Source: Siphlonurus alternatus | Taxonomy: Eukaryota; Arthropoda; Insecta; Ephemeroptera; Siphlonuridae | Direction: 5' to 3' | Length of the DNA: 64,000 bases | Assembly (NCBI GenBank): GCA_949825025.1 | Contig: OX463779.1 | Coordinates: 41,982,249 to 42,046,248 of the forward strand | Shown here: piece by piece, positions 1-64,000 of the stretch | Numbering within the stretch: position 1 is the first letter of the stretch | Layout of the letters: each line of letters begins with the position of its first letter | Made by a program: the position numbers and the translations under genes | The notes under the pieces: generated by a model | The model's database searches: none | What the model saw: only the letters and a program-made list of their open reading frames with translations | What the model was told of the DNA's origin: nothing

Positions 1-96
1 TATATCGGTGGAAAATTTTGTCACATTTGTCTGCTAGGGGCGTAACTCCGGCTCTGCGCACAATTTTTTGCGCTCCGCTCCCTCGTCCCTCCTTGC

Positions 97-504
97 CAGT
101 GATGTGAAATTCGCGCGAAATTTGGTCCGCGAATATGCGCATGCGAATATGCGCGAATATGCGCGCAAATGCGCGCATATGCGCGAAAGATACTTTCAAG
201 ATGGCGGCCGCGCGCAATTAAAATCACGTGAGCACCTCGGCAGCCTGAAAGGCCGATTGCTTTAATTCCATGATTAATTAACTCTAATTTAATCCAAACA
301 CTAATTAAGCAAGGGATTATACCAAGAAAAATAAGAAAAGACTCTCTGTAGCATTTACTGTAGTTTTAACCAGTTTTAAATTGCTATTTTTGTGGCGGGA
401 AAGTCAATTTTCAATATGCGCGCATATGCGGCCGCAGATTGCCCGCGAATATGCGCGAATATGCGCGCATATTCGCCGCGAATATGCGCGGACTAACATC
501 ACTG
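97..504. mobile_element. Non-autonomous hAT-type MITE built of GCGCGAATATGC repeats
   Basis: The element is bounded by CAGTGATGT at the left and ACATCACTG at the right, and by a perfect 8-bp target duplication CTCCTTGC at 89-96 and 505-512. An 8-bp duplication with CAGTG-type ends is the hAT signature. The subterminal regions on both sides are tandem, CpG-rich repeats of about 12 bp (GCGCGAATATGC and variants), in strong contrast to the AT-rich surroundings. No transposase is present, so it would need a hAT enzyme in trans. Confidence 0.88.
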
Positions 505-538
505 CTCCTTGCGCTCCTTGCTTCCCTCCCCCCTTAAA

Positions 539-571
539 AGTTGTATCATGCCCTCCCCCCATGATACAACT
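539..571. repeat. 12-bp-arm hairpin
   Basis: AGTTGTATCATG and its exact reverse complement CATGATACAACT flank a C-rich 9-nt loop. It lies in a CCCTCCCCC-rich stretch just right of the hAT MITE and may be part of an older element. No function can be read from it. Confidence 0.5.
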
Positions 572-2160
572 ATAAGCCCTCCCCCTTTTATATCGCCATT
601 TTACTCGAAAGCTCGAAAGGGGCGAAACGTAAACATTTTGGGAAAAATCATTTCCTTGCCTTACATGAAAATAAAATTAATCTGATCAAAAAAGTTTGTC
701 AAGTTATACTCTAACTCTGAAACAAATTTATTACAATTTTATAGCGTAAGTATGTATGATAAACTTGAAAGTTGTGGTGCCATGGCGATCAAGTGTTATT
801 TATTTTTTGTTTGTTTCTTTCACCTGCTTATATCATCTTGTTTTATTAAAGAATTCATAATACGACACACATTTTATCTTCATCAACCATCACAAGATGT
901 TCAAGATGTGCTTCAAATTAATGTCATTGTCAATGCAGAGTATATTCAGTATGATTAGGATAAGTAGAAGAATAGGATATATCCTAAGTATGATATGCAT
1001 ACATCATGCCAGAAGGTGTAGACAATTAAAGTGGGCGTATACCAGAGACTTTTCTTGTGTTTGATTCTTGTCATGAACGGATTATATATGCAGGATATGT
1101 AACCGACAGGTGTGTTTAAAGTGTCTATACACTTGCCTTATATGAGCTTAATTATGAGTGATGTCATAAAAGACATTTTTGGCATGAGCAGAAAATATAA
1201 GTAGGAGTTATTTTCTCTGGCACGTTTGAGTGATAAGAATTTTCACATGCAGCGACTGACCTTCACTCCACAAACTCAATGCGCATTGTTGTTGATGTGA
1301 TATATATGTAAACAACAAGATACTTTTAACGTCTCTATCGGTACTGCATGTATCATTTGAGTGAGTTTCGTCAGAATAATAAGCTGTCTGATGCTTCAGA
1401 GAAAAATTCTGAGGAGGGTTTACCATAATAAGTGGGTGTAAGAAAGGTGGATGGATACATGCAACCTCGGCCTATATATTGTTTTGCTCAATCCTGTATT
1501 CAATTTGGGGTGGGGGGAGGAGAGGAGGGGATTACACTTCTGGACGCCACGAACTTTACTGCTGCTTTGTTTGTAGGCGTTATCACACAGTCTATGAAGG
1601 CTTGGTGAACCAAAACTCTTTTAATTTGCTATTTGTAGACTGACAATGTGAGTGCTCTTCTTACATCTCCTAAAATTGCAACTCTGCATCTAGCTCTTTG
1701 TCCATTGCAGCTGCAGCTCTAGCAAATGAAGCAGGAGTAAAGTTCATGCTGTCCCGAAGCGTACAGCAGAATATGCGAATCATTCAATCTTAAATTGTCA
1801 GCAGAAAGCTTTCTTTTTTTCTCTCATTCTTTTCTTGTATTAATTTCATACAGCTTAAACTTAAGCTTGACTCCTCTGTTGTGAACTGCAGAGATACAGT
1901 AATAGATCTCTATCTTATCTTTTTATATATAGCATAAATATTATATGATACATGCCCACACACTCCTTTAGGAATAAAATTGCTGTTGACTGTCTGCTCC
2001 CTCACGTCAGTGATGTTAATAGTTTGTATACCAATATGTATATGTCTTACATTGATCAACTCTAGCTGGGTCCTTCAAAATCAATATCAAATAATGTTGA
2101 TATAATATGTGAAGTAAAGAAATAAAAGTATATAATAAATATTCAACATTCTTAATCTAC
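572..2160. other. No gene recognised
   Basis: AT-rich non-coding sequence. Only short open frames with no recognisable motif occur. A GGGGTGGGGGGAGG G-rich run lies near 1506-1530. I see no RNA gene or bounded repeat. Confidence 0.5.
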
Positions 2161-2167
2161 GTAGTAC

Positions 2168-2425
2168 ATGTTAATTAAAGTCAATAGGGAGATGGCAGGT
2201 TGGAGTGAGTTTAGTGACAGAACTAGGAAATGTAGATATATTGGGAGGAGGGGTCATCATTGGAAGTTGGAGTTCAGGGGTAGTGGAAGTGGTGTGGGGA
2301 AGTATTCCTTCATAAACCGAACAGTGAGGGAGTGGAACTCCCTGCCATCCAAGGTGGTGGGGGCGAAGAGTTACGAGAGATTTAAGAGTGCATTGAGAAC
2401 TACATTGCGAGCCACCGTGGTTTAG
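2168..2425 (+). pseudogene. 3' fragment of a non-LTR retrotransposon reverse-transcriptase ORF
   Basis: The 85-residue open frame has the pattern found at the extreme C terminus of Jockey/CR1-type ORF2 proteins: a basic stretch, then YSFINRTVREWNSLPSKVV, then a phenylalanine-lysine helix (YERFKSAL). No RT, endonuclease or upstream ORF2 sequence precedes it, so it is a 5'-truncated remnant. The last codons run into a 16-bp direct duplication (CCGTGGTTTAGCCA-like, 2413-2442). Confidence 0.6.
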
Positions 2426-2545
2426 CCACCGTGGTTTAGCCACATTTGCCGCAGATCGTTAAAAATAAAAAAATCAAGACCACATAGCCCAAAAAGAAAG
2501 CAACTGTATTTAGCAGTATTACTAACTACAAATTATTATTTCAGA

Positions 2546-2941
2546 ATGAATCCGGACGATCCCAGCCTCCCGCTTGTGACTGTAGCAAATCTTTCCACTA
2601 CTGCCAGTTCTGCAAGACCGCCATCACCAGGTCAGTAGTCGAACGTTATGACAAGAATCAAACAATGGGGAACTTTCTGGTGAATTTGGCTACATTAAGA
2701 CATCCGTGGCATTAACAAGAGTCAAATTTTGTATATGGCTCATTGTCTCTGAAAATAAAATCAATTTTTAATCTTATATTTTGTAACTATGATTAAATTA
2801 TAATTTTAATACAGTACACATATTACATATTATGAAAAGCTATAATCTGTATTGAAACTAAATTTGAATTACAGTATTATGACTATGACATCACCATTTT
2901 GGAGGGTTAAAAATAAATAAATAAATAAACAAACAAACAAA

Positions 2942-2988
<47 letters not shown>

Positions 2989-4277
2989 ATCAAAAATTTA
3001 AAAAAAAAAGTGATAATAACAATTAGGTTCTCTAACAAAATACTGTACAGTACTATGCAATAAAAAAAATCATGCGGCTTGTCTATTGTAAATTGTTTAT
3101 AAAATTTGTATTGCATTTTGTAAGAACCTGTTAAACAATTTTAATAATACTATATTAATTGATTTTTTTTTTTTCCATTAATACAATACATTCACTGTAA
3201 CAATCCATTTAGTTAATTGTTCTCTCTCTGTTCTCAGCACCTGCACATACGTCTGAAGTTGAGTCCAACGAACCTCTCCTACTGGTGAAGAGAAAACGTC
3301 ACAAAGTAGCCAAGCCGGAAGAATGGGAGAAAACAGAGAACAAGAGACTGCGGATGGAAGGAAAGGTTTACCTGGGACGAAAATGTCACGACGGAACTAC
3401 AGTGAAAACAAACAGACCAGAGAGAACAATGGGGCCAATGTGTACGTCTAAAGTTTGTGCGAGCAGTAATTTTAAAAGAAAGTGCAGTTTATTTTCATTT
3501 GAGGAAAGGACAGCTATCCATACAAGGTTTTGGAGAGACTTAAATTGGGACCAAAAGAAAATGTTTATCATCGGTCATGTTACTGTTAGTGCTCATTCAG
3601 AGGATAAGAAGTCCCATAAATCACACTCCCTAACTTATCATTTAACTAACGCAACTAATAAACGATTGGTAGTTTGTAAACAAATGTTTTTAAACACACT
3701 TAGCGTTGGAGAAAGATGTGTTTTAAGTTGGACTAAAAATAGTAGTTATGGAATACCTATTCCAAAAAATCATATTATTAAAGAAAAAAATAATGATGAA
3801 GATAAATTTAAAATTCAGTCATTTTTAGAATCTTTACCTAAACAACCTTCTTCTCATAGTAGTCGTAAACAGACACCAAAAGTTTATGTTCATGAAAGTT
3901 ATTCAAGTATGATACAATTGCACAAAAGTTATGCTAAATATTGTGAAGATAATAATATAAAGTCAGCAAGTCGGACGACATTTCATCGAGTGTTTGTAGC
4001 TTCTAACCTCCAGCTGGTAACTCCTGAAAAAAGTCAGTGTGACCCTTGCTGTAACAAAGTGCAGAAAAAGACGAAACAAAAACCAACAGACGAGACGAGA
4101 GAGAATGTTGTGAGGCCCCAAGTTCCACCCCCGCAGGGACCAGCTGCCCCCCAGATGTCAGAGTGGCCTTGCCATTTTCTGTCCTCCCTCCCCTCATCAC
4201 GGCCCTATGATTCAAGTTTCATTGGAGTAGCGACTGCCCAACCAATGGAACACCACTGGCACGCCAATTTGATTTGA
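2546..4277 (+). CDS. Two-exon gene of unknown function, Cys/His-containing transposon-associated family, probably truncated
   Basis: Exon 1 is 2546-2630 (start ATG in AGAATGA, donor GTCAGT) and exon 2 is 3238-4277 (acceptor CTCTGTTCTCAG). Joined they give 374 residues with no break. The N terminus is Ser/Thr/Pro-rich, then a very basic segment (KRKRHKVAKPEEWEK). A block with CTSKVC, KCSLFSFEER, HTRFWRDLNWDQKKMFI and VCKQMFLNTLSVGE follows. This resembles a family of long proteins I recall from hydrozoans and insects, which carry a Cys-rich N-terminal module and continue into a transposase-like domain. Near residue 295 a Cys cluster (SQCDPCC) begins the place where such proteins continue, but here the chain ends in a Pro-rich tail, so the C-terminal half is missing. 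An acceptor-like TTTCAG just before the ATG leaves open upstream exons. No function can be assigned. Confidence 0.6.
2908..2990. repeat. (AAAT)n microsatellite
   Basis: About twenty AAAT/AAAC units occupy the only intron of the preceding gene, followed by an A-rich run. Confidence 0.9.
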
Positions 4278-5241
4278 GTATAAATTATAGGTACGGTATA
4301 TGTTGCAAACTAACATACTTTTAAATAGCAAAATTTGATGGTGAAAGTCAGAAATATGCTCATGTGCAGCTCTGACAACTCAAAAGTCTGTTTTACATTT
4401 AAAAATAAATAGTAAATAAATAGACATTTGGGAAAAAAAAAATCTTTGAATCTTGAATACCTTGATTTTAATACAGTACTCTGATTTTTTAATATTTTTT
4501 TTTAACATTTCACTGATAATATTACTGTACTGTATTAATACTGTTTGTTGGGAATATATTTTGGACGTTCACCACCAAAATGTAGCTTTTCAGCAATTTC
4601 TCAGCTGTCATTTTTTCTGTCAACTCTCATTTTAACATTTATAATTGAATACAAAGGTCATAAAAGATGTAATCATATAAAGTACTTCTGATGATGAAGC
4701 TGTAAGAGCTCAGCTAATATGATTTAAATGGCCCATACATTAATATGAGAGAAATAGGAACTGTGATTTCTCTAACTAAAAAATCACCAACATGATGTCT
4801 TTTGAATCTTTGATGTGTATGTGGAGCAACTGCCAGTTGGATAGTTCAGTGACTAAATATATTTGCAGCGGATATTCAACAGATACATACTTTTTTATGG
4901 GTTGGGCAATTAAGTTTAGCTTAAAACAAGCAGAGCTAATACTTTTTTTAAGACTAAAATTTTTATAAAGTGGAATATATATATATCATAATCCAGGGTA
5001 GAACATAGAAATACAGACTTCTAAATTTATTTCTTTATGTGTTAATTCATAATTTTTATAAAATGCAGTTTACTGCATAACTGTATGCTTTATAGTTAAA
5101 TTATAGGCACATGCAGCTTGTTATACATTTATACATGTGACATGTGCTACTATAATAATATATTTGTAAAATGAACTTATATTTGTGTGTTAATCTGTTA
5201 TTAATTGTTCATGTAATTATATCTTGACTATATATTTATAC
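4278..5241. other. Intergenic AT-rich sequence
   Basis: No coding frame with recognisable motifs, no RNA gene and no bounded repeat seen. AATAAA occurs at 4403-4408 and could serve the gene ending at 4277. Confidence 0.4.
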
Positions 5242-5478
5242 CAGAGTGTGGAGCCGGATCCGGATCCAGAACCGGTTGAGAACCGCTAAAAATCGAGGAA
5301 ATCCGGATACGGATCCAAACGGAACCGCTTTTTTTAAAAGGGGATCCGGATCTTCGGAACCGCTTTTTTAAAAAGGGGATCCGGATCCGGGTCTTCGGAA
5401 CCGCTTTTTTAAAAAGAAGATCCGGATCCTTGGATCCGCTTTTATAAAAAATTTAAAAAAGGGGATCCGGCTCAAAGG

Positions 5479-5820
5479 TAAGGTAACACCACCAATGTTA
5501 AAAAAAAATCCCTCACACAAAAATTCTGAAAAAAATTTAAAATGTTCTCCTCTACACCCTTTATCAGTAGCTAAAATATCAGGTATACAAATACGATCTA
5601 GTTTTTGAGTTTTGAATTTTTAAAGTTGACTAATTTAACATGTAAGTTTCATTTCTCCATGTTAAAGTAGTCAACTTTAAAAATTTATAACTCAAAAACT
5701 AGATCGTATTTGTATACCTGATATTTTAGATACTGATAGGGGGTGTAGAGGGGAACATTTTAAATTTTTTTCAGAATTTTTGTGTGAGGGATTTTTTTTA
5801 ACATTGGTGGCGTTACCTTA
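5479..5820. mobile_element. Palindromic foldback element, family FB1, copy 1
   Basis: Almost the entire 342 bp is one hairpin. It starts TAAGGTAACACC, ends GGCGTTACCTTA, and the arms meet near 5650 around TTTAACATG/CATGTTAAA. Related copies lie at 23155-23402 and 26980-27386. It has no coding capacity and is nested in the GGATCC-rich element. Confidence 0.8.
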
Positions 5821-6387
5821 CCCTTAAAAAAAATTTAATTTTAAACTTTTTAAAGATATTGTATTATTATATATAATATATAGTCATATATTTTATAATT
5901 TTATAATATTTCATTATTTATATTTTATAAATTTATATTATAGAATAATTTTTTTATTAAATAATTAAAATTAAAATAATTCATGGACCGAATCCTCTTA
6001 CGGCTTTTCTACCGTTAAAGAGCATCGCGCGATCGGGATATCCGATCTCCCTTTATTATCCGTTTCCTTCTCTTCCTCGTCACTGTCATTGCATTGGTCA
6101 CTTGTTTACTTTTTTGAGTCTCGATACCTGCTCTTTATTTGGACCTGCTGCAATTAAGAAACTCTCCAACTTTTGACTGCAATTGATTCAGTGATGTTAC
6201 ATTTTTAGTTGAACGCAGTGTACACTCGTCACCTCGGCTAATGAAAATTTAGTAAAATTTACCTTTGCGGCCTTGTTATTCAGTAATCACCATGTTGCGT
6301 GAGAAATTACTAAATTGTTAAAAATGATAAAAATACCAGGTATGGTGATTAACATGGCTATAGTTAGAAATTTACCAAGGCGACATG

Positions 6388-6388
<1 letters not shown>

Positions 6389-6425
<37 letters not shown>
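6389..6425. repeat. (TA)n microsatellite
   Basis: An uninterrupted TA run inside the GGATCC-rich element. Confidence 0.9.
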
Positions 6426-6429
<4 letters not shown>

Positions 6430-7170
6430 GACATATGCAAAAAATTGTACTAAATATGCAGCAGAAGGTAGATAATTTGAAAACACGAAAAAAAAAAACA
6501 AAAAAAAATTGGAACCACAAAGAACCGGATCCCCTTTTAAAATAAAAGGATCCGGATCCTCAGTATCGCTTTTTTAGAAAGGGGATCCGGATCTTCGGAT
6601 CCGCTTTTTAAACAAGGGGATCTGGAACCGGTTTTTCGGAATAAACAAGCGGATACGGATCTCGGATCCGCTTAAAAAAGCGACCGGTTCCACTCCCTGA
6701 TTTAATTTCAGGGATTTACTTTTGACCCATTGTAAAAGTTTATGATTACGTTAAACTAATTTTCCAACAGCTCTGAACAGCATATCAGTTATTTTTATTT
6801 TTTATCCAGCTGGTAATATTATAGCAATTATTTGCTTTTATTTGAAATAGTGCAAATCAATTTTTTGGCTGCATTGTTTACTACAATTTTCAAATGTATA
6901 TATTATACATTTTAATTCTAAAAAAAAAATAAAAAAACTAATTTTTGTAGTATATTATTATGTTTATTAATTACTGCATAATAATAATATATAATAAAGA
7001 AAGGATAAAAAAATTATGTAAAACTGCAATACATGACTATACTGTATATTATTTAAAAAAAAATAATACGAGTTAAATTTTTGTTGTATTTTTTAGTTTT
7101 AAAAAATCCATAATTTATTTTGCATTGTCAATTTGTTATGCTTCAATGGTGATTTTTAATGAAAAATTTT

Positions 7171-7171
<1 letters not shown>

Positions 7172-7226
<55 letters not shown>

Positions 7227-7590
7227 GGATACACCCCTAAGAGCTTACAGCTTGCGGCGGGGTACTGGGTAGGGAACGGATAGTGGCCACGGCCTGCGTG
7301 CTTACGCGTCCCAGCATTCGCTGAGGTGAGACTGAGGGAACCGTGGAAAACCTCAGTCAGGACGGACACCTCTACTTTTTCGCAGTGTACCAAAGCGATG
7401 TCCAAAGCCTGGGGAACCACACACAAGTGCATCACTGCACTGGGTGGAAAGCGAGACGAATTTACCCCAGGGAGGGAGCAGCGTATTTTTTACTTGAAAC
7501 GGTCACCCATCCAAGTACTAACCACGCTCGACGTAGCCTGACTTTGGTGATCTAACGAGAACCGGTCAATGCACTGCGCCACGCTCGACC
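7172..7590 (-). mobile_element. 5S rRNA-derived SINE, copy 1, with long poly(A)
   Basis: Read on the minus strand it begins GGTCGAGCGTGGCGCAG at 7590 and has a 5S-rRNA-like head of about 115 nt. The head includes TAGTACTTGGATGGGTGACC, nearly identical to the 5S internal-promoter region (intermediate element and C box). A body of about 250 nt follows, then a homopolymeric A tail of about 50 nt (poly-T at 7172-7222). A 5S head, an unrelated body and poly(A) are the layout of SINE3-class elements, transcribed by RNA polymerase III and moved by a LINE. The long pure tail suggests a young insertion. The short frames translated from it are not genes. Confidence 0.85.
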
Positions 7591-8240
7591 TATGTCTGCA
7601 TGTACGTGTGATCTAAAATAAACATATTATAATATATTACTTAAAACTTAAATTGATTTTAATCATAATATTTTATATTATTCTGTCTTCGATCGCTATT
7701 TATATAATTATTAAAAAAAATGCTTAAATATGTATAAGAGTTTTTCGTTAAAAAAAAATAGAATATGCACCCCAAAAATCATAGACATGTGACAGAAATT
7801 CTCTTCAATATTTTTGATCACCAATATCACCATTGTAACTATAAATATAATATTTATAATTTTGTGAGCTCCAATCATCTCTGACAGAGTGCAGCTAGCT
7901 ATAGCTCATATCATATATGGTGTAACAAAATACAAAATACTAAAAATCTTAAAGGATCTCGAGCCAAAGGAAAGGGATAATGGTCATGCAGGTTGGTATC
8001 TTCTCTCCTATAAACGCAATTTTACGATGCAGGGGCCTGAGGGGGCCCACTGGTACCAAAATGAATGGCCTACTCTGGCGGGCCCTCAAAATTACAGCTA
8101 GTATAATTTGTGTATTTTTCTTCTGACCATGCATGCGCGCATGCAGTTCCGAAAAAAAATACATAATTAATTTTTAAAATCATAGCCAAGGAGAATACAT
8201 ATCCTCCTTGATCATAGCGCTACAAAAATCAAATGACAAG
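7591..8240. other. Intergenic AT-rich sequence
   Basis: Lies between the SINE and the TMEM184C-like promoter. No coding motif or bounded repeat seen. Confidence 0.4.
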
Positions 8241-8247
8241 TGCGCAT

Positions 8248-8274
8248 CACGTGCCGTCACGTGTTGTGACGTCA
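8248..8274 (+). promoter_or_regulatory. Putative promoter element cluster: two CACGTG E-boxes and a CRE
   Basis: CACGTG occurs at 8248-8253 and 8258-8263, followed by the full palindromic CRE TGACGTCA at 8267-8274, all within 27 bp and about 550 bp upstream of the TMEM184C-like start codon. Such boxes bind bHLH-Zip (USF/TFE type) and CREB/ATF factors. That they drive this gene is inferred from position. The exact transcription start is not visible. Confidence 0.5.
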
Positions 8275-8822
8275 GAGATCAATCAGCTGTGGATTGTTTT
8301 GGAGAAAAACAAAACTTTTTATTTACTGCAGTAATTGTCAAACTGACAGCACTGTTGTGGGATAATTAGATTACTATTTTTATCGATTAATTGTGCAATT
8401 TTAACGTGGAGTATTTGTCTCAAGTGTGGAAGTTAGAACCAGTGAAATATAAGAGTTTGGATTTTGTAATGTTATCGTCGTCATCAACTTGTTTATCTCA
8501 TGTTGAAGTAACTCGTCATGCGATTTGGATTTGCTATCAGCAAAGATAAAACAGTTACGAGCAACTTATTGCTGTGAAGCTTTGAGTTGCAACTTTATAT
8601 ATTTAGACGTGAGCTCGAACTAAGAGGCCCAAAGAGTATAAAAAGAGAGTGAAGCTTGTTCGTGCTTCAAGGTCGTTTTGTGGTCCTGGCTTATTCTTCT
8701 GACATTACATATATAGACAGTTATATAATATGTAACCACAAGGTGCTGAAACTTGATATATTCCTCATGTGACTTTAATATAAAACTCTATAGTGAAAAC
8801 TTGTCTACGCTAAACTTCCACA

Positions 8823-11800
8823 ATGCCAAATCTTATGTGTTCAAATATTTTCTCAAGATGGAGATTATGGATAAGACCTGTTGTAATGACATTATATGCA
8901 ATAATTTTAGTTGTATTATTGCCTTTAATTATTGGAAATGCATTAAGAAATGGAGTTAATAAAGATCAACAGATATCATTGATTGGTGGAATATTTGTAC
9001 TGATGGCGTTACCTATTTCACTTTGGGATATAACACAACATTTAGTGTTTTATACGAAACCATATCTTCAAAAACACATTGTCAGGTACGTTAATAACAA
9101 GTGAAGTGAAGTAAACATCCTGCATATTGTTTGCTTGTGAATAGAGGCAAACTTTATGGGCTGCCTACTTTAATCGGAAACAATTTTACATATTTAGGTC
9201 TGCATAATTTTCTACTTCATACAGTAAGAAAGGGGAGGGGGTCCCACCAATACTATATACTGTACAGTATTATAATTAACTCACATTAATGATGAGATAT
9301 TGTCTTCTATAATTTGGGAACCGCAACACCGTCCAGAGTCCATCTGGCTGGGCCGCTAGAAATGCAAATGCAGCTCCGGCCGTGACGAGACTGGCCTTTG
9401 AAGACTATAATACAGTACAGAAAAATTATGGCAACATTTAAAAAAAATATATAAAAAACTCAACATTGGAGTGAATGCGCCATTTAACATGGACAAGGTC
9501 TTATTTACTTGCCAAACCACCTCAATTTATTTGAAGAAAGTTCATGCATACAGTATAACAGATCTTGGTTTACCACTAGACAGTTCAGTCTAGACTAGAC
9601 GGTGCCGGGATATATCAGCCAATGGAAAGGTAAGCCAGTTGTCATTCCAACCTTTCCATTGGCTGATATCCTGTCTGATATAATTATGTAATTGCCTGGT
9701 GGTAAACTAAGATCTATTACACTGAACATTTGGATTTAACAGTTTAACATCAAAGTGTTGTAAAGTTGTAAGGACTAGATTTTTTTATTCCTTTTAGGAT
9801 CTCTTGAATATAAGGGATGCTACTAGTTAAATTTTAAAGTTTCATACCTACAGTGAAGGGAGAGCTTAAAATCTACGAGCATTTCAGCCTTCAATTTAAG
9901 GCTATATCACTCATCCAAGATGAATTGTTGTTCCAATTATGATAATCTAAAACTAAGTTGGCTTGAATTTTTTAATAATAATTATTTTGATTTTGTTTTC
10001 AGAATCCTGTGGATGGTACCAATTTATGCACTAAATGCTGTGAGTATGTCCAAACCAAATTTTTTTAACTTCATTAATACATACTACATGTATACCTGTA
10101 ATACTTTAAAAGAGAAGAGTCTATATAAATTCAAAAATTCAAATTCAAATTCAAAATATTTTTATTAATTCCATTTCTCCTACAATCATAATATCAATAC
10201 ATGATATATGTTTAGGTTTTTAGGACAAGTCAATAGTAACTAGCTAAGCTGTAAAAAGACAATTACACTATTATATAACATTAAAAACAAAAAATCAATT
10301 AACAATGATATCATTAAAGTCATAGTCCAAGTATTTCTGCACACTATAAAAGCACTTGTCAATTAACATTTTTTTCACAGCTGTTTGAAATAATTTCACA
10401 TTTCCAATACATTTAATCTTACTTGGTAACTTATTATATAATCGGAGGCAGCTAAGAAACGGACCGTTCTTGTACATATTAAGTCTGCACCATTTGGGTG
10501 CTATCACATGTTTTAAGTTTCTTGTATTATGACCATGATTTACTTCATGCTGTTTAAAAACATCCATATTCTTTTTAACATAGCTTACACTTTCAAAGAT
10601 AAGAATACTTGGCAGTGTCAAAATTTCATTATTTTTAAATAGATTTATACAAGAATACCTCCTCTTTACAAAATACATGAGACGTATTACTTTTTTCTGT
10701 AGTTTAAACAGTCTATTAAAATCAGGAGAATATCCCCAACAAATGATGCCATATTTCAAAAGTGAATAAAAATTTGAGTAGTATAAAGTTTTTAAACATT
10801 CAATTTCACATTCATGCCTCAGTTCACCAATAGCAAAAATTACTGAGGAGAGTTTTTTACAAATATAGTCTATATGATCTATCCATCTCAAATTTTCATC
10901 AACAATTATACCCAAGAATTTTGTATTGTTTTTAAGTGTGATATATTGATCAGCTGCAGAAACTGATGTGATTGTTGAGTTTTTATTTTTAATATTCTGA
11001 AACTGCAAAATTTCTGTTTTATTGACATTAAGTATTAAACCAAGATTATTAAAATAAACTTTAACCTTTTCAATTGAACTTATTATGTTATTTATGAGTA
11101 CATTATTATTTTCACCAGTTATTTTTAAATTAGAATCATCAGCATATTCCACAGACATACAGTTGCTGTGATCTATAATTAAAGGCAAATCATTTATGTA
11201 TAATATGAAAAGTATCGGTGCCAGACAAGTGCCCTGCGGAAGGCCGTATACAAGTGTTTTCTCCTCAGAGTAACATTTAACCATATTATTAGTTATAATG
11301 GAAGGTATTTCTACTGTCTGTGTCCTATTTTCAAGAAAAGATTTTATCCAGTTGAGGCTTTGTCCTCTGATTCCATATTTATAAAGTTTATTTAACAAAA
11401 TTTCATGTTCAACCATATCGAATGCTTTAGACAGATCCAAGAAAATTCCAGCAGTTTGCTTTTTGTTATCTATACTCTCTAATAAACTGTCAATTAATTG
11501 AAACATAGCTGTTTCCGTAGATTTATTTTTACGGAATCCGTGTTGAAATTCTGATAGGACTTGATTTTGTTCTAAAAAAGGCAGGAATTTTATCAGAAAT
11601 GCTTGTTCAAATAATTTAGAGAACACAGAGAGTAGACTTATAGGTCTATAGTTTGCTACATCAGTCTTTGATCCTTTTTTGTAAACAGGCTTTATGATTG
11701 CATGCTTGAGAGCAGAAGGAAATTTACCATCAATAAAAGATTGATTAATTATGTCTGTGATAACCATATTAATCTCTTCTGAACAGGACTTCAGAACAAA

Positions 11801-14800
11801 GTTTGACACATTATCAAAACCATATGACTTTTTATTTTTTAAATGTCTGATAATTTTTTGCAATTGATTATTTGTTAAAGGTGACAAAAACATTGATTTT
11901 GGATTTACTTTAATAAAACCATAAATATTTGAATTTTGAGTAGCAGAGTCAATTTTGTCTTTACATTCTGATATGCAATTTTCAAAATAATCACTAAAAA
12001 TTTGTGCCATACTTTGAGGATCATTAATACTTTCTTCATTTACAGTTATATTTGAAATTTTACCCTTCCCTATGGTTTTACCATGTTTCCTTCTTATAAT
12101 ATCCCACATTGTTTTTGATTTGTTTTCAGAATTATTTATAAGCCTTGTGTTTTTTTTCTTACTAGCTAGTCTAATTAATTTATTATAAATATACTTATAT
12201 TTTTTTACATATTCATCAGTCCATATAGTTATGATATATAAAAAATATTGTTATGATAATGCTTCACTACCCCAAAGCCTGCTTCAAGAACTTAAAAACT
12301 TCTTCACCAATTCTTGTTACAAAGATCTAAATTACAACATTTCTAAGATCTTGCCAATTTTTTAGAGCCTGATTAGAACTTAAAGATCTATATTGATGAT
12401 TCCAGTGGATCGGACTGGTGGTTCCCTCCATCTCCATCTACGTGGACAGTCTGAGGGAGTGCTACGAGGCCTACGTCATTTACAACTTCATGATTTACCT
12501 GCTCAACTACTTGGAGATTGAAGTGGACGTTGAGTCGAGACTTCAGAACAAGCCTCGGGTCAAGCACATCTTTCCTCTGTGCTTCCTCAGTCCGTGGGAA
12601 ATGGGAGAGTAAGTTAATTCTTCTGCTTATTGTTTGTAAAGTATTGTTGGTAATGTCTGTTGTTGTTGGTGTACAGCTGTTGATTTAGATTGATTAAAGT
12701 ACATATTATCTTATGGAAAATTATAGATAATTATAAAAATGGAATCGATAACTAGCGCCAACAATGTCATTACGTTCTGCGTTCTGGTGGGCAAAATCAG
12801 GTACCACTTATCCTATGATTGACAATGAAAAAGGCTCCATCGGACAGATGTTATAATTTTTACAATTATTGAGAATAGAAGACTTTGATGTAAATAGGCA
12901 TTGGACAGTTGTGCAACGTTGTGCAACATCAGTTTTTTTTTATATATATTTCTTTTTGACCTAATGTCCTTAAAATCTTGCTGCAAAACGATAAGACGTT
13001 ATAGTTACGCAAAGCCCTCTGTAATCGTGTGTATTAAATTTTTGCATGATGTCACAGCATTTTGCAGCACTTGAGGATTGTAGAGGGTTAAAAAATATGA
13101 AAAAAATTATAACAGCTAACTTGAGGTCATGTATCCAAATATGCAGTAAAAAATTCAATTTTTTGTCCAGTGCATTATATTTTAATTCTTTTCTTTCCAG
13201 TGACTTTGTCCAGACCTGCAAGCATGGTATTCTTCAGTACACAGTAGTGAGGCCTTTGACAACTGCAATATCATTGTGAGTACACCTTTTCTTTTATCTC
13301 TAACTATATAGCCAATGCTGCAATGCTTAATAATGGCAAGAAATATGATATATATTGTCCTCAATAGTTTTAATTTTTAATTTGTGCTCATTAACTTTCC
13401 CCGATTCCAAACAAACATTGAAAATTTTAATAACATGAAACAAACATGCGGTAAGAAGTGCTAACCACTAGCATTAAATTTTTTCATTGCAAATTTGCAA
13501 ATAGAACATATATTTATGTTTGTGTTCTCAGATTTGTTTGAACCCTTTAATCGTTCTGCAAAACGATGTAATGTCATAATATATATACTGTATATAAACA
13601 TTTAACATACAAGCATAGAGAATGAAATTGAATCCTGGTGTTAGAGGGTTCAAAAATATATGAAGAAAAAAATGAGAATGCAAACATAAATTGAGGTCTT
13701 GTATCTAAATTTGAAATGAAAATATTTCATGTGTGTTTTACATTTAGAATTTTCAGTCATTGATAAAGAAGTTTACAAAAAAATTAAACAATTTCTTCTA
13801 TTTAGAAATCTCTACATAGAAATAAATAAAAGAACCAGGCTTTTTTCTGTATTAATTTGCTGTGTCTGACTTTTAGATTGTTTTGTGTTGCAGCATCTGT
13901 GAGATGAACGGAGTGTACGGGGAGGGAGAGTTCCGCGGGGACACGGCCTTCCCCTACATGATCGCGGTGAACAACCTGTCACAGTTCGTGGCCATGTACT
14001 GTCTGGTGCTCTTCTACAAGGCCAACCGCGAGGAGCTGGCGCCCATGAAGCCCATTGGCAAGTTCCTCTGCATCAAGGCGGTCGTCTTCTTCTCGTTCTT
14101 GTAAGTCAGCAAGGTTTTCAGTAGTATGTGGGCTTGTTTGTTTGACTGTATTATACTATTTTTACACATAAATTCATTTTTTATAATTTTTACCTGTATT
14201 TTTTTTATTAATTTATTAATTAATTTGTTTCTTTGTTGATTCGTTTATTCATTTATTTATTTAAAATTTCAACCTAATTATAATTAATTTTAAAATTTTA
14301 GATTAAGAAACAAAAAAAATCAATAATGAAGTGTAAATAAATTTTCTCACTGTGTCAATAAGTAGCTTAATAGGGTGTTAAAAAAATAGTGCAGTTGTAT
14401 TTATTTAGCGTATCTCATAATTGGTGTGTGATTGCAGCCAAGGAATGATTATTGCGATCTTGGTATACTCTGGTGTGATCTCGACTGCCTTTGGAATTGA
14501 TGACGTGAAAGGAATTAAAGACATCACTGCTAGAACTCAGGTGAGAAAATATTTAATAAAAGAATAATCAAAATATATTGAAGCAAAATACAAAGTCCAG
14601 ATAATAAACATTGACAATGTAGTGAAGTTGGTGTACAAAACAGAGATCAGTGACTTATGGTCACAAAATTGGTAAATCTTTCAGAGGTTTCCAGAAGTAA
14701 CAATAGGTGCCAATTAGGTGCGGAATCAGTGGCGTGCGGTGGGTTTAGCAGGCAGTAATGCGGCGGCAAAATTATGGGACCGGACACAGCAAAAGGGGGG

Positions 14801-17232
14801 TCCGGGGGGCGGAGCCCCCCGGATAGCCCGCCGCAGGTGAATTTTTTTTTAAAAAGGGGGCGTGGCAGGCGACTTTTTAAGCATAAAAATAACACAAAAA
14901 TATATTATATTTCGACGTTTTATACAATTCTAAAATCAATCACAAATAATTTTTTAAATCAATTTGTAAGACGAGTTAAATTTTTTGTCCGTAATGTCTT
15001 TTTTTATATCGATCGTATGACAGTTATATTCATGATCGATCAGCACATAATTAATATATAATATAATTATTTTCACTAAAAACAATACGTATAATTTTTG
15101 TATTGTGATTCCGACTATGTACAGCTGCAATACGTGAAAAAAAAATACGCATTTTATTCTCTGCGGTCAATTAAATTCTAATTGTGATCCGCGACGCGGA
15201 TTGATCAGGATAGCAGTCGATAAATCAATATTTTATTTTCTAAGATACGTAATTTCTTTCAAATAATTTGTTGTTTTGAAAGGTAAAGTCAATTTAATAT
15301 TAAGAACATGAGTTTAATCGTTTAAAATAATTATAGTGTGGATTTCATAATTGTGAAACTATATATTTGTTTTGCTTTAAAAATAAGAGATAAAGTTTTC
15401 GAATCTTATATTTTTTTCCCCGGCAGCATATAATTTACGATCATCCACGAGGCAAAAACATTGGCTCCTCGATCGTCGTCGCTCGGGTCGCTCCCCTCCC
15501 TCAACTCCCTCCCAGGACTGAAGCTCGCCCCCACCTCCTAAATCGGTAGAAAGCTCAGCTTTTTCTTTGATGATAAAACTATACGAAAAAACGGGCGTGG
15601 GAGGGGAAATGTAGATTCATGCATGGGGAAAACAAAGCTGAGTAAGTCTACCGCTTTCATGCAAGAGGGCGTCTTTGCATTGCACCGCGAATTCATTTAC
15701 GTTTTTGCGGTAAACGCTTCAATAATTTCAAACGAAGATTTTCACATAGACAAAGATAAATTTTTTTTTTTTATTGAAATTTGACGTGATGAAATTGAAA
15801 AAGAAAATATTTATATTCTTTAAAGAAAGCTCAAATTTTCCCTAGATGCGCCGCATCCAACGCATTAATGGACCGCACGCCACTGTGCGGAATGACTGTA
15901 GTGCTATCATTTCGGGACCTCTGGAAACCTCCAAAACCTTAGCTAACGGGCAAACTTTATGATTTTTTGTATTGCTTTATTGCATGTTTGGGTAGAGTAC
16001 CTCAAGTTATGTATTGTTCATGTTTTTCAGATTTTTTTAAACCTCCAAAGCCTTCAAAATCGAGGAGAGAGATGCTGTGACGTCATAGTTATACAACGTC
16101 TTTCCCTATACTTGTGTTTTAAATATTTGCATGACTATGACGTCACAGCGTTTTGCAACATGATTTTAAAGGTGTTAAAGGGTTAAAATACCTGATAAAA
16201 ATTGACAACATGTAATTCAAATTTCTCTATCCAAATATATGCAATAAGCAATAAAAAATGTCATGCAGGTTGTCCATTTTCTGTCCATACAACTCTGAGG
16301 ACTCTGATACAAAGTTACAGAGACTGGTGTGTTTGCAGGACTTTTTGATCTGCATTGAGATGTTTCTGGCTGCCGTGGCCCACCACTTCTCATTCTCCCA
16401 CCACCCGTACATCGACTTCACTGCGTCTGTGCAGCGCTCATGTTGTCAGTCCTTTCTCCACATGTGGGACGTCTCGGACGTGCAGAGGGACCTCAAGGAG
16501 CACTTCGGAGTGGTTGGTGAGTGCTCCGAGATCACTGGCAAGGTGGAAGTGTTGTAAAAACTGAAGAGAGAGTACTAATTGCAGTAGAAATGTAGAACAC
16601 AATAATAATGGACAAGCACAGTAATTTTTATTTGGTTTGTTTTGTTTACAATGTTGTTTTGCAAAAAAAAATGAATACATACCATACCCAAGTATTACCA
16701 TATTTTCACTATTTACTATAGTCTATAGATGGAATAGCAAATAATGGTAAAATTTTTTAAAAACAATATTATAAATTATTCTTTAAATATTTTTGAATCT
16801 ACTGTTAGTACAATACATAACAATTGTGCCATTACCATTATGAAAAAATACTATAATATCAAATCATAGTTTTAAATTATCTCTGCTCCCATGAGTTAAA
16901 AAAAAAACTAATTAAATTTCTCCATTTTCACAGGTAGTTCCCTGAGTCGGAGAATCCGTGGGCAGAATGCGTACCAGTCCATTCCGCGGAATGATGCAAA
17001 CGAGCGCTCGAAGCTGCTCTCCAGTGACTCGGAGGCTGGCTCCAGCAGGTCGAGTGTCGGTCGTGTCGGTGCAAGCTTCTCTGACGAAGTGCAGACGTAC
17101 CACAGTGTGGCAGACGGAACTCCAGTGCCAGAATTCACCGGCAGAGAAGAGCTGCCCGCCCCCGTCCTAGCAAATGAGGTGGCCTTCATCAGCCCATCAA
17201 CTCCATCCACCTCCTCAGACTATAGACTCTGA
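8823..17232 (+). CDS. TMEM184C: TMEM184C-like seven-pass membrane protein (OST-alpha/TMEM184 family)
   Basis: Eight exons give 454 residues: 8823-9085, 10003-10039, 12406-12608, 13201-13275, 13894-14100, 14438-14540, 16339-16516 and 16934-17232. Every junction is GT/AG and keeps frame; human TMEM184C is of similar length. Family hallmarks in order are WIRPVV at residues 16-21 opening TM1, [17 protein letters not shown] (64-80), [14 protein letters not shown] (88-101), [18 protein letters not shown] (112-129), [63 protein letters not shown] and [11 protein letters not shown]. About seven hydrophobic spans are followed by a polar, Ser-rich cytoplasmic tail. Relatives resemble the bile-acid transporter alpha subunit, but the TMEM184 substrate is not established. 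The start is chosen because MPxxx...WRxWIRP matches the family N terminus. Introns 2 and 6 carry mobile elements. Confidence 0.95.
9560..9715. mobile_element. Small palindromic MITE in intron 1
   Basis: AGATCTTGGTTTACCAC and GTGGTAAACTAAGATCT form the ends, and a second inner pair (GATATATCAGCCAATGGAAA against TTTCCATTGGCTGATATC) extends the hairpin. No target duplication is clear. Confidence 0.7.
10128..12235 (-). mobile_element. 5'-truncated non-LTR retrotransposon (Jockey/CR1 group) in intron 2 of TMEM184C
   Basis: Lies antisense to the host gene. The open frame at 10295-12109 continues in frame upstream to about 12231 without a start codon, where the element is cut. The missing part would hold ORF1 and the endonuclease. 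The 3' end (left side) is a short (GAATTT)n microsatellite rather than pure poly(A), as in some CR1/L2-group elements. A related but broken copy lies at 52095-54220 on the other strand. Confidence 0.85.
10295..12109 (-). CDS. Reverse transcriptase (ORF2 C-terminal part) of a non-LTR retrotransposon
   Basis: The 604-residue uninterrupted frame shows the ordered non-LTR RT blocks: [70 protein letters not shown] and the catalytic YADD at 11135-11146. Then come [30 protein letters not shown] and the C-terminal domain. No endonuclease is present. The intact frame suggests recent insertion, but the element is 5'-truncated and so cannot be autonomous. The listed ATG lies internal to the original ORF2; codons continue upstream of it. 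Confidence 0.9.
   Translation of the reverse strand: MWDIIRRKHGKTIGKGKISNITVNEESINDPQSMAQIFSDYFENCISECKDKIDSATQNSNIYGFIKVNPKSMFLSPLTNNQLQKIIRHLKNKKSYGFDNVSNFVLKSCSEEINMVITDIINQSFIDGKFPSALKHAIIKPVYKKGSKTDVANYRPISLLSVFSKLFEQAFLIKFLPFLEQNQVLSEFQHGFRKNKSTETAMFQLIDSLLESIDNKKQTAGIFLDLSKAFDMVEHEILLNKLYKYGIRGQSLNWIKSFLENRTQTVEIPSIITNNMVKCYSEEKTLVYGLPQGTCLAPILFILYINDLPLIIDHSNCMSVEYADDSNLKITGENNNVLINNIISSIEKVKVYFNNLGLILNVNKTEILQFQNIKNKNSTITSVSAADQYITLKNNTKFLGIIVDENLRWIDHIDYICKKLSSVIFAIGELRHECEIECLKTLYYSNFYSLLKYGIICWGYSPDFNRLFKLQKKVIRLMYFVKRRYSCINLFKNNEILTLPSILIFESVSYVKKNMDVFKQHEVNHGHNTRNLKHVIAPKWCRLNMYKNGPFLSCLRLYNKLPSKIKCIGNVKLFQTAVKKMLIDKCFYSVQKYLDYDFNDIIVN
14727..15885. mobile_element. Non-autonomous hAT element, 1.16 kb, intron 6 of TMEM184C
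   Basis: Ends are CAGTGGCGTGCGGT and CCGCACGCCACTG, flanked by a perfect 8-bp duplication TGCGGAAT (14719-14726 and 15886-15893). This fixes both borders and the hAT assignment. Near the left end is a segment CCCGCCGCAGGTGAA...GGGGGCGTGGC that recurs in the element at 50844-51995. No transposase frame is present; the 95-codon frame inside has no recognisable motif. Confidence 0.93.
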
Positions 17233-17278
17233 GGAAATACCACCATGCTGTTTATTTGATTTAGATTAATACCGTAAG

Positions 17279-17284
17279 AATAAA
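17279..17284 (+). terminator. Candidate polyadenylation signal of the TMEM184C-like gene
   Basis: AATAAA lies 47 nt after the stop codon. A second AATAAA at 17503-17508 lies inside the start of the foldback insertion and could give a longer 3' UTR. Confidence 0.5.
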
Positions 17285-17493
17285 ATGCAAAAGAAAGGTG
17301 CTTTAGGAGCAGAATGCAACCTGCATTTCAATCTAGTATCAGTGTTACTTAAATGTAATGTGCCTGCCATCATATTGCTAAAATATAGACTAAAATGTGT
17401 TTCTGACTGCATCTTGCTCGTAAAACACCTCTTCTTGCATGCTCTAATAATGAATGTAAGAATGTATTAATTTGTATTATCAAGTAACTTCAA

Positions 17494-17801
17494 ATTAAAG
17501 AAAATAAACCATTTAGGTTGTGATAATCTTATTAAAAGAAAAGGATAGGAATAACCAGCAAGGCCTTACCGATCGAAAGAGTCACAGCAGGTGGAAATTC
17601 TTGTGGTCACAGAGGTTCACTCGAAAGTTTTTACATTTTTGAAACGTTTCGCATCGTGGAGATGCTTCTTCAGTCACAAGAAGAAGTAGGATTCACCTCT
17701 GTGACCACAAGAATTTCCACCTGCTGTGACTCTTTCGATCGGTAAGGCCTTGCTGGTTATTCCTATCCTTTTCTTTTAATAAGATTATCAAGTAACTTCA
17801 A
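17494..17801. mobile_element. Foldback insertion downstream of the TMEM184C-like gene with an 18-bp flanking direct repeat
   Basis: Arms of about 95 bp (17521-17616 and 17695-17790) are nearly perfect inverted repeats around a 78-bp spacer. ATTATCAAGTAACTTCAA occurs at 17476-17493 and again at 17784-17801, which looks like an 18-bp target duplication, more typical of a retrotransposed than a cut-and-paste element. The spacer, read on the minus strand, holds a hammerhead-like core described in the findings; such cores are known from Penelope-like retroelements. Confidence 0.65.
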
Positions 17802-18147
17802 CATATTATAAATTATAATATGTTACAAGTTTTTTATTGCTAGAGATTGGTCACAATTAATCTTCGTTGTTTTTCTTTGAAGACTTATTTACTTTTAGAA
17901 ATAGATTGCTCCTAATTACATAATGTATTCATTGAACCATTCTTACAGTTGTGAGTTTGTATGGAACAAAAAAGACTAAAATGAAACAGATTTTACAGTA
18001 TTCAAGTTTGAAACAAATTTTACAGTATTCAATTTTTAAAACAAATTCAAACACATTTGGACTGTGTTTGTTCTTTTTATTATTATTGTTATTTTTTTCT
18101 CACAAAACAAATAAACTATTTGCCTTTTGCCTTTTTTTTTTTTTTTT
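17802..18147. other. AT-rich sequence ending in a poly-T run
   Basis: No gene or bounded element seen. A T-rich stretch at 18131-18152 abuts the hAT element. Confidence 0.4.
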
Positions 18148-18154
18148 TTTTTAC

Positions 18155-18793
18155 CAGGGACCGGATGCACGCGTTTTTTTCGTGCATCCGAGATGCGCAT
18201 CCGGATGCAAATTAATTTTTCGTGCGTCCATGGATGCGCATCCGGATGCGAATTTATTTTTCGTGCATCTGGGATGCGCATCCGGATGCAAATTTATTTT
18301 CCATGCATATGGGATACGAATCCGGATGCATTAATGTTTTCCCGTGCATCTGGGATGCACAGATGCGGATGCAAGCCCATTTTTGCGCATCCGTGTGCAT
18401 CTTGCATCTGCATCCGCATCCGATCTTTGGTTTTTATAATACACTTTGTTTCTTGCAATTTTAAACGATAAGTGGCAAATAAATTTAAAAAAAAATGCCT
18501 CGTGTTAAAGATTTATTTAGAGGCCATTAGCAAAAAACCTGATAAAGAAAGAGAAAAAAAAAGTGTTAAATGGATGCAAATTTATTTTTCGTGCATCCGT
18601 GGATGCGCATCCGGATGCAAATTTATTTTTCATGCATCTGGGATGCGCATCCGGATGCATTCATTTTTCCCTGTGCATCTGGGATGCGCATCCGGATGCA
18701 TTCATTTTTCCCTGTGCATCTGGGATGCACAGATGCGGATGCAAGCCCATTTTTGCGCATCCGTGTGCATCTTGCATCTGCATCTGATCCCTG
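18155..18793. mobile_element. hAT-like element made of CATCCGGATGC repeats
   Basis: Ends are CAGGGACCGGATGCA and TGCATCTGATCCCTG, flanked by TTTTTAC at 18148-18154 and 18794-18800 (7 bp, beside a poly-T run that may hide an eighth base). Two arrays (18160-18430 and 18570-18790) consist of units of about 42 bp centred on GATGCGCATCCGGATGC, itself close to palindromic, separated by TTTATTTTT. Each array ends with the same GATGCGGATGCAAGCCCATT sequence, so they are direct, not inverted, copies. Short open frames here only translate the repeat. Confidence 0.75.
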
Positions 18794-20207
18794 TTTTTAC
18801 ATATTGTGTTATTGTACATATTTCAAGTATTGACTATATCGTCCCTTGTCTGGAATAATTAGATATCTCTCTATACGATGAATTGTATAATAAAACAGGT
18901 GAGTGCAATTATGAGCTGTAAATCAGTAAAGCTAAAGCTTGTAATTGCACTCTCCTGATATATAATATATACATATAGCTTATTATTGCACATGCATTTT
19001 ATCATGGTATAATTATTCTGGACAAGCTAGAGATGTTTTTCTTTTTTTCTTTATTTTTTCTTATTTATTGTACCACATAACTGTATAATTTGTAGGTTTT
19101 GTAATTAGAAATACGTAATTGCCTCAAAATATAAATGTCTTAACTAAAAACACTTTTGATGCAACTCTAAAAACTTTCAGTAGTAATTAGGGGTCAAAAT
19201 ACCATCAAATTTTTTTACCATGGTTAAATGATTTTGAGATAGTGAAACAGTTACAATCCTTCAATCATTCCCCCCCAAAAAAAAAAAAAATAATAAAATG
19301 TGATTAAATGTGCTTATCTGATGAGTATAATTATTGTATTGACAGGAACAGGATTAGAAAGTGTATTGTTGCCTTTTCCCCTTGTCAATTGAAATTTGTT
19401 GCTAGTCTGGGAATATTTTTTGTATATTAGTGTTGTAGAACACAGTGTTCTATGTTACACAAAAGTGGGCCTAAATTAGATTGATAGAAATGGTATTTTC
19501 TTACAATAATAATGACTGTGTGATGTCTTAGATACTTATATTAAAAAAATATTGAAAGTGCAAGTCCAAAATATGATCCTATAGCTCTGACAACACTAGT
19601 TGTAATCAGTATTAAAAGTATTATAAAAAAATTGATGACACTTTACTAAAAAAATATTTATAATGTATATATAATGTTAGAAAACTATCTATTGCATCTT
19701 AAATATTTTTGGCTTTAATACTTTTTTTGTTATAATATTTCACTTAATTTTAATTCTGCTGATTTTTAATTTTAATACTATACTGACAGTACTGACTTAG
19801 ATTTTGTTAAAGCTGGGAGCATATTTTGTGCTTTCATCATCAATATTACAATATATTATGCTTTACTTACTAATAATATTTATAATATATATCATGCAAA
19901 ATTAGGTGATTGAGTGTTTTACCTTTAAAAATGCTATTATCAATATGTCCTTTATACTTAAAATTTTTATTTTAAAACTGAAATAAATAGATTTTATATG
20001 CAACACAAATAATATAATTATATGGCTTTTATTATTTTTTTAACATTTTTTAATTATTCAGAGCAGAGACCACGACTATCTCGGATCATTTGATTTGAGC
20101 CTCTCGATCAATTCCTGCAATATTTTATGGACAATGTATACTCGTCGCCATGGAAAATTTCCCATTAAATTTGCAGCCTTATTAATTATCATGGCATGCT
20201 CTGAGTA
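18794..20207. other. Intergenic AT-rich sequence with one small hairpin
   Basis: A stem with 15-nt arms lies at 18898-18956 (AGGTGAGTGCAATTA paired with TAATTGCACTCTCCT, one mismatch). No gene or other bounded element seen. Confidence 0.4.
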
Positions 20208-20338
20208 CAGGCGCGGATCCACCTTATTCCACCCATCGGATCCCCTCCCACTTCAAAATATGTCATTGTGGGATAGGGTACGTAGCACCTTATCCCCCCC
20301 CCCTTATCCCTAGAGCCGCGCGCTGGATCCGCCCCTGC
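20208..20338. mobile_element. Short hAT-type MITE (CAGGCGCGGATCC family), copy 1
   Basis: Ends CAGGCGCGGATCCA and TGGATCCGCCCCTG are inverted repeats, and the interior holds C tracts. The 8-bp flanks do not match convincingly. It is the same family as the 49779-49953 copy, which has a perfect duplication. Confidence 0.7.
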
Positions 20339-20709
20339 CAGTGCAGTGTAAAGAAGAATCCGCAAAGAAGAGAAAACTTTCCGAAACCATATATTAATAT
20401 AATATATTGTATGGTTTATTTATATTATTATTATTATAAAATGTATATTATGGCTTATTTTTTCATTTTATAGTTCTATCATATATGATTATTATGCTAT
20501 ATGTTTTATACTTTATTATAAACTATAGCATAATTAATTTAATTATATTTTTAATGAGATGGCGACCGAGAGCTTTTTAATTAATTATATTATAATTTCA
20601 ATACGCACATATATATATTTAATTAAATAATTAAATTTAGGAGACTTTGCGCGGCATTTTGTGGATAAAATAATAAATATAAATGGATAATTTAAAACCT
20701 ATATAGCTA

Positions 20710-21062
20710 CATGAAATTTTTTTATTGCATATATATGGCAGAGGTTACCAAATCATGCTACATGCACATACTCTGAATTTTTTCCGATTTTTTTAGACCT
20801 AGAACTATTTTTAAATAATTATTATTATTGAAAGTGCGGCCACGCCCCTTGGAGGCGTCTAGTCCCTGTCCTTTTTATTAGGGATTCAGGGATGCCAACT
20901 TAATTTACAGAACTTTCAATTATTATTTAAAAATAGGTCTCAAAAATATATGAAAAAAAAATTAAAGTAGCATAAAATATGTAATTTGGTAACCTGAGAT
21001 GAGTACTATTATATATTGAGTACCCTCTATTCATTTCTGCAATATATATTATTTTTTTCATG
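20710..21062. mobile_element. Palindromic MITE, family FB2, copy 1
   Basis: An inverted-repeat element in which both ends read CATGAAA...ATTGCA and both inner arms read ACTATTTTTAAATAATTATT-GAAAGT, joined by a GC-rich centre with GCGGCCACGCCCC. The same family lies at 21465-21807 and 49285-49622. Confidence 0.7.
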
Positions 21063-21464
21063 CAGTCTCATCTCATCTTCTTCTTCCTTCTTCTTGATCC
21101 GTTTCTGAGAATAGGCCAAAAACAGCCATGCACCCAAGCACTTCGTAATGTTGGACTATGCAGTCTCATCTCAGGGCCGTCCCATGCGCACGGTGCATAC
21201 GTACGTTTATATTTTTCTGCTCTATTATAGAGTTTTCCGTAAATCAATAGCCACGGCTTGGAAAAGCTGCGCAGAAACGAGTTTTAAATGTTAGTATTCT
21301 ACTGCGCATGGCTCCGCAAAGTGTGCATATGATAAGAAAGCTTGAATCCAAATGAAGCTGCGCACACGCTAGGTGACTAATCTGCGCACAGCCAATAGCA
21401 GCTTTGTATGCTTTATGAACATCAAAGATACGAACTTCTACCCCTGCAGCAGATTGCTTGCGAA
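21063..21464. other. Intergenic sequence between two FB2 MITEs
   Basis: Contains TCTTCTTCCTTCTTCTT and other low-complexity stretches. No gene recognised. Confidence 0.35.
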
Positions 21465-21807
21465 TGGACAACATACATGAAAAAATTTTATTGCAGAAAT
21501 GAATATAGAGGGTACCAAATTATGCTACTCTGAATTTTTTCAGATTTTTTTGAGACCCGGATCACCCGGAACTATTTTTAAATAATTATTGAAAGTCCTG
21601 TGATTTTAGTTGGCACCCCTGCAGCCTTAATAAAAAGGATAGGGACTGGACGCCTATTGACGCCTCCAGGGGGCGTGGCCGCACTTTCAATAATTATTTA
21701 AAAATAGTTCTGGATCTCAAAAAAATCTGAAAGAATTCAGATTAGCCATAATTTGGTACCCTCTATTCATTTCTGCAATAAAAAAAATTCATGTATAATG
21801 TTGTCCA
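21465..21807. mobile_element. Palindromic MITE, family FB2, copy 2
   Basis: Inverted ends are TGGACAACATACATGAA and TTCATGTATAATGTTGTCCA. The arms carry AGAGGGTACCAAATTATG and ACTATTTTTAAATAATTATT. The centre holds GGGGGCGTGGCCGCACTTTC. This is the best-bounded copy of the family. Confidence 0.75.
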
Positions 21808-21825
21808 TTGCAGTGTTTTCATTTA

Positions 21826-22074
21826 ATACGTTTTAATGCAACCGGTTTGGCTTAATTGTAGTATTGTAAATAAATATCAAATTTGAAATGAGATAAAAAA
21901 TAAAAAGTAACGTTCTCGCTAATGTTGAACAAAAACTCTGCTCCGGTAGGGGCCCCTTGTGCAGCGAAACAGCTGGTTTGAGCTCACTACGTGACGTCAT
22001 CTTGGGTGTTTTTGGCCAAAATGCGCAGATCAGTCCAAATTCGTAGGGCTGATGGACCTATCTATTATAGTTGT
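21826..22074. repeat. Interspersed repeat, inverted second copy at 54290-54530
   Basis: About 250 bp, including CTCTGCTCCGGTAG, CTCACTACGTGACGTCAT and GATGGACCTATCTATTATAG, recurs in reverse orientation at 54290-54530 in intron 2 of the DXO-like gene. It contains a CRE-like TGACGTCAT. The class of element is not clear. Confidence 0.65.
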
Positions 22075-22130
22075 ATCAATGCAGTCTCATGCATGCAGAT
22101 TGCGCAGATTGTCCATTACTGTATATAATT

Positions 22131-22161
<31 letters not shown>

Positions 22162-22460
22162 TATATATAAGATTTATTTTCCAATGTTGGTCGCACTGTG
22201 ACAGCAGATCGAGTATCATCGAGTAAATCCGCTGGTAATCCGGCCATCATCCATCATTGAATCCATGATCCAGACTGAATCTTCTGAATCGGGTTTTGCC
22301 CTTTTGCCATGGCACTTTTGGCATTACCGGCAACCTCTGCTAATCTGCTGTAAAACGAAAATTCGGAGTGTTATAATATTCTCGCCGAGTTTTCTAAAAG
22401 AGAGAGTATATTTAAATTTAACTGCCCTAGCTGCTACTTCTTGAAAGTACAAGTTGAAAC

Positions 22461-25400
22461 ATGGAAGCAGAAGTTACGGCTTTGAACAAGCTTTCGGTAA
22501 AGAGATTTGGAAGAGTATGTGAGGGAGATCAGACGAAGGACGACGCCATGTCGGCTTTTGAGTTCAAACCGCTGCCTATCGGCTGGTTCACCCTGGACGG
22601 GGATGGAAATTACCGTGGGGAATGTGAAGAATTCGTCAAATATTTGTATTTGCCAAGCCTCTCGGTGAATTTCAATTTGAATAAATACCATAAAGATGAC
22701 AAGTACGACTTTGACAACGTGGGTAAGATGTATGAGCACATCGACCCACTTCTGCACTGGGTGAAAGAAAACTCCACTGGATGGTAAGTGTGTGCAACTC
22801 ATATTATATAAACAATAAATAAACAATTATTATTATTATTATTATTATATATTATAATGAAACATATTATATGTGCATTAAATTCGAATTAAAATAACCC
22901 ATTGCATGGCATGCGTGATGAACATTAATTATTTTGCAACATTGCGTATATGCACACGTACCACATACATGTATATATTATATATTAAGTATACAGCTCA
23001 GCACTCGCGCGACCCCCCAAAATTTCAATTTTACAATTTTTATACGATTTTTCAGAATTTTCCTAATTTCATAATTTTATACAGATTCGAATATATTACT
23101 TATTCATGTATGTATCAAGGGTGCAAAATTAAGGGAATTAAATTTTCCGATACTTAAATTCGATCTAGTTTTCAAGTTATTAATTTTTAAAGTTGACTAA
23201 TTTAACATGGAAGTTCCATTTCTCCATGTTAAAGTAGTCAACTTTAAAAATTTATAACTTGAAAACTAGTTCGTTTTTGTATACCTGATATTTTACCTAC
23301 TGATAAGGGATGTAGAGGAGAACATTTTAAATTTTTTTCATAATTTTTATGAATGGGATTTTTTTAGCATTGGGCCAGCTGATCTGTATTATCTCTACCT
23401 TAAACAGAAGCACGAATACCATTAATAGAATGGTTAATTAATTAAGCCTTTTTATATACTTCCCACGTATAAATTTTGACTACTTTGGGCTTGGTTTGCT
23501 AGCCCAAAATAGCATTGCTAGCTCAAAATTACTTTCCTTCAAGTATCAGTTTGGGCTGCGAAGCCCAGAGTACCTGAAACTGGCTTTAAAGTGTTATTGA
23601 GCTATCTGAACTCAAATTTGCTTATAACCAAAGTAGCCCACGATTGTCCAATAATGCTTCAGGCTTTATTTAGACCAAACATGCTCATTTAAGCCTCCAG
23701 CTCAGATTGGAATTTTATAGCTTAAAATAGACCAGATTTGTGACCAAGCAATTTTAACCTAATTAAGACCAAACAAGCTTGAAACAAATTTAAGCTAGCT
23801 GTTGACCGTTTTAGCCCAAAATGGTACCTAATATCCCCAGGGTTGCAGTAAGCTTGTTATTGGCCAAAAAAGCTCAATTAAGCCCAAGCTCAACCTAGCT
23901 TCATGTAGCTGTATATTGACCAATCCAGCTAAAATAAATCTGAGCACCCTGTAGACCATTTCTGCCCAAAATAGCCATGAATGAATTCCTTGCCTCGGCC
24001 AGCACAAAGTGAGCCAAAAATGCTTAAAATGGCACTCTTCAGCCCAAACATGCCCTTTTTTACTCTGAAAGTATTCATGTGCTTGACCAAGCCCAAAATG
24101 GACCAAAAGAGCTTAAAATGGCACTCTTTAGCCCAAACATACCCCTTTTTACTCTGAATGTATTCCTCAGGTTGGCTCAGTTCAAAATAGCCCAAAATAG
24201 CTTAAAATTGATTTTTTTTGCCCAAAGATGTTTTTTCCCTCCCTGAATGTACTGCATTGGTTAGGTAGCCCAAAGTGGACCAAAACAGCTTAAAATGGAC
24301 CTCTTTTGCCCAAAGATGTGCCGGTCCACCCTGAATGTACTGCATTGGTTAAGGTAGCCCAAAGTGGACCAAAACAGCTTAAAATGGACCTCTTTTGCCC
24401 AAAGATGTGCCGATCCACCCTGAATGTACTGCATTGGTTAAGGTAGCTCTACCTTAACCAATGCAGTACATTCAGGGTGGATCGGCACATCTTTGGGCAA
24501 AAGAGGTCTATTTTAAGCTGTTTTGGTCCACTTTGGGCTACCTTAACCAATGCAGTACATTCAGGGTTGATCGGCACATCTTTGGGCAAAAGAGGTCCAT
24601 TTTAAGCTGTTTTGGTCCACTTTGGGCTACCTTAGCCAATGCAGTACATTCAGGGTGGATCGGCACATCTTTGGGCAAAAGAGGTCCATTTTAAGCTGTT
24701 TTGGTCCACTTTGGGCTACCTTTACCAATGCAGTACATTCAAGGTGGATCGGCACATCTTTGGGAGCCCAAAGTGGACCATAACAGCTTCAAATGGACCT
24801 CTTTTGCCCAGAGATGTGCCGATCCGCCCTGAATGTATGCATACTGCATTGGATTAGGTAACTTAAAGTGAACCATTACAGCTTAAAATAGACCTCATCT
24901 ATAAGCTGGGTCTATTATATTTATCAGAATTATTTAAGTCGTTCTGTCATGTTTACAAAGATTTCGCCATTTGTAGACTTTTGGAGATTAATTTAGCGCG
25001 TTTCCGATGGTTTCCGATCGGTTCCGAACTTCCGATTGCTCTGATTGGTTCATTTGAATTCATTTCTCTACCGGTTTTCCATCTGACTTGTAACAGTCGA
25101 CAATCATATTAATGTTGTTGTTGTTGCAGTATGTATCTTTCTTATAGTGTCCTAAGTAGTGTCATGTATCTATATTTTTAAGGTTTTCTTTAGTGTAGTA
25201 ATGCGTAAATCATCTGCTAAGGTAAGCATACATGTATATAGTCTATATACATCAATATCTCAGGGTTAAAGTTGATCGGGAAATGTTTTTCTGTTCATGC
25301 CACCGGGTGGCATATCTATCCTAATAGGTTTAAGCTGCTAACAATGCAGTTCCTCAGCCTATTCTTCCACAATTTTGAAGAAAAAAGCAGTTCTACACAG

Positions 25401-28400
25401 CCAAAATGTAAGGAAATAAATGAACAAAGGTTAATTTTGTTCTAAAATTGCGGTAAGTGGCACTTTTTACAATTTTAATAACAATTTCACAGCTATAATA
25501 AATGAAACTGTATTTCATTCAGGATATTATGCTCTCTAATTACTAATAGAATTGATACAATGACCTCTTACATACGTACTGTATGCATACTGTATTTACC
25601 GTGTGCAAATAATATGCATTCAGTACGTTATTTGTACGTATATATATGATAAAAAAACAGAATAAACAGACACCTCATTTAATATGCATACCATGTGATT
25701 CTTGGGCCAGTCTCTTCCCCTCACAGTCAGCCAAGTATTCCTTTGCATTATTTATAGTGTCTGGTATGCATGCATCAGCATGATGACAATACTGATTTTC
25801 CCCAGCTCTTATAACCATGAATAAATTATTTTATTTTATAGCACTTTTATCAACTTTGAGCTTCAAGTTTTAACTAATTAATAGAATGCATTCATGGTCA
25901 TAAAAGGCACATGTTTTTAGGCAAAATATTTCTATCTTCATCTATTTTCGTTTGTTTTATGAAGCGATAATTAAGGTAAAGAATGCAATACATTCAGAGA
26001 AAAAAAGGCCATTTTGAGCTATTTTAGTCTATTTTTAGCTACTGTTAGTAATGCAGTACATTCAAGTTGAATAAGCACATCTTTGGGCCAAAGAGGTCCA
26101 TTTTAAGCTGTTTTGGTTCACTTTGAGCTACCTAAACCAATGCAGTACATTCAGGGTGGATCGGCACATCTTTGGGCAAAAGAGGTCCATTTTAAGCTGG
26201 TTTGGTCCACTTTGGGCTACCTTTACCAATGCAGTACATTCAGGGTGGATCGGCACATCTTTGGGCAAAAGAGGTCCATTTTAAGCTGTTTTGGTCCACT
26301 TTGGGCTACCTAAACCAATGCAGTATATTCAGGGTGGATCGGCACATCTTTGGGCAAAAGAGGTCCATTTTAAGCTGTTTTGGTCCACTTTGGGCTACCT
26401 TAGCCAATGCAGTATATTCAGGGTGGATCGGCACATCTTTGGGCAAAAGAGGTCCATTTTAAGCTGTTTTGGTCTATTTTGAGCTATATAAGCGTACTGG
26501 GGACAACCAGGGTAGAAAAGGTCAAGTTTGGGCAAATTTGGTCAATTTCCAGCTTGTTTAAGCATGGCATAGTTGGTTCAAATTGATCCATAATGAGCTA
26601 CATAGAGCTATGGATTAAGTGGTGTATTGGTCCAGTTAGGGTTATATTGGGCTATTACAGCTCAATGTTACTTTTTTTGCTAGCCCAGATTTGCCCAAAA
26701 TCGGCCAATTAGGTGCCTGTCGGAGTCTAATTGGGCTAGCAAAATTTTGGTCTTATTTGAGCTGATAAGCCCAAAGTGTAGTCAAAATTTATACGTGGGT
26801 TAATGCTAAATATCTAAAAAACTTCACCGATATTGGTTATATTTTGTCTTGCAAATCAATCAATTTCACCGTTTTATATAAAGCTTATTTAGAGGGATTT
26901 ATTTAATTTTTAATCTGCATGTATTTATTTTTTAAGTTCAATATAATTTGTATCTCGTAGTTACGTAAAAACTCTAACTTAAGGTAGAGCTAGATAACAC
27001 GGATCAGCTGACCCAATGCTAAAAAAAATCCCATTCATGAAAATTATGAAAAAAAAAGGAAAATAAAAAGGTTCTCCACTACATATCCCCTATCATGCAG
27101 TAGCTAAAATATCAGGTATACAAAAACGAGCCAATATTCGAGTTATTAATTTTTAAAGTTGACTGATTTAACATGGAAGTTCCATTTCTCCATGTTAAGT
27201 TATAGTCAATCAATATAACTTTAAAAATTCATAACTCGAAAACTACTGCAGCTCATTTTTGTATACCTGATATTTTAGCTATATGTATATACTGATAGGG
27301 GATGTAGAGGAGAACATTTTAAATCTTTTTCATTAATTTTCATGAATGAGATTTTTATTAACATTGGGCGTGTTATCTCTACCTTAATTGAAGAGCGCGA
27401 TGAGTCTATTTAATTAATTAATTTAATCATGGTTTTAACGTTTTTTAACTACAATAGGAATTTCTATTTGTGCAATATTTTATTGTTTTATTCTTCATTT
27501 TTTTTCTTTTTTTTCTTTTTTGTGAATGAAATTAATAACTTCGATACTTAGAAAATGTCAGTAGGAAAGTCGTTCTGACAGTTTGGTGTTCATTGCATGA
27601 AGTGCGCAAAACTGCATTTTCAATCGCATTCATTAAGATTCTCTGTCTCGAAATTTGTAACTCACATAATATTTTATTGTTTATTTAATATTTTTGAAGG
27701 CAAAGTAAAAATGTTTTGTGAATGGAAGTATACATAATATACACATCAGGCAAGGAAATTGAGATGTTAACATCTCAATTTCCTTGCATCAGGTATAGTT
27801 AGCAAATGTCAGTAGGAATAAGTCACTCTGACAGTCTGACTTCGATTGAAGTGCGCAACGAGTCCTTCTCATTAATTAATAATGATTTTTACTCGGAACT
27901 TAAGTAATATTTTATGCTCATTGAAACAAAAGTTTTTTGTTATTGCTGTTTTTAGCAATTGTGACCATATATAGTCAACTACTGTAGTAGAAGAAAGTCA
28001 CTCTGACAGTTTGAAGCTGATTGAAGAGCACAATTAATGAAGGTTTAATTTTTGAATAATATAATAATAATATAATATATATATATACAGTATATATATA
28101 TAAATATATATATATATAAGTATGTATGTATATGTATATAATATAAAAAGAAAACATCAAAATTTCCGTTTCATTGAAAAGAAAGGAAATTTGTTTGACG
28201 CACCACCAGGCACATCCTACGCACACTGCGTTGATAAAACATTTAAACAAGGACGTGGAGTTGCAACTCAATTTAAAAAAAAACATGGACAAACCCCTTT
28301 TTTAAAGAGTCAACTCAAAAATACTGGTGAAGTAGCTGTTTTATCTTCAGATGACAGTTTTATTTTCTACTTAGTTACTAAATCTGTCCATAACAGCTAT

Positions 28401-31400
28401 CCTGACCACTCAAATATACTACTTGCATTAAAAAATTTAAGAAATATCTGTGAGATTTTAAGTATAAAAAAACTCGCAATTCCTCGTTTAGCATGTGGCA
28501 GAGACGGTTTCAACTGGTCTACTATAAAACAAGACATTATTTCAGTGTTCAAAGATCTTGACATTGAAATTGTTGCTTATTATGGATGGAAGACATTAGC
28601 AAAGAAAGTTGCAAGTAATGATGATGAAACAGCTGTTAAAGAACTCTTTGAGGAATCAGCCCAATCTACTCTAGCAAACGTCATTACCGCTAGGGCCCCT
28701 CCTTCTAATAACCTGGCGGTCCTTGTAAGTTCCGGGCAATGCCAGACCTCTACCTTGCGAGAGAGTACCCGCCCCTCAATTGTCACGCCTGACATAGTGA
28801 GGGTGGAGGGACTGCCAGTGCCAGCCACGAAGGAGCAGATGTCTAATACCCGGGGCGAGAAGTCAGGCCTCGCTCAGGTGAACGACGGTACCACCCCGGG
28901 CGAGGAGTCAGGCCTCGCTTCGGTGAACGACGGTACCACCCCGGGCGAGGAGTCAGGCCTCGCTTCGGTGAACGACGGTACCACCCCGGGCGAGGAGTCA
29001 GGCCTCGTTTCGGTGAACGACGGTACCACCCCGGGCGAGGAGTCAGGCCTCGCTTCGGTGAACGACGGTACCACCCCGGGCGAGGAGTCAGGCCTTGCTC
29101 CGGTGAACGACGGTACCACCCCGGGCGAGGAGTCAGGCCTCGCTTCGGTGAACGACGGTACCACCCCGGGCGAGGAGTCAGGCCTCGTTTCGGTGAACGA
29201 CGGTACCACCCCGGGCGAGGAGTCAGGCCTCGCTCCGGCGAACGACGGTATTGCCCCGAGTGAGGAGTCAAGTCTTGTTTTGGTAAACAATAGTTTGCCT
29301 GAATCAGGACCACCCTTACCAGATCCTGTATGTTCTCTTGAATTGAATCAAGATATTATAGATCTGAACTCATTACATCCAAGACTCAAAGCTTTTTTAC
29401 TAACGATTTTAGATAATAAATTCCAATTTACAAATGATCTATTAAAAAATGATGAAACCGCTGCTAAGAAAAGTGCAATTAATTCAGAAAAATCAATTAA
29501 TGAAATTTCATCTGTTGTCTCACCATCCATTATTAGTAAAAATGATACTATTAATGATAATGTTTTGAGTTCAAATGTTGATAATTTTAATCTGGCATCT
29601 CAATTGAAATCCCCCATTAAAAATTCTCAGGAAGATACACAATCTTCCCCTGTGAGATCACGGCTCCGTGCCAGTACACTAAACAGTATCTCCACCAAAT
29701 TGCCCAACAAAAAAAAAACTTAATGTTCAGGTTCACTCAGCCCCATGTAATATTAAAATTCTTCAGCTTAACTTACCAGGCCTAAAAAATAAATTACCAA
29801 AATTTGAGTATTTTCTTGAAATGGTTGATTGTGATATAATTATATTATGTGAACATGGGCTGAATGAATCTGAAATTATAACAATAAATTTTAAAAATTT
29901 TATGATAGTTTCATATTACTGTAGAGATATTCAAAAATGTGGGGGAGTAGTAATTCTATCTCGTAAAGGTTCAAATATAAATGATATTAAAATAAAATCC
30001 ATTGAATCAGTTTTTGAATGCTGCATAGCGAAATTAGTAATTAACAATACAACAAACATTTATTTTGCTTCTATATATCGCCCACCTAATATATCTAGAG
30101 TGATGAAAAAAATTCAGAATTTTGACAACACAGAAAATAATATAAAACCATTCTTAAAAGAATTTGAAATGTTATGCAAAAAATTAATTAAATACTGTAA
30201 AAATAATGATGATTTTTTTATTATTGCGGGTGACGTTAATCTTAATTTATTTATTGATGATGCAAATGTAATTTTATATAAAGATATACTGGACTCATAC
30301 AAGTTGGAAATTGTTAATAGTTCCGCTACTAGAGAAACAATGAAAACGGCTACTTTAATTGATCATATTATTAAAAGTACATCTGCTATTAATACTAATT
30401 ATAAAACTGAAAAAACAACTCTGTCGGACCATAACTATACTATAGTCACAATAACATTAAATAACTCGAAGAACATTGATAAAATACAAGAAAAACAATT
30501 TTATTATAAACGAATATTTGACAAATGCAATTTAGATAATTTTCTGCTCCTATTAATTCGTGAAGAATGGAATGATTTATTAAATCCTGATCTCAATTCA
30601 AATGAGAGATGGTCAAAATTTCTTGAAATTTTTATTTATCATTTCAACGAGGCTTTTCCTGTTGTTAAAAGAAAAATTTCAAGTAACAAAAATAAACCTT
30701 CCTGGATACTCAATAACCCCCATCTTTACGAACAAGGGATTTCTTTAAAACGCTTACACTATGATGTAAAATTTACTGACCCAAATTTAGAGTCTACTTA
30801 TAAAAAAGAAATGAAATCTTATAAACAAAATATGGCCACCGCTAAATTTAAAGAGAATGACCATGAAATAAAAGGAGCTAATAATAAAATTAAAGCTACG
30901 TGGAATATAATTAATAAAGAATGCAAAACAAAGAAAACAAATGTTAATAATAAGAATAATTATGAATTATGTATAAATAGTGTAACGATTACAGACCCCA
31001 AACTAATTTGCAATTTATTTAATAATTTTTTTGTCAAGACAATTGAAAATATAATAACAGAAAAATTTCCTTTTAATTATTCTAATACTTTAATTATTGT
31101 CGATTCTGATAAAAGTAAAACGAAATTAAATTTTAGTTCGATAGACCCGATTTATATTTTAAATCGAATGAAATCCCTTCCTTATAAGTATGCAGCTGGC
31201 CCAGACGAAATACCATATACTGTTGTAAAATATTGTGCTTCTGTTTTGTCTGTCCCTTTATCTAATTTAATTAACCATTCAATATCAGATGGTATATTTC
31301 CTGATTGTTTAAAGGATTCTAAGATTTATGCAACTCATAAAAAAGGCCCAACTTTCATTATTGATAATTACAGACCAATATCAAATACATCTGTTTTTGG

Positions 31401-32857
31401 CAAATTATTTGAGAATACATTAGACGATCAAATTACGGATTATCAAACAGAAAATCATTTAATTGCTCCCTGTCAACATGGATTCTTGAAAGACCGTTCT
31501 ACTGATACAGCACTATTTGATCTTTTAAGCCACGTTTATATGGCAATAGATAATAAACTATTTTGCGTTGCAATATTTTTTGATTTATCTAAAGCGTTTG
31601 ATAGTCTAAATAAAGATGTATTATTGAATAAATTTGATAACATGGGAATAGGAGTTTCGAGTCGTAATCTATTAGATTCATATCTAACTAACAGACAACA
31701 ATATGTTGAATTAAATTCAAATTCTAACGGCCAAAATATTACATATAAATCAGACAAATTACCGATTACACTTGGAATTCCTCAAGGAGGAAAAATGTCA
31801 GCCACATTGTTTAATACAGGAACAAATGACTTATCAGATCATGTCAAGAATGCGGTATTAGTAAAGTATGCTGATGATATTACAGCTATAATCACAGCAG
31901 AAGCCGAAGATGAATTAATTCGTAAGATTAAACTTACTATTGAAGAGGTACATACATGGTGTACAAATAATAAGCTAATATTAAATTCAACTAAAACCGA
32001 ATACATCCAATTTCATTCCCCTAGACAAATCCCTTTGAATAGTTATTTGTTGCAATTAGCCGGGAAAACAATTAAAAGAGCAGAGTCTGTTAAGTTTCTT
32101 GGTCTACACATTAATGAAAGTTTGGATTGGTCTTTACATGTAAATGCGATTTGTAAGAAGATAAATTCGGCCAATTTTATGTTATATACAATCAGGAATC
32201 ATGTATCTCATGAAACCTTGCTAACCATATATTATGCGTATGTTTATCCACATTTGGCATATGGCATAATAAATTGGGGATGTAAATCGGAACTATTGAA
32301 TCGATGTTTTGTTTTGCAAAAGAGAGCACTTAGAACGATTTTAAGAATACCAAAAGGACAGTCGTGTGTTTCACATTTTAAGGCTAATAAAATGTTAACT
32401 GTCCCTTGCATTTATATTTTAAATTGTGCCTCATTCAAAAAAAATCATCCAAATTTTTATGTTCAGAATGATGGCTATCATGACTATAATACTAGGAATA
32501 AATCGAATGTAGTTACTGAAAGACATAACACACAATTTTTCAAAAACTGTGCAATGTATCAAACAGCAAAATTTTATGAATTTTTACCAGCATGTTTGAA
32601 AGAAATAAAAACCAGTAAACTTTTTCGCACAAAATTAAAGAATGTATTGATCAATAAAGAGTTTTACTCTATTAAAGCTTTTGAGAGTAATAAAATGTCT
32701 GAAAAAGTATTATCAGGATTATAAAATAAACAAAATTATAAATTTACATATACATTGTATTGACTGATATATATATATGTATGTATATGTATATATACAT
32801 ATATGTATGTGTGTGTATATGTGTATGTGTATGTATATATATATATATGTATATATA

Positions 32858-32888
<31 letters not shown>

Positions 32889-35800
32889 ATATATATATGT
32901 ATGTATATATATTATATATATATATGTATATATATATATGTTCCACATAAACTAAAATTTATCAGTATTAATGGTGACTTTGGCTTGTATTTTGTTTTTA
33001 TTATTATTGTCAGTGATTGTGTTTGATAGTGTTAAATAACTTATGTAAATGTGTTTAAGTTTGATGTTTTTATGTTGTATTTTGTCCAATTTTGACTTGA
33101 ACATATGTTTGTCTTGTACAACCAAAAAGAAGTTCCAAAATAAAAATAAATAAATAAATAAATATACAGAGTGAGTCACAATTCGTGTTTCATTTCTATA
33201 TCCTCTAATTTGGAATTGCAAAAGTGCTTGTAGAAACTTCAAATTGCGTACAGTGGTAGCTGAGGGTTGTTTGTTTTATGTTCTGGTGGTGAAAAATTTT
33301 TCCCACCCTTATTTCATCCCTTCTGGGGGGTGGGATCCCGTTCTTTACAAAAACCTTATGGGCTATAATAATACTTACAATGTTAAAGGGTTCCTGAACT
33401 TGAAAATTCATATGCAGATATGGTCCTAGCTCACAAGAGTCCGGATGCAAGTTTTAGTTGCTTAGGTCGCACCGTTGTCTAGATATGAGCGAAAGAATGC
33501 CACGTGGCTAGTAGCGATGACGTCACATCGCTTAAGGTCGAAGCGATCTTTTACATGCAAGCGTACGCGTACGGCCGCGCGGCGGCCGCGACCACGTTTT
33601 CTCGTACTCGTGGTCGCATAGCGCGAGTTAGGAGTGACGTATCAACAAAAATCAAAAAGGACATGAATGACAACATCCTAATGTACATTGAACTCAATTT
33701 TCGAACATTTATGTTGGTAAAAAAAATAGATATCGCAATTCACAAATTAATATTTTTATTTTTTATTCACAATGAAATATACAGAAACAGGAAGTTTTAT
33801 TCTTTGCATGATTTTTTTGTTTTTGCTTCACATATTATAATATTACATACGTAAAGTAAGTGATGTTGTAAATTGTTAATTGCAATAAAATATTACAATC
33901 TCATTATTTAGTAACATTAACAAAAATACTCCAAATATTTATAATAATTATTTGAATTATATTTTCTTCTTCTTTTCTTATATTATAAATAAGCAAAATT
34001 ACATGGTGCGATAGCAATATAATTTTAATATTACTACATAATTATGTTTATACCTTATACAGATATTATATATATAGGTATCGTAAATTAATTCGTATTA
34101 TATCACTGTGAAAAAATCATTTCAAATTCAAACTATTTATATAAGCATGCAGTGCTCAAAATAAGGTGAGTTATACAGAGTGTTCCACAATTCGTGTCCC
34201 AAATGTAACGCGTAAAATGGAATTGCAAAAGTGCTCGTAGAAACTTCAAATTTCGTACAGTGGTAGTCGAGTGTCCTTTGTTTTGTGTTCTGGCAGTGAA
34301 AATTTTTTCCCACCCTTATTTCACCCCTTCTGGTGGGTGCGTTCCCGTTCTTTATCAAAACCTTATGGGCTTACAATGTTAATGAAAATGAAAAATTTTC
34401 GAATTTCAGTCTGAAAATTTCCACCTAGGGGTTTTCGAGAATGAGAAAAACAGTGGTGAAAATATTTTTTTTCTGCCATTGACCCTTCACCCCTCACAGG
34501 GGTCAATGTTGACCCCTAGAATGACTTTTTTTTTAATTCTCCGAATTTGTTGAAATTGATATGATTTTATGGGTTATCGACGATGACAAAACCCATGAAA
34601 ACACTTGCGAGTTGATAAAATTGACCCTTGACCCTCGCAGGGGTCAGTAGTGACCCCTAGAATGACCTTTTTAAAATTCTCCGTTTTCAATGAAATTGAT
34701 ATGCCTCTATGGGTTGTCGAGGATGACAAAACCCATGAAAATACCTGCAAATTGATAAAGTTGACCCTTGACCCTTGCAGAGGTCAGTAGTGACCCCTAG
34801 AATGACCTTTTTAAAGTTTTGCGAATTTGTTGAAATTGATATGCCTCTATGGGTTTCGAGGTTGACAAAACCCATGAAAATACTTACGAATTTATCAAAT
34901 TGACCCTTGACCCTAGCAGGGGTCAGTAGTGACCCCTAGAATGACCTTTTTAAAGTTCTCCGAATTTGTTGAAATTGATATGCCTATATGGGTTTCGAGG
35001 TTGACAAAACCCATGAAAATACTTACGAATTCATAAAATTGACCCTTGACCCTTGCAGGGGTCAGTAGTGACCCCTAGAATGACCTTTTTAAAATTCTCC
35101 GAATTAGTTGAAATTGATATGCCTCTATGGGTTGTCGAGGTTGACAAAACTCATGAAAATATCTGCGAATTGATAAAATTGACCCTTGACCCTACTAGGG
35201 GTCAGTGGTGACCCTTGGAAGGATCTTTTTAAAATTCTCCGACTTTGTTGAAATTGATATGCCTTTATGGGGATTGTAGGAAAACTCGGTGCAGGAAAAC
35301 TCGGTGCAGGAAAACTCGGTGCAGGAAAACTCGGTGCAATTTCAACAAGCTAGGAAAACTCGGTGCACGGTAAACTCGGAGCACGGAAAACTGGGAGCAC
35401 CGCTAGGAAAACTCGGAGCATCGCATATATTATAAAATATCGTATATGTTATATAACCAGCTATATTGTCGCCTCCAAACACAAAAGTTACAGGGAACTT
35501 AATTAAATACTATGAGGAGCATCACTAATATATCGTAATTTATCCTTAATAATTGTTCTCTAGGGCTTATAAATATTTATAAATTGTGTATTTGCCATGA
35601 TAATTTTTTAAGAATTGTAATTATTTGTGTAATTATTTTTTGATGGTAAAAAATTATAAAATTTAGATCAGAACATAGATAACAAAATGACTGTTTACTT
35701 TCTGAAGTAAAGAAAGTAATTATTTAGTCCAGTTTTTGAGATGGTAATTTTTTTAGTTGAAAAAGATGCTGATTTGACTTGATTTGAAAATGGCCGCCAG

Positions 35801-38800
35801 ATTTCCAATGATATTCTCATTATTTATATCCTGAATATCTCAAAAACTAGATTGACTTTTGCTTCATTTTTTTTTCTTTTTGCTGAATATTTGTTATAAT
35901 GTAAGGAAGGTTTACTATAATTTTCAGAGTGATTCACCATCTCCTAAAATTAGTGACAATAACCCTTTTAAAACAACATACAGTTGAAATTTTTTGCTAT
36001 ATATTATATATATGTAATGTATCTCTTGAAACTTTACTTGATATCTTTCTATTTTTTATTTATTTATTTATATATAATATATAATATGTATATTATATAT
36101 GTATTTTTATTTTTATTTTTTTTTTAATTTTTTTTTGTATATAAAGCTGTGCATGCAATGAAGTAGAATAGTTGCATCTGTGATTATACAATTCTTATTT
36201 AACTGTAACATAATATTTTGCTGCCTTGAGCCGTAATTCATCTATATAGATATTTTATTCTTTTATCTAATTTTTAATTAAAATAAATTTGCATTGCATA
36301 TAAATTTATATGTAAATATATTAGGTTCAACAAAATGCATTTTCACATAAATTAAATACTTTTTTAAAAATGTTTACATATGATGTGCTGCTATAAATTT
36401 ACTTTTAAATTCTTAACTAAATTCATGCATACTTTTCTAAATAATAAATTTTAAAACTGGTATAGGTATTGTATTATATACTAATTAACGCAATAATACG
36501 GATAAAAAATTCACAATAAAAGTGTTTTATTTTATATAAACATACTGTTATTTACATTGATCACATAAGCTAAAATATCACATAGGAAATAATGTTCGTC
36601 TACTTAAAAATTGATGCTTAAATTGTACAAAATAATACATAATTATCTTATTGGAATCTATATAATTAAATGCAAAGCTATAAATAGAAACAAAATCCAC
36701 ACCATAGCCGGAAATGAGGGGAGAGGAGAGGGGTCAGTACTAGGTGCCTAGTAGGAGATGTTGTGGGCCACACCCTCCACATAGTCATAGGCTGGGTGAC
36801 CCTTAGCCCATGAAAGTTATTGGGCTGCGCCTCGCCCCATTGTTCAAGTGCACGTGCACTAATTACCTTACCTGCTACCTGTTTTTTTCAATCCAGGTAG
36901 TAAAGAAACTTGTTGACAACGTTTGAACGCCATAAAATAATGTACGGTTGAAAGTATTTCAATATTATTACAATTTATTACCATTCCCTATTTTTCAGCA
37001 TTGCATGTGTATTATATTATATAAAATATATATAATGATTAATCGTCATCATGTATAAAACATATTAAGAGGCATTCACAAAGTCCTAAGGCCACATTTA
37101 GGGCTCGATAATTTAAAGCCCGATTTTATGCATGCTTTTTAGACCCAAAATTTCTGGTCTTAAATTATCGAGCCCTAAATGTGGTCTTAAGACTTTGTGA
37201 ATGCTTCGTATTTATTTTCCTTTCCCTTTAATTAAATAAAAATATATTTCTTCACATTTATGCAATATGTAATATTAGATTTTTTTTCAATGTGTTAATG
37301 ATAATATATATAATATGTCATATAACAAATAAAAATTGATATAAGAATGTAATTGTTCTCATAAAGTTATATGGACATTATGGACAAAAAATTGCTGTAC
37401 CGCTGTTCCTTCTATGAAAGCACTTAAATTTTTCCTTTATTTTCAATAAATATTAATTAAATAATGAAATTATTTGAATTATTTATAAATAGTATTATAT
37501 AATTTAATATAGAATTAGTGATATTCATAGTATTTAAGCCCTCCAATAATTTTTTTTGTATGAAGGCAACAAGAAAATTAAATGTGTTCGATTTTTGTTA
37601 TATTTTATTATTTTTATGCTAATACACATATTCCAAAATCCATATACTAGTATAGGGATCTTGCAATATATGCGATGCTCCGAGTTTTCCTAGCGGTGCT
37701 CCCAGTTTTCCTGCACCGAGTTTTCCTGCACCGAGTTTTCCGGATACCATTATGGGTTGTCGAGGATGACAAAATAACCCATGAAAATACTTGCGAATTA
37801 ATAAAATTGACCCTTGACCTCTTGTAAGGGTCAGTGGTGTCCCCTAGTTAAAATTTTCCGAATTAGTTGAAATTGATATACCTCTATGGGTTATCGAGGA
37901 TGAGGAAGCTAATGAAAACACTTGCGAGTAAATTAAAATAATTATTGACCTCGCAGGGGTCACTGCATGGTGAGCCTTGAAATTAATCCTTCCACATTAT
38001 CTCAATTTCATTGAATTTGATATGCATCTATCGGTTATTGAGAATGGAAAAACCCATGAAAACATTTGCAAATTCATCAAATTTATTGTTGACCTCGCAT
38101 ACTCTGAAACCTTTAAATACGAATTTTGGTGGTTTGGTAGAGATCGGCAAGAAAATCTATCAGATCAACTTAATTTAACATGGAAATCCCACAAGGAAGA
38201 AATGCAAATCGTGAATTCACCTGTCAAACAGTTGAGAGAGAAATAAAAAAAAAAATAACAAAAATGTTCTTGAAACTTACAACCCTTGGCTCTCTGTGTG
38301 CCAAATTTCAACTTTCCAACTGAAGTCATATGCCACTGAAAATTTAGCACAAAATTAATCGAACCCCATGTAACAGTGGCTGACTCAGTATTCTCCAATT
38401 GTGAATGGCCCACTTAAATTTTATTAATAATGATATTAATAAAACAATAATTCAAAATTTATTCAAAATCTAGAGGCCACCAGTGACCCTTGCGGGGTCA
38501 TTAATGAATTAAGTAAACCAACTTGAAAATGTCTTCATTAATTTATCAGTCTCAACAACCCATAGAGGCATATTAAAATCGATGAAATTAAGAAAATTCG
38601 AAAAAAATTAACTTCAAGAGTCACCAGTGACCCCTGCGAGGTCAACAATAAATATGATGAATTTGCAAATGTTTTCATGGGTTTTTCCATTCTCAATAAC
38701 CGATAGATGCATATCAAATTCAATGAAATTGAGAGAATGTGGAAGGATTAATTTCAAGGCTCACCATGCAGTGACCCCTGCGAGGTCAATAATTATTTTA

Positions 38801-41800
38801 ATTTACTCGCAAGTGTTTTCATTAGCTTCCTCATCCTCGATAACCCATAGAGGTATATCAATTTCAACTAATTCGGAAAATTTTAACTAGGGGACACCAC
38901 TGACCCTTACAAGAGGTCAAGGGTCAATTTTATTAATTCGCAAGTATTTTCATGGGTTATTTTGTCATCCTCGACAACCCATAAAGGCATATCAATTTCA
39001 ACAAATTCGGAGAATTTTAAAAAGATCCTTCCAAGGGTCACCACTGACCCCTACTAGGTTCAAGGGTCAATTTTATCAATTCGCAGATATTTTCATGAGT
39101 TTTGTCAACCTCGACAACCCATAGAGGCATATCAATTTCAACTAATTCGGAGAATTTTAAAAAGGTCATTCTAGGGGTCACTACTGACCCCTGCAAGGGT
39201 CATGGGTCAATTTTATGAATTCGTAAGTATTTTCATGGGTTTTGTCAACCTCGAAACCCATAGAGGCATATCAATTTCAACAAATTCGGAGAACTTTAAA
39301 AAGGTCATTCTAGGAGTCACTACTGACCCCTGCTAGGGTCAAGGGTCAATTTGATAAATTCGTAAGTATTTTCATGGGTTTTGTCATCCTCGACAACCCA
39401 TAGAGGCATATCAATTTCAACAAATTCGCAAAACTTTAAAAAGGTCATTCTAGGGGTCACTACCGACCCCTGCAAGGGTCAAGGGTCAATTTTATCAATT
39501 TGCAGGTATTTTCATGGGTTTTGTCATCCTCGACAACCCAAAGAGGCATATCAATTTCATTGAAAACGGAGAATTTTAAAAAGGTCATTCTAGAGGTCAC
39601 TACTGACCCCTGCGAGGGTCAAGGGTCAATTTTATCAACTCGCAAGTGTTTTCATGGGTTTTGTCATCGTCGATAACCCACAAAATCATATCAATTTCAA
39701 CAAATTCGGAGAATTAAAAAAAAAAGTCATTCTGGGGGTCAACATTGACCCCTGTGAGGGGTGAAGGGTCAATGGCAGAAAAAAAATAAGGTCACCACTG
39801 TTTTTCTCATACTCGAAATCCCCTAGTTGGAAATTTTCAGACTGAAATTCGAAAATTTTTCTTTTTCATTTTCATTAACATTGTAAGCCCATAAGGTTTT
39901 GATAAAGAACGGGAACGCACCCCCCAGAAGGGGTGAAATAAGGGTGGGAAAAAATTTTCACTGCCAGAACACAAAACAAAGGACACTCGACTACCACTGT
40001 ACGAAATTTGAAGTTTCTACGAGCACTTTTGCAATTCCATTTTACGAGTTACATTTGGGACACGAATTGGGGAACACTCTGTATATATTATGGTCCATGA
40101 TCGAGGCGCCTCGATCGAAAGCCTGCAGGATGGATCATACGAGTTGCATTTCTTACAATTAAAATACTGTATTAATTTTAATTAACTAATTTTCTTTAGT
40201 CCAAAATTAATTATGCTGCTGCACTATGTAGATTAATTACATTTTCTATATTATATCGAATTATCGAACACTGCGTAGCTTTTTCCTACCAAAGAATTAT
40301 GGCAATTAAATAAATGATTAATTCTGGCTCGTTTCAACATGCCTTAAAAATATAAAACAGGCATCAAGAACAGTGTTGGACAGTGCGGTGACCAGTTTTC
40401 GCCAGATCACTGATGTCCAGCAACGTTGAGCGTGGTTGTTATTTGGATGGGTGACCGTTTTCAGCATCGCTTCACTTTTTCATACTGTATTTTTCTTGGA
40501 TTTAGGCAATTGACAAAATACAGCCCGGGTCCATCTTAACTGAAGTATCCACGTTCCCTTTTTAGTTACAGGGTCCTGTGGATGAGCGTGCTAGGGCAAA
40601 GTGTCAGAAGGATTGTTTTATATATAAAATATGTACAATAATTAGTAAGTACAACAGTAACCTAAGTTGATTGTAATGTTGGTTGATTAAAAAAAATTAC
40701 ATTATTATTATATGTATATGTGTATGTATTAAATATAGTATTTTAATTTATACGTGTTTAATCAAAATTGTAATTGAAAAAATGCATTATTACTTTTTTT
40801 TAAATTTCAATATAATAAAAAATCTGTGAAACGTTGCTGAAAACGGTCACCCATCCAAATAACAACCACGCTCAACGTTGCTGGACATCAGTGATCTGGC
40901 GAAAACTGGTCACCGCACTGTCCAACACTTTCTTGATGCCTGTTTTATATTTTTAAGGCATGTTGAAACGAGTCAGAATTAATCATTTATTTAATTGCCA
41001 TAATTCTTTGGTAGGAAAAAGCTACGCAGTGTTCGATAATTCGATATAATATAGAAAATATAATTAATCTACATAGTGCAGCTGCATAATTGATTTAGGG
41101 CTAAAGAAAATTAGTTAATTAAAATTAATACAGTATTTTAATTGTAAGGAATGCAACTCGTATGATCCATCCTGCAGGCTTTCGATCGAGGCGCCGCGAT
41201 CATGGACCATAATATATATAACTCACCTTACTGCATGCTTATATAAATAGTTTGAAATGATTTTTTCACAGTGATATAATACGAATTTACGAGACCTATA
41301 TATATAATATCTGTATAAGGTATAAACATAATTATGTAGTAATATTAAAATTATATTGTTATCGCACCATGTAATTTTGCTTATTTATAATATAAGAAAA
41401 GAAGAAGAAATATTTCAAATAATTATTATAAATATTTGGAGTATTTTTGTTAATGTTACTAAATAATGAGATTGTAATATTTTATTGCAATTAACAATTT
41501 ACAACATCACTTACTTTACGTATGTAATATTATAATATGTGAAGCAAAAACAAAAAAATCATGCAAAGAATAAAACTTCCTGTTTCTGTATATTTCATTG
41601 TGAATAAAAAATAAAAATATTAATTTGTGAATTGCGATATCTATTTTTTTTACCAACATAAATGTTCAAAAATTGAGTTCAATGTACATTAGGATGTTGT
41701 CATTCATGTCCTTTTTTATTTTTGTTGATACGTCACTCCTAACTCGCGCTATGCGACCACGAGTACGAGAAAACGTGGTCGCGGCCGCCGCGCGGCCGTA

Positions 41801-44800
41801 CGCGTACGCTTGCATGCAAAAGATCGCTTCGACCTTAAGCGATGTGACGTCATCGCTACTAGCCACGTGGCATTCTTTCGCTCATATCTAGACAACGGTG
41901 CGACCTAAGCAACTAAAACTTGCATCCGGACTCTTGTGAGCTAGGACCATATCTGCATATGAATTTTCAAGTTCAGGAACCCTTTTTAATGAAAAAGAGA
42001 TTAAAAAATTTTCGAATTTCAGTCTGAAAATTTCAAACTAGGGGTTTTCGAGTATGAGAAAAACAGTGGTGATATTATTTTTTTACTACCGTTGACCCTT
42101 GACCCTTCGCAGGGTCAGAATTTGTCTCTCACAGACCCTTTTTATTTTCACATTATCTCCATGTTGGAAAGCTTTTAAGCATTTTCAAGCATGGTAAAAC
42201 TAATGGAAGACTAATCAAAGTGTTAAAATTTATCCCTGGACCTTGCAGGGGTCACTGGTGACCCCTGACATGACCCCTGGCATGACCTTTTTCCAAAATT
42301 TTTAATAACGTTGAAATTGATGAGTTTTAAAGGGTTTTCGAGGACGATAAAGCTGATGGAAGTTCTTGCAAAGTGATAAAATTGATCCCTGACCTTGCAG
42401 GGGTCACTGGTGACCCCTGGCATGTCTTTTTTTTTTTTTTCCTAATTTTTAATTACAATGAAATTGATGAGTTTTAAAGGGTTTTCGAGGATGATAAAGC
42501 TGATGGAAGTCCTTGCAAAGTGATAAAATTGATCTCTGACCTTGCAGGGGTCACTGCAATGGTGACCCCTCATGGCATGACCTTTTTTCCAAAATTTTCA
42601 ATTACGATGAAATTGATGAGTTTTAAAGGATTTTCGAGGGCGATAAAACTGATGGAAGTTCTTGCAAAGTGATAAAAGTGATCCCTGGACCTTTCAAGGG
42701 TCACTGGTGACCCCTGGCATGACCTTTTTTCCAAAATTTTCAATTATGTCAAAATTGATGAGTTTTAAAGGGTTTTCGAGGACGATAAAGCTGATGGAAG
42801 TTCTTGCAAAATGATAAAATTGATCCTTGACTTTGCAGGGGTCACTGGTGACCCCTAAAATGATTTTTTTTTTTTCAATTTTTTCAATAACGTTGAAATT
42901 GATTAGTTTTAAAGTGTTGTCGAGGACGATAAAACTGATGGAAGGTCTTGCAAAGTGATACAATTGTTCTCTAACCTTGCAGGGGTCACTGGTGACTCCT
43001 AACATGACCTTTATTCCAACTTTTTTAATTACGTTCAAGTTGATGAGTTTTAAAGGGGTTAAATTTTGAGGACGAGAAAACTGATGGAAGTTCTTGCCAG
43101 TGTGATAAAAGTTTTCCTTGACCTTGCAGGGGTCACTAGTGACCGTTTTATTATCTTACTTTGAATTCTCGGATTGCCTCCGTATTATAACTTTGCAAGT
43201 ATTAAGGGTTTTCGAAGATGATAAAAATATTGGAAGTTTAATGAGTTTAAAGTGCTAAAATGCTAAAGCTATTTTTTATCCTACAGGAGGGGCACTGGTA
43301 ATTTGAACTTTTTTTGAATATTTCTTGAAATTAGGATGGTTTTAAGAGACTGCTAGCAGGATTGAAATTATTAGGAATAATGTAAGCACTTGACAAGTTG
43401 AATTAAAAATTAGAGTGGTGATAATTAAAAATGTTATTTTTTCATTTAGAAAAACCTAAAAAAAATCAGTACAAAGTAACCTACGCTGTGAATAATAAAA
43501 AAAAAAAAAATGCAAGTTGGATATCTCTGTATTGAATTTATTTTGCGGTTATTTTGTTTCAAGAGTAATGGTAGCGTTTTGTTAAAATTTTATTGAAATT
43601 TTAATGTAAAAAATGATTAATTTTCCTGTTTGCTTGCTAATGTGCGTGACGATTTGCACTGCGAACAGAATAACATAAGGCATAATTTGAAAGAAATCAA
43701 CAAAATCAAACCGGCAAGGGGTCACCAATTTCCCTGTGAGATAAGAGAGAGATTTGATCACTTTCTAATTCCCTCTATTATTTTTGTGATCCTCTAAAAC
43801 CATTATTTGCAAATTAATATGGAGATAATCTAAGAATTAAAAAAAATAATGGGAAAAAAAGACCGGTGACTCTTCAATGTCAGCGATAAATTTTATCACT
43901 TTATGAGGACGACTTCCATTATTTTTATGATCCTTGATAAACCTAGTTTATTTGCAAATTAATATGGAGGCATTCCGAGAATTCAAAATAAAATAGGAAA
44001 ATGGTCACTTAATTCTGACCCCTGCTAGCTAGGTCAGTGATCAATTTATCACTTGGCAAGACCTTCCATCAGTTTTATCGTCCTTGAAAACCCTTTAAAA
44101 CTCATCAATTTCATTGTAATTGAAAATTTTGGAAAAAAGAGCATGCCAGAGGGGTCAAGTGACCCTTGAAAGGTCCAGGGATCAATTTTATCACTTTGCA
44201 AGATCTTCCATCAGTTTCATCGTCCTTGAAAACCCTTGAAAACTCATCAATTTCATCGTAATTGAAAATTTTGGAAAAAAGGTCATGCCAGGGGTCACCA
44301 GTGACCCCTGCAAGGTCAGGGATCAATTTTATCACTTTGCAAGTACTTCCATCAGCTTTATCTTCATCGAAAACCCTTTAAAACTCATCAATTTCAACGT
44401 AATTAAAAATTTGATTTTTTTTTTTTTGTGATAAAAATTTGAGGTCGAGCGTGGCGCAGTACATTGACCGGTTCTCGTTAGATCACCGAAGTCAGGCTAC
44501 GTCGAGCGTGGATAGTACTTGGATGGGTGACCGTTTCAAGTAAAAAATACGCTGCTCCCTCCCTGGGGTAAATTCATCTCGCTTTCCACCCAGTGCAGTG
44601 ATGCACTTGTGTGTGGTTCCCCAGGCTTTGGACATCGCTTTGGTCCATTGAGAAAAAGTAGAGGTGTCCGTCCTGACTGAGGTTTTCCACGGTTCCCTCA
44701 GTCTCACCTCAGCGAATGCTGGGACGCGTAAGCATGCAGGCCGTGGCCACTATCCGTTCCCTACCTTATCCCTACCCAGTAACCCGCCGCGAGCTGTAAG

Positions 44801-47800
44801 CTCTTAGAGGTGTATTCTTGTAAAAAAAAAAAAAATTTGGAAAAAGCTAGGTCATGCCAGGGGTCACCAGTGACCCCTGCAATGTCCAGGGACCAAATTT
44901 AACACTTTGATAAGTCTTCCATTAGTTTTACCATGCTGGAAAATGCTTAAAAGCTTTCCAACATGGAGATAATGTGAAAATTAAAAAAAAAGGGTCTGTG
45001 AGAGACAAATTCTGACCCTGCGAAGGGTGAAGGGTCAACGGCAGTAAAAAATTAATGTCACCACTGTTTTTCTCATACTCGAAAACCCCTAGTTTGAAAT
45101 TTTCAGACTGAAATTCGAAAAATTTTTAATCTCTTTTTCATTAACATTGTAAGCCCATAAGGTTTTTGTAAAAAACGGAAACCCACCCCCTATAGAAGGA
45201 ATGAAATAAGGGTGGGAAAAATTTTTCACCACCAGAACATAAAACAAACAACCCTCAGCTATTCGCGAACGCAACCAAATTCAGCCCTCCAGCGGCCAAA
45301 AGTGTGAACTACTAGAATGCGGCTAGCTGTTCATAACAGTATAGGAACAACATACCATTCCTGAGTTAATTTACGTGATTATATAATATTATCCACTTGC
45401 AAATTTTTAATTACCTTAATAAAGTTAAATATTAGTCTTAATAAATAAAATAACAGATAAATGTGACCATACACCGTGTCATTTGCTTTAAATAGAGTCT
45501 TGCGCGCGGCGCGTGGTATATATGCATAATATGTATATGTCGATCCATATGATATTAAATTATTGTTAATTTTTCTTACTGATTGGGATAAAATTATGAA
45601 ATTAATTTTCAAGGTGTAATCGACCCTCCTAAAAACTTGGAAATAATTTTAGATTTTCTCCCCGACGCACCCCTGAGGGTGGAGAACTACCCCGAAAAAC
45701 AATTTTCCTTACAAATTGTGCTAAAATTATGAAATTAATTTTCAAGAGGCAATCGACCCTACTGAACTCAGAAATAATTTTAGATTTTCTCCCCGACGCA
45801 CCCCTGAGGGTGGAGAACTACCCCGAAAAACAATCTTCCTTAAAAATTGTGCTAAAATTATGAAATTAATTTTCAAGGGGCAATCGACCCTACTGAAGTC
45901 GGAAATAATTTTAGATTTTCTTCCCGACGTACATCTGAGGGTGAAAACCTACCCCTAAAATCCATTTTCCTTAAAAATTGTGCTAAAATAAAAAAATTAA
46001 ATTTTCAAGTGTTTAGTAACCCTCTGAAACTCGGAAATAAATTTAGACTTTTTCCCCGACGCAACCCTGAGGGTCAACGGCTACCCACCATATCCTTCTT
46101 TCTTAATAATCGATCGAGTTGAAATTGTGAATTAAATTTTTTTTCGGGATTTATCGAAATTTTTCAGAGAAAAAGTATCCCAGACTCACTTCTTCACTTG
46201 CAGTATGATGATGGTTTCACTCAATGTGTTCAACACCGTTAATTGGCGTGATGGCACATGTTGGTCCGCTCAACAAGGTTATGTGTGTAGGTGCATGGCC
46301 TCTAACATCTGAGTTGTGACCAATTCCATGCAACGTCTTATCTCCACTTTCTGTTCGTCAATTGGTCTCAAATCTCTTCTTGTAAACCTTTTGCTTCAGA
46401 AAGAGATTTGAGACCATTGACGAGCTGAAAGTGATGGACGTTATGTGGAATTGATGGTCACACCTCAGTTGTTAATTAAAGTCACACATAGCCTCATTGT
46501 GCAGACCCCAACATGAGCCTTCACGCCATGTAATTATTATAACGGTGGACATCCATCATCATACTGCAAGTAAAGAGGCGAGTCTGATATATTTTTTTTC
46601 TATGAAAAATTACGATAAATCCCGAAAAAAATTTAAATCACAATTTCAACTCGATTATTAAGAAAGAAGGATATGGTGGGTAGCCGTTTACCCTCAGGGT
46701 TGCGTCGGAGAGAAAATCTAAAATTATTTCCGACTTCAGTAGGGTCGATTACCCCTTGAAAATTAATTTCATAATTCTAGCATATTTTTTAAGGAAAATT
46801 GATTTTCGGGGTAGTTTTCCACCCTCAGGGGTGCGTCGGGAAGAAAATTTAAAATTATTTCCGAGTTCAGGAGGGTCAATTACCTCTTGAAAATTAATTT
46901 CATAATTTTAACACAATTTTTAAGGAAAGTGGATTTTAGGGGTAGGTCTCCACCCTCAAAGGTGCGTCAAGGAGAAAATTTAAAATTGTTTCCGACTTCA
47001 GTAGGGTCGATTACCCCTTGAAAATTAATTTCATAATTTTAGCACAATTTTTAAGGAAATTGGATTTTAGGGGTAGTTTTCCACCCTCAGGGGTGCGTCG
47101 GGGAGAAAATTTAAAATTATTTCCGAGTTCAGGAGGGTCACTTACCCCTTGAAAATTAATTTCATAATTTTAAAACAATTTTTAAGGAAAGTGGATTTTA
47201 AAGGTAGGTCTCCACTCTCAGGGGTGCATCAGGGAGAAAATTTAAAATTATTTCCGAGTTCAGGAGGGTCAATTACCTCTTGAAAATTAATTTCATAATT
47301 CTAGCATATTTTTTAAGGAAAATTGATTTTCGGGGTAGTTTTCCACCCTCAGGGGTGCGTCGGGAAGAAAATTTAAAATTATTTCCGAGTTCAGGAGGGT
47401 CAATTACCTCTTGAAAATTAATTTCATAATTTTAACACAATTTTTAAGGAAAGTGGATTTTAGGGGTAGGTCTCCACCCTCAGGGGTGCGTCAAGGAGAA
47501 AATTTAAAATTGTTTCCTAGTTTAGGAGGGTCGATTACCCCTTGAAAATTAATTTCATAATTTTAGCACAATTTTTAAGGAAAATGGGTTTTAAGGGTAG
47601 TTATCTAACACTCAAGGGTGCGTCGGGGAGAAAATCTAAAATTATTTCTTAGTTCAGGAGGATTGATAACCCCTTGAAAATTAAGTTTTATAATTCTAGC
47701 TCGTTTATAAAAAGAAGTGGAAAATACTAATAGGTCTGAATAACGGGGTACAGCCGGGTAGCACTCCAGGGGTGTGCGTGGTAGAGGTGGTGCCACGGGG

Positions 47801-48882
47801 GTGTGGTAATGAATCTGTATTAATTAATTATTTCAGAGGTGTAAGTTAATAAAATTACCTATTGTATGAAATTTTCTCCATAAAATTCTTATAAATTTTC
47901 AAATTGTTACATCTCGGTCATATTCATTAGAAAAACTTTTCGTATTTCCTATGGGGAAAAAAAAAACACCCCTGAAAAGGCTGAAAGGGGTGCGATTGGC
48001 TCCAATAATATTGTAAAGCCCCTGAATTTAATTTGACAGCTGGTGCGTCAAATTTTACGTTTGTATGTAAGCTTTTAATCGCACATTATCAAATTATTAA
48101 CCTGCTTTTCATACTCCACATTTCTTTCGAGCCGCATTACGTCCGCCATTTTGTGACGTCATCACTCTGCAGACAGCGCCGTCATCGGTCATTTCGTTCG
48201 AGAATAACCATGCACTGTACGAAATTTGAAGTTTCTACAAGCACTTTTGCAATTCCAAATTAGAGGATAGAAATGAAACACGAATGGGGAATTCTCCTAC
48301 ATTTATTTTAATTTTTTTTCAGATGCTCTATGCCTTGAAATTAAATGTCCCAAAACAAAAAAGTTTCAATCTTCAAAATTGGAGACAAGGGAATTTTTTA
48401 AAACTCTTCCTTCTTTTGAATTTAGCGCCAAAACGTGACGTAGGAACTGCCTATAGCAGGCGAAATTTTCCTGCAATAAATTTATATTTTCGATTATCAC
48501 TCTTAAAATAAACTGATATTAGATATTAGAGACAAAACTATTGATACTAGGGTAGAAAAACCCGCTGATTTCGATCATGTTACTAAAATTTATAGCCAAT
48601 CACTCCTTGACGCTCAAATTATGATATCAGGCAGTTGTTGTGTGTTAACTAGGGAGTTTCTACGTCATAATTTTCAGGTTTGCGCGCGGGTTGCATACTT
48701 TGCCCCTATTCTAATAATCCCTTCAGAGTCCCCAAATTTGAGTTTAAAATGTTGAAACTTAAGTCAAACTTATTGTTAATATGTACCCTATCATAATATA
48801 GTATAATAGTTAAATTAAAATTTGAGTTGTAAGAGAATTCCCCATTGTGACTCACTCTGTATATTATTATATATATTATAAC

Positions 48883-48940
<58 letters not shown>

Positions 48941-51900
48941 ATATAGATAATATATATATTATCGGAATTTCTTATACATATTATTTTAATTCTTATTAAA
49001 TCAAAGTGTTTTTTGAATGAGAGTATTTAGTGTACACTAACTTTGTGTTCAATAAATAATTTAATTAAAAAATTGCACCTTTGTAATTATTAGCTCCGAT
49101 AAATAAAAATTTGTCATGTTGTGTGTCATACTTTGCTGGAATGGGCTAATTACGAGCTTTTCAGAAAATCAACTTTAATTATGGCTATCGTAACTTCCTT
49201 GAATTAATTATAATTTTACCATACCATAACTTCAAAGAGCTTTCAATCATGCCAAGTTTCTCCAATTTGTAGATTGTTTTACCAATGAACAATTTGCATT
49301 CATGACATTTTTTTTATTGCAGAAATAGATAGAGGGTGCAAAGTTATGCTATCCTGAATTTTTTCAGATTTTTTAGAGACCGGGAACTATTTTTAAAAAA
49401 TTATTGAAAGTCGATTTTATGACGTCACGAGGAGTCTGTCCTTACTAAGAAAAGGATAGGCGCTAAACGCCCGTATAAACGTCATAAAACTGACTTTCAA
49501 TAATTTTTAATAAATAGTTCCCGCTCTCAAATAAAACTGAAAAAATTCAGAGTAGCATGTAATTTGTAATTTGGTACCCTCTATCCATTTCTGCAATAAA
49601 AATATTTCATGCAAATTGTCCATTTGTGGCTATATACTGTGCCCTATTGGTAATAAATTATATAGAGCAGCAGTTTCCCTAAATCATGGGAAGTATATTA
49701 ATTAACTTTCATGTGCCCTATATATTGTGCCTTTGAGTCAAGGTATTTTGAGATCTTTGGCAGAGGGGTCCCCCCCGCCAGGCGCGGATCCAAGGGGGGG
49801 GGCGATGGGGGCGATCGCCCCCCCCCCAAAAGGCCCCAAAATACATTGAAGGTATTACCACCCCCCACCCATCGCCCCCCTCCCACCCCAAAATTTAACA
49901 TTGCGGGATAGGGCACCGCCCCCCCCCAAAGCCGCGGGCTGGATTCGCCCCTGCCCCCCGCCCTTGAATCCTGACAGTGAGTGTATCTAACTTTTTATGT
50001 GTTGTTCATAAAGTTATGTAATTTTTGGTTAATTGAATGACTTATAAATCATACAACTCATGTATTCACAACTTGGTGTTTTGAATATATTTATGCTACG
50101 AATTTTCTTTGTCATGATTGGTTCTTGCATCTGTACAATAAGCATTCAAATTTTAATTATTTACATAAATAGCATGAAATTCACGATATATGCCATGGTA
50201 TCTTATTTGATATGTAGTGGCAGGATTTACAAACTATTTTGTGATCTGTGATATGTATTTTATACTTTGTTGTGCATAGTGATAAAAGTTGTTATTTATG
50301 TATAAACATGGACGATCGACGTTATGTCTTGAGTTTAATATTATTGACTTGCTTATATTGTATTATCAATCGAAAAGCAATAAAGATTATGAATTATGTT
50401 AAACATTTCAGCCCCGAGTCAGACTTCATCTGCTACCGAAACGTGTTTGCGAGTCTCCTGAAGACGCCGTACGAGTGCAACGCAGACTTGTTTCTATGCG
50501 GAGTGAAGCTGCGGGGGAGCATCTACCTCTGCAAGTTCGCCTCCGAGCGGAAGAAAAAGGACGAGGGGCGTTTCAGGAACAAATGGAGCGTCAAGCACAC
50601 GAAGCAGGGATATAAGTTCCAACAATATGTGCTCACAGGTACGACAGTATAATATATAGTTGGGGGCTACTATACAGTATTACTGTATTACAGATCTTTT
50701 AAGTTATTTATACGTGTAGATTCGACTAAAGCTGCATGCGCGCGGCGAGATCGTCTTCTGCTGCTTTATCCCATCCAGATGACATACGGCTAGACAAAAT
50801 TAAGTCTCGAAGCTATGCGCCATATAGAGTCAAGAGTCAAGGCCAGGGTCGGTCTGGGGGCCGATGGCCCGCTCCGCGGGAGGGCCCGAAAGGCCCGGCC
50901 GTGGAGCGGGCGGGGGAGGGGGGGGGGGGGGAGTTGCCCGCCGCAGGCGCGAAAATTTTAGCAAAAGGGGCGTGGCTTTCTTATTCTTTTTAAATTTTAA
51001 TATGTTAAAATATTGCAAGGTTTCATTTATTGGGAAATTAAATTTGAGGATTTTTTTTTTTTTTTTTAGTTACAGTTTAATATATATTTTTTAAAGTTAA
51101 AGTAAATGATGATCTACGACCAAAAAATAAAGAAACAGCTGAGTTAATATATTATTATTTTCTAAAAATAGTTCTAGTGCTCCTCCATAATGCAACCGAA
51201 ATCCAAAAAATTCAAATATCATACATAGGTTCTATAAAATAAAAAAAAAAAAAAAATCCAAAGTCAGAGAAAAAGCGTCTTACTTGACAAACATCCTCCA
51301 TTTATTCACTTGAAAAAGTACACTGTTAGCCATAGGTGGTGTTCCATGGCTATAGAGCTTTAACCAAAAACGATTTTTGCTCGGGGCAGTTTTTCTGTAA
51401 AAAAATCGAAAACATATGCCATAGTAAATATATGTTAATTCTCATATGAGTTGCATTTATTTATTGATGGGAATACAGATTCGAAAACATAATTATATAT
51501 TTTTTAAATATTTTTTGGTTACAGCTCGTATATGTCTGTGGTATATTTTTTCGAATTAATAGAGGGTGTTTGTTAGGTAGGCCCTACGCGTTTTTAATAA
51601 TATTTGGAAGTTCTTTATTCTGGACAACATATGTGAGATAGAATTTTTGGATTCATGTCGTCCTAAAATTCAATACAAAATACAAACTTTTTTTTTTTTT
51701 TTTTAAATAATGAAAATGTGAACTCGTTAGATATTCAAATACGTCTATTTTTCTACAGTGCTTAATTTCTTTTTAAGTCCTCTCAAAGATATGTATGAAT
51801 TGTAAGGTAATGCACAAAGTCAAGCGTGTCTTTTTATCATATTAAATAAAATAATCCTTGAAACACTTGATAAATTTTTGAATATTTTATAATTTCAGTA

Positions 51901-54900
51901 AAATTTCAAATTTTCTATGAGGCCCGGAGGGGGCCCGCGCAGGCCGGGGCCCGCTCCGCATTTGCGGAGTCAACTATATGGCCAGACCGACCCTGGTCAA
52001 GGCGCGGATCCAGGAGCAAGCTGAAGCCCCCCCCCCCCCCCTGAAATTTCGGATTTAACTTGGGCAATATATAAGAAGAAGAATAATAATAAGAATAATA
52101 TACTTTCACAGTCACAACATGGTTTCAGAAAAAATATGTCAACTGAATCTGCAATGTGGGAATTAATTGATAGTGTTCTTAGCAGTATAGATAACAAATT
52201 CAAAACTGCAGGTTTCTTTTTAGATTTGTCAAAAGCCTTTGACATGGTAGAACATGATATATTATTAAATAAGCTCTATAAGTATGGCATAAGAGGTAAT
52301 TGTCTAAATTGGATAAAATCATTTTTATCAAATAGAATTACACAAAGTACACAAACTGTTTTTATAAACTGTGAAGGAGATGGTAAAGATTCAATAAAAT
52401 ATTCAGACAAGAAAGAAATTAAATATGGCTTGCCACAAGGCACTTGCATTTCTCCAATATTATTCCTGCATGATTTATGTAAATGATTTGTCCCAAGTAA
52501 TAAAAAATAATAATAGAGGCTTCAAGTCAGCTGATGTTTCGGTGATCCCACCCGCTATACCAAACCTATGTAAAAAAAAAACGTGAATTCGTTTTTTCAC
52601 CAAGAATAAGATTTTTCAGGGATAATTTTTTTTTTTTTACAAGGATACACCCCTAAGAGCTTACAGCTCGCGGCGGGGTACTGGGTAGGGAACGGATAGT
52701 GGCCACGGCCTGCATGCTTACGCGTCCCAGCATTCGCTGAGGTGAGACTGAGGGAACCGTGGAAAACCTCAGTCAGAACGGACACCTCTACTTTTTCTCA
52801 ATGGACCAAAGCGATGTCCAAAGCCTGGGGAACCACACACAAGTGCATCACTGCACTGGGTGGAAAGCGAGACGAATTTACCCCAGGGAGAGAGCAGCGC
52901 ATTTTTTACTTGAAACGGTCACCCATCCAAGTACTAACCACGCTCGACGTAGCCTGACTTCGGTGATCTAACGAGAACCGGTCAATGCACTGCGCCACGC
53001 TCGACCTCCTTTACGGAACTTTGGTCCAAACTGAAAAATCAAGTAGATAATTCAAGATTTAGATTTTTTACTTGATTTATAACCGAGAAAATTAAAAACA
53101 CACTTTGCTTCATTTTCAAGTGCAAGATGGACCTTAGCGACAAACAGTTGCGCAGCGAAAGCGCGTCACTTGAAGCCTCCATTGTGTGTCAATACAATAT
53201 GCAGATGATTCAAATTTTAAATTAACTGGCCATAAAAAAACTCTGAATTGGATGATAATATAAAAAAATCAATAGTAACAATAAGTTCTTATCTTCACAA
53301 TATTCCATGGCTTAACATTAAATTTAAATAAAACTGAAATTTTACAATTCCAAAATATAAGAAACAAAAGTTCTAAACTAATTAATATAACAATGGGAGA
53401 TAACACATTAACATTAACATCAAAAGCGAAATTTTTGGGTCTCATTATAGATGATGATTTAAGGTGGGTGAGTCATGTAGATCATATTTGTAAGAAGTTG
53501 GCTTCAGTAATTTTTGCACTGGGAGAATTAAGATATGAATCTGAGCTACAATGCCTAAAAACTTTATATTTTGCAAACTTTCATTCAATTATTAAATATG
53601 GAATTATTTGCTGGGGAAATAGTACAACAGCTCATAGAGTATTTGTATTGCAAAAAAAAAAAAATAATAATAATAATAAGGTCAATATGTTTTGCTAAAA
53701 GATCTGCCTCATGCTTACCTTTATTTAAAAAATTAAATTTGCTACCACTCCCATGTATTTATATTTTGGAATGTGTATAATGAATGTTAAAAAAAATATG
53801 TCACTATATATAAGCAACATGAAGTTACACATGAGCATAATACAAGAAATATCAAAAATAATATTCCCTCAATGTGGTGTAGACTTGAGATGTATAAAAG
53901 TGGTCCCTTTTTGAGCTGCCTTAATCTTTATAATAAGCTCCCTCTCTCAGTGAAGTGTATAAAAAATATTAGTGATTTTAAAATAAATGTGAAAAATCTG
54001 CTACAAGATATGTGTTTTTACAGTGTTAAAGCATATTATGACTGTGATTTTATTAATAAGTGAGAAGAAAATTAATGTCATGGACTGATTCTTTCATTAT
54101 GAACAATTCCTAACACTGCTTTTTATTGACTTGTCCTATAAACCTCAACAAATGTTATTGTATATTATGACACTTTGATTGTAGGAAAAAATGGAAATAA
54201 AAATATATTGAATTGAATATAGGCATTTCCCCCACTCCATTTTTTTTTTTTTTTTTTTTTTTTACATTGGGCCTTATGCATGATAGAACTATAATAGATA
54301 GGTCCATCAGCCTTACGAATTTGGACTGCATGATTGCGCATTTTGTCCAAAAGCACCACGTCACGTAGCTCAAAAGAGCTGTAATGCTGCAAAAAGGGGC
54401 CGCTACCGGAGCAGAGTTTTTGTTCACATTAGCGAGTACGTTGCTTTTTTCTATCAATCTATAATCTCAATATATCTCAAATTTGATATTTATTTGCAAT
54501 ACTTCACGCCAGACCGGTTGCAGTAACGTATATTATATATAATATATATATAATATATAATTCAAAGAATTTTTTCCACGACCTCTGCTGAATATTATAG
54601 CATTTATCACCTTTCGATACTTTTTTTTTGTGTGTGTTTTTACGGGCCGGGTTATCTATTTAAAGTAGAGTGAGCGATTGCATTTTTTTTTAATATTTTA
54701 TTTTCTAAAAATAGTTTAAGCTGCCCTCTATTGAGAAATGAAAACCAAAAAATTCCATCTCAAATAGTTTCACCACAAAAAATCCCAAAGTTGGTGTTTC
54801 GGAGGCCTTTGACGTGCAGCCTTATGGAACATAAAACCGCGTTTTACTCCAACATTTTCTGAACTATGCTACCATTTAAAAAATACCTACGTAATCTATG

Positions 54901-57900
54901 ATGAATTCTTTAATGGATTTTTAAATAATAAAAAAAAAAATTACGGAGCCGTTTTTTCGGAAAAAAAATCTTTAAGTTTTTGCGGGTTGATTCCCATAAG
55001 GATTTTCATGATTTTTTTCCAAGAAAACGACCCCGTATTTTTTTTTTATTTGAAAATTCATTAAAGAATTCATCATAGATTATGTAAGTATTTTTTAAAT
55101 GGTACCATAGTTCAGAAAAAGTTGGAGTAAAACGTGGTTTTATGTTCCATAAGGCTGCACGTTAAAGGCCTCCGAAACACCAACTTTGGGAATTTTTTGT
55201 GGTGAAACTATTTGAGATGGAATTTTTTGGTTTTCATTTCTCAATAGAAGGCAGCTTAAACTATTTTTAAAAAAATAAAATATTAAAAAAAATGAACTCG
55301 CTCACTCTACTTTAATATCCTTTTTCTTTAAAGTAAATATCGCGCGCAAAGATGATTTTTCATAATAAATAAATGTTTCTCACTATTTAATTTAAAAATA
55401 ACCTTTTATATAGATACATTATTGTTAATATATAATTATATAGATTAAAAATAATAGTTGAATTTGCATTTTCTGTGCAGACACGCCAGGCGAGGCCCCT
55501 GACATGAGCCAGCCGCTGGTGCGCGACAAACAATGTACGTTCGTGGTGATGCGTGCCTCTGCCGGCCCGCACTCCCTGCTGTATGCGTCCAAGAGCAAGT
55601 GCGTGTCGGACCGGGAGACGGTGCTTGATCTGGAGTCAGCCTCGCTCGTCGACTTCAAGACCTACTACAATGACAACTACAAGTGGTGAGTCCCTGCTCG
55701 CGCGTATATATATATATATATAATTATATATATATATATATATAGTCCAATTTATATATATTTCCTCCGGAAGTGTTGTACGAAGTGCTGTCCAGAATTA
55801 TACTTAGGAATCAGAACGGAAAAGTTCTCGACCCATCAGAAAAATCAAAATTTCCTATTACTAGAACGAGTCAAGTGATCGGAAATTATTTCCAACTCCG
55901 ACAATTCTGGATTTTGCTTTCAAAAATGTTTATGGTCTTCCTCTTCGTATTTCAGCGTTGTAATTTCACACACGTACATTTCATCTACAAAAGATTCAAT
56001 GCTTAATTATACAAATAGAATAGCTAAGAATAGTAAAACAAACTTCACACTTCTGCTGTGGCTACTTCCGGAGGGAATATCATATTATTTTGACTGTATT
56101 TCAAAGTTGATAAATTTATAAATACGAACATTGAAGTTAAAATTAATCAAATCATTTGTTAATGATTGCTCTAATTCCAACAATTAAAAGATATAATATA
56201 TAATATATCGCTCACAAAATTTCCTATAACGATGCAAAATAGTATTTAGCTGTACCATTGTATAAAAATTTAGATGATTTATACATGTTTTAATATTTAT
56301 GTACTGTTTATTATAATTTTATTAAATGCATATTTATATATATGATATACGTAATATCAAAGAATATTCTTTGGTAATACGTTTATACAGTTTATTTACT
56401 TTGATTTGAACATTTTAAAGTGATAATTAAGGAATGAAGTTCAATGGTAATATAGACATGTCATACATCAAATTAAAGCTTACATTTTAACATTTTCAAA
56501 ACTTGCATCATAAATTACATGTGCGGATTTGTCTGTTTTTGAGACGAAAAAGTAACAAAAATGAGCTGTTTTTTTGTTCAAATAGCGGTGGTAACATGAA
56601 ATTAAATGGCATTTTAATGTGACTGATCGCAACGTGGAAACTTATCAGGATGATCGAACGCCACATGCATCTTCAAATTTTGTCAATGAACCAGAAACAG
56701 AAATGGAATGGTTAAAATTCGTAGAGAAACCACATTGTGGTAAAAAGCGTTACCCCTGGATGGGAGAAGTGCAATTTTTGTTTAAATGGTCACCCATCCA
56801 ACCACAAAACAGTATTGTGTTGCTTTACTTTGGTGATCTAAGGAAAATTGACCAAACGCATTATATATCACTCCCACACCAACCTTGCAATCCAGTGAAG
56901 GATTCAACAGTTAATTTCATGTTACCACCGATATTTGAACAAAAAAACGGCTCATTTGTGTTTCATTTTCGTCTCAAAAAAAGACAAGTCCGCACATGTA
57001 ATTTATGATGCAAGTTTTGAAAATTTTAAAATGTAAGCTTTAATTTGATGTATGACATGTCTATATTACCATCGAACTTCATTCCTTAATTATCACTTTA
57101 AAACGTTCAAATCGAAGTAAACACCCTGTATAATTATGCGCGGGGTAATGGATGTAGGGAGAAGGATAAGGTATAGAGAAACGATGATTCGATGGCCACG
57201 GCCTGTTACGTTACTCGGCCCAGTATAATATTCGCTGAAGTGAGACTGAGGGAACCGTGGAAACCTCAGTCAGGACGGACATTTCTATACTTTTTATCAA
57301 TTAATAGACCAAAGCGGCAAAGCGATGTCCAGAACCTGGAGAACCAAACACATGTGCATCATCATGAATGCATGCACTGCCACCCAAGTAATACTAACCA
57401 CGCTCGACGTTGCTTCACTTCGGTGATCTAACGAGAACCGATCAATGTGCTACCATGCACGACTCTCAACCTCAACCATGCAATTTTAATGAAAAGTAGG
57501 CAGATAATTTTCCCCAAAAACGATATTCGCTTTTAACATCCATTCTCCTCTTTTTTCCTCCTATTTTGCACCATTATTCGAAGAAAAAAGGACAAAGACG
57601 AGATTATGACCTTTCTCCTATTATTGAGCATAAAATGTTAAAAATTTTGTCATTATTGCATCCTCACCTTGATCGAGAGTAAGTCAGAAATATTAAGATT
57701 TGTTATTTTTGAGGAAAAAATACGGTATAAGATTTGGTTAAGACTTGTTTAAGGATGAGTTGAAGACGTAATTTTTCAACTAGGCATGTTTGGTGACTTG
57801 CAGGTACAAATTGCTGGACTGGTGGTCATCCAGTATAACGGGCAAGGTGGACCGAATGATCATCGGGCTGCGTGGAGACTACGGGCTCATGCGGGAAGTG

Positions 57901-59720
57901 AAGATTTTTGACGTGGCAACGCTGCTGCGAAAAACCCACGTGAGTGAAAATAATAACAATTATTATAGGTATTGTAATGACCAATTTTTAACGTATTTTA
58001 ATATTTGAGTGGGCTATAGGTAATGATGTATTATAAATTTAAAATATTCAGTATATTTTAAAGGAGGATAGAGAACTTCTAAATTCACGCGCGTTTTTAA
58101 GTATATAAATATAATAATTAACCTAACAATTAATTAGCAAGTAACTTTATATTGATGCAAATGATGTAATAATAATTTAAAGGTTTTTAAATTCTATAAT
58201 ATCTGGAAAAAAATTGCATAATTTAAAATACACATGTGCATTATGTATTATAATATGATCTCGAATATATACTCGATTAATCAAATAAATAAAATCAAAA
58301 GCAACAACAAAAAAATCGAGGGAGCAAGCGTTTGAACTCTGCAGAATTCCAGAAGTATACATTAATTTTGTAAAAGTAAAATATGAGATGATAAATTTTG
58401 CTATTAAGGGGAGTCGCACACTGCCTTCGTAACGCATATCGTATGCGACGTATGGTATCGTATATACCATGGTTCGTAAGATAAAAAATTAGAACCGCGC
58501 GGCTCTAAAACTACTAAATGAAAAACGTACGATGCGATATACGAAACGAAACTGTGTATAAGCGCGTACACCTGATCGCATAGGTTCTTAATTTTGTTAT
58601 ACGCTGTGAAATCATGCGATTCGATGTGAGACAGCTCCCTAAGGCGGTATATTATACGTATTACATAATTTTAATTATGTAATAATATTTTAAAATATTA
58701 AAAAATAACAAAAAATTAATATTTTAATTTTTTATTAATTTTTTATAATTTTTCAATTATAAATATTGCACACGATTTTTCCTTACAAGAATATTTTAAC
58801 TCCATTTAAATGGAGCTGAAATTTTAAAAATATGTATGGAAAAATTGCGGTGCGAGCATTTGCTGAGGTGAGACTGACCATGGAAAACCTCAGTCAGGAC
58901 GGACACCTCTACTTTTTATCAATGGATCAAAGTAATGTCCAAAGAGGGCAAAGACTGAGGAACCACACACAAGTGCATCACTGCACTGGGTGGAAAACGA
59001 GATTAATTTGCCTTTCCAAATGTAAAGGTGCTTTTCTATGGAGTGAAGTCCAGCGGAGCTTGGCGGGGCGAGAAAAAGGTGCACTTGCTTGACATGAAGC
59101 AAGTGCGCTTTTCTCGCCCCGCTCGACGCATCGCTCCATGGAAAAGACTCTTTAAAGCGGATTCAGATGGCGACAACGGCGTTGCGACGCGATTTTGTCA
59201 CACAAGCTGTGAAATCCTATGCGGCGAGCGAATTCGCCAGGCTGCGGCAGCGAAATCGCGTTAATTGGGATGCTCTTTTTTTTTAATCGCCAAATATGAC
59301 CGCGAATGGATGTTACAGCAAGTGCGCATTATTCGCGTCGCTTGGTGAAAATCGCCATGTGAATCCGCCTTTACACCCAGATTTGTTTCCTAGGAGGAAA
59401 TCTCTGCCAGCGGCGGTGAGCGTGGCAGGTCCCGCGGGGGTTTCCATGGCAACCGCGACGCCGACGTGATTGCACTCAGCGAGGGGTCCGAGTTGGTGCT
59501 GCACAACCGCTGCTTCAACTTCTTGTCTGAGTTCTTGACCTTTGTCAAGGACACCATGAAGGACGACACTGGTCCTGAGGTCGTCTTTCAGTTCGAGTGG
59601 TCTCCCAAAGCTAATGAAAACTTCGTGAACTGCACCAAGTTTTCGGGCGAGGCGAGCAAGCCGTTCAGGTTCATTCCTGAGTGGTACATGGAGTGGCTTG
59701 ACTCGCAGCTAGCCCTATAG
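22461..59720 (+). CDS. DXO: DXO/Rai1-family protein, predicted catalytically impaired
   Basis: Five exons give 405 residues: 22461-22783, 50412-50638, 55481-55685, 57804-57939 and 59394-59720. All junctions are GT/AG and in frame; human DXO has 396 residues. DXO/Rai1 enzymes remove incomplete and NAD caps from RNA and degrade the body 5' to 3'. Family landmarks are [13 protein letters not shown] near the N terminus, Arg117 in [30 protein letters not shown] (174-181), [11 protein letters not shown] (214-224), VDFKT (240-244), KLLDWWSSS (254-262) and [12 protein letters not shown] at the end. Against human DXO, Glu192 is Gln178, Glu234 is Lys221, Asp236 is Lys223, Glu253 is Asp241 and Gln280 is Ser261; only Arg132 and Lys255 are kept. 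Metal binding should therefore be lost. Intact exons argue for a maintained pseudoenzyme. Intron 1 is 27.6 kb. Confidence 0.92.
22784..23154. other. Start of DXO-like intron 1
   Basis: Contains a (TTA)n run at 22828-22850 and AT-rich sequence. No coding frame recognised. Confidence 0.4.
23155..23402. mobile_element. Foldback element FB1, copy 2, left arm truncated
   Basis: Shares with copy 1 the inner palindrome (TTAAAGTTGACTAATTTAAC and CATGTTAAAGTAGTCAACTT) and the right arm GTATACCTGATATTTTA...TCTCTACCTTA. The outer left arm is missing. Confidence 0.75.
23462..26799. mobile_element. 3.3-kb TIR element with 89-bp tandem repeats
   Basis: The left end CCCACGTATAAATTTTGACT and the right end read in reverse share more than 20 bp, followed on both sides by CTTTGGGCTT and GCTAGCCC motifs. 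Between them are arrays of an 89-bp unit containing TTTTAAGCTGTTTTGGTCCA, ATGCAGTACATTCAGGGTGG and GATCGGCACATCTTTGGGC. The unit is on the minus strand at 24230-24440, plus at 24445-24760, minus at 24765-24900 and plus at 26030-26490. A less repetitive centre (24900-25990) includes TTTCCGATGGTTTCCGATCG. No transposase is present and the target duplication is not clear. All open frames here are translations of the 89-bp repeat. Confidence 0.75.
26980..27386. mobile_element. Foldback element FB1, copy 3
   Basis: Full-length copy from TAAGGTAGAGC to TCTCTACCTTA. Both arms carry the GTATAC...TATCAG and CATGTTAA blocks of copy 1. A small internal insertion near 27200 breaks arm symmetry. It lies about 180 bp right of the 3.3-kb TIR element, with copy 2 about 60 bp to its left. 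Confidence 0.8.
27750..27787. repeat. Perfect 38-bp palindrome
   Basis: A 19-nt arm GCAAGGAAATTGAGATGTT is followed at once by its exact reverse complement, with no loop and the centre at GTTAAC. Confidence 0.85.
28122..29723 (+). CDS. Retrotransposon ORF1: TARG1/OARD1-like macro domain, 15-residue repeats, basic tail
   Basis: 533 residues. Residues about 17-148 match the TARG1 (OARD1) macro-domain pattern: KKGNLF (21-25), [17 protein letters not shown] (32-48), FKKKHGQ, GEVAVL, YLVTK (83-87) and [12 protein letters not shown] (121-132). TARG1 removes ADP-ribose from protein glutamate and from ADP-ribosylated DNA using a Lys and an Asp; their counterparts Lys87 and Asp128 are present, while the usual Asp of GDLF is Asn23. 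Residues about 241-390 are ten copies of a 15-residue unit ([15 protein letters not shown]), GC-rich, 45 bp each. A Lys/Ser-rich tail ends in [11 protein letters not shown]1 of such elements usually binds nucleic acid, so a hydrolase fold here is unexpected. The true start may lie upstream of the first ATG, which sits in microsatellite sequence. Confidence 0.85.
   Translation: MYVYVYNIKRKHQNFRFIEKKGNLFDAPPGTSYAHCVDKTFKQGRGVATQFKKKHGQTPFLKSQLKNTGEVAVLSSDDSFIFYLVTKSVHNSYPDHSNILLALKNLRNICEILSIKKLAIPRLACGRDGFNWSTIKQDIISVFKDLDIEIVAYYGWKTLAKKVASNDDETAVKELFEESAQSTLANVITARAPPSNNLAVLVSSGQCQTSTLRESTRPSIVTPDIVRVEGLPVPATKEQMSNTRGEKSGLAQVNDGTTPGEESGLASVNDGTTPGEESGLASVNDGTTPGEESGLVSVNDGTTPGEESGLASVNDGTTPGEESGLAPVNDGTTPGEESGLASVNDGTTPGEESGLVSVNDGTTPGEESGLAPANDGIAPSEESSLVLVNNSLPESGPPLPDPVCSLELNQDIIDLNSLHPRLKAFLLTILDNKFQFTNDLLKNDETAAKKSAINSEKSINEISSVVSPSIISKNDTINDNVLSSNVDNFNLASQLKSPIKNSQEDTQSSPVRSRLRASTLNSISTKLPNKKKT
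28842..29292 (+). repeat. In-frame 45-bp minisatellite, ten units
   Basis: Units are built on GGCGAGGAGTCAGGCCTCG followed by GTGAACGACGGT. The 45-bp length is a multiple of three, so long open frames also appear antisense and are artefacts. First and last units are diverged, and the inner eight differ at only a few positions (Ala/Val and Ser/Pro codons). Confidence 0.95.
29701..29723 (+). other. A10 run at the ORF1/ORF2 junction, possible frameshift site
   Basis: ORF1 ends AAC AAA AAA AAA ACT TAA. The frame encoding the N terminus of the endonuclease is open through the same A10 run in the +1 frame and contains no ATG before 29821, although conserved endonuclease sequence starts near 29762. 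A ribosomal shift here, or one missing or added A in the assembly, would join the two frames. Confidence 0.5.
29756..32724 (+). CDS. Retrotransposon ORF2: apurinic-type endonuclease and reverse transcriptase
   Basis: The first ATG (29821) gives 967 residues, but in-frame sequence upstream ([19 protein letters not shown], from 29762) is the start of the endonuclease fold, so the protein begins earlier. Endonuclease motifs are [27 protein letters not shown] and TLSDHNYT, giving the catalytic Glu, Asp/Asn and His. RT blocks are [77 protein letters not shown] (31867-31878), [11 protein letters not shown] and [20 protein letters not shown]. All catalytic residues are present, so the enzyme is probably active. 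It nicks target DNA and primes cDNA synthesis from the nick. Confidence 0.93.
32766..32945. repeat. TA/TG microsatellite in the retrotransposon 3' region
   Basis: Mixed TATG, TG and TA dinucleotide repeats just after the ORF2 stop. Several overlapping low-complexity frames here are not genes. Confidence 0.9.
35272..37747. mobile_element. TIR element C inside A2, GGAAAACTCGGTGC repeats
   Basis: The left end holds four tandem AGGAAAACTCGGTGC units and then GGAGCACCGCTAGG and GGAGCATCGCATATA variants; the right end holds the reverse complement. CTTTATGGG (35263-35271) and CATTATGGG (37748-37756) flank it, an 8/9 match to a 9-bp duplication as made by Mutator-like enzymes. The A2 repeat unit is continuous when C is removed. 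The AT-rich interior lacks a long frame and carries a nested MITE at 37069-37208. Confidence 0.7.
37069..37208. mobile_element. Small palindromic MITE inside element C
   Basis: Arms GAGGCATTCACAAAGTCC...CACATTTAGGGCTCGATAAT and the reverse complement form a 140-bp hairpin with a short loop. Confidence 0.8.
40374..40468 (+). repeat. 5S rRNA-like sequence in the centre of element B, left copy
   Basis: Contains CGGTGACCAGTTTTCGCCAG, GATCACTGATGTCCAGCAAC and TATTTGGATGGGTGACCG, colinear with the 5S head of the SINE but more diverged. It lacks the SINE body and poly(A). Confidence 0.65.
40834..40929 (-). repeat. 5S rRNA-like sequence in the centre of element B, right copy
   Basis: Mirror image of the left copy, CGGTCACCCATCCAAATAAC then GTTGCTGGACATCAGTGATC, forming the inner arms of the element B hairpin. 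Confidence 0.65.
44442..44836 (+). mobile_element. 5S rRNA-derived SINE, copy 2
   Basis: Runs from GGTCGAGCGTGGCGCAG through the TAGTACTTGGATGGGTGACC box to a short A tail. It is flanked by the 9-bp duplication AAAAATTTG (44433-44441 and 44830-44838), the expected mark of LINE-mediated insertion. It inserted into the right repeat array of A1. Confidence 0.88.
45262..48204. mobile_element. Palindromic TIR element D inside the right end of A1
   Basis: Ends TTCGCGAACGCAA and its partner CGTTCGAGAA are flanked by TA (45260-45261 and 48205-48206), and the A1 TIR is continuous across the gap. Inverted arms (45600-46130, 46620-47700) are tandem copies of a roughly 131-bp unit with CCCCGACGCACCCCTGAGGG, TTATGAAATTAATTTTCAA and CAATCGACCCTACTGAA. 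The centre near 46390 is a separate 400-bp palindrome containing AGAGATTTGAGACCATTGAC. The right flank of the arms also holds TGTGACGTCATCA. No coding capacity is seen. Confidence 0.75.
48286..48843. mobile_element. Small TIR element E inside the A1 right TIR
   Basis: GGGGAATTCTC and GAGAATTCCCC bound 558 bp, with AT duplicated at 48284-48285 and 48844-48845. The A1 TIR reads continuously without it. The frames inside show no motifs. Confidence 0.65.
48862..48965. repeat. (TA)n microsatellite
   Basis: Long TA run immediately after the right border of A1. It may be the continuation of the AT-rich target at the retrotransposon tail. Confidence 0.85.
49285..49622. mobile_element. Palindromic MITE, family FB2, copy 3
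   Basis: Ends TGAACAATTTGCATTCATGA and CATGCAAATTGTCCA. Inner arms share AGAGGGTGCAAAGTTATGCT and ACTATTTTTAA with copies 1 and 2. The centre is different (ATGACGTCACGAGG, GGCGCTAAACGCCCG). Confidence 0.75.
49779..49953. mobile_element. Short hAT-type MITE (CAGGCGCGGATCC family), copy 2
   Basis: Bounded by CAGGCGCGGATCCA and TGGATTCGCCCCTG with a perfect 8-bp duplication CCCCCCGC (49771-49778 and 49954-49961). The interior has G and C tracts. It confirms the hAT nature of the family also seen at 20208, 52004 and 62252. Confidence 0.85.
49962..50411. other. End of DXO-like intron 1
   Basis: AT-rich, with no bounded element, leading to the acceptor AACATTTCAG at 50402-50411. Frames here are not conserved except where they enter exon 2. 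Confidence 0.4.
50844..51995. mobile_element. Non-autonomous hAT element, 1.15 kb, intron 2 of the DXO-like gene
   Basis: Ends CAGGGTCGGTCTGG and CCAGACCGACCCTG with the perfect 8-bp duplication GTCAAGGC (50836-50843 and 51996-52003). Subterminal regions are GC-rich (GGCCCGCTCCGC at both ends). A segment GCCCGCCGCAGGCGCGAAAA...GGGGCGTGGC is shared with the 14727-15885 element, which is nearly the same length, so they may be related families. The right duplication lies at the start of an older CAGGCGCGGATCC-type fragment. Confidence 0.92.
52004..52065. mobile_element. Fragment of the CGCGGATCC hAT MITE family
   Basis: GCGCGGATCCAGGAGCAAG is followed by a C tract and GAAATTTCGGATTTAACTTG, the same series as near 62252-62330. 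No right end is present. Confidence 0.5.
52516..53179. mobile_element. TIR element inserted in the retrotransposon, carrying a SINE
   Basis: GAGGCTTCAAGT at the left and ACTTGAAGCCTC at the right are exact inverted repeats. RT sequence resumes in the expected place (VIKNNN before, QYADD after), so the borders are supported by interruption of a known gene. No target duplication is visible. Confidence 0.65.
52626..53006 (-). mobile_element. 5S rRNA-derived SINE, copy 3
   Basis: Minus-strand copy with the head GGTCGAGCGTGGCGCAG at 53006, the GGATGGGTGACC box and a body nearly identical to copies 1 and 2, ending in a run of about 14 A (poly-T at 52626-52639). It is nested in the TIR element, itself in a retrotransposon. 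Confidence 0.87.
54290..54530. repeat. Interspersed repeat, inverted copy of 21826-22074
   Basis: AACTATAATAGATAGGTCCA, GTCACGTAGCTC and CCGGAGCAGAGTTTTTGTTC match the reverse complement of the earlier copy. A T run and CATTTCCCCCACTCCA at 54220-54265 precede it, also seen near 62320. Confidence 0.65.
54660..55315. mobile_element. Palindromic foldback element, family FB3, copy 1
   Basis: TTAAAGTAGAGTGAGCGA and the inverted CTCACTCTACTTTAA bound a 656-bp hairpin whose arms (about 300 bp each) carry AAATAGTTTAAGCTGCC, CCAAAGTTGGTGTTTCGGAG and GCAGCCTTATGGAACATAAA. The centre is near 54990. A partial copy starts at 62081. Confidence 0.8.
55761..56077. mobile_element. Small TIR element in intron 3 of the DXO-like gene
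   Basis: TTTCCTCCGGAAGTG and ACTTCCGGAGGGAAT are inverted ends in an AT-rich context. The internal 77-codon frame has no recognisable motif. Confidence 0.55.
56388..57128. mobile_element. TIR element with long inverted arms and 5S-like interior
   Basis: Ends CAGTTTATTTACTTTGATTT and the partner AAATCGAAGTAAACACCCTG, with TA at 56386-56387 and 57129-57130. The arms are about 200 bp and nearly perfect. The interior (about 56740-56870) reads, on the minus strand, as a diverged 5S/SINE head with GGTCACCCATCCA and TTTGGTGATCTAAGG. The 129-codon frame at 56619-57008 covers this region and an arm, so it is unlikely to be a gene. Confidence 0.7.
57140..57478 (-). mobile_element. 5S rRNA-derived SINE, copy 4, diverged
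   Basis: Shares with copies 1-3 TGGCCACGGCCTG, TGAGACTGAGGGAACCGTGG, CCAAGTAATACTAACCACGC and TTCGGTGATCTAACGAGAAC. It has internal deletions, including part of the GGATGGGTGACC box, and no poly(A). Confidence 0.8.
58405..58641. mobile_element. Probable MITE in intron 4
   Basis: AAGGGGAGTCGCACACTG at the left and GTGAGACAGCTCCCTAA at the right are imperfect inverted repeats. The interior is rich in short CpG-containing inverted motifs (CGTATCG, CGATACG). Confidence 0.45.
58857..59016 (-). mobile_element. 5S rRNA-derived SINE, copy 5, body fragment
   Basis: Only the body is present: TTGCTGAGGTGAGACTGA to GCATCACTGCACTGGGTGG. Head and tail are lost; it is cut on the right by the next TIR element. 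Confidence 0.75.
59021..59374. mobile_element. TIR element just upstream of DXO-like exon 5
   Basis: TGTAAAGG and CCTTTACA are the outer ends. Two hairpins lie inside: 59022-59154 with the arms GCAAGTGCGCTTTTCTCGCC, and 59153-59373 with TAAAGCGGATTCAGATGGCG against CGCCATGTGAATCCGCCTTT. It stops 19 bp before the exon 5 acceptor AG. Confidence 0.6.
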
Positions 59721-59839
59721 AGTTCAGTGCTCGCAGCAGTAATTATGCTAAAGTCAAAATCTCTCATTTTGTGTGAAAGTGTACGTTTTTCTTGACCCTC
59801 ATAGTGATAGAAGCGCGCTTGATTTACGTACACCTCATG

Positions 59840-60041
59840 ACAAAGCTTTCGTTACACTTGTCTGCATGATGCGATTAGAGGACGCTGCAACTCAAGTGCG
59901 GTAGCCGTTAATGATTTGAAATTTCTGGGGGAGGTGAAAGAAGCAATTGGTTAATTCAATATCAAAAGTTCACTACGCCTTCACAATGAGCGTGAACACT
60001 CTGTCCACATGTAAATAGCGCAGGTGTAACGAAAGCTTTGT
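59840..60041. mobile_element. Small palindromic element in the DXO-like 3' UTR
   Basis: ACAAAGCTTTCGTTACAC (59840-59857) and its exact reverse complement (60024-60041) bound 202 bp. Confidence 0.65.
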
Positions 60042-60046
60042 GCAGA

Positions 60047-60052
60047 AATAAA
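60047..60052 (+). terminator. Candidate polyadenylation signal of the DXO-like gene
   Basis: AATAAA, 327 nt after the stop codon, directly after the small palindrome. Further AATAAA-like sites follow near 60245. Confidence 0.45.
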
Positions 60053-60992
60053 TTATATACAAATCTAAATAATTGGGAATTTCATAACATTTTCACTCCA
60101 ATATTGTGTGTGCGTTTTTTTTTTATATATAAAAATTTCTATATTCTATATGCAATTATGAATATTAATATGCAGATCTTAATTATTTTGTATTACACTA
60201 TAATGTATGTATAAAGTATAAATGTATGCTATAAAAATATTAAAAATAAAATATTCTTTAAATATAAACTTCCTTTTTTTTCAACTTAATTGTATCCGGT
60301 TGATGATAGTGATTATTTTTTTATTTGTTTTTGAGGACTTCGATCGTAATTAAAATACTTTATCGCTAGAACCATTGGTATTTGGTAATGACTTCAAAAA
60401 TTTCTCAGGCACACATCAGGCATGCACTCTGTGACTCAATATTTTAATAAATTTGTTTCATATATTACACATAATATATGAAATATGTTTTTTCTTTATT
60501 GCATATAATTATAAAGTGATCCACATATAATTAATTCTCTCTTGATTTGGTGGCTTAATTAAACTATAAAAAAAATAAAAATTAAATGAATGCATGGAAA
60601 TCAGGAAATTATAACAAAGAAAAAATATTATATTAATTAAGATTCACGTTAATTGAAAATAAATATCCTAGAAATTAAAAAGTGACTGGTAAAAAACTTT
60701 CATTCTCTATTTATTTAGTATTTTTTTACAACAGTGAGCCTGCATGCAGTCAATAATTTACGACCGCGGAGAAGAGGGGGCGGGAGTCTCTCTGCCACAT
60801 ATGCGTTGCTTTCTGCTGATCGAGAATAACACATTTCTCGGGAAAGTGGGGGGGGGGGGGGGGGGGGAGAAAAGAAATAGAGGAATATATTCAATAAAAC
60901 AAAAGACACTGCAAGTATACTATCATTATAGGTTGAATAATATAATAGTATATAATTATAAATAATAATTATAAAATATAAATTATATTGTA
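60053..60992. other. Intergenic AT-rich sequence
   Basis: Includes a pure G tract at 60848-60867. No coding frame with motifs seen. Confidence 0.4.
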
Positions 60993-61062
60993 GGTGTGGC
61001 GCAGTGCGCTTGACCGGGTCTCGTCAGATCACCGAAGTCAAGCAACGCCACGCGTGGTTAGT
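60993..61062 (+). mobile_element. 5S rRNA-derived SINE, copy 6, head fragment
   Basis: AGGTGTGGCGCAGTGCGCTT, GACCGGGTCTCGTCAGATCA and CCGAAGTCAAGCAACG match the first 70 nt of the SINE head. It ends at GTGGTTAGTAGT, where a C tract begins. Confidence 0.75.
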
Positions 61063-61145
61063 AGTCCCCCCCCCCCCCCGAAAATGTTGGATTTAACATG
61101 GACAATATAGGCATTTCCCTCCATCTTTTTTTTTAACATTGGCCT

Positions 61146-61537
61146 TTTAGAGCCAGCCCCCCCCCCCCCCCCCCCCCCCAACGATTTTTTTTTTTTTCGA
61201 AATCCGCGCTTCCGCGCCTACCGGGCCTGCATGACCGGCATGACCGCTGCATGATTGGAAGTACGCGCCCTGGTCCGGCCAGCCCGTCCAGCCAGCAGGG
61301 TCCAGCAGACCAGCAGAAGCTACATGGTGCCTGCATGCCGGTGCCTGCGGCCTGGCGCGATGACTGACTCTGCTGGCAGTCGTGTCATAACTTGTTTTCT
61401 GAGAGGTCGCATGTAGTAGATCAGCACCCTTACCACTTTTATTACGTCGCTTCATTTATACCAGGATGGTGAGTAAATATAATCCATTCGTTATCTTAAT
61501 TATATAATTGTAGCTTTCTTGGTTACTTGGTGTATAT

Positions 61538-61572
<35 letters not shown>

Positions 61573-62080
61573 TATTATGATTGTGCTGCGTATATTACGA
61601 CGTTATTATGTAAATCTCCTCTACTGTAGCTATACGAGAATTTCATGTTTACATTTTGGGTAGCACGGGGATGCCCGAAGCCGCCCGAAGAGCTTCGCGA
61701 TGTAGGCAGAAAACTCTAAAATCATATGCTGTGCGTGTTTTAATAACATAACTCACAACACCTCTTTTCTCATAACAGTTTTGGTCGCGAAATATTTTTT
61801 TTCATTAGCATATTGGTTCTTGTCACCATTTATGAAAGAAAATTCTCGAGGAATGATGCGAATCGTCAGGAGAAATTAATTTCGAGACCAACTTTAACAA
61901 GTATCTGCTATATGCCGCTGACAATGTTTTGCCTACACAATTATGACGTCATATTGTTTTGTGACGTATGGTGAAAGACCCATTAACATATATAATTATG
62001 GTGGCTCGAGAATCACGTATTAGATTTTCTAATATTAAAATATATACAGGTATGTAACAGCCTAAGACAGGCGCGCGTAC
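61146..62080. other. No gene recognised; one GC-rich segment and a (TTTA)n run
   Basis: A C tract precedes a GC-rich stretch at 61195-61400 with short CCAGC/GCTGG repeats. (TTTA)n lies at 61531-61573. The rest is AT-rich. Confidence 0.4.
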
Positions 62081-62520
62081 TTAAAGTAGGGTGAGCGATT
62101 GCATTTTTTTTTTTTTTTTTTTAGATTTTATTTTCTAAAAATAGTTTAGCCTGCTTCCTCTTGAGAAATGAAAACCAAAAAACCCCATCTCAAAATAGCT
62201 CAACCATAAAAAATTCCCAAACTTGGTGTTAAATTTCGGAGGCCTTCATGCGCGGATTCAAGAGGGGGGGGGGGCTGCAGTCCCCCTCCTCCCTTGAAAT
62301 TTTGGATTTAACATGGGCAATATAGGCATTTCCCCCACTCCAATTTTTTTTAACGTTGGTATGCCTTATGGAGGCAGCGTCCCTTCCCCCCCCCCCCCCC
62401 CCGTTTGATGAAATCTTTAATCGATTTTCAAATAAAATAATTTTTTTACGGAAACGTGTTTTTCCAAAAAAAAATCTTGAAAATCCTTATGGGAATTATT
62501 TACCCACAGATTACAGGTCA
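62081..62520. mobile_element. Foldback element FB3, copy 2, partial, with a nested C/G-tract MITE
   Basis: Starts TTAAAGTAGGGTGAGCGATT and follows FB3 copy 1 through CCCAAACTTGGTGTT. It is interrupted at about 62252-62400 by a CGCGGATTC...GGATTTAACATGGGC repeat and continues with AATCCTTATGGGAA. The right arm is missing. Confidence 0.6.
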
Positions 62521-63360
62521 AGGTCACAGAACTTAAAAAAATGTGAAGAAAAATTTACAACGTTGTTTATGTTGTGTTTCTAAATTTCCAATACAATACA
62601 GTCATTGTGCAGAGAAAAAATGACGACAAGCGCGCCGAGACAGTGCTATAAAGCCATGCATAAGGATCGGGGGATCGGACCTACGTTCAAAACGATTGAT
62701 GGAAAAAAAAAAAAAGCATAATACTGTATGTTTTTATTATCATTATGTGTTAGTAATGTTAGTATCATAATAAATAAAAATTTATATGTACTATGTGTAT
62801 ATTTTATATATTTTTCACTCTTATATCAAATTCTGTGTTCATAAAGAATTAAGTTAAAAAATACATTATATAATGGATGGATGATAGGTTATATAATTTA
62901 TAATTATAAATAGGATTGATGATACACGTATAGTTGCTTTGTTGCATTAATTATAGATAATCATCATGTATTGCATCATTCACAGATTTCACACACGACC
63001 TAATGAAATACTATAATATGTACATATATACCATGTATTAGTAAAAAATAATCAAATTTAAGCTCAAAAAACAAAAAAAAAAAACATTTCATTCCATTAA
63101 TACACTATTTGTCTTTGTTGATCGAATTAATCATTTAATAAATAGTAAAGAAAAATCAAATTATTACGTAAAATGTTAAGATAAAATAAAATTATCATTC
63201 GTTCGAGACTACCAGACAATACAATTATACCTTCTGATAAGAGATCGAAACCCAATCGTTAATATACGCCAGTTTCTTTTGTAATTATAATTAATTGCAA
63301 TTTAGATCGCCAGAAAAACTATAGAAAGATCGACAGCTTTATATATAAATATATAATATA
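62521..63360. other. AT-rich sequence without a recognised gene
   Basis: No motif-bearing frames, no bounded element. Confidence 0.4.
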
Positions 63361-63365
63361 TATGT

Positions 63366-63645
63366 TGGTACCCAAAGCCGAATTTGGCCCAGGGCCGAAA
63401 AAAATGCGCAGAACTAGATTGGAGCATCGCGGGATGCTCCAAACCCGAAATTAATTCGTTTTTCGGCTTTTTTCAAACCACGGTGCTCCAAATCTTGTTC
63501 TGGTCAAATGAAAATGCTCCAAAGCCGATGATCGATTTGACCAGAACTAGATTGGAGCATCGTGGTTTGACCCAAAGCCGAAATGAGATTTTATTTCGGG
63601 TTTGGAGCAAAATTTGCGCACATCTAATTCTGCGCATGTTGCAGA
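63366..63645. repeat. Cluster of GGAGCATCG / CCAAAGCCGA repeats
   Basis: CCAGAACTAGATTGGAGCAT-type sequence occurs twice in direct orientation (near 63410 and 63540), with CCCAAAGCCGAA and inverted TTCGGGTTTGGAGC motifs around it. It looks like the subterminal part of another TIR element, but its borders are not clear. Confidence 0.5.
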
Positions 63646-64000
63646 GTTCACGTTACTTATTTTATTCTTTGATCAGTTTGAGTACTTCACGTCAAAATAA
63701 TGCTTACCACATTTACTGAAGAGACGGATTATAAGTGCGCAGCACAATATTTGTTTAAAAAGTACTTTATTATTATTATATTTATATTTTTTTACTTAAT
63801 TAAGTTAAAACATAGGCTTGAGCGAAAAATACGAAAAATTTAGGGAAATGACTTTCAACCTACCTTTACCATCCCATGTGGCAGCTGCGAACAATTATTT
63901 TATAATTATTTATTTTATTTATTTATAAAATAATTATTCCTTTGTCGTGAAAATATCCCAATTAAAAGGTTCTCATGAACTTTTAAATAAATGACTAATA
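63646..64000. other. AT-rich sequence at the window edge
   Basis: Nothing recognised. Confidence 0.35.

Follow-up and report, generated by a model that had tools for sequence, protein, structure and literature searches.

The window, by which we mean the whole 64,000-nucleotide stretch of Siphlonurus alternatus DNA analysed here, carries at 28138..33168 (+) a 5'-truncated member of a young family of macro-domain-containing LINEs (macro-LINEs). On its anatomy the element is almost certainly a non-LTR retrotransposon with a TARG1-type macro domain in ORF1, as a preliminary description of this DNA had proposed, and more precisely an APE-type LINE; its features are the following.

28083..28090 (+), candidate 5' target-site duplication ATATACAG; weak, with 47 bp of AT repeat before the element
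28138..29723 (+), ORF1 remnant, the C-terminal two thirds, from the open frame and comparison with full copies
28164..28592 (+), TARG1/OARD1-type macro domain, ORF1 residues 15-157, from phmmer against PDB, the structure model and Foldseek
28380..28382 (+), codon of Lys87, which aligns with catalytic Lys84 of human TARG1
28503..28505 (+), codon of Asp128, which aligns with Asp125 of human TARG1
28848..29270 (+), in-frame 45-bp tandem repeat, 9.4 copies of a 15-aa unit, in the C-terminal part of ORF1
29683..29723 (+), overlap of the ORF1 end with the ORF2 open frame, ORF2 being +1 relative to ORF1
29683..32724 (+), ORF2 open frame of 1013 codons, downstream of ORF1 on the same strand
29728..30480 (+), APE-type endonuclease domain; Exo_endo_phos_2 below cut-off, motif residues conserved
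31336..32112 (+), reverse transcriptase (RT) domain with DLSKAFD and YADD; RVT_1, E 1.8e-30
32725..33139 (+), 3' UTR, holding an AT-rich microsatellite (32767-32939)
33140..33161 (+), (AAAT)n 3' tail
33162..33169 (+), candidate 3' target-site duplication ATATACAG; weak

The window copy is 99.72% identical over 5034 bp to the full-length copy L031, starting at L031:2487, and lacks about 959 bp of the 5' end, corresponding to the 5' UTR and roughly 260 residues of ORF1; both L031 and L032 have this additional 959 bp of 5' sequence. The element had been called apparently intact, which is therefore incorrect. An open reading frame at 28122..29723 (+, 533 aa) does exist as described, but since the copy is 5'-truncated the ATG at 28122 is not the native start: the first codons (MYVYVY) derive from a flanking (AT)n tract and the frame is open from 28104. 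L031 and L032 have the same ORF1/ORF2 junction, and the (AAAT)n tail is present in all three copies in which the 3' end was read. The only candidate target-site duplication of the window copy is 8 bp long and lies in AT-rich sequence, and inspection by eye gave no clear target-site duplication for L031 or L032.

The ORF1 of full copies is 778 aa long and its macro domain is internal, following a basic, Q/P/R-rich low-complexity N-terminus and preceding a long low-complexity tail that contains the 45-bp tandem repeat. The preliminary description had equated ORF1 with a macro domain; the domain is there, but the full protein is longer by this basic N-terminus and repeat-bearing tail. Third-position GC is 0.76 in the repeat against 0.19-0.24 in the other measured parts of ORF1 and ORF2. 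The N-terminus, with a net charge of +2 to +17 in 19 ORF1s, is likely to bind nucleic acid. A separately assembled ORF1, P0001 (on a 3902-bp contig), has the same architecture as the ORF1 of the window family; its full-length structure model, made from two sequences, has a mean pLDDT of 35.5 and no usable fold. Pfam searches of nine element ORF1s (those of the window, P0001 and seven loci) returned Macro and otherwise only weak unrelated matches, and the ORF1 of L046 gave no Pfam match at E up to 0.1, Macro included.

Residues 12-153 of the window ORF1 match human OARD1/TARG1 (4j5r) with an E value of 1.6e-26 in a phmmer search of PDB, in which DarG (5m31, E 9.3e-6) is the second-ranked family. 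The structure of the macro domain was predicted with a pLDDT of 89.1, and the best Foldseek match of the predicted fold is TARG1 (4j5q; E 2e-16, TM 0.89, rmsd 1.0 Å), with DarG as runner-up (TM 0.79-0.81), so that the profile search and structure prediction which had been suggested for these residues both place TARG1 nearest. Pfam Macro scores 21.8 bits on the window ORF1, just below its cut-off of 22, and NCBIfam DarG gives a partial match of 38.7 bits, far under its cut-off of 250 bits. No relative was found in collections of viral contigs and prokaryote genome contigs, and a protein search with the macro region of P0001 matched only P0001 itself.

The reading of ORF2 as an endonuclease/reverse transcriptase frame is borne out by RVT_1 and, for the endonuclease, more readily by the relative L047 than by the window copy. 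A Pfam scan of the whole window ORF2 returned no endonuclease family; its first 251 residues alone match Exo_endo_phos_2 with an E value of 7.6e-5 (23.0 bits, below the cut-off of 27.4), and the same profile scores 31.1 bits in L047, above the cut-off, and 26.4 bits in L046, below it. A phmmer search of PDB with the endonuclease region gave no match up to E 10. The residues of what we take to be the endonuclease motifs (N, E, D..N, D-H and D-H) are present in all 16 ORF2s over 900 aa, as are both D residues of the RT catalytic motif, which has Y in 12 and F in four.

A search of the genome for further macro domains gave 315 candidates, of which 150 were scored. At least 66, counting that of the window, are full-domain matches at 99-100% identity, and the other scored matches are five pieces of the young family and 79 diverged domains (37-76% identity). 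Downstream of the macro domain, on the same strand, an ORF2 match was present in 19 of 20 fetched loci and was long and open in 15; the macro domains of these loci are 40-100% identical to that of the window. The remaining locus, L049, is an apparent host OARD1 gene. The RT of the young family is represented by 131 scored copies at 99-100% identity; a macro domain lies upstream in 52 of the 84 such copies with a long open ORF2, and the macro-to-RT spacing is identical in 50 of 54 pairs. Six of the 32 long-ORF2 copies with no macro match were sampled, and all six have the 3' part of the young-family ORF1; four end within ORF1, one adjoins a stretch of N and one exceeds the fetched piece. Young-family copies are dispersed and have variable 5' ends, and for 29 copies the identity to L001 reaches 99.80-99.97%. 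Amplification of the macro-LINE has been very recent, and the macro-ORF1 architecture recurs in many LINE families of this one genome.

Both catalytic residues named in the preliminary description align with their human counterparts, Lys87 with Lys84 and Asp128 with Asp125, the latter of which we take to be a catalytic residue of TARG1. All 21 element macro domains compared keep both residues without exception (the window, L031 and L032 among these being one family), despite identity down to about 40%. Passages of PMC8501950 report that TARG1 K84A gave no rescue from DarT toxicity and that rescue from DNA ADP-ribosylation was lost when the catalytic Lys was changed in TARG1 and DarG. Other positions have not been kept. 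The equivalent of Ser35, which adjoins the HC motif, is D in 11, G in six and A in four of the 21 element domains, that of Leu124 is mostly R, otherwise K, with Leu in only two of 21, and L043 and L044 lack the Gly preceding the catalytic Asp loop residue. The Ser35 and Leu124 positions are invariant or nearly so among at least 120 OARD1 relatives, mostly vertebrate, Ser35 being kept in 119 of the 120 listed (the best 120 of 1258 matches) and gapped in one; Ser35 is not a known defining feature of the OARD1 family, and the host OARD1 candidate L049 has A there. Because of these deviations, the substrate range or activity of the element domains may differ from that of TARG1.

The dN/dS of the macro domain is 0.04-0.13 in seven of eight measurable pairs and 0.35 in L034/L035, that of the RT is 0.23 in one pair and 0.07-0.08 in three others, and that of the ORF1 flanks is 0.33-0.77; by this measure the macro domain is under purifying selection close to that of the RT. 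The macro/ORF1 tree disagrees with the RT tree: seven of seven cross-tree clades are rejected by AU tests (p 0.004 to 2e-101), these clades having been picked after the trees were seen, and regional identities between elements agree with the conflict. Because the conflict is strong, the macro ORF1 module has evidently been exchanged among LINE RT lineages, and ORF1 modules thus move between lineages inside one genome, as if this module were worth acquiring. That the macro domain is common to the most distant RT lineages is based on L048, in which the ORF2 match does not begin until residue 358, and on L050, which is a broken element; in the RT lineage of L050 a macro domain lies upstream in one of 84 scored RT matches, L050 itself, with 170 macro places listed.

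The host-like gene L049 groups with the element domains against eight other OARD1s (100/99), and the macro tree separates the element domains from L049 and these eight only weakly (80/19 on the element side), a value that would suit one capture of the domain as well as several. The OARD1s in this tree come from the best 120 of 1258 matches and are mostly vertebrate, arthropod OARD1s being missing because the search, whose alignment included human OARD1, gave predominantly vertebrate matches. Judged by its gene content, the host possesses an ADP-ribosylation system, with 22 PARP-domain matches over the cut-off; a 50.2-kb interval of C8 (24.92-24.97 Mb) contains six of these.

ADP-ribosylation acts in DNA-damage repair and in L1 silencing and, to our knowledge, the roles of LINE ORF1 proteins beyond RNA binding are poorly understood. 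The best explanation of our findings is probably that macro-ORF1 LINEs form a group with an active eraser which reverses host ADP-ribosylation. Our working hypothesis is that the macro domain is an ADP-ribosyl-hydrolase with a lysine-dependent mechanism like that of TARG1 and DarG, that it would travel inside the ORF1 RNP and strip ADP-ribose added by host transferases from the RNP, from the ends or bases of nucleic acid where the target is nicked, or from silencing factors, and that the element could then go on to target-primed reverse transcription or evade silencing. We consider it likely that the domain is catalytically active; that the element gains a net benefit through reversal of host ADP-ribosylation is somewhat favoured, and is made more likely by the purifying selection and the invariant catalytic residues. 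According to passages of PMC8501950 and PMC11833690, the substrates of human TARG1 are ADP-ribose on Glu/Asp of proteins, on thymidine in DNA and on phosphate ends of RNA or DNA, and according to the review in PMC4695847, silencing of L1 by SIRT6 goes through mono-ADP-ribosylation of KAP1. More tentatively, at rather less than an even chance, a LINE radiation may be using a captured hydrolase as a counter-defence or integration factor, borne on the ORF1 RNP, held under RT-like purifying selection, swapped between LINE lineages along with ORF1 and pitted, as in an arms race, against host PARPs whose repertoire has grown.

Alternatively, the domain may be a reader that binds ADP-ribose or poly(ADP-ribose) and steers the particle of the LINE, with no need of catalysis, either to nicks or breaks that carry poly(ADP-ribose) or to sites of stress or in chromatin. 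Macro domains generally bind ADP-ribose and confidence in the predicted fold is high, but the catalytic Lys is invariant in all 21 element domains while the Ser adjoining the HC motif varies, and we think a reader unlikely. Another possibility, also on the improbable side but deserving a little more credence, is that the enzyme serves nucleic-acid ends only, cleaning ADP-ribose off 5'-phosphate target ends or element RNA as an aid to repair and not as a counter-defence. ORF1 proteins are generally RNA-binding, and the N-terminus of this one is basic. ADP-ribose on phosphate ends is cleared by human TARG1, more efficiently when the end belongs to RNA than when it belongs to DNA, yet the TARG1-like SCO6735 is inactive on 5'-phosphate substrates in one passage of the same source and active on RNA phosphate ends in another (PMC11833690).

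The grouping of L049 with the element domains would suit a host OARD1 exon that was transduced and has been carried along without function. Such a passenger is very improbable: in the pairs measured, the macro dN/dS is near that of the RT and far under that of the ORF1 flanks, which speaks against neutrality, the catalytic residues stay invariant down to about 40% identity, and the domain is present in numerous families and has been exchanged among RT lineages. The chance juxtaposition of a host gene or exon with one LINE copy, which the preliminary description had set against its own reading, has practically no likelihood left: it is refuted by the copy counts and the constant spacing, with an ORF2 following the macro domain in all but one of the fetched loci and a macro domain preceding most long ORF2s, and the search for further macro-plus-RT copies proposed there has thus upheld the linkage.

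Returning to the eraser, TARG1/OARD1/C6orf130 is the best match of the element domain in both sequence and structure, with a common macro fold, motif order and catalytic Lys and Asp; the element domain differs in being embedded in a LINE ORF1 between long low-complexity segments, and in its D/G/A and mostly R at the Ser35 and Leu124 equivalents. The macro domain of the DarG antitoxin, a DNA ADP-ribosyl glycohydrolase and the second-best fold match, has the catalytic Lys in common with TARG1 (passages of PMC8501950), whereas the macro-LINE is a eukaryotic mobile element in which no partner transferase was seen. The LINE ORF1 types I-V of Khazina and Weichenrieder have been surveyed in 448 Jockey-superfamily elements and, as reported there, comprise RRM, CCHC, coiled coil/CTD, PHD or esterase (type IV) domains (PMC4120745). 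Like them, the macro ORF1 lies upstream of EN-RT and is modular; exchange between lineages is known there, and the esterase is a precedent for an enzymatic domain. Unlike types I-IV, it has no RRM, CCHC, coiled coil/CTD, PHD or esterase domain by Pfam in the nine ORF1s searched, although a diverged RRM or coiled coil could escape, and the CX2CX4HX4C motif is absent from the N- and C-terminal parts of 19 ORF1s. The main text of the survey contains no word that starts with 'macro' (PMC4120745). Foreign enzyme uptake has a precedent in the R1-clade insect LINEs described in PMC4686597, although there the enzyme is a helicase, of viral origin and in ORF2. In the open-access literature, which takes in few subscription journals and next to no preprints, we found no LINE with a macro ORF1 among the matches listed.

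If our hypothesis is correct, a conserved ADP-ribose eraser in a LINE ORF1 would be evidence from nature that retrotransposition is limited by ADP-ribosylation in the host, a limit that changing the catalytic lysine makes directly testable, and cellular retrotransposons would join viruses as carriers of macro domains. Our findings suggest that macro-LINEs remove a signal set by the host so as to transpose. TARG1-like folds are found in BFVD in viral macro domains, those of Kadipiro virus VP8, thrips-associated virga-like viruses and invertebrate iridescent viruses, which belong to viruses and not to LINEs and resemble the element domain in fold; the best BFVD match of the macro model has a TM of 0.89 at 34% identity. 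The macro region is also matched (E 2.8e-16) by phrog_335 of PHROGs, a family named phosphatase.

Residues 12–153 of the first reading frame of the element match human OARD1/TARG1 best (E 1.6e-26), ahead of the next family, DarG (E 9.3e-6), and K84 and D125 of human TARG1 align with K87 and D128 of the window protein, so that both catalytic residues named in the preliminary description are present. The frames lie as follows.

28138 to ~33168, + strand: the element, with a 3' end of (AAAT)n
28122–29723, + strand: first ORF (ORF1), 533 aa
29683–32724, + strand: ORF2 open frame
29821–32724, + strand: ORF2 as listed from its ATG, on the same strand as ORF1 and 3' of it

The Pfam Macro score of ORF1 is just below the cut-off (21.8 against 22 bits). 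An AlphaFold2 model of the domain, built from a 50-row alignment, supports a macro fold (mean pLDDT 89.1), and its top PDB matches are TARG1 entries (4j5q first, E 2e-16, TM 0.89, 1.0 Å), with DarG after them. The BFVD matches of the model include TARG1-like folds in VP8 of Kadipiro virus and in several thrips-associated virga-like viruses; the same domain may have been acquired by insect viruses too.

The macro frame is not a host gene lying beside one copy. Twenty loci were fetched from the genome (L031–L050, picked across identity ranks); in 19 of them the macro ORF1 is followed on the same strand by an ORF2 match, whose identity to the window ORF2 is 99.8–99.9 % in two, 44–71 % in 15 and 31 % in two (L048 and L050). 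ORF2 is open over more than 900 aa in 15 of the 19 (not in L033, L045, which has a frameshift, L048, matched only from residue 358, or L050). At L049 no ORF2 match was found; an OARD1-like sequence (GCGLD) occupies a 167-codon open frame there, and we read this locus as the host OARD1 gene. The ORF1 N-termini are basic and have motifs in common: many, for instance, carry N[SR]F..L directly before the macro domain. A search of the N and C parts of 19 ORF1s gave no CX2CX4HX4C zinc knuckle. L036 and L047 pass the Pfam Macro cut-off; the window, L031, L045, L048, L050 and P0001 (a separately assembled ORF1 protein) score below it, and L046 has no Macro match with an E-value of 0.1 or less.

The macro-plus-RT layout recurs at high copy number. 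A macro search of the genome (455.7 Mb; 150 matches scored among 315 candidates) gave at least 66 full-domain copies at 99–100 %, the window's own included, at least five pieces of this family that are partial or broken, and at least 79 diverged matches at 37–76 %, among them the host gene. All 131 RT matches scored among 3832 candidates were at 99–100 %, and in 84 of them ORF2 is open over 1000 codons or more. A macro domain lies upstream in 52 of these 84 and in 2 of the 47 shorter ones, with identical spacing in 50 of the 54 pairs. Six of the 32 macro-less copies with a long ORF2 were sampled; all retain the 3' part of ORF1 (99.3–100 %), and four end within ORF1 downstream of the macro domain, one adjoins N and one runs to the piece edge, so that they look like ordinary 5' truncations. 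Twenty-nine copies are 99.80–99.97 % identical to one genomic locus, L001, over 2102–2944 bp, 21 of them aligning from one and the same base, and the activity of this young family is very recent.

The window copy, described as apparently intact, is itself 5'-truncated. L031, a full-length copy (99.72 % identical over 5034 bp), reaches 959 bp further 5', and its ORF1 frame is open over 789 codons (778 aa when counted from its first Met); the ATG at 28122, which sits within a flanking AT tract, is therefore not the native start. P0001 (710 aa) is 48 % identical to the window ORF1, aligned over 99 % of the latter, and is ~253 residues longer at its N-terminus; the macro part is 78 % identical (112/143) and the remaining parts 10–70 %. 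A candidate target-site duplication of 8 bp, ATATACAG, is weak.

A Pfam scan of the whole-length window ORF2 detected RVT_1 (E 1.8e-30) without any endonuclease family; scanned alone, the first 251 residues gave Exo_endo_phos_2 below the cut-off (E 7.6e-5), and the corresponding domain is above it in L047 and below it in L046. The endonuclease motif residues and RT aspartates are all kept in 16 of 16 ORF2s longer than 900 aa (the window and 15 loci), the YADD tyrosine position being Y in 12 and F in four. The ORF2 frame is open back past the ORF1 stop by ~40–110 nt in 17 of 19 loci (exceptions L045 and L048), offset relative to ORF1 by +1 in 13 loci and by +2 in L043, L044, L046 and L047. The endonuclease lacks a preceding AUG both in the window (overlap with ORF1 at 29683–29723) and in L031, so that ORF2 would be expressed via frameshift or reinitiation.

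All 21 element macro domains (19 loci, the window and P0001; the window, L031 and L032 count as one family) keep K87, D128, H35 and W132, and 20 of 153 positions are invariant overall. The equivalent of OARD1 Ser35 is D, G or A, and Gly126 is replaced by K in L043 and L044. By the Nei–Gojobori method (nine pairs), macro dN/dS is 0.04–0.13 in seven of eight measurable pairs, two of the seven being rough values (dS >2), and 0.35 in L034/L035. For the RT it is 0.07–0.08 in three pairs, 0.23 in L043/L044 and 0.36 in L033/L034 (64 codons only), and not measurable in the remaining pairs; the ORF1 N and C parts give 0.33–0.77. A 15-aa repeat in frame in ORF1 (28848–29270) is GC-rich (third positions 0.76), unlike the rest of the element, which is AT-rich; other families have related repeats (ORF1 of L036, L041 and L042).

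The macro tree conflicts with the RT tree. AU tests of three RT clades on the macro tree and four macro clades on the RT tree, selected after viewing the trees, rejected all seven (p from 0.004 to 2e-101). The conflict agrees with raw regional identities: L043 and L044 share 81 % in the N part and 89 % in the macro domain, yet 43 % in EN and 57 % in RT; L040 is closer to L038 in the macro domain (83 %; RT 57 %) and to L031 in the RT (77 %; macro 58 %); and L046 and L050 share 78 % in the macro domain and 35 % in the RT. ORF1 has thus been swapped between RT lineages of these LINEs, and reticulate ORF1 evolution is already on record for Jockey-superfamily elements (PMC4120745). Synonymous distance between L034 and L035 is 0.13–0.27 in ORF1, far under the 1.27 of the RT, pointing to a recent exchange. 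A caution is that in the L050 RT lineage (84 matches scored among 7710 candidates, compared with 170 listed macro places, 0.5–7 kb upstream) only L050, whose ORF2 is broken, has a macro domain upstream, more diverged macros possibly having been overlooked.

In a macro tree of 20 element domains, the host gene and eight other, non-arthropod OARD1s, the element domains lie on one side; their separation from the host gene, whose branch is long according to the tree program's warning, is weakly supported (80/19), and the split of elements plus host gene from the other OARD1s strongly so (100/99). This grouping is consistent with one capture, or a few, of the OARD1 of the host lineage. TARG1 distribution in invertebrates is reported to be sporadic (PMC4245714).

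Most likely, the macro domain is a putative eraser that, carried in the LINE RNP, would reverse host ADP-ribosylation. TARG1 acts on thymidine-linked ADP-ribose of DNA and cleaves Glu/Asp-linked ADP-ribose (PMC8501950); it also releases ADP-ribose from phosphate ends of RNA and DNA (PMC11833690), and a review describes L1 repression by SIRT6 through mono-ADP-ribosylation of KAP1 (PMC4695847). The host PARP repertoire may be enlarged: the genome holds 22 PARP-domain matches above the cut-off, in which separate exons of one gene may each count, with six catalytic-domain matches within 50.2 kb (C8:24922550–24972709; five +, one −). Among the papers listed in searches of the open-access literature, with most subscription journals, preprints and Repbase outside that scope, we found none describing a LINE whose ORF1 holds a macro domain, and the main text of a survey of 448 Jockey-superfamily elements has no word starting 'macro' (PMC4120745); within that scope we call these LINEs with a new enzymatic type of ORF1.

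Two other LINE remnants lie in the window: a 5'-truncated piece at 10295–12187 (−), whose RT shares 57 % identity with the L050 RT and 33 % with the macro-LINE ORF2 and which has no readable ORF1 beside it, and degenerate RT fragments at 52100–53777 (+), 38–42 % identical to the macro-LINE ORF2. There are also four tandem array pairs.

24090–24447 and 24449–24764: unit 89 bp
34478–35271 and 38887–39773: unit 140 bp
42288–43144 and 44031–44412: unit 142–147 bp
45568–46074 and 46690–47700: unit 131 bp

By eye, the consensus units within each pair look like mutual reverse complements, an arrangement as in large foldback-type elements.
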